Shown: positions 1 through 22,916 of the stretch, in pieces
Layout of the letters: the number at the start of each line of letters is the position of its first letter
How positions within the stretch are numbered: position 1 is the stretch's first letter
DNA from: a virus
Virus record (IMG/VR): IMGVR_UViG_3300029787_000354
Span: 1-22,916 of that record
Reading direction: 5' to 3' (one strand)
DNA: 22,916 nt
The notes under the pieces: generated by a model
The model's database searches: none
What the model was told of the DNA's origin: nothing
What the model saw: only the letters and a program-made list of their open reading frames with translations
Made by a program: the position numbers and the translations under genes

Positions 1-3000
1 AAATTTCAGACCATGATCCCCATGTAACAGGACCAAAACCAGATCTTCCATCAGCACTAACTTGACCAGAACTTTGAGTATAAGTTGTATCCTCAATTCT
101 TCTTGCTTCCAACATCACAACATCAGACCAGACATCGGAAGATGGTGTTAGTTGAACACTTCCAGAATAATAATTAACAAGGTATGGAGTAACGTTTTCA
201 ACTCTTGATGCATATGGTTGTGATACAGCAACTAATTCATTATAATTTAATGATAAGACTCTATTGCTTCTCTTGATACCATTAGTCAAAGGACTTATGA
301 CAAGATCCAATTCTGTAGTATATGGTGCTGGTCTTAGTTCTGAGTTCTTAACATCAATACTATTCTTAATAAGAGTCTTCTTAAGTTGAGTCGTAGTATT
401 GGAGAAATCATCAACAAAGAATCCAGACTTAAATCTATTAAGACCATCTGCATCTTGAATTTGTAGGTTTACAGTATCACTCTCTAAAAGAGATAATGAA
501 GTGTAAAATTCCAAATTCTTGATTCTTCTTTCCAAATTTCTAATATCACGCATTCTATATCTCTTATGCTCAGAAAGATTTAAATTAATTTCTGATACAT
601 CGCAAAGATAAGCTGGAACAGATGCTGATGCTATTTCTAAAGCATCATTAATATCATTTGGTAGTTCGGGAGTTTCCGCTGGAATACCTTTAACTAATTG
701 TAAAGTACCATCCTTAGTAAGGAAAATCTTATCCCTTCTTGGAAGATAGAATGAATAATCTATAATAAATGATTGATCTGATGCTAAGATATTTGTTGCA
801 GAGTTTCCATCTTGAGTAAATACTCTTCCTAAAAATTCAAATGGAGACCTAGTGGTTCCAGAGAAATCAGATACTCTTGGCCTTATATCAATTATTTCAC
901 ATACCTTTGTATTGTTTATTTTTGGTAGACTGCAGTAACTAAAATCACCATATGAATTTACAGTTGTTATGTCACCTACATCAGAAGTTAAGAAGTATGC
1001 AGATTCAAATACAACCTTTACCTTCTTAGAAGGTTCTTTATAACCAGATTTTCTTACCAATCTAGAATAATCATATATTGTACTTCTTTGACCATTATCA
1101 AAATCAAACTCGTCAGTAATATCAGTAGAACCTAATGTAATACCAGAAACTGTTGCAGTAATTCCAGACTCTTTAAACTTAATAACTTCACCAGAAAGAG
1201 GTTCTATGTTGTTTAAAGCTATGTAATTTATAGTACCATCATCAACTTTTCCAATGTAAACACCAACAAATTTGCTAGATTCACCAATAAATTCTTCACC
1301 ATCCAATAAATCTCCAGTCTTAGCAGTATCACTATTAATGGAGATTAAAGAGAGTCTTGGGAAAATTACATCATTGGCATTAGAAGATTCAAAAACACCA
1401 TAGATTTTAGTTGCATCGGGAACACCCAAGGAAATTTCTTCATCCTGAACTCTGGTTCCGTAGATATTGCCATAAGTAAGTCCATCATTTAGGGTTGTTG
1501 CTCCAACACCAGAAGATGAATACTTAGAAGAATCTAAAGAAAGAATATTTATTTTCTGTTTTGTCTTAACTTTTTCTTTAACATTGATCTTTCTAAGAGT
1601 AGCAATTAGTTTTGCAGGACCAAGACCATCTAAACCATTGATTGTTAATGTCTGAGATCCATTTGTAAATACAAACTTATCTGCACTCAAAGCTTCTGTG
1701 CTTCCGTCAGTTCTTACTAAGCAATAATTTTCTTCATCATATGGTAAGAATGTTTCACTTCCACTTCCACTATTGATGGAGTTTGAAGAACCATTAGTAA
1801 TTGTAACATCAAATTCCTTTCTTATTACAAGATTTGCATTAGTCAAATCAACATTAGATACCTTATCTTTAGGGAGAGTAGTATATAATGTATTATCAGT
1901 AGAGAATTGATATGATGAACTTAATACTCTAAAGTCAGATGGATTTATTGCTACAGTTGGTAATGCACCATCATTCACTCCAGTTACTGATGTAACAGCA
2001 TTAAGAACTAATGAGTGTTGAGATACAGTCGCAACCTTCGCATATGATGGATCGGTTGAACCTGGATTTGTATACTGTACAATGTTTCCAACAGTAGTAA
2101 TACCAGTGAAGAACTTAGTAGCATTTGTACTTGTAACAGTAGAAATTCCACCACTAGCAGGAGTAATATTAACTTCACCAAAAGTAGAGTGAACACTCTG
2201 TTTTACGTCAGCATTAAATGTATTAGCAGTTCCAACTGTTCCATATAATGATTTTATATCACTAGATGTATATGAAGTTGTTAATCCAATAATATTTCCT
2301 TCTTCAATGCCATTAAATATTAATTGTTCACCTTGTATGAATTTTCCATTGACGTTATATGCGGTCATTGCTGTACCAGCATTAACATCATATCTTAGAT
2401 AACCAGTAGCTCCACTAGACTTACCTTTAACATGCTGTGGAAGAGTCTTAGTTACTGCAGTATTGGCAGTTATATTAGTATATGTTTGAACATCATATAG
2501 AGAAATATCCCATGTATTGACATTAGGATTTACAGCATCATATGATCCAGATTCTAAAGCAAAGTCATAAACTCTTGCCAATCCAATTTCCTTACCTGCT
2601 GCAGTTGTAGATGTTACACCAATCCTAGCATCCCTTAGACTAACAGTATAATCAGTTCCTATTCCTATCTTAGGAGATCCATTAACTCTATTCAATCCAA
2701 AGCTTGGACCTGTATAGTAATTTAAACTCTGATTCTTTAATACTTTAGATGTTCTTGGTTTCTGAAAATCTAAGAATTGGTTTGTTGGTATATTTACCTC
2801 ATAACCTTTAACATATGCCTTACCTGGAGAAATCTTATATGTTGCAAGATTCTCTGCTGGAACACTATTATTATATGTTAATTGATCTGAATTGAATATT
2901 CCCTTGTTTCCTTTATAGTCATTTAAAGTCTCTTTGGGTTGGACATTAAATGGAATGACATAATAGTCACCAGACTCATCATATGTTCTTCTTGCAAACT

Positions 3001-3889
3001 CTTCTGATAACTTATTATATTCTGGGTTAATCTTTTGAGAAGCAATGACACCTTCTCTTACTTCCATCAACTCTATAAAGTTGGATGCCTGAGTAGAGTT
3101 TACATTCTTCTTAGTTAAAGTTGCTCTTATTTTTAATCTATCTGCACCAGGCGCAGTATAATTATTGAATGAAGATGCATTATCAGTTAAATCTGGATCA
3201 ATATCTGAATTTATAACTTCTTCTAAAACTTCCAATCCAATTTTATATGTTGGAGTCGTGCTATAAGGTTCTAATATAATAGACTGTTCAGGAATATCTA
3301 TAAAATATCCTCTTACAAAATAAACACCTTTTGATAAAACACAACCAGATCCATAAGAAGTAGGAACAGTAGAAGTTGTTAGAGCAACTCCTTCCCCTTC
3401 TTGAATAACAACATTTTTATTGGTTATTTGCCTTTCAATCAAAAGAGTTTCTGATGGTGCAAATACTGCAGTTTCTCCATCAGTGGAAGGATCCAAATAC
3501 TCTACAAATAAAGTATATGGTTCACCAGGAAAAGCATTTAAGTTAAGATATGCCTTTATCTTTGCTCTTACACCAGACTTACTTCCAACTACCCTTGCTT
3601 CTAATAAGTCATCAATATACTGGGTAACTGCTACACCAGAGTAAGAAACATTAATTCTTACAACAGGATATGCATTATTATATTTTAATCCACCACCAGT
3701 TACTGAACTACCATCTTTGAACATATGCTGTCCAAATCGTTCAACTTGGTTTTGTAGAATTGACTGTAAACCAGTTAATTCTCTAGCCTGAACAGGAAAT
3801 CCAGGTTTAAATAAAACCTTGTAATAGTTGTCAGACGGATTATAATCGTCAAAGTAAGGTGCGACGTTGAGATTAGTTTCCTGTGGCAT
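1..3889 (-). CDS. DUF4815-type virion structural protein (3' end outside window)
   Basis: This reading frame starts at the ATG at 3889 and stays open to the left edge, so 1296 residues are visible and the C-terminus is missing. The N-terminus (MPQETNLNVAPYFDDYNPSD, then YYKVLFKPGFPVQARELTGL and LQNQVERFGQHMF) matches what I recall of the DUF4815 family, a structural protein found next to baseplate genes in marine T4-like cyanophages. Around residues 1108-1134 is a charged, probably helical stretch (RYRMRDIRNLERRIKNLEFY) followed by TSLSLLE, also typical of that family. Near the visible end it reads FGPVTWGSWSEI, a tryptophan-rich motif I associate with these proteins. It begins 6 bases after the gp8-like stop and has no clear Shine-Dalgarno, so it is probably translated from the shared late transcript. 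It occupies the gp9/gp10 side of the T4 gene order. A baseplate-peripheral or fibre-attachment role is inferred from position. Confidence 0.85.
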   Translation of the reverse strand, partial: MPQETNLNVAPYFDDYNPSDNYYKVLFKPGFPVQARELTGLQSILQNQVERFGQHMFKDGSSVTGGGLKYNNAYPVVRINVSYSGVAVTQYIDDLLEARVVGSKSGVRAKIKAYLNLNAFPGEPYTLFVEYLDPSTDGETAVFAPSETLLIERQITNKNVVIQEGEGVALTTSTVPTSYGSGCVLSKGVYFVRGYFIDIPEQSIILEPYSTTPTYKIGLEVLEEVINSDIDPDLTDNASSFNNYTAPGADRLKIRATLTKKNVNSTQASNFIELMEVREGVIASQKINPEYNKLSEEFARRTYDESGDYYVIPFNVQPKETLNDYKGNKGIFNSDQLTYNNSVPAENLATYKISPGKAYVKGYEVNIPTNQFLDFQKPRTSKVLKNQSLNYYTGPSFGLNRVNGSPKIGIGTDYTVSLRDARIGVTSTTAAGKEIGLARVYDFALESGSYDAVNPNVNTWDISLYDVQTYTNITANTAVTKTLPQHVKGKSSGATGYLRYDVNAGTAMTAYNVNGKFIQGEQLIFNGIEEGNIIGLTTSYTSSDIKSLYGTVGTANTFNADVKQSVHSTFGEVNITPASGGISTVTSTNATKFFTGITTVGNIVQYTNPGSTDPSYAKVATVSQHSLVLNAVTSVTGVNDGALPTVAINPSDFRVLSSSYQFSTDNTLYTTLPKDKVSNVDLTNANLVIRKEFDVTITNGSSNSINSGSGSETFLPYDEENYCLVRTDGSTEALSADKFVFTNGSQTLTINGLDGLGPAKLIATLRKINVKEKVKTKQKINILSLDSSKYSSSGVGATTLNDGLTYGNIYGTRVQDEEISLGVPDATKIYGVFESSNANDVIFPRLSLISINSDTAKTGDLLDGEEFIGESSKFVGVYIGKVDDGTINYIALNNIEPLSGEVIKFKESGITATVSGITLGSTDITDEFDFDNGQRSTIYDYSRLVRKSGYKEPSKKVKVVFESAYFLTSDVGDITTVNSYGDFSYCSLPKINNTKVCEIIDIRPRVSDFSGTTRSPFEFLGRVFTQDGNSATNILASDQSFIIDYSFYLPRRDKIFLTKDGTLQLVKGIPAETPELPNDINDALEIASASVPAYLCDVSEINLNLSEHKRYRMRDIRNLERRIKNLEFYTSLSLLESDTVNLQIQDADGLNRFKSGFFVDDFSNTTTQLKKTLIKNSIDVKNSELRPAPYTTELDLVISPLTNGIKRSNRVLSLNYNELVAVSQPYASRVENVTPYLVNYYSGSVQLTPSSDVWSDVVMLEARRIEDTTYTQSSGQVSADGRSGFGPVTWGSWSEI

Positions 3890-3895
3890 GATTCT

Positions 3896-5449
3896 TTAGA
3901 ATTGCAAAATGACTTTGATATCTTCCTTTTGGTTTAAAGACCTAGTGATAGCAGGTCTGTTATCAACATATATTACATTTCCAGAGTATTTCTTAACTTC
4001 TGGATTAGCCACACCGAGAGTAAATGACTGACCAAGGTTATATGTTCTATTATTTATTGAGGTAGTATAACCAGTATATGAAGTATCAATTCCTAAGTTG
4101 GTACTTCCACCAAAAATGGTAACAGTTCCACTAGAAGCAGGTGTTGCTGTAAACCTATGCAATTCAAATCCATAAGTAGGATCGGTTTTTAATGAACCGT
4201 CACTATTGAATCCAACAAGACTTTTATCTTGCCAGTATTTCAATACTCCAGTAGTTTGATCATATGAGATCACTCTTCCTACAGCAGTAGATCCTAACCC
4301 AACTGTTTGGGTGACAAAACTATCTGCATTAAATGTTGTTGTGCTGTATCCAGAACCAACCAATTTTAATGCATAAGCTGCACTAGCTTTATCTAAATTT
4401 AATTTTGCAACAGATCCAAAAGCATCAGGATTTTCAACTATACCAACTCTTGCTATTTGGTTGCCAGTTACAAAATCAGGGTTCTCAGTATCATTCTCAA
4501 TTCTAGAATAAACTAGAACTTTATTTGCACCCAATTCACGATATACATCTGCACCATGTCCACCTTCTGGTGGGATAATAACATTAAAAATAGGAGCAGT
4601 ACTTCCTGTAGGAACATTACCACTGACTAGATCTACAGTTCCGTATGTATAACCCGATCCACCTTTAGAAACAGTAACTGTATCTATTTTGGAATCATTA
4701 TTAACAACAACTGTACATTCACCACCAGATCCATCACCAAGAATAGGTACTCTAGTATAAGTTCTATTAGCAGTCCCTAAACCAACTCCCCTATTAACAA
4801 CAGTAACTATTTTTAATTCACCACTAGTAGATGCATGATTTCTAACCGATGCATCAGCAGTATTAGTATCCCAGTCTGTTGGAACTGGCATAAAATTAGT
4901 AGAATCAAATTTTACAATATCACTTGGTTTGATAGTGTACAGATATTTCCAAACATAACCATCACCACTATCACCAGCAGATCTAGGTTCCAAATCAGTA
5001 AATGTAGGTTCATCTAGTGAAGGTCTTCCACTTGGATTCTCAGGATCAGTTCCGTTTTGCAGACAAACATAAACTTTAAAATCTTCATTTACAATATAAT
5101 AATTAGCAGAATATAAATTGGTTGCACCAGATGGTTTAGATGTATTTGTTCTACTAACATCTCCTCTATACATATCATATGTTGTACCAGAAATCCAAGC
5201 AGTTTTAGTGACCACTTGTCTGACATCACTAGGAGAAATCTTCTTTAAAGCAACCATCGTATCCCAATAGTCATCCTCTTGTTCAAAACTATCTTTAGGG
5301 GCTGGAGGATCCGTGTCCCAAGAAGAAGAATAATTATTTGGATTGGGAAGACCAACAAAAGAATAATATGAATTAGTAGTCGAAGTCACACCAGAAATAA
5401 AATTTCTAGCATTCAAAATTCTAAGCTGATCAGTTATAATGGCGGACAT
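3896..5449 (-). CDS. 8: T4 gp8-like baseplate wedge protein
   Basis: The 517-aa product resembles the gp8 wedge subunits annotated in marine T4-like phages. The N-terminus is MSAIITDQLRILNARNFISG, then SYYSFVGLPNP (28-38) and YWDTMVALKKISPSDVRQVV (61-80). GRPSLDEPTFTDLEPRSAGD (141-160) leads into GYVWKYLYTI. The C-terminus ends in DNRPAITRSLNQKEDIKVIL plus QF. In T4, gp8 is a wedge component about 334 residues long. The extra length here lies mainly in the middle (about 235-460) and includes a glycine/tyrosine beta module (TVTVSKGGSGYTYGTVDLV, 257-275) of the kind repeated in the neighbouring giant protein. The ATG is 19 bases after that protein's stop. No Shine-Dalgarno is visible (AAAAAAATCCCAA precedes the ATG), but an AATAAATA late-promoter-like motif lies just upstream. 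The gp8 call rests on remembered family sequence and on gene order. Confidence 0.82.
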   Translation of the reverse strand: MSAIITDQLRILNARNFISGVTSTTNSYYSFVGLPNPNNYSSSWDTDPPAPKDSFEQEDDYWDTMVALKKISPSDVRQVVTKTAWISGTTYDMYRGDVSRTNTSKPSGATNLYSANYYIVNEDFKVYVCLQNGTDPENPSGRPSLDEPTFTDLEPRSAGDSGDGYVWKYLYTIKPSDIVKFDSTNFMPVPTDWDTNTADASVRNHASTSGELKIVTVVNRGVGLGTANRTYTRVPILGDGSGGECTVVVNNDSKIDTVTVSKGGSGYTYGTVDLVSGNVPTGSTAPIFNVIIPPEGGHGADVYRELGANKVLVYSRIENDTENPDFVTGNQIARVGIVENPDAFGSVAKLNLDKASAAYALKLVGSGYSTTTFNADSFVTQTVGLGSTAVGRVISYDQTTGVLKYWQDKSLVGFNSDGSLKTDPTYGFELHRFTATPASSGTVTIFGGSTNLGIDTSYTGYTTSINNRTYNLGQSFTLGVANPEVKKYSGNVIYVDNRPAITRSLNQKEDIKVILQF

Positions 5450-5465
5450 TTGGGATTTTTTTAGT

Positions 5466-5473
5466 TATTTATT
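5466..5473 (-). promoter_or_regulatory. possible late promoter (AATAAATA) before the gp8-like gene
   Basis: The minus strand reads AATAAATA here, overlapping the stop codon of the giant gene, 17-24 bases upstream of the gp8-like ATG. It fits the NATAAATA form described for T4-like cyanophage late promoters, and the distance to the start codon resembles that of the gp25 promoter. The region is AT-rich, so a chance match is quite possible. Confidence 0.3.
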
Positions 5474-8400
5474 CGTTATAATTAGTGGATTTCAATGGAA
5501 CCACTCTTTCAACAATTGGTGAAGTGGAAATGCCCAATAAACCGTTGTTGTAAGAATTGAAAACTTTATTTTTAGATCTATTATTTATGGAGATTCTTCC
5601 CCAAGAATAGTCACCAAATACTTCACTATGACCTAAACCAGTAAGTCCATTATAATTTTGAACGCTTACTGTAACTTTCGCAACGTAAGTTTGTCCTATA
5701 GCAACAGCATTTGTCTGAGCAATAGATACAGATGCTACTTCATATATATTATCCAAGAAACTGCTTCCTGAACCAACAACAGCACCAGCACTATTTAATG
5801 AAGTAACTCCGTTGCCAATATTAGAATTGGATACCACAAAGTAATATCCTGTCTGTATACCACTTACAGTGATAGCAGTTCCTACAACATCAGAATCTCT
5901 GAATAAAGAATCACTAGGAAGTAATAGATCAAATACGATTCCAGTGGTTACACCGACAGTAGTAGTTGATACTCCAGATATTGTACCAAAATCACCAGTA
6001 TATGAAACTTGGGTTACTTCCTCTACATATCCAGAAGTCTTAGGATCTGCTATTAAAACTACAGGTGGATTGGAAGAAGTATATCCAGTTCCAGCCACAG
6101 TTACACTAATAGAAGTAACTATACCAGCAGTGATAGAAGATGTAGCAGATGCTCTCAAACTGGATGCAGTGCTAACAGGATTTCCAATAGTTACTGATGG
6201 AACACCAGTATAACCAATACCACCATTTCCGATTACAACAGAACTGATGGTTCCTAGTCCAGAAACTACAGCAGTAGCAGAAGCAGCAACTACAGAATCT
6301 TGTGAGATAATTCTTATACTGTTATTTTTAGTCTGATTTTCCTTTGAGTTATCAAAGAATGTTCTAACATTTTCAACAAACGCAACTGTAGAACCAAGAC
6401 TAAGTGGTTGAATCAAGTTAGTGTTTGGATAGATTAAAGGCTCATATAGTTCTCTATCTTTAGGTACAGGAGTTCCATCAATGAATCTATCTTCAGTCTG
6501 TCTAGACCAAGTTACTGGTCTAATATAGGTTTCATTCTCATTTATTCCTGGTCCACCGTAAGTATTTGTGTCAACACTATCAGTGGCATTTATCTTAGTA
6601 ACCAATCTATCATTTTCCCTATATTGTATTTCATCACCTGTTATCTTAATAACATCACCAACCTTAACTTGCTCCAATATATCAACTTCTCTTACATCGA
6701 CTGCACCTGTTCCTTGATAGAATAGTAACTTAATCAAATCACCAACTTTAGGTGCTTCAGTAAATTCTATGAAACTTCCTCCATCAAAAATATAACCATC
6801 ACCAGGAATCTGAAGGATGTCATTGATGAAGACTAATAAAGTATCTTGAACTTTAACAGGAGAACCAATTCTAGATTTTATTGTTTTTTGAACACCATTT
6901 AACTTAATAGCAAATGTTCTCTTATTTCCATCAAACAAATTACTAAAGTCATCTAGAACTAAGAAGTCACCTAAAGTCCAACCAGCAAAAGTATTGCTTT
7001 CAGTTTTTTCTATTGTAAGTTGGAACTCTTTAAATGATGCACCAAGAGTAGAATCAGTTGGTATTCCAACAGTTCCTCCCACACCTATTGATAAAACTTC
7101 TTCTTGACCATAACCAGATCCTTGATTATTGATAACGAAGTCTATAATACTACCTGCCATACCTACAACGATATCTGCAGTAGCCTCTGTTCCTACACCT
7201 GCACTTCCAGTATAAACTAATGGAATGTCTGTATATGAAAGAGGAAGATCAAATATAACTTCTGGTGGATTAGTTGAAGTATATCCACTACCTGGATTTG
7301 TAATAGCAACACTAACAACATGACCATTGCTAACAGCAGCAGTACCAATAAACTGAATGTTAGGAATACCAGTACTTAAAGTTTTAACTCCAACATTAAC
7401 TGTAGTTTGGATCCCAGATCTATATCCAGAACCACTATTTCCAATTGCAATAGAACTGATAGTTCCAAGACCAGAAACAATGGCAGTAGCACCAGCAGCA
7501 ACTAAAGGTTGATATCCCAATCCTTGAGTAGATCCAACTGATATAATAATTCCACCAACTGGTACAGTTGCGGTATTTGGATCAGATGATACTGAGGAAG
7601 CAGATCCAGTGAATTGAATACTAGTAATACCTGAGTTTTCGGATAAAGTGTAGTTGCTAATAACATTAACAGGATCACTATACCTAGATGGTCCTTGAGC
7701 AATCTGATTTATTAATATAATCGCATTGTCAGAAGATATTCCAGTAACATTTGATCCATTAGATTTTAAAGTAAATTCTGTACTATATCCAGTGAACCCT
7801 GATGCTATATCATCAAAGATGAAGTTTTTAGCATATGGCTCGTCAGCAGTACCACTTACTCCAGATCTCATAAATGATCTTCCATTAAAGGTAGAGTGGG
7901 TTGCAATTCCAGTCCAATATACATCATCAGGATCTGCTGCAGTTGTACTTATAGGAGTAAGTCCTTTAGGTGCAGTATAGAAGTTAATTTCATTTCCAAC
8001 GATATTATAGTTTCCATTAATCTTAGTCACCATCGCATCAGCATCATGTGCTGAAAGTTGAGTTCCCATCCAAGGTCTCTTAACTCTTAGCTTGTTAGTA
8101 GCACCAAATCCTACCATATCCACTCTCATTATCTCATCATCAATTTGTAGAAGATCTCCACCAAATATGGAAGTTATTCCAGTGATCGTTATATTGTCAA
8201 TATTATAATCAACATTACCAGCTAAGTTTGTAGTGACAGCACTAGCAACAACTGGAGTTTGAATTACATTATCAAGACTTACCAAAACTTTGCTATTTGC
8301 ATTTTTAGAAGTAAGAGAATGAGAAGTTCCTATTCCTACAGCAGTAATATCTAAAATAACAGGTTTAGCTTTTAAAGCATCTTCTGCAGTTGCAGCAAAT

Positions 8401-11400
8401 TTTAGATTTGAATCATCAGACTTCACAGCAAATACATTTGATGGAAGTTTATCGGTAGATCCTACACCAGGAATGGTTGTTGTCTTAATACCAATTGCCT
8501 GACTTGTACCAGCACCTAAAGTGGCATAGGTTAATGATTCACCAGTTACAAAGTAATGATCTGGTATAAAGACCTTATTATCAGTTAGATTAACAACACT
8601 CGATTGAGCACCTAAGAATTGTCTCTTAAATATTGGTAATTGCTTATGCTCAATTTCAAATGCACGTTTTACATCAGTTTCTGTTCCATAATACTCACCT
8701 TCACCTGTATCGATAGATGCGTTAGTAAAGCTTATTAAGTTATCACTAACAGAATCATTTACAGTTCCTACTGCGTTCTGCAAGACTCTTACTTGAACAT
8801 TTGCACTAGCTAAAGGTTTGAATGTAAGTTGTCTGACTCCTGCTCCAGTAATATTTCCTCCAAAGTCACCTAAGTTACCTCCAGTCTGAACAACACCATA
8901 TTCAGTGATGTACACTTCATTTGCATCATTAACAACTAATATTTCAGATGCTTGATATTGATTATTTGTAGTATCTTCAATACTTACAAAATAGTAAGCA
9001 CTTCTGTAGGCATCTGAATATTCTGCAACAACTGTCTCTACAGGAGATGTAGAAGAAGCAATAGATGTTTTACTAGAAGCTATTTGACCAGTATTAAATG
9101 TATGAGTACCAACTCCAGAAGAAGTGGTATCTGACATTGCTATTCTCAAACTATTAATATGATATCCTGTTGCAGTAGTTACACCTGCATTAGGAGTAAA
9201 ACTAATATTGACATAATTGCCAGATAAAGTTGCTCCATATGTTCCAATTCCAGCAGAACCTAGAGGACTTGATGGCATGTCAGAACTTACCTGACCATAC
9301 TCCATAAGTTCAACATTAGTTCCATCATGAACCATAGTTAACTCATCTACTTCATAATATTGATATGCTGAATTAGTTGCAGCTGCGGATACAGTTATCT
9401 TTGCGGACCTGTAAGTTTTTGCTATTCCTACGATGTTTACAGCAGTAGTAACTCCCAATCCAACAGTTGAAGTGGCACTACCAACATTAGCAATATCACC
9501 AAAATCAGTAGAACCTATACCAGCAACAGTATCAGCAATATTATAAGTTAATGTAGTTACAAAATAATCATTTGCTCTATACTTCTTAGGATAGAATAGA
9601 AGTCTTCCTTCATCTCCTAAAATATCAAAATCAAAAGTTCCAAGATCTGCGTATGTGTATACTCCACCATATTGGTTAAGCATCGCAGTTGAACTATTAT
9701 GAATCATAGAAATAATATAAACCTGTCTTTCTTCACCAAATCTAGTATCTTGAATATATGCAATAAATTTCTTATGTCTTGCAGAAGTTAGTGGGAATAA
9801 ATCTACAGCAGCAAATCTATCAGTTCTTGGTAAATCATTAAACTGAGAACTTACGTCATCAATCGACAAAACTCTATTTCCAATAGATTCAATATAATCT
9901 TGAAGTATCTTAGTCTTAAATACAACTTCATTAGATATAACAGTGGTATCATCAACTTTTAGAGTTTTTTCTGTTACCAAGTCATAATCAGGCATAGTAT
10001 TCAAACTCAACACTGAATCCAACATTGCTATTGATTCAACTGAACCTGTTTGGTTGGTTCCTAAACCAACGCTTTGATTATTTTGAGTAATATCATTTTC
10101 AATAACCAAATCACTAAATTTCTTAAATCCAGCAGTATGGTTTAACGAAGAAACTGCTTCATCCCATTTTTCTAACTGAACAGTAGATTTTAATGCATAT
10201 GAGAAGTACTGATAATAATCATTATCGGATAATCTTTGTAAGTTATTATTTAAGATACCTGTCTCACGTTTCCATCCTTTTGGAACAATAGAAGAAGCAC
10301 CAATATCATATTGAGCATTATATGATATTCTTTCTTTTACTTTACCTTTAGTTCCTGAAGAATCTCCAGTTATAGTTTCATTTATATTAAACAATCTTGG
10401 AGATGATACTTTTAGACTACCTGATAATCCATTCCATGATTGGACAGTTCCAGTTGCTGATTTTGATGTAATTGTCTCACCTTTCTCAAAATCATTGGTT
10501 ACCACTTCTACCCCAAAGATAGGGAACCATTTCTCTGGTATTATTGTACCCGAAGAATTCTGAACATCAAAATTACCAGGAATATTACCATCAAAAATTG
10601 AATCTTGTAAACTGTAAGTAACACTACCAAGTGTTCCACCAATATTAGGATCTGTAGCTGTTATCTTGAATCGTTTGTAATTATAGTTTGATGAATTGTA
10701 TCCTTTACCTGTAGTTCCAACTCCAACACTAACATTTTCGATTAGAACACTCTCACCAACTGCAAATGGATAATCAGCAGCACTACTAAAACTTGCACCT
10801 ATGGTAACAGTTACATCTTTAGTTCCTAGATTATAATCCATAGAACTAATGCTAACTCCATTAGAGTTATTGACTGGAATAATAGTAGGAGCATCCTTAT
10901 TCAAGGAAGTTGTATTTTTAACAATTCCAACATTAGAGTTTCCTAAAGTATATTCTAAAACTACTTCTGTTACTGGTAACTTAGTAATTCCATCCAATAC
11001 AACCAAATCTGGTGCTGTAGTGTAGAAATTACCAACTGAGGTAATTCCAACCTTACTTAAAGAATAGAAAGAATCTACAGATACGTATTGAGGAAGTAAA
11101 GCTTTAGGTTGTAAAGTTTTATCAGCAGAATATTCGTATCCAATATCTTGGATATCTACACTTTCAATACGACCAATAGTAAGACTAATAGGATCTAAAA
11201 CTGCACCATAACCTTTTGATGTAGTAACACCTAAATTTGCTACTCTATCAATACCAGGAATTCTACTATACCCAAGACCTCCATTTCTAACACCAACCAA
11301 AGCTATGGGACCACGAGCAGTTTTAGATGAGGTAAGATACTTAAATTTACCATCTGCTGGAACATAAAGAGTTTTACCTGCTTCTTGAGTTAAATTAAAA

Positions 11401-14400
11401 CTAAATGTAGTGGAACCAATTCCAGAAATTGAACGAACTTGATTTAAAATATTCTTTTCAGTTATTAAAGAAGATGGTGAAATAATATTTGATGTATCTT
11501 TTATTATTTCTTTTTTAACATCTGTGTTTAGTGAAAGGTTAGCAGGAACCATACTATAATATAAATTTTCTGGTGTATCATTAGAAATTTGGAAACTTAG
11601 ATTTGCATCCCCACTGACACCAGGAGTTCCAGTCTTTGTAACATTAAATATTGTAGATTTAGGAGTGTTATTGTAAACATTTTTACACTCTTTATCAAAA
11701 TAAAGATTGAAATCAAAAGCAGCATAACTTACACCACTTTTAGAAAATGACAATGAAGAATCTGATAAATCAAAATAAACTTTTTGATTTGCTTGAACTC
11801 TGATTGGTGGATTGACTGGATTTATAGTTCCAGCAGAAGCACTTGTAATATCTACAACAGAAGCATTAAATTTTACAGCTTCATAGAAATCATTGCAAAG
11901 ACTTATTTTATTTCTATCAACAACTGATACAAAATAAATCTGATTGTCTTTAAGTCCACCCGATGCCGTACTAGCAGTATGAATAACTTTATCACCATCA
12001 GATAATCCATGATTTAGCACGGTTATTGTATTGTCTGATACTGACACATTACCAGAAGTAAAGTTCTTTGGATTAATTACTAATCTTCTATTATAATCAT
12101 TATATGCAACTGCAATTGTAGTTGTAATACCAATGGTGGCATCAATGACAATATTATCATTAATACTCATTCCATGTGTAGAAGCTGTCGCAACAGTCGC
12201 ATCAATTTGAGTAACTTCACCTTTAATTACATTTTGATAATTAGTTGTAAAGCTATGATATGTTCCTGTACCAATACCAGTAAGGTATAATGGAAGTTTT
12301 GATAAATCATCTATTGCTAGATTTCTAAATTCACCTGTGTTACCTAAACCAACTTTAACAGTGGCAATACCAATTATATCTTTACTTCTCCTAGCAACAA
12401 ATAATTTATCATTATTAGACAAATTAAAACTTGCTGCACCAGCATAGGTTTGAACACCAATAACTGCTCCACTATTTGAATTGTATATAATTTCATCACC
12501 TGTTTCCAACCCATGATCAGGAAGGTAAATTGATGCTAAAGAAAGAGTAACTTGAGTTGAACCAGTTCCTGCATTTGCTATTGTTATAGTATGTCCAATA
12601 CCAGCAGTTCCTATTCCTAAAGATTCTACTGGATTAAAGTATATCTCTTTGTTTAACTTATAATCAAATTGAGAAGATTGTGTTGATTGGTAGAAAATGA
12701 AGTTTCTAGGATCTTGATTCAATCTAGCAAAAGCTGGGTGTGCAGGACTTGCAGTTGCCGACTCACCCCTAAGAATTCTAATTCTACTTTGATCAGTATC
12801 TACATTTAAGACCCTAACCTTCTCTGTTCCAATACCAAGAATATCATTCTCTTTTATAAATGGGAAATCTAATTGACCACTTGCAATATCAACATAGGTT
12901 GTAATTCCAGTAGCAGTTACATCACCAATAGCATTACCTAGTATAAACCTACTAGTCTGGACTCCTATTTGATAAGAAGCACCACTAACAAAGGCATTCG
13001 TACTTAATCCACTAACAGTACCAAAATCTTTATTCTTAATATTATGTGGGCTTGTTGAATACCCTATGATCGCACCTATTTCTCTAAAAGGAGCAAACTC
13101 AATATTACTTACAATCGTACTAGCAACATTAATAGAATGTATTTTCTTTCCAGAAACAGCATCAACCCTTGCAACAGCTCCAGAACCACCTGACCCCTCA
13201 TTATCAAATACAACACTATCATCTACAGCATAATCAAATCCTCCTGTAACAATTCCTACTTGTGTTAATTTTCCTTCGGAAATTGATTTAACTACAGTTT
13301 TCTGCTTATGATCTTTTGATGGATCTATTAGATAGTTGTAATTTGTATTTCCATCAAGAAGTCCATATGGTGTCGTATTTCTATACCAGTCACCATTATT
13401 GATATCAACATCCTTTTGATTTGAATACCTATCAAAGTTAAAAGCAATAGGATCAGACTTAAATGAGTTTCCTACAAAGTATGGGAACTGAGGTCTTCTA
13501 TAGTTTTTGAATGGTGCTTGAGAATCGATAGATTCGGAATCTATAGTAGCAAAATATGCATATGTTCCATTTGGATAATCTGGAGTTATACCATATCTTC
13601 CATTATGTTCATCTAGATCACCATTTTCAGAATATACATAATCTTCAACAAAAGATCCACTTGGGAATACTAATTCACCAGACTCACCTAGTGGATTTGG
13701 TCTATCGGATACAACACCTATAGTGTATCCAGACTTCATAATTTTAATTGCACCACCAGTAGGAAGAGTGTATGCATAAGGACCATATATGGGGTTTCCA
13801 TCATATGCCCAACCTAAAAGTGGTGAGTGGTAGATAGAAGTTTCTTCTACATCATCTTCAAGAGATAAGTCTACAAAGTTAGCTGGGTTCCCATCAATAA
13901 CTTGTGTTGAGTAAACTGATCTTCTTAGTTTACGAGGAGAGTACAAATGAGTAAATTCAATCTCAAAATCAGAGTTAATACCTTCTGTCAAAACTCCATC
14001 ATCTTCAGATACTTTATTGGTGTTAACTAATCTTTCAAATGTATTAACAGTCCATTGTTTTGATCTTGATTCAAACTGAGCTTCTGATCCAGACGCAGTT
14101 ACGATAACAGTAGTATCTTTTTTATCATACCCCAATCCACCACTAATAACCTTTATAGATTCAATAACACCAGCATTCAATACAGGTATTAAAATACACC
14201 CTTTACCAGATCCTTTAATTTCTAAAGTTGGTGGACTATTATATTCTGCTCCAGAACTTAGAACCAAAACTTCAACAATTTTACCATTTGCAATAACTGG
14301 TTTTAATTGTGCAGAAGCTCCTGTTTTTAAAGCAAAAGTTGGTTGACGATTATAATTTAATATCTCTGAGGATCCATATCCCAATCCACCATTTTCTATG

Positions 14401-17400
14401 AATACAGATTCTACAGATCCTCTGAATATTGGTTGTACAATAGCATCAAACTTTTGACCAGTTAGAGTGGAAACTCCTATAGTTCCTTCTACAGTTACTT
14501 TAATTGGAGGATAATTAAACTCATGAGTACCAGAACCAACAGATTGTAAATTAACATACTTCTTATTATCATAATAGAAATTGGATGCAGTAGATCCAAT
14601 TCCAACTTCCGACAGTCTAAATGAGTTATCACTAACCTTTGATACAATATAATTTGTATTTGTTAGACCTTCTATAGAAGTTCCTTTAGCAGTATATAAA
14701 ATTGTTTCTCCATCACCATATCCATGATCATTAATAGTAACTATATTGTTAGCTGTATTAATACCACTTATATTTGTTGTGGTTCTTTGATTAGTATATC
14801 CCGATCCAGAACTACCAATACTGATCGACTTAAGAACTTTCTTAAATTTGCTAGATCTGAAGTTATGAACACCTGTTCCATAAGATGTTAGGTCAACACT
14901 AGATATGCCCGCCACAGCAGCAGGAAGGGTGTTATGTAGTGATATGGTAAATGCATCCTTGATAGAAACATGGTATGCTGCAGACGTTGTGAGACCCCCT
15001 ACAGCGGTCTGTCCATTTGGTCTGTATATAACACTCTCACCATCTCTAAATTTGTGGAATGTCGAAAATGCAACTGTATTATTAGATAGGTTTACTAATC
15101 CAGCATTTTGTATTGCATTAAATTCTACAGAGTGTTCTACAGAAGATAAATTGGATTTTGCCTTTGCTCCTTTACCATTACCACCAGTGATAGTGATAAT
15201 AGGATCATCCATATAGTCAAATCCACCATCTATTATTTCAATTCTATTCAAATCACCTTTAACAGCACAGAATGCAGAACATCCTGATCCTACAGAATCA
15301 GTTACAGTTAAAACAGGAGGATTGATGACATCATAATCATTTCCACCACTAACAACTGCAATTTCTTCAAGAGGACCATAAAATACAGAATCATTTGACT
15401 TATAGTTTGATATTTCAACACCATTAATTAAAATTCCTGTTTGACCAGGTTTTGTTTCAGACTTAACCGATGATGTAATAGGATTTTTTATTTTTCTAAT
15501 AAGTTGCTGAGCTTTCAGTCTTTGATCTGAAAACTTTGTCAATTCAAACCTATTATTAGTTACAGTTCCTGTTACTGTGATAAATTTACCATTGTAGATA
15601 TTGGATTTACTTTTCGCAATCTTAATCGTATCAACATCAACCTTCTTAGCAAAATATACACCATCAACGATGTTTAATTTATTTGTGCCTTCACCAGCTA
15701 CGTATGTTAATGAATCTCCAGTATAAAAACCATGATTAGCAATAGATAGATTTTCCCCATTAAAGGTTCCTGTAACTATTACAGATCTATCACTAACATC
15801 TAATGATTCATTAAGATATGATGGAATAGAAGGTGAACTAAGATATAATGAACCTTCTTTAGTATAAACATTTTCAACGTTAGTAGTTTGAATGCTTAAT
15901 TCAGGATAATCTTGAACATTAGCTTTAGATAATATCTTTTCAATTGTAAAGTGTCTTGTTATGTCTAGAAGACCTTGATCGTTAATAGTAAAGTGATAAT
16001 CATTTACAATAGAAGTTATATTACAAACTAAGTTGACACCATCAGTAGTTTTGATATTAGCTTTATCACCTATTGTAAAATTATGCTTATCGTAGGTGAT
16101 AACTCCATATGTGGAGTTGGAAGCATCCAACAACTCTAAAGATTTTATATTATAGTTTGTTGCAATATTAAAGAACCAATTATTTGCACCTTCATTCGTA
16201 ATTCCTATACCCAAGCCTTGTGGTTCAATAACATCACCAACTTCAGTCGAAAATTGTAGTGAATGTGTATTTAATTTTGAAGTAACACCAGTTACTCGAA
16301 CTTTACATAGATTTGATGTTCCTACACCAACATATCCGTATGCAAACTCATCAACTCTCAAATCTTGCTGAGAATCTATATTTTTAGTAACTCCAGAGCA
16401 TCCATAGAACTGAGTGAGTGATTTTGATGTATAAGTTATCTTTGTACTGATTCCATCAGAGTGTTTTGTGACTAATGTTCCTGAAGTGTTAAATCCTATT
16501 GTTGAATCAACATCAAGGACGGTAGAACCGATAGAAACAGGTGTAATTACCTTTGTAGTTGGATGAATTGAGAATTCACCAAATATAGATCCCCTTACTT
16601 CAATATCTTTGTCATAATCATAGTCCAAGCTAATGATATAGTAATCTTTATCATTACGTCGAATCCTTTGAACATTAGTTATAGATCCCCTTGCACCTTT
16701 GATTCCATTTTGGTTAAAATCTTGAAAAAGTGTCCTATTTTCAAGATCTTGTGGATTTCCTTCAAGTGCCTCAACAACTAGATCTTTACAAATTCGATAT
16801 TGAGCATCTGAAGGCGCAAAAAGATAATCTCTTGGTTTTATTACTTCTACATCAACACCATACAATGCACGGAACAAAATTTCAAAAGATTTATCAGTTC
16901 CTTTTGATGTATAGAAGTCTTTTGACTGTTTTATGAAAATTCTTTGATCTACACTTGAATCTAACTGTCTTTCTTCAAATCCTGGTGTAATTTGACCCTT
17001 TACATTCGTAAAAAACTCTTTTAAGAATAAAATACTTAAATTATCAACTGTCGCATTTTGAGAATGAGTAGATATTTGTGATTCATTGAAAACTAACTCA
17101 TCAGGATTGTTGGGACTCCTAAAAGAGGTAATTCCACTAAATCCCCTAGAGCATCCAGTAAAGGTATTGGTTGTTATTCCACTATATGTTATAATTTCAG
17201 AATCAATCTTAATCAAGCCATAAGATTCTGGAAATCCACTCGTCGAATCAACAGAAATAGTACTATCAACAAAACTAACATCCGAAGTCAATGTAGTAGA
17301 GTCTACAAGATTTGTTAATTCATCAATTTTGACATATTTGTCAATATTCTTAAAAAGATCTAAAGTCAATCCCTGACTTTCCATAGATCTATAATATTCA

Positions 17401-17495
17401 GTCAAAAATTCCCCAACAAGTGGGTAATCTTCTCTTACATAATCAGGCAGTTGATTGGATACAACTGAACTAATCTTAACTCTAGTATCTGCCAT
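5469..17495 (-). CDS. giant modular baseplate protein in the gp7 position
   Basis: This gene encodes 4008 residues, over half of the window. It lies between gp6 and a gp8-like gene, where T4 has gene 7 (gp7 is 1032 aa), so it is probably the wedge core protein or a functional replacement. Residues 1-60 (REDYPLVGEFLTEYYRSMES at 21-40) and 190-225 resemble the N-termini of large structural proteins at this locus in marine phages. The rest is modular. There are about 14 copies of a GGxGYxxxPxV beta motif, at least six copies of an NHGxxxGDxVxY module, and three 'IDxExIxYxG...RG' modules near residues 95-120, 1547-1590 and 3116-3150. A YHYH-like motif lies at 1228-1242, and three related modules of about 125 residues at 2576-2909. 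No signal peptide or membrane segment is seen. The ATG follows the gp6 stop by 9 bases without a Shine-Dalgarno. The structural role is firm, the gp7 identity less so. Confidence 0.8.
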   Translation of the reverse strand: MADTRVKISSVVSNQLPDYVREDYPLVGEFLTEYYRSMESQGLTLDLFKNIDKYVKIDELTNLVDSTTLTSDVSFVDSTISVDSTSGFPESYGLIKIDSEIITYSGITTNTFTGCSRGFSGITSFRSPNNPDELVFNESQISTHSQNATVDNLSILFLKEFFTNVKGQITPGFEERQLDSSVDQRIFIKQSKDFYTSKGTDKSFEILFRALYGVDVEVIKPRDYLFAPSDAQYRICKDLVVEALEGNPQDLENRTLFQDFNQNGIKGARGSITNVQRIRRNDKDYYIISLDYDYDKDIEVRGSIFGEFSIHPTTKVITPVSIGSTVLDVDSTIGFNTSGTLVTKHSDGISTKITYTSKSLTQFYGCSGVTKNIDSQQDLRVDEFAYGYVGVGTSNLCKVRVTGVTSKLNTHSLQFSTEVGDVIEPQGLGIGITNEGANNWFFNIATNYNIKSLELLDASNSTYGVITYDKHNFTIGDKANIKTTDGVNLVCNITSIVNDYHFTINDQGLLDITRHFTIEKILSKANVQDYPELSIQTTNVENVYTKEGSLYLSSPSIPSYLNESLDVSDRSVIVTGTFNGENLSIANHGFYTGDSLTYVAGEGTNKLNIVDGVYFAKKVDVDTIKIAKSKSNIYNGKFITVTGTVTNNRFELTKFSDQRLKAQQLIRKIKNPITSSVKSETKPGQTGILINGVEISNYKSNDSVFYGPLEEIAVVSGGNDYDVINPPVLTVTDSVGSGCSAFCAVKGDLNRIEIIDGGFDYMDDPIITITGGNGKGAKAKSNLSSVEHSVEFNAIQNAGLVNLSNNTVAFSTFHKFRDGESVIYRPNGQTAVGGLTTSAAYHVSIKDAFTISLHNTLPAAVAGISSVDLTSYGTGVHNFRSSKFKKVLKSISIGSSGSGYTNQRTTTNISGINTANNIVTINDHGYGDGETILYTAKGTSIEGLTNTNYIVSKVSDNSFRLSEVGIGSTASNFYYDNKKYVNLQSVGSGTHEFNYPPIKVTVEGTIGVSTLTGQKFDAIVQPIFRGSVESVFIENGGLGYGSSEILNYNRQPTFALKTGASAQLKPVIANGKIVEVLVLSSGAEYNSPPTLEIKGSGKGCILIPVLNAGVIESIKVISGGLGYDKKDTTVIVTASGSEAQFESRSKQWTVNTFERLVNTNKVSEDDGVLTEGINSDFEIEFTHLYSPRKLRRSVYSTQVIDGNPANFVDLSLEDDVEETSIYHSPLLGWAYDGNPIYGPYAYTLPTGGAIKIMKSGYTIGVVSDRPNPLGESGELVFPSGSFVEDYVYSENGDLDEHNGRYGITPDYPNGTYAYFATIDSESIDSQAPFKNYRRPQFPYFVGNSFKSDPIAFNFDRYSNQKDVDINNGDWYRNTTPYGLLDGNTNYNYLIDPSKDHKQKTVVKSISEGKLTQVGIVTGGFDYAVDDSVVFDNEGSGGSGAVARVDAVSGKKIHSINVASTIVSNIEFAPFREIGAIIGYSTSPHNIKNKDFGTVSGLSTNAFVSGASYQIGVQTSRFILGNAIGDVTATGITTYVDIASGQLDFPFIKENDILGIGTEKVRVLNVDTDQSRIRILRGESATASPAHPAFARLNQDPRNFIFYQSTQSSQFDYKLNKEIYFNPVESLGIGTAGIGHTITIANAGTGSTQVTLSLASIYLPDHGLETGDEIIYNSNSGAVIGVQTYAGAASFNLSNNDKLFVARRSKDIIGIATVKVGLGNTGEFRNLAIDDLSKLPLYLTGIGTGTYHSFTTNYQNVIKGEVTQIDATVATASTHGMSINDNIVIDATIGITTTIAVAYNDYNRRLVINPKNFTSGNVSVSDNTITVLNHGLSDGDKVIHTASTASGGLKDNQIYFVSVVDRNKISLCNDFYEAVKFNASVVDITSASAGTINPVNPPIRVQANQKVYFDLSDSSLSFSKSGVSYAAFDFNLYFDKECKNVYNNTPKSTIFNVTKTGTPGVSGDANLSFQISNDTPENLYYSMVPANLSLNTDVKKEIIKDTSNIISPSSLITEKNILNQVRSISGIGSTTFSFNLTQEAGKTLYVPADGKFKYLTSSKTARGPIALVGVRNGGLGYSRIPGIDRVANLGVTTSKGYGAVLDPISLTIGRIESVDIQDIGYEYSADKTLQPKALLPQYVSVDSFYSLSKVGITSVGNFYTTAPDLVVLDGITKLPVTEVVLEYTLGNSNVGIVKNTTSLNKDAPTIIPVNNSNGVSISSMDYNLGTKDVTVTIGASFSSAADYPFAVGESVLIENVSVGVGTTGKGYNSSNYNYKRFKITATDPNIGGTLGSVTYSLQDSIFDGNIPGNFDVQNSSGTIIPEKWFPIFGVEVVTNDFEKGETITSKSATGTVQSWNGLSGSLKVSSPRLFNINETITGDSSGTKGKVKERISYNAQYDIGASSIVPKGWKRETGILNNNLQRLSDNDYYQYFSYALKSTVQLEKWDEAVSSLNHTAGFKKFSDLVIENDITQNNQSVGLGTNQTGSVESIAMLDSVLSLNTMPDYDLVTEKTLKVDDTTVISNEVVFKTKILQDYIESIGNRVLSIDDVSSQFNDLPRTDRFAAVDLFPLTSARHKKFIAYIQDTRFGEERQVYIISMIHNSSTAMLNQYGGVYTYADLGTFDFDILGDEGRLLFYPKKYRANDYFVTTLTYNIADTVAGIGSTDFGDIANVGSATSTVGLGVTTAVNIVGIAKTYRSAKITVSAAATNSAYQYYEVDELTMVHDGTNVELMEYGQVSSDMPSSPLGSAGIGTYGATLSGNYVNISFTPNAGVTTATGYHINSLRIAMSDTTSSGVGTHTFNTGQIASSKTSIASSTSPVETVVAEYSDAYRSAYYFVSIEDTTNNQYQASEILVVNDANEVYITEYGVVQTGGNLGDFGGNITGAGVRQLTFKPLASANVQVRVLQNAVGTVNDSVSDNLISFTNASIDTGEGEYYGTETDVKRAFEIEHKQLPIFKRQFLGAQSSVVNLTDNKVFIPDHYFVTGESLTYATLGAGTSQAIGIKTTTIPGVGSTDKLPSNVFAVKSDDSNLKFAATAEDALKAKPVILDITAVGIGTSHSLTSKNANSKVLVSLDNVIQTPVVASAVTTNLAGNVDYNIDNITITGITSIFGGDLLQIDDEIMRVDMVGFGATNKLRVKRPWMGTQLSAHDADAMVTKINGNYNIVGNEINFYTAPKGLTPISTTAADPDDVYWTGIATHSTFNGRSFMRSGVSGTADEPYAKNFIFDDIASGFTGYSTEFTLKSNGSNVTGISSDNAIILINQIAQGPSRYSDPVNVISNYTLSENSGITSIQFTGSASSVSSDPNTATVPVGGIIISVGSTQGLGYQPLVAAGATAIVSGLGTISSIAIGNSGSGYRSGIQTTVNVGVKTLSTGIPNIQFIGTAAVSNGHVVSVAITNPGSGYTSTNPPEVIFDLPLSYTDIPLVYTGSAGVGTEATADIVVGMAGSIIDFVINNQGSGYGQEEVLSIGVGGTVGIPTDSTLGASFKEFQLTIEKTESNTFAGWTLGDFLVLDDFSNLFDGNKRTFAIKLNGVQKTIKSRIGSPVKVQDTLLVFINDILQIPGDGYIFDGGSFIEFTEAPKVGDLIKLLFYQGTGAVDVREVDILEQVKVGDVIKITGDEIQYRENDRLVTKINATDSVDTNTYGGPGINENETYIRPVTWSRQTEDRFIDGTPVPKDRELYEPLIYPNTNLIQPLSLGSTVAFVENVRTFFDNSKENQTKNNSIRIISQDSVVAASATAVVSGLGTISSVVIGNGGIGYTGVPSVTIGNPVSTASSLRASATSSITAGIVTSISVTVAGTGYTSSNPPVVLIADPKTSGYVEEVTQVSYTGDFGTISGVSTTTVGVTTGIVFDLLLPSDSLFRDSDVVGTAITVSGIQTGYYFVVSNSNIGNGVTSLNSAGAVVGSGSSFLDNIYEVASVSIAQTNAVAIGQTYVAKVTVSVQNYNGLTGLGHSEVFGDYSWGRISINNRSKNKVFNSYNNGLLGISTSPIVERVVPLKSTNYNE
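8768..9771 (-). repeat. three related ~125-residue modules within the giant protein
   Basis: Residues about 2576-2909 contain three diverged copies of one module. Each has an opening beta stretch (KFIAYIQDTR; SAKITVSAAA; SAYYFVSIED), a central VYIIS / LTMVHD / ILVVND element, an 'xxxxYG' element (MLNQYGGVYT; VELMEYGQVS; VYITEYGVVQ), and a closing beta stretch with a glycine turn (RLLFYPKKYR; VNISFTPNAG; QLTFKPLASA). The YG elements fall near residues 2604, 2726 and 2857, a spacing of about 125. The boundaries were read by eye and are approximate. Confidence 0.65.
13770..13814 (-). other. YHYH-like motif inside the giant protein
   Basis: Residues 1228-1242 read GWAYDGNPIYGPYAY. This matches the hallmark 'G.A.DG.PIYGPYG' segment of the YHYH domain family, which is found mostly in secreted bacterial and marine proteins. 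Flanking sequence (SPRKLRRSVYS before; DEHNGRYGITPDYPNGTYAY after) also fits, since YHYH proteins carry a 'D..NGR...T.EYP.GTYHY' segment. The function of the domain is not established. Confidence 0.75.
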
Positions 17496-17504
17496 TTATA
17501 TTGG

Positions 17505-19505
17505 TTAGTACGAGGGAGTGGATGTTGTAGAATCTCCTAAAACACTATATGTGGGTAAAGATGTAACATCGATACCATCACCAGGAGCAATTCTTGCTAT
17601 GTTACCATTCATATAGCTAGGTGTAGATTTATATAAGGTTCCTGAAGGATTAGATCCTGAAGAAATATCATCCGTTAACATATTTAACGTACTACTATTA
17701 ATATCTAGTTGCAAATAAAGATCCTGTAATCCAATAACATCATTTGAACGAGGACAAACCGATAATTCAATAATTGGTTGCCCCTGAAGTGTTTTAGAGG
17801 TGCTTATAAGGTTAATTGCATCTATCATGATCTCACCTTTCTGATAATCAACAGTTCCAATGTTTCTTCTAATAATAGAAGGTTGGGTTTGAGAATCAAG
17901 CTTGAATAAGAATAGAGATCCTTTCTTCATATCAGCATTTGGAGAATCACTGATATAGACAGTATCATTTACTCCAAAAATTTTAAATCCAGATGACTTA
18001 ATGTTATAAGAATTTGCATTTTTGATGTAAAATGGGTTTCCGAAGCAAACTTCATACTCAGCAACCTGATTTAACCGTGCTTTAAGGTCTCTTCTCATTG
18101 CAACAGTCGTAATATTGGAAGTAACAGACTGATGACTGTTATCAATCAAGGTTTGGAACTTACTGTACTTGAATTTTGCACCATATTTGTTCATTTCACT
18201 TGATTGTGCATAATCAGTGATGTTATTTGAGATAAGTGTCTTCACAAAATCAGCACTTGGTGCTAAATTTGCATTATAATATGCAGTTATGTCAGTCTCA
18301 ACGTAGAGATACTTGAGATCGAGAATTTCGGGTACAATTCCTGCTACAGAATAGCTTCTTAACTTGTCTTTTAGGTTATCTTTGATTGAGTTAGGTACAA
18401 ATGGACCATAAAATGGTTTAATTGTAATAAAAACCTTCCCATATTGTGGTGGTTCTAATTCTTCACCACCAAAAACCGATACAGATTGAGTTTCTGGGTA
18501 AATTTTAGGTATAAGTGCTTCATAATCTGCTGCAGTCACTGCTCTATTCTGTGTAGAGTAGATTCTAGGAGCATAACTCTTGATAGAATCAATAGATTCT
18601 ATTTCTTTACCTCCTTCAGAAGCTTGTGTCGTACTAAGAAGTGAAATTCCGTTACTTACAAGGTTATTATTGTTATCTACAACACGACCATTGAACAAAA
18701 ATGAAGAAATTCCGTTTCCAGATTCACCATTTGTCTTAATATATGAAGTTTCAACGTAATTTAACGATTTTAACTTTTCACCAAAAATTCCATCACCGAA
18801 AATTAACTCATATCGTTCATCTTCAATCTCTTGAATAAAGAATACACGAGAAGATGCAGTAACTTCAAATAAACTATCAGAAAGAAGGTACTTTTTAGAT
18901 GATGTACTTGCTTGTGTATCTCTAACTTCTACTCTCAAAGTCGATGTATCAATATGATCGTTATCTAAGATGTATCTTTTAGGTGGAGAGGGGTTATCTG
19001 CTTCCACTGTAAAGTTTGCAGTCAGATATGTACCTTCAAAGATCTGAATATCAGTAAAATTAGCAAATCCGTTGTTATCTACAGGTACTGTGATGTCTGA
19101 AGGAATGGCAAATGCATAACTTTCTGAACCAAATGTAGATGCAGCAGTACAAACAACACCTTTTTTAAGTGTTAGTGTAATTGGTTTTGTGGAAAACCCT
19201 GTTGTATCCACATAAAAGGAGACAAGTGCATGTGCAGCAGTCCTAGAACGAGGAACATAACCAATATTACGTGCAAGTGCAACAACATTCTCTCTTAATG
19301 TTGCACTATCAATGAAAACCTCATTACTAACCATGTTAGCATTGTATGAGGAGATATATGTATTGTATGCAAGAACGTCAATTATGGTTGAAAGGTTAGA
19401 ACCTTCAAAGTCATAGTCCGTAAAATTGCTATTTGATCGTAAATAGTCTTTTATGGAGACTTTTATTTGATCAAAATCTAGATTTGTAAAATTTACTAGT
19501 GCCAT
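17505..19505 (-). CDS. 6: baseplate wedge subunit gp6
   Basis: The 666-aa product is almost the same length as T4 gp6 (660 aa). Its N-terminus (MALVNFTNLDFDQIKVSIKD, then DYDFEGSNLSTIIDVLAYNT and NEVFIDSATLRENVVALARN) is the conserved gp6/J-like wedge signature of T4-type phages. A mid-protein segment, SYAPRIYSTQNRAVTAADYE, followed by IYPETQSVSVFGGEE, is the region that resembles the gpJ family of contractile-tail baseplates. In T4, gp6 dimers join with gp7 and gp25 into the wedge core bundle and link neighbouring wedges into a ring around the hub. The ATG overlaps the gp25 stop by one base (TAATG), so translation is probably coupled, and the giant gene follows after 9 bases. A single TTTTCCACA site at 19188-19196 lies within the coding sequence and looks incidental. 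Confidence 0.95.
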   Translation of the reverse strand: MALVNFTNLDFDQIKVSIKDYLRSNSNFTDYDFEGSNLSTIIDVLAYNTYISSYNANMVSNEVFIDSATLRENVVALARNIGYVPRSRTAAHALVSFYVDTTGFSTKPITLTLKKGVVCTAASTFGSESYAFAIPSDITVPVDNNGFANFTDIQIFEGTYLTANFTVEADNPSPPKRYILDNDHIDTSTLRVEVRDTQASTSSKKYLLSDSLFEVTASSRVFFIQEIEDERYELIFGDGIFGEKLKSLNYVETSYIKTNGESGNGISSFLFNGRVVDNNNNLVSNGISLLSTTQASEGGKEIESIDSIKSYAPRIYSTQNRAVTAADYEALIPKIYPETQSVSVFGGEELEPPQYGKVFITIKPFYGPFVPNSIKDNLKDKLRSYSVAGIVPEILDLKYLYVETDITAYYNANLAPSADFVKTLISNNITDYAQSSEMNKYGAKFKYSKFQTLIDNSHQSVTSNITTVAMRRDLKARLNQVAEYEVCFGNPFYIKNANSYNIKSSGFKIFGVNDTVYISDSPNADMKKGSLFLFKLDSQTQPSIIRRNIGTVDYQKGEIMIDAINLISTSKTLQGQPIIELSVCPRSNDVIGLQDLYLQLDINSSTLNMLTDDISSGSNPSGTLYKSTPSYMNGNIARIAPGDGIDVTSLPTYSVLGDSTTSTPSY

Positions 19506-19906
19506 TAGCGTGTTGGCTGTAGTGCGAATTCTAATTGTTGAGGTAAAACGTCTATTCCTACGATGTCATACGTAATCTTTACGTCAAATGCATTGTTATC
19601 GTAGTCAGGAATACACTCTACCTTCTTCAATTCCACTCTTGGTTCATAATTAGTGATGGTTGTTATAATCTCTTCCTTAATTGCGGCTGCTGTTTGATCA
19701 TCTAAGTTCTCAAAAAGAGATTCTTTGACTCTTGAACCCAAATCGGGATCAAAAAATCGTTCACCAGGAGTCGTAAACACCAAGTTCCTCAAAGAACGTG
19801 CAATAGCAGTCTCATTCTTAATGGTTATAAGGTCCAAATTAATTGGATTCACCTCAAGTGACATACTTAAGTCCTTAAAACCCTTGCTGATCCGTGGAGA
19901 TGGCAT
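19505..19906 (-). CDS. 25: baseplate wedge subunit gp25 (gpW/gp25 family)
   Basis: At 133 aa the product matches T4 gp25 (132 aa). It shows the family layout: an N-terminal 'TIKNETAIARSLRNLVFTTP' segment (about 28-47), GERFFDPDLGS (48-58), a helix (AAAIKEEIITTITNYEP), and the conserved EPRV tetrapeptide at 88-91. It then ends in an alternating beta strand pair (VKITYDIVG). gp25 belongs to the gpW/gp25 baseplate family shared by contractile phage tails and type VI secretion (TssE), and pins the wedge core near the sheath initiation site. It is the first gene of the late operon, with two CTAAATA motifs 21-38 bases upstream of its ATG. No Shine-Dalgarno is present (TTTCCTTTTTTA precedes the ATG). 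Its stop shares a base with the gp6 start. Confidence 0.96.
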   Translation of the reverse strand: MPSPRISKGFKDLSMSLEVNPINLDLITIKNETAIARSLRNLVFTTPGERFFDPDLGSRVKESLFENLDDQTAAAIKEEIITTITNYEPRVELKKVECIPDYDNNAFDVKITYDIVGIDVLPQQLEFALQPTR

Positions 19907-19926
19907 TAAAAAAGGAAATCTTAACT

Positions 19927-19944
19927 TATTTAGTGACTATTTAG
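19927..19944 (-). promoter_or_regulatory. tandem CTAAATA late promoters for the baseplate operon
   Basis: The minus strand carries CTAAATA twice, at 19938-19944 and 19927-19933, exactly 11 bp apart. CTAAATA is a late-promoter element reported for T4-like cyanophages and is related to T4 TATAAATA, where the phage sigma factor gp55 binds. The nearer copy would give a transcript with a leader of only about 14 bases before the gp25 ATG. Confidence 0.75.
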
Positions 19945-19948
19945 CATG

Positions 19949-19973
19949 AAAAAAGCACCTCGTTAAAGGTGCT
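19949..19973 (-). terminator. rho-independent terminator after the glycosyltransferase gene
   Basis: On the minus strand AGCACCT and AGGTGCT form a perfect 7-bp stem around a 6-base loop, followed directly by six T. It lies 34 bases downstream of the stop of the 255-aa gene and immediately before the CTAAATA pair. It therefore separates the upstream transcript from the late baseplate operon. Confidence 0.85.
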
Positions 19974-20006
19974 ATAGAGAGAGTTTTTGGTGAGAGAGGC
20001 CGTGAC

Positions 20007-20774
20007 CTAGATTATCCGAGTCTTTTCATGCCCTACGCGTATCCGAGGGTCACACCAGATCTCATATCCTTTCTCCTTGGCATCTAAGCAGAATGATACA
20101 TCTTCTCCACACATATCTTGTACTTTACCAGATTCAAAGACTTGCATCTTAGGAGCAAACCAAGGATACTCAAGGTTCTCAAAGACACCATTCTTAATCA
20201 ATACCCAACCAAAACCAGTATAGTCTACAGTAAAAGGTTTCTTCCTTCTATCCATAGTCTCAATGGTTTCGTGATTCATTACACCACCATTAGTTCTGAA
20301 GTCATCTTCTTCTAACCAGTGTGCAACTGAGGTAGTCTTACCATCTTCAGTACAATACCAACCAGCAGTGATCTCCTTTTCATTGCCATCCTTATCAATC
20401 GCAAGATCACATAACTGCCAAAACTTCTGTGCATCAAATACTATGTCAGAGTCAATCCACAATTGATAGTCATATGCAAGCTTTCCATCCCAAGGTATTT
20501 GATTAGGTCCACGTAAGACATTTGCACCTAATACCTTACATCGTGCAAAGTTAACCATAGAGGAGTAGTCTTGACTTATCTGAATTGACATACCGTTCTG
20601 AACCATGTCAAAACAAAGTTGTACAAAGTTCTTCAGAAATATGTAAGAACATCCACGACCAGGTAAACAAAATACTATTGCCTTACCTTTCATTCTTTCT
20701 TTTATAGCATCTATGTCCCAACTAGGAGTATTTGCCTTGGGTGCAGCTGCTTTAACAGTAAATCCTTTTGCCAT
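20007..20774 (-). CDS. GT-A fold glycosyltransferase-like protein
   Basis: The 255-aa product has the outline of a GT-A type, nucleotide-sugar-dependent glycosyltransferase. It has an opening strand (KAIVFCLPGRGCSYIFLKNF, about 31-50) and a DxD-like metal/nucleotide motif in YDYQLWIDSDIVF (DSD at 108-110). A GFGWVLIKNGVFE acceptor-side segment follows (187-199). The C-terminal GEDVSFCLDAKEKGYEIWCD (223-242) ending in VGHEK resembles the E/D-D plus histidine end of GT2-like enzymes. Its substrate cannot be read from the sequence; phage enzymes of this type can modify virion proteins, DNA or host surface glycans. It stands alone, with a perfect host-type promoter, an AAGGAA ribosome binding site 10 bases before the ATG, and its own terminator. 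This suggests early expression, unlike the late operon downstream. Cysteine is frequent (9 residues), fitting a cytoplasmic protein. Confidence 0.7.
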   Translation of the reverse strand: MAKGFTVKAAAPKANTPSWDIDAIKERMKGKAIVFCLPGRGCSYIFLKNFVQLCFDMVQNGMSIQISQDYSSMVNFARCKVLGANVLRGPNQIPWDGKLAYDYQLWIDSDIVFDAQKFWQLCDLAIDKDGNEKEITAGWYCTEDGKTTSVAHWLEEDDFRTNGGVMNHETIETMDRRKKPFTVDYTGFGWVLIKNGVFENLEYPWFAPKMQVFESGKVQDMCGEDVSFCLDAKEKGYEIWCDPRIRVGHEKTRII

Positions 20775-20784
20775 AAATTTTAAA

Positions 20785-20790
20785 TTCCTT
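20785..20790 (-). promoter_or_regulatory. ribosome binding site AAGGAA for the glycosyltransferase-like gene
   Basis: AAGGAA on the minus strand is 10 bases upstream of the ATG at 20774 and supports that start. It is one of the few clear Shine-Dalgarno sequences in the window. Confidence 0.75.
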
Positions 20791-20797
20791 CAACTCA

Positions 20798-20826
20798 ATT
20801 ATATCAGTTTATTATATATTTGTCAA
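20798..20826 (-). promoter_or_regulatory. perfect sigma-70 promoter (TTGACA-N17-TATAAT)
   Basis: The minus strand has TTGACA (20821-20826), a 17-base spacer and TATAAT (20798-20803), a full match to the bacterial housekeeping consensus. The expected start near 20791 gives a leader of about 17 bases carrying the AAGGAA site. The -35 box overlaps the stop codon of the upstream 79-aa gene. It points to early transcription of the glycosyltransferase-like gene by unmodified host RNA polymerase. Confidence 0.88.
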
Positions 20827-21062
20827 TAAGAATCACTTCCTGGTGGTTCTGTAGTGGAAACCCTATTCGGTCCTCCTACTCCTACCTGTGGTGCAGCAAT
20901 ACTATATGATAAGTCTTTATTTGTATAGTCTGTCTTTAGCAAGCCTACCATTACATTGAGTAGTTGCCATTTCTCATCGAAATCTTCTTGACGTAGATTA
21001 TAATATAACACTCTATCTCCTGCGTATATGTGATATGTTATCTCATTCTCTTTGTCGTTCAT
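20823..21062 (-). CDS. small hypothetical protein, 79 aa
   Basis: The 79-aa product (MNDKENEITYHIYAGDRVLY, then LRQEDFDEKWQLLNVMVGLL) looks like a short soluble alpha/beta protein of a kind common in marine T4-like phages; I cannot assign a function. A compact folded part (about 1-60) is followed by a proline/glycine/serine tail (APQVGVGGPNRVSTTEPPGS), probably disordered. It starts 4 bases after the stop of the 51-aa membrane protein gene, so the two are probably co-transcribed. No Shine-Dalgarno is seen. Its stop codon overlaps the -35 box of the next promoter. Confidence 0.8.
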   Translation of the reverse strand: MNDKENEITYHIYAGDRVLYYNLRQEDFDEKWQLLNVMVGLLKTDYTNKDLSYSIAAPQVGVGGPNRVSTTEPPGSDSY

Positions 21063-21066
21063 AATC

Positions 21067-21222
21067 TTACGAAGTTAACACATTATATATTGCTACTATA
21101 ATAATACCTGTTAATAAGAAAAAAGGGAATCTGAATACCGCAAAAAATCTTCTAGGATATTGTATCAACCATCCTGCAAAGACTACTTTCCAAAAATTCC
21201 AGTAGGGGGTTTTTTTGCTCAT
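21067..21222 (-). CDS. small membrane protein, 51 aa
   Basis: ATG at 21222, 51 codons, then TAA at 21067-21069. The product begins MSKKTPYWNFWKVVFAGWLI, continues QYPRRFFAVFRFPFF, and ends LLTGIIIVAIYNVLTS. One clear transmembrane helix covers about residues 34-48, and an amphipathic aromatic/arginine-rich stretch (about 8-33) may lie on the membrane. The RR/FR positives before the helix suggest the N-terminus stays in the cytoplasm. It sits 4 bases upstream of the 79-aa gene, consistent with an operon. Its function is unknown; small early membrane proteins of phages often act on the host envelope, but nothing here shows that. The leader has no Shine-Dalgarno. Confidence 0.72.
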   Translation of the reverse strand: MSKKTPYWNFWKVVFAGWLIQYPRRFFAVFRFPFFLLTGIIIVAIYNVLTS

Positions 21223-21300
21223 AAAAAAGTAAAAGGGTCAAAAAAATTTTCGGAGATTTTTATATATACACCTCGAATTGTCACCTCTGTAGGTTAGGGA

Positions 21301-21330
21301 CTTATACGTTTTTAATATAATATATAACAA
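21301..21330 (-). promoter_or_regulatory. weak candidate promoter for the 51-aa/79-aa gene pair
   Basis: The minus strand shows TTGTTA (21325-21330), an 18-base spacer and TATAAG (21301-21306), giving a leader of about 70 bases. The match is only moderate in a very AT-rich stretch. A TATATATA run nearer the gene (around 21260-21270) is an alternative -10 but lacks a good -35. Confidence 0.3.
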
Positions 21331-21361
21331 CCGCATAAACACTGTCTGTTAACGAACGAAT

Positions 21362-21397
21362 AAAAATAGAGGCACTGTTTAATACTTAGTGCCTCTA
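21362..21397 (-). terminator. strong rho-independent terminator
   Basis: TAGAGGCACT and AGTGCCTCTA form a perfect 10-bp stem with an 11-base loop, followed on the minus strand by TTTTTA. It lies 14 bases downstream of the stop of the 42-aa gene and closes the micro-ORF block. Confidence 0.9.
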
Positions 21398-21411
21398 CGA
21401 GTTCTTATTAC

Positions 21412-21540
21412 TTATAGGTATGTATCTGCACCCTCTACAATATCATCGAGGACTGATAGGATTTCAACTCCATTGTTTGCACTTTCTAAAAGAAACTCTG
21501 CAAAGCTTTGTGATACAAACTGTGTGCTTGAGTTTGACAT
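21412..21540 (-). CDS. small hypothetical acidic protein, 42 aa
   Basis: ATG at 21540, 42 codons, TAA at 21412-21414. The product begins MSNSSTQFVSQSFAEFLLES and ends ANNGVEILSVLDDIVEGADTYL. It is acidic and probably two short helices. It is bracketed by a near-consensus promoter upstream and a strong terminator 14 bases downstream, which supports it as a real gene. The start context is CCCCCTAATTATG, with no Shine-Dalgarno. The CTAATTATG string recurs before two other small genes at 22477 and 22632. No function recognised. Confidence 0.72.
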   Translation of the reverse strand: MSNSSTQFVSQSFAEFLLESANNGVEILSVLDDIVEGADTYL

Positions 21541-21574
21541 AATTAGGGGGAATAATAAGGGGTTTGGTTAACAC

Positions 21575-21608
21575 TGTCAGTTTATAGACTTCACAAGGTC
21601 TACTGACA
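21575..21608. promoter_or_regulatory. inverted repeat overlapping the 42-aa gene promoter
   Basis: TGTCAG (21575-21580) pairs with CTGACA (21603-21608), and TAGAC (21585-21589) with GTCTA (21598-21602). This leaves a 4-base bulge and an 8-base loop. The bulge and inner stem overlap the TATAAA -10 box, and the outer right arm overlaps the -35 box. It has no T run, so it is a better candidate for an operator or RNA hairpin than for a terminator. Confidence 0.5.
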
Positions 21609-21609
21609 A
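21581..21609 (-). promoter_or_regulatory. sigma-70-like promoter for the 42-aa gene (TTGTCA-N17-TATAAA)
   Basis: The minus strand has TTGTCA (21604-21609), a 17-base spacer and TATAAA (21581-21586), each one mismatch from consensus. The expected start near 21574 gives a leader of about 34 bases before the ATG at 21540. It lies just after the stop of the 55-aa gene. Confidence 0.65.
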
Positions 21610-21612
21610 GAA

Positions 21613-21780
21613 TTACCTGTCAATTTCACTGTCTTCGATATAACTTTCCACGCACTCATCTGGTTCTAATTGTAATACTTTTCTCCAGTCAATATTACGT
21701 GCTTCAAAGTCATTTAGTACGTCTAGAGTTAGTGTTACTCTGACTCTTTTTCTTTGTGCCTGAGTGTAAATTACTGACAT
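21613..21780 (-). CDS. small hypothetical protein, 55 aa (start moved downstream)
   Basis: The product begins MSVIYTQAQRKRVRVTLTLD and ends in an acidic tail (LEPDECVESYIEDSEIDR). A basic N-terminal third (QRKRVRV) followed by VTLTLDVLNDFEARNIDW looks like a small folded protein; no function recognised. The frame stays open upstream to a TTG at 21843 and an ATG at 21816. Both lie inside the consensus promoter at 21815-21843 (TTG in the -35 box, ATG in the -10 box), so they would be outside the transcript. The ATG at 21780, about 28 bases after the predicted transcription start, is therefore chosen. No Shine-Dalgarno precedes it (CCCTCCTCAGTTTA). Confidence 0.75.
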   Translation of the reverse strand: MSVIYTQAQRKRVRVTLTLDVLNDFEARNIDWRKVLQLEPDECVESYIEDSEIDR

Positions 21781-21802
21781 TAAACTGAGGAGGGAGTTTG
21801 TG

Positions 21803-21955
21803 TTAGTTAAGTTCATTATAGTACACCTTCCAGTATATGTCAAGTGGTACGAATGTATTTATAAAATGTTGGTGTGGAAAACGTAATATCTCCGTGGGGA
21901 TGATATCGGAGGTCTTGACATTTCGGGGAGTTTCTGTTAGACTGCTCCCTAACAT
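21803..21955 (-). CDS. doubtful small ORF, 50 aa
   Basis: An ATG at 21955 opens 50 codons ending in TAA at 21803-21805. The product reads MLGSSLTETPRNVKTSDIIP, then EILRFPHQHF and ends WKVYYNELN. Composition is plausible for a protein and it lies 18 bases after the preceding ORF, in line with the tight spacing of this block. Against it, it overlaps one TTTTCCACA site and the whole consensus promoter for the 55-aa gene, and has no clear ribosome binding site. It may be non-coding regulatory DNA. Confidence 0.35.
   Translation of the reverse strand: MLGSSLTETPRNVKTSDIIPTEILRFPHQHFINTFVPLDIYWKVYYNELN
21815..21843 (-). promoter_or_regulatory. perfect sigma-70 promoter (TTGACA-N17-TATAAT)
   Basis: TTGACA (21838-21843), a 17-base spacer and TATAAT (21815-21820) on the minus strand match the host housekeeping consensus fully. 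It should start transcription near 21808 and drive the 55-aa gene, and read through to the 42-aa gene and the terminator at 21362-21397. Confidence 0.87.
21856..21863 (-). promoter_or_regulatory. TATAAATA late-promoter-like motif
   Basis: The minus strand reads TATAAATA, the T4 late-promoter consensus, 13 bases upstream of the early-type promoter of the 55-aa gene. It could give late expression of the same gene, or be a chance match in AT-rich DNA. Confidence 0.25.
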
Positions 21956-21973
21956 CACTACTCTCTGACACAT

Positions 21974-22162
21974 TTAACACAACACATTATACACTGTAAG
22001 ACTGTTAATTACTACAAGGATTACAGAGGGATGGATAACACTTTTCCACAGGTGTTTTCCACAGTTTATAACATGTTTTCCCCATACTTGTGGAAAAGGT
22101 ATAAACAACCAACCCCTATTTATAATACCATTTAAAACATCTATTAAGGGTAATTTACTCAT
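21974..22162 (-). CDS. doubtful small ORF, 62 aa
   Basis: An ATG at 22162 overlaps the previous stop (ATGA), a common sign of translational coupling, and opens 62 codons (MSKLPLIDVLNGIINRGWLF ... NSLTVYNVLC). The last third (VILVVINSLTVYNVL) is hydrophobic. Against it, three TTTTCCACA sites and a TATAAATA motif lie within it, the middle is encoded by those repeated sites (CGKHLWKS), and I recognise no family. The reading frame may be only a by-product of an origin-like or regulatory region. Confidence 0.38.
   Translation of the reverse strand: MSKLPLIDVLNGIINRGWLFIPFPQVWGKHVINCGKHLWKSVIHPSVILVVINSLTVYNVLC
22117..22124 (-). promoter_or_regulatory. TATAAATA late-promoter-like motif
   Basis: TATAAATA on the minus strand lies beside the TTTTCCACA cluster. 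It matches the T4 late consensus, but no certain gene starts just downstream. Confidence 0.25.
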
Positions 22163-22332
22163 AATTTACCTCTTTTCACTACATTTTGCCTCTCATAGTT
22201 ATCATTAACCACCTGTGTAATCCTCAGAATAACTTCATTCTTTTCCACAGGATTTCCATACTTCAGGTTATCAATTAAACCATTAATATCAGTACGAATT
22301 GTTGACATTAATTGTGAGTAATTCATATCCAT
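22159..22332 (-). CDS. small hypothetical protein, 57 aa
   Basis: The product begins MDMNYSQLMSTIRTDINGLI and continues KYGNPVEKNEVILRITQVVN; it appears mainly helical. The frame is open further upstream to an ATG at 22353. The ATG at 22332 is chosen because a GGAGG lies 9 bases before it and it follows the 47-aa gene's stop by one base (TAATATG). Its own stop overlaps the next ORF's ATG (ATGA). A later ATG at 22308 would be used if transcription started from the internal promoter-like sequence at 22333-22362. No function recognised. Confidence 0.68.
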   Translation of the reverse strand: MDMNYSQLMSTIRTDINGLIDNLKYGNPVEKNEVILRITQVVNDNYERQNVVKRGKL

Positions 22333-22362
22333 ATTATACATCCTCCACACCATTTATGTCAA
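22333..22362 (-). promoter_or_regulatory. sigma-70-like promoter within the 47-aa gene (TTGACA-N18-TATAAT)
   Basis: TTGACA (22357-22362), an 18-base spacer and TATAAT (22333-22338) on the minus strand lie in the last codons of the 47-aa gene. A start near 22326 would place the ATG at 22332 just outside the transcript, so either this promoter serves genes further on or the 57-aa gene then starts at 22308. The hexamers are exact, but the coding overlap leaves room for chance. Confidence 0.5.
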
Positions 22363-22477
22363 CCCTTACTAATAGCTTGTGATTAGCAATATCAAACCAT
22401 ATGTTATCATCTATCTCTGATAATAGTTCATCTTCAGATAGATTTTGGAGTTCAGTTAATAGGTCTAAGTACAACAT
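22334..22477 (-). CDS. small hypothetical acidic protein, 47 aa
   Basis: ATG at 22477, 47 codons, TAA at 22334-22336. The product begins MLYLDLLTELQNLSEDELLS and continues EIDDNIWFDIANHKLLVRVD. The opening 'DLLTELQNLSEDEL' resembles a family of tiny proteins I recall from T4-like cyanophages, where an N-terminal helix of this form precedes a short beta part. No function is known to me. The start follows the 50-aa gene's stop after two bases (TAATTATG). Confidence 0.72.
   Translation of the reverse strand: MLYLDLLTELQNLSEDELLSEIDDNIWFDIANHKLLVRVDINGVEDV
22342..22346 (-). promoter_or_regulatory. Shine-Dalgarno GGAGG deciding the 57-aa start
   Basis: GGAGG on the minus strand, inside the end of the 47-aa gene, is 9 bases upstream of the ATG at 22332. 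It favours that start over the ATGs at 22353 (upstream of it) and 22341 (directly abutting it). Confidence 0.7.
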
Positions 22478-22479
22478 AA

Positions 22480-22632
22480 TTAGTAATCAATGTTAGAGAG
22501 TAAGTAAGAATTAAGGTCAAAATCTTTGTTATGATTGTTATACGGATTGATAGTATTTTGTTCTTCTAAAATGTCGCAAACCTCTGCCTGTGAGGTATTC
22601 AGATAATCTTGTAATTTGTCTGAGGAGTTCAT
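22480..22632 (-). CDS. small hypothetical acidic protein, 50 aa
   Basis: ATG at 22632, 50 codons, TAA at 22480-22482. The product begins MNSSDKLQDYLNTSQAEVCD and continues ILEEQNTINPYNNHNKDFDL. A short N-terminal helix is followed by a polar, asparagine-rich tail. It starts two bases after the 27-aa ORF stop (TAATTATG) and ends two bases before the 47-aa gene in the same arrangement. No Shine-Dalgarno and no recognised function. Confidence 0.65.
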   Translation of the reverse strand: MNSSDKLQDYLNTSQAEVCDILEEQNTINPYNNHNKDFDLNSYLLSNIDY

Positions 22633-22634
22633 AA

Positions 22635-22718
22635 TTAGTGATGAGGATTGTAGATAGAAAATACTATTAAAGAACTTACGATTGTTACGATTAATAGTAT
22701 AGTAAGTAGATGCAGCAT
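22635..22718 (-). CDS. 27-aa single-span membrane peptide
   Basis: ATG at 22718 shares a base with the previous stop (TAATG). The 27 codons encode MLHLLTILLIVTIVSSLIVF plus SIYNPHH, almost all one transmembrane helix. A GGAGG lies 13 bases upstream, inside the preceding gene. Very short, but the perfect fit between neighbours (1-base overlap before, 2-base gap after) supports it. Function unknown. Confidence 0.55.
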   Translation of the reverse strand: MLHLLTILLIVTIVSSLIVFSIYNPHH

Positions 22719-22916
22719 TAGTATAACTTTACCTCCGCTTTTACATCTATTTGTGATAACTTTGCGATTGCATTGAGTGCCTCTTGATATGTACTGAATG
22801 ACATATATTTGCACCGAAGAGTATCAGGAAACCAGTACCGAATCGTTGTGTTCAAAATGTTATCCTCCGAAGGTGAATTGTGGACTTTGAAGTAATATAT
22901 CTCTGACTCTTTCTCT
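22718..22916 (-). CDS. small hypothetical protein, 5' end outside window
   Basis: The frame is open from the right edge to TAA at 22718-22720, giving 65 visible residues. These include YYFKVHNSPSEDNI, then RYWFPDTLRCKYMSFSTYQE and ALNAIAKLSQIDVKAEVKLY. The whole stretch reads as one coherent alpha/beta protein, so the true start is probably beyond the window. An alternative is a TTG at 22855 with GGAGG (22864-22868) 8 bases upstream, giving a 45-aa protein. The RYWFPDTLRC segment seems familiar from marine phage hypothetical proteins. No function known. Confidence 0.7.
   Translation of the reverse strand, partial: EKESEIYYFKVHNSPSEDNILNTTIRYWFPDTLRCKYMSFSTYQEALNAIAKLSQIDVKAEVKLY

Follow-up and report, generated by a model that had tools for sequence, protein, structure and literature searches.

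The gp7 protein of phage T4 pairs with two gp6 chains in the baseplate wedge and helps to start wedge assembly. It has 1032 aa, and its core is located at the C-terminal end (Pfam matches at residues 643-689, 766-861 and 920-1012), preceded by about 640 other residues. Shorter gp7 proteins are encoded by Ps15 (503 aa), BUCT-ZZ01 (607 aa), Melnitz-2 (896 aa) and phiN3 (1006 aa); the short gp7s lack the room for the N-terminal domains of T4 (residues 1-640). In Kyanoviridae, a giant gp7 is the norm. The lengths of the protein at the gp7 position are 3048 aa (S-PM2), 3274 (Syn1), 3884 (S-CAM9), 4067 (Bellamy), 4107 (DSL-LC03), 4156 (S-SM2), 4307 (P-TIM68), 5195 (P-SSM2) and, as an open frame, about 6180 (S-SM1).

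The size of these proteins is already known. PHROG 2885, with 4179 positions, already describes the giant gp7 family. In PMC8553790, the "baseplate wedge initiator" of P-SSM4, at 7312 aa, is the largest bacterial-virus protein in the set. Another "baseplate wedge initiator", S-SZBM1_208, is a virion protein in a relative, being listed in the virion proteome with the values 724.20, 6619, 71 and 13.5% (PMC9146016); we read these values as kDa, aa, peptides and coverage. PMC7029224, on the other hand, reports that neither cyanomyophages nor pelagimyophages have T4 gp7, which is apparently replaced there by VrlC.

In this work, we analyze a window of 22,916 bases, which is a single virus record, that is, a 22.9-kb fragment; all of the features described below lie on its minus strand. 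Very probably, the window encodes the wedge gp7 of a T4-like phage of the cyanophage (Kyanoviridae) type, in which a small core is split by an insert of modules and followed by an extension.

The giant gene and its neighbors

The gene order on the minus strand is gp25 (19505..19906; PF04965, GPW_gp25 domain), gp6 (17505..19505; Gp6 domain), a protein of 4008 aa (5469..17495, stop included), gp8 (3896..5449; 517 aa; PF09215, Phage-Gp8) and the first part of a DUF4815 protein of the VrlC type (2..3889; PF16075 with 200.4 bits, phrog_358), which is cut by the window edge. Both baseplate wedge genes gp25 and gp6 are thus on one side of the giant gene, and gp8 and the VrlC-type protein are on the other. 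The original prediction had placed a 4008-residue protein in the gp7 slot, occupying half of the window. It does lie in this slot, between gp6 and gp8, and the gene makes up 52% of the window. The frame is intact, with an ATG start, 4008 codons and one terminal stop. The GC content over the gene is 31-37%, so that about 7% of random codons would be stops, and a chance origin of a frame of 4008 codons is therefore excluded. In addition, the IMG/VR loci L198 and L199 (4008 aa) and L202 (4007 aa), which are near-identical contigs, carry versions that match all 12 query segments, so that the frame is not an assembly accident. A DNA tandem-repeat search of the window was empty, as were the Rfam and tRNA scans. 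Cyanophages carry photosystem reaction-centre genes, and such genes are present in 2 of the 11 related contigs that were searched, several of the others being fragments.

The original prediction gave the length of T4 gp7 correctly as 1032 aa, but its view that the present length is unusual did not hold, because named gp7s of the phage family have 3048-6180 aa. Among 139 complete frames with the N-terminal part of the core in the fetched loci, named phages included, 64 exceed 2400 aa and 71 have 850-1040 aa; these counts are based on the best 80 loci per search and describe a sample of near relatives with repeats rather than a census. In particular, the gp7 proteins of Bellamy, S-SM2, P-TIM68 and P-SSM2 occupy the same slot, align over the full length (44.9% for Bellamy over residues 1-4007) and are of similar length. 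P-SSM2 and others carry further insertions, and otherwise there is no difference in kind from the window gp7.

Identification of the protein as gp7

By slot, sequence profile and predicted-structure comparison, the 4008-aa protein is gp7. The whole protein matches PHROG 2885, "baseplate wedge subunit", with 3530.9 bits. Residues 1-300 (16596..17495), which we call the N-core, consist of a helical part and the start of gp7 domain V, and match PF23786 with 34.7 bits (cut-off 27). Against a T4-type gp7 profile, the N-core reaches an hhalign probability of 96.5%, with residues 185-289 corresponding to T4 725-812, while ten segments of the window protein outside the two core parts (the second is described below) reach at most 0.5% to any part of the T4 gp7 profile. 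When a profile of residues 1-700, built from 57 rows, was searched against 177,635 distinct PDB sequences, T4 gp7 came first (E 4.7e-5) and Klebsiella KP1 gp7 next (E 5.3e-5). Two further rows of this search, both non-phage (E 0.34 and 0.44), were regarded as noise. Searching the PDB with a profile built on residues 2200-3000 gave no useful match.

The fold of gp7 domain V (T4 760-844) is found by VIA-align at residues 229-406 (16278..16811), where it is interrupted by a type C module at residues 309-373. The superposition of this piece on T4 gp7 760-844 (5iv5_BJ) has a Z of 9.1 and an rmsd of 2.1 A over 84 residues; other matches of the same piece are 5hx2_A (Z 8.4, rmsd 2.3) and 9f4a_A0 (Z 8.9, rmsd 5.0). 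For the predicted model of residues 1-700 (pLDDT 67), Foldseek gives a single PDB match at E<=0.001, to a 1031-aa chain of a KP1 baseplate entry; the length of this chain fits gp7. Several observations count against the gp7 reading. The Z of 9.1 for T4 gp7 is tied with that of V-ATPase barrels, which match another part of the model (residues about 443-522), and the Foldseek superposition across the whole N-terminal piece is poor (TM 0.10, rmsd 30.5). The V-ATPase-type matches were taken as a common small barrel. No match to T4 gp7 domain VI (PF21456, T4 920-1012) was reported in the window protein, the model of the second core part being poor there. Giant gp7 and T4 gp7 share domain V with the preceding helices (T4 725-812 and 760-844) and the stretch T4 848-892, which belongs to the second core part. 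The gp7 identity proposed originally is thus borne out by the profile matches of both core parts, the PDB profile search and the domain V superposition, and a gp7-like core exists both in the profile search and in the predicted model.

A search for a second gp7 in 14 named phage genomes found all PF23786 and phrog_964 matches in the slot protein; S-CAM9 has no match to either profile. In an alternative reading, a true gp7 is absent and is replaced by the VrlC protein, the giant protein being another structural protein. The published statement on cyanomyophages and pelagimyophages has gp7 replaced by VrlC, a VrlC-type gene is present in the window, and phmmer comparison of the whole giant protein with the PDB returns no gp7. 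However, the profile and structure tests place the gp7 core in this slot. Moreover, both HTVC008M and Mosig, which are pelagimyophages, have relatives of the short Melnitz gp7, and phiN3 and Ps15 have a PF23786 protein in the gp7 slot plus a gene labelled VrlC; since both genes are present in phiN3 and Ps15, VrlC is no stand-in for gp7 in these phages. We consider replacement by VrlC to be highly improbable, and the published statement is contradicted for cyanomyophages.

The two core parts and the inserted modules

A second conserved stretch, the C-core, is located at residues 2250-2570 (9786..10748) and is best conserved at residues 2415-2461. It matches the second half of the short gp7s, with an hhalign probability of 97.7% to a Melnitz-type gp7 profile and BLAST matches to BUCT-ZZ01 and phiN3. 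Its direct match to T4 is weak, at 14% in one profile comparison and 34.8% (E 4.1e-4; reversed control 0.1%) with a 97-row profile, in which residues 2415-2461 align with T4 848-892. The match is collinear, T4 848-892 coming after domain V. The predicted model of the C-core has a pLDDT of about 30.

PF23786 holds both core parts side by side, the first at positions up to 221 and the second from 231. In Melnitz-2 and BUCT-ZZ01, this profile gives two separate matches, and in S-SM1 two matches lie about 8.2 kb apart within one frame of 6180 aa. PF23786 detects the counterpart of the C-core in DSL-LC03 (E 0.0014), whereas it gives no match to the C-core of the window. Short gp7s of the Melnitz or HTVC008M type (about 900 aa) contain both core parts in the same order as giant gp7, with the Melnitz-type cores at residues 11-291 and 544-677. 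The number of residues between the two parts is about 36 in T4, about 250 in Melnitz and about 2,100 in giant gp7. As judged from these sequence comparisons, the gp7 core is split by a long insertion rather than merely extended. Whereas T4 gp7 has its other residues before the core, the additions to giant gp7 are found inside and after it, and have no match in T4 gp7. No description of a split core, or of the two-gene form described below, was found in the searched part of the open literature.

The insertion, as delimited by profile comparison, comprises about 2,000 residues (about 407-2400; 10296..16277) and contains modules of types A and B as well as a YHYH domain. Because self-BLAST of the giant protein printed no internal repeat, profile-to-profile comparison was needed to detect the modules. 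In this comparison, 84 of the 1540 pairs of 140-residue segments align at an hhalign probability of at least 90, while none of the 770 pairs in the reversed-profile control reaches even 50%. Four kinds of modules were rechecked by HMMER against the giant protein, four neighbors and reversed copies, and the reversed copies gave no module match at 0.01. A type B module at residues 3730-3821 (6033..6308; hmmsearch) pairs with residues 3326-3421 at an hhalign probability of 99.2%, and HMMER also finds a type B module in gp8, at residues 209-273. The claim that the added mass consists of recurrent beta-rich modules is thus supported at the sequence level and, in addition, by two predicted pieces (residues 1-700 and 2200-3000).

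The YHYH domain is found at residues 1223-1323 (13527..13829) by a match to PF14240 (75.3 bits, cut-off 25). According to PMC7824862, YHYH domains are predicted metal-dependent hydrolases, frequently occur as fusions with tail or baseplate proteins, and have a metal site composed of three His and one Asp. In the aligned relatives, H1223, D1232, D1285 and D1295 are present in 59 of 59 rows and H1183 in 55 of 59. Note that the match covers only positions 93-187 of the 193 positions of the profile, the first half being unmatched, and for this reason we make no catalytic claim.

Conservation also bears on the explanation that the extra mass is neutral bulk, with modules that expand and contract without a dedicated function. 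The range of gp7 lengths among relatives (2531 to 6180 aa) and the lack of a type D module match in S-CAM9 (see below) are in its favor. Nevertheless, the additions are conserved: averaged per 100 residues, identity to the window ranges over 0.35-0.57 across the insert and 0.45-0.69 across the extension, as against 0.58-0.61 in the N-core, and residues such as H1223 and D1232 occur in every row. Neutral bulk is, in our view, very unlikely.

The C-terminal extension

The extension following the core comprises about 1,430 residues (about 2576-4008; 5472..9770), and locus comparison shows that, in one clade of relatives, it is encoded by a gene of its own next to gp7. The two-gene class consists of nine loci, among the matches listed, that have a gp7 of 2531-2628 aa. 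In these loci, gp7 stops with a TAA just past the C-core, and an ATG is found within a short distance. In all eight loci examined for the adjoining frame, the match of this frame to the window starts at residue 2581 and continues to the end of the locus (L050 is known from its junction), and in three of the eight (L042, L043 and L057) the adjoining gene is in a different reading frame. The class includes near-copies (L040/L041 and L048/L050/L053). L270, with an in-frame TAA and a first frame of 1488 aa, and L060, with a break after residue 2793, were left out of the class and may be sequence errors.

Such junctions are what would be expected if the 4008-aa frame had arisen recently by fusion of gp7 with the structural gene next to it, in which case the original length comparison would mix two proteins. 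In a tree of the first 1,420 residues, however, the seven rows of two-gene loci that were tested group together (support 99, starred), nested among the fused forms, six of the seven being flagged for odd composition or a long branch by this quick method. In addition, the gene is one long frame in P-TIM68, Bellamy, S-SM2, P-SSM2 and S-CAM9. Because the two-gene rows nest among the fused ones, the separate-gene form was probably derived by splitting, and we regard a recent fusion as unlikely. Overall, the original prediction is partly supported: it stands as to gp7 identity and modules and is not supported as to unusual length; it missed that the core is split by an insertion and that some relatives encode the last third separately.

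At the start of the extension are three beta-sandwich modules in tandem (type D; residues 2564-2925; 8721..9806), which are predicted with a pLDDT of mostly 80-96 and align mutually at hhalign probabilities of 96.7-98.1%. The second sandwich (residues 2666-2793) shares its predicted fold with residues 169-287 of T4 gp9 (Z 12.4, rmsd 2.6 over 116 residues, 17% identity), and the third matches KP1 gp9 (Z 5.6, rmsd 2.4). T4 gp9, the long tail fibre connector, is a trimer whose C-terminal part is the fibre-binding part; it is a separate protein of 288 aa, unlike the modules within giant gp7. It is conceivable that cyanophage gp7 absorbed the tail-fibre connector, so that three sandwiches resembling the C-terminal part of gp9 would be a one-chain stand-in for the gp9 trimer, and wedge and fibre socket would be one polypeptide that was split again into two genes in one clade. 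We consider this unlikely. No sequence-profile match to gp9 was obtained, with 8.3% and 5.2% (hhalign) for the two best modules, although the three highest-ranking of 57 segments each align to gp9 192-242. The idea is weakened because the sandwich fold is common to tailspike ends too, Acinetobacter tailspike ends being nearly as close to the gp9-like module (Z 11.2, 9.6 and 8.5). It is also opposed by S-CAM9, where no type D module match is found (segment X1 is missing, and X2 is directly past the C-core), and by S-SM1 and P-TIM68, which carry a separate gp9/gp10-like gene too.

Returning to a wedge gp7 with a split core, we suggest that the small core, which short relatives (about 500-1000 aa) also have, would do the wedge job, by analogy with T4 pairing with two gp6 chains and helping to start assembly. 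The roughly 2,000 residues of repeated modules, including the YHYH domain, are inserted at one place between the core halves, and about 1,430 residues follow the core end, starting with the three predicted sandwiches, one of which appears to have the fold of the T4 gp9 C-terminal part. Most likely, a long series of domains reaching outward would be part of the same chain in each wedge. The added domains may take over peripheral, fibre-holding or surface-binding work, which T4 assigns to the N-terminal domains of its gp7 and to separate proteins. The enlarged periphery or adhesion role suggested in the original prediction would have indirect support from the sandwiches resembling the gp9 C-terminal part and from the YHYH domain.

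T4-like cyanophages abound in the sea, and little is known of the way in which their tails hold fibres and sense the host. What is new and informative here is how the gp7 core is split and what was added. A giant wedge protein that is a gp7 core cut in two by a chain of modules, with a detachable extension, corrects the published statement that these phages have no gp7, and the map of the split tells structure groups where to cut constructs. Relatives with a gene of its own for the extension are a natural experiment.

Interrupted and possibly mislabelled gp7 genes

The giant baseplate wedge gene gp7 is broken in two of the related contigs. In L270 (2834-15871), it is divided by an in-frame TAA within the insertion, the stretch of about 2,000 residues that lies between the two core parts, and the first frame encodes 1488 aa; this stop may be a sequence error or a further split. 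In L060 (5542-16949), a gp7 of 2793 residues is followed by an overlapping frame that carries the remainder, and the break, which may likewise be a sequence error, falls within the sandwich modules (three type D modules) rather than at the end of the core.

The records of HTVC008M (NC_020484) and Melnitz-2 (MZ577096) list the short gp7 (about 900 aa) under the name 'head closure Hc2' or as a 'hypothetical protein'. Since the Melnitz protein matches PHROGs 3465 and 460, both of which are named 'head closure Hc2', the label was perhaps acquired wrongly through these two families.

The gene upstream of gp25

The gene upstream of gp25 (window 20007-20774) encodes a protein assigned to phrog_1574 by a PHROG match, and it weakly resembles the glycosyltransferase family phrog_34859 (E 7e-7). 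Genes of similar size are found at a similar place in Bellamy, S-SM2, P-SSM2, and S-CAM9, as compared by position only.

Repeated modules outside gp7

The gp8 of the window (3896-5449) is longer than that of T4 (517 versus 334 aa). When gp7, its four neighbours, and reversed copies were searched with the module models using HMMER, of the eight models for type B, a module of gp7, four hit gp8 residues 209-273 (E < 0.01); thus, one module kind occurs in two baseplate genes.

A type C-like module, 49% identical to window gp7 residues 66-118, is also present in Pelagibacter phage Skadi-4 (L094 4727-4882), a phage of 34.9 kb, where it sits in a 'tail tube B' protein, which indicates that the module travels between unlike phages.

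Follow-up and report, generated by a model that had tools for sequence, protein, structure and literature searches.

Where and how do the abundant T4-like cyanophages begin copying their DNA, and could a cluster of host-type DnaA boxes in such a genome mark the place? The question is raised by a viral contig of 22,916 bp (IMG/VR record IMGVR_UViG_3300029787_000354), referred to here as the window, which was analysed over its whole length. Its minus-strand genes, gene 25 (19505–19906), gene 6 (17505–19505) and a single 4008-aa gene 7-like baseplate ORF (5469–17495) as in Bellamy and S-SM2, mark it as a T4-like cyanophage, the nearest isolates by gene 6 being S-SM2, S-B05, P-TIM68 and Bellamy. 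A preliminary description made from the sequence alone had recorded five exact copies of TTTTCCACA, three on the plus and two on the minus strand, within 377 bp. This observation is confirmed. The window holds six exact copies against 0.40 ± 0.67 in dinucleotide-preserving shuffles, none of 100 of which reached six, the sixth copy lying at 19188 inside gene 6. When one mismatch is allowed, the whole-window count is not unusual (12 against 10.6), and the signal therefore lies in the exact word and its clustering. Of the five clustered boxes, one lies inside a real small gene, whilst the other four do not lie in selected coding sequence. The features of the region are as follows.

22333–22362, minus strand: sigma-70-like promoter, TTGACA-N18-TATAAT (consensus match only), upstream of the small gene at 22159–22326.
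22159–22326, minus strand: small upstream gene (55 aa, MNYSQLMSTIRTD...), real by dN/dS, with no family match.
22241–22249, plus strand: exact box TTTTCCACA, the outermost, inside the coding sequence of a small gene (codons P-V-E-K); the gene is under purifying selection, so that coding may keep this box.
22089–22097, minus strand: exact box TTTTCCACA.
22076–22084, plus strand: variant box TTTTCCCCA with one mismatch, 21 bp from the next box; the same word occurs upstream of dnaN in 12 host loci.
22055–22063, plus strand: exact box TTTTCCACA.
22042–22050, plus strand: exact box TTTTCCACA.
21974–22162, minus strand: open frame of 62 codons overlapping the central boxes, with dN/dS near 1, and so probably not a gene.
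21935–21958, minus strand: element 2 (GTGATGTTAGGGAGCAGTCTAACA), a conserved phage-only site downstream of the central boxes.
21914–21923, minus strand: AAATGTCAAG, the conserved tail of element 2.
21873–21881, minus strand: exact box TTTTCCACA between element 2 and the promoter, shared with the related viral contigs L009 and L016.
21815–21843, minus strand: sigma-70 promoter consensus, TTGACA-N17-TATAAT, 115 bp downstream of the start of element 2 (modal distance 119 in relatives).
21613–21780, minus strand: small gene behind the promoter (MSVIYTQAQRKRVRVTL..., phrog_12516, of unknown function).
20007–20774, minus strand: 255-aa protein of phrog_1574 with a weak match to a glycosyltransferase family, between the module and gene 25.

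The cluster is not peculiar to this contig. Viral contigs found with gene 25 as bait carry three to four of the same 9-mers 1.9–2.9 kb upstream of gene 25 (L007, L009, L012, L013 and L016), and more distant ones carry two to four copies at 4.1–4.9 kb (L020, L030 and L079). In all six complete cyanomyovirus genomes scanned in full, the best cluster in the entire genome is single and lies 1.6–7.7 kb upstream of gene 25: at 58,050 in S-SM2, 58,194 in P-TIM68, 19,231 in S-PM2, 52,553 in Syn9, 50,629 in Syn19 and 48,835 in S-SM1, with gene 25 at 61,019, 60,300, 26,884, 58,348, 52,238 and 53,403, respectively. T4 has two single copies, whilst Bellamy and S-B05 have none. Among 120 viral contigs with tandem TTTTCCACA, 60 had no cyanomyovirus-like ORF, so other phage groups also carry such boxes, and arrays of up to eight boxes in 300 bp occur in cyanophage-like contigs (L206).

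Several lines of evidence identify the repeated word as a DnaA box. TTTTCCACA is the published DnaA box of Synechococcus elongatus, Anabaena and Cyanothece, the last two confirmed by assay (PMC4674748, PMC3480399). In the Cyanobiaceae, the family of the marine hosts, which are the likely hosts, 13 exact copies lie 145–319 bp upstream of dnaN in 11 of 30 loci, against 0.17 expected, an enrichment of about 75-fold; three other genomes have dense arrays between thrC and dnaN, and the host DnaA keeps the domain IV signature of solved DnaA–DNA complexes. Four Cyanobiaceae genomes also share a second small TTTTCCACA cluster away from dnaN, in three of the four near a GNAT acetyltransferase-like gene, which is possibly a DnaA-titration or regulatory locus. 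In the phages, the 230 bp upstream of element 2 contain 96 exact boxes against about 0.2 expected per strand, and the commonest single-base variants are TTATCCACA (15), TTCTCCACA (14) and TTTTCAACA (5), a DnaA-type pattern, whereas synonymous CGK codons are nearly absent. Same-orientation spacings of 11, 12, 13, 21, 22, 32, 42 and 43 bp fit a helical repeat of 10.5 bp (Rayleigh R 0.91, n=18; 0.90 for the eight distinct values) and, among distinct values, do not fit a 3-bp period, although the contigs are related and these statistics are only indicative. Finally, in close relatives the ORF over the central boxes has dN/dS near 1, whilst the neighbouring gene gives values of 0 to about 0.3 in all but one pair.

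The boxes belong to a larger module, which the preliminary description did not recognise. Downstream of them by 50–200 bp, in the direction of gene 25, lies a 24-bp site with the consensus GTGGTCTTAGCGCGCATTCTATCA, followed by (A/T)GTCAAG, which is designated element 2. In the six complete genomes its best match is always the one at this place, although the margin is small in Syn9, S-SM1 and P-TIM68. Element 2 lies on the gene-25 strand upstream of gene 25 in most of 17 isolates examined, including phages without exact boxes: Bellamy, S-CAM9, MITS9220M01, S-RSM4 and P-SSM2, and more weakly S-B05, P-HM1 and S-SSM7. No convincing copy was found in P-SSM4, ACG-2014f or T4. It appears not to have been borrowed from the host, as it is absent from host dnaN/dnaA loci and, as an exact pattern, from 81 Cyanobiaceae genomes. 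Among the loci collected, 177 distinct sites scored above threshold, or 101 after removal of near-duplicates. The partial dyad shows no covariation beyond that of shuffled sequences and an Rfam search gave no match, so that element 2 looks like a protein-binding site in DNA and not an RNA hairpin. In some contigs, L182 and L186 among them, short direct repeats of the type AAATGTCTCTGG / AAATCCTTCTGG occur just before it.

Boxes and element 2 go together more often than chance would allow. Two pattern scans for element 2 in viral contigs gave 107 usable loci, of which 52 have at least one and 38 at least two exact boxes in the 230 bp upstream, against 2.3% and 1.1% of random segments of the same contigs. 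A reciprocal count with an element-2 matrix (37 of 60 cyanophage-like contigs against 3 of 60 others) is partly circular, since the matrix was trained on contigs that also hold boxes; the pattern scans and the isolates scanned afterwards are less so. In the commoner class A of 66 loci, 60 have a sigma-70-type promoter match within 400 bp, against 3.7% by chance, and in most it starts 118–120 bp downstream of the start of element 2. In class B, by contrast, only 12 of 41 loci have a match, at varied distances. Relatives of the phrog_12516 gene sit right behind the promoter in S-SM2, Bellamy, MITS9220M01 and S-SCSM1, but not in P-TIM68. AT content is only modestly raised near the module, reaching 0.75–0.76 in some 50-bp bins, with no strong AT-rich unwinding region apparent.

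The module can also be set beside published sequencing data. Rihtman et al. 2016 (PMC4893331) reported about double read density in S-PM2d (LN828717) at 10,500–12,000 and raised density in S-RSM4 (FM207411) at 137,800–139,000, of unknown cause, and saw no shared sequence. Element 2 lies at 9,774 (plus strand) in S-PM2d and at 140,189 (minus strand) in S-RSM4, the latter being by far the best match in the 45 kb examined (23.7 against 12.0). Taking the block coordinates from the text of that paper, in both phages the block starts 0.7–1.2 kb downstream of element 2 in its own direction and upstream of gene 25; we estimate the probability of a placement within 2.5 kb by chance in both genomes at roughly 10^-3. 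The blocks are syntenic, however, each containing a Kyano_Gp96 (PF23790) gene, 54% identical between the two, so that Gp96 is an alternative anchor. S-RSM4 has no boxes, and hence the peak goes with element 2 and not with the boxes. Puxty et al. 2015 (PMC4503421) read the S-PM2 peak as terminal redundancy; their 9.5-kb deletion (5,799–15,339) leaves the module intact.

The preliminary description had proposed a replication origin, a titration site for host DnaA or a DnaA-controlled early promoter region, noting that a host DnaA-binding array would be unusual in a T4-like phage, and this interpretation is supported only in part. A non-random, conserved cluster of cyanobacterial DnaA boxes is upheld, and two outcomes that had been named beforehand as fatal to it did not occur: relatives keep the boxes whilst the overlapping ORF drifts neutrally, and the word does not cluster elsewhere in complete genomes. 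That the site is an origin does not follow. Cumulative GC skew shows no turning point at the cluster in six complete genomes, boxes are missing around element 2 in about half of the loci, and no report of replication starts mapped here was found in the literature. The first two of these are the strongest counter-evidence; T4-like phages, moreover, have their own replisome.

On present evidence the best reading is that the cluster is the putative DnaA-binding part of a conserved cis-acting initiation or control module of marine T4-like cyanophages, most likely a replication origin, albeit this is held tentatively and at rather less than even confidence. What the sequences themselves establish is the array of host-type boxes with its DNA-level conservation and helical phasing, the single-copy, phage-only, dyad-like element 2, the promoter consensus at a fixed distance in many phages, and the conserved genomic address. 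All binding, early transcription and replication itself are inferred. In this view host DnaA would bind the phased boxes, a phage protein would bind element 2 and unmodified host RNA polymerase would start at the promoter early in infection. DnaA-assisted melting, together with the promoter's transcript (an R-loop, as at T4 origins), would then allow the phage helicase and primase to load and begin the first round of copying, before recombination-dependent replication takes over. Phages without boxes would use element 2 and the promoter alone, so that DnaA would be an enhancer of initiation and not its sole initiator; the boxes, being missing in about half of the loci, cannot be essential and are a frequent but dispensable part. 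It is possible, although doubtful, that these phages use a dedicated and previously unrecognised replicator in which host DnaA and a phage factor on element 2 cooperate with an early promoter, lineages gaining and losing DnaA dependence as they gain and lose boxes. The module offers a precise site in many phages at once, ties the unexplained read peaks to one shared sequence element, and suggests that a lytic T4-like phage tunes its start to a host replication protein.

Of the alternatives, an early promoter control region accounts for most of the data nearly as well, and is possible though less likely. Host DnaA, with a phage factor on element 2, would activate or repress a small early operon and let the phage sense the host DnaA level or cell-cycle stage. 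In favour are the fixed distance from element 2 to the promoter in class A and the conserved small gene family behind it in several phages; the boxes are optional and variably placed, as expected of a modulatory site, and cyanophages are known to borrow host regulator sites in the case of PhoB (PMC10976474). Yet few class B loci have a recognisable promoter although element 2 is conserved there, the downstream gene differs between subgroups, and the read-density peaks are left unexplained. Those peaks are best explained by a packaging-linked role for element 2 (pac-like, or next to the genome ends), with the boxes as a separate neighbour and the double coverage as terminal redundancy. About two-fold reads extend over only 1.2–1.5 kb just downstream of element 2 in two phages, one of them without boxes, and a peak in lysate DNA can mean preferred packaging or terminal redundancy. 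This reading is nevertheless unlikely, since packaging needs neither DnaA boxes nor an early promoter, and the sequenced lysates held 22–48% non-phage reads, so that unpackaged DNA could also contribute.

A sink that titrates host DnaA and stops host chromosome replication is a remote possibility. Host genomes hold only 15–26 exact boxes, with which many phage copies carrying two to eight boxes each could compete, but a sink needs neither a fixed address nor phasing beside element 2 and a promoter, and many phages have only two or three boxes. Least probable is a coding coincidence, in which TGTGGAAAA encodes a repeated Cys-Gly-Lys motif in a small peptide. A 62-codon frame does cover the central boxes and some spacings (12, 21 and 42) are multiples of three, but this reading is contradicted by the near absence of synonymous codons, variants that include stops, the 10.5-bp spacing, dN/dS near 1 and boxes on both strands.

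No report of DnaA boxes in cyanophages or description of element 2 was found in the open literature searched, and the closest published statement is a single theta origin predicted for Syn9 (PMC2984593), whose position is not given there. Cyanobacterial chromosomal oriC, beside dnaN in S. elongatus, Anabaena and Cyanothece, shares the identical box, clustered, in both orientations and non-coding, and host loci share the variant TTTTCCCCA. The phage site, by contrast, is not beside dnaN, is joined to a phage-only element and a predicted early promoter, has boxes that are dispensable across relatives, and shows no skew switch. The T4 origins oriE, oriF and oriG, at which a promoter transcript forms an R-loop before recombination-dependent replication, are comparable in that a promoter, here predicted from its consensus, lies beside the putative initiation site, and the recombination genes are conserved in cyanomyoviruses (PMC2984593). 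T4 itself, however, has no TTTTCCACA cluster, and cyanomyoviruses lack MotA, a host sigma-70-type promoter consensus and host DnaA boxes being found here instead. DnaA-dependent replicons such as pSC101 and P1 oriR share the bipartite layout of host DnaA boxes plus an element-specific site, whereas the phage module has no iterons, a single element 2, no initiator gene identified beside it and a lytic T4-like replisome. Neither host oriC, nor T4 origins, nor DnaA-dependent plasmids have this element or address. The promoter early stem-loops (PeSLs) of T4-like phages likewise combine an early promoter with a dyad in a variable region of small genes, but PeSLs occur in many copies (PMC4503421), whilst element 2 is one per genome, lies upstream of the promoter and has a dyad that does not covary.
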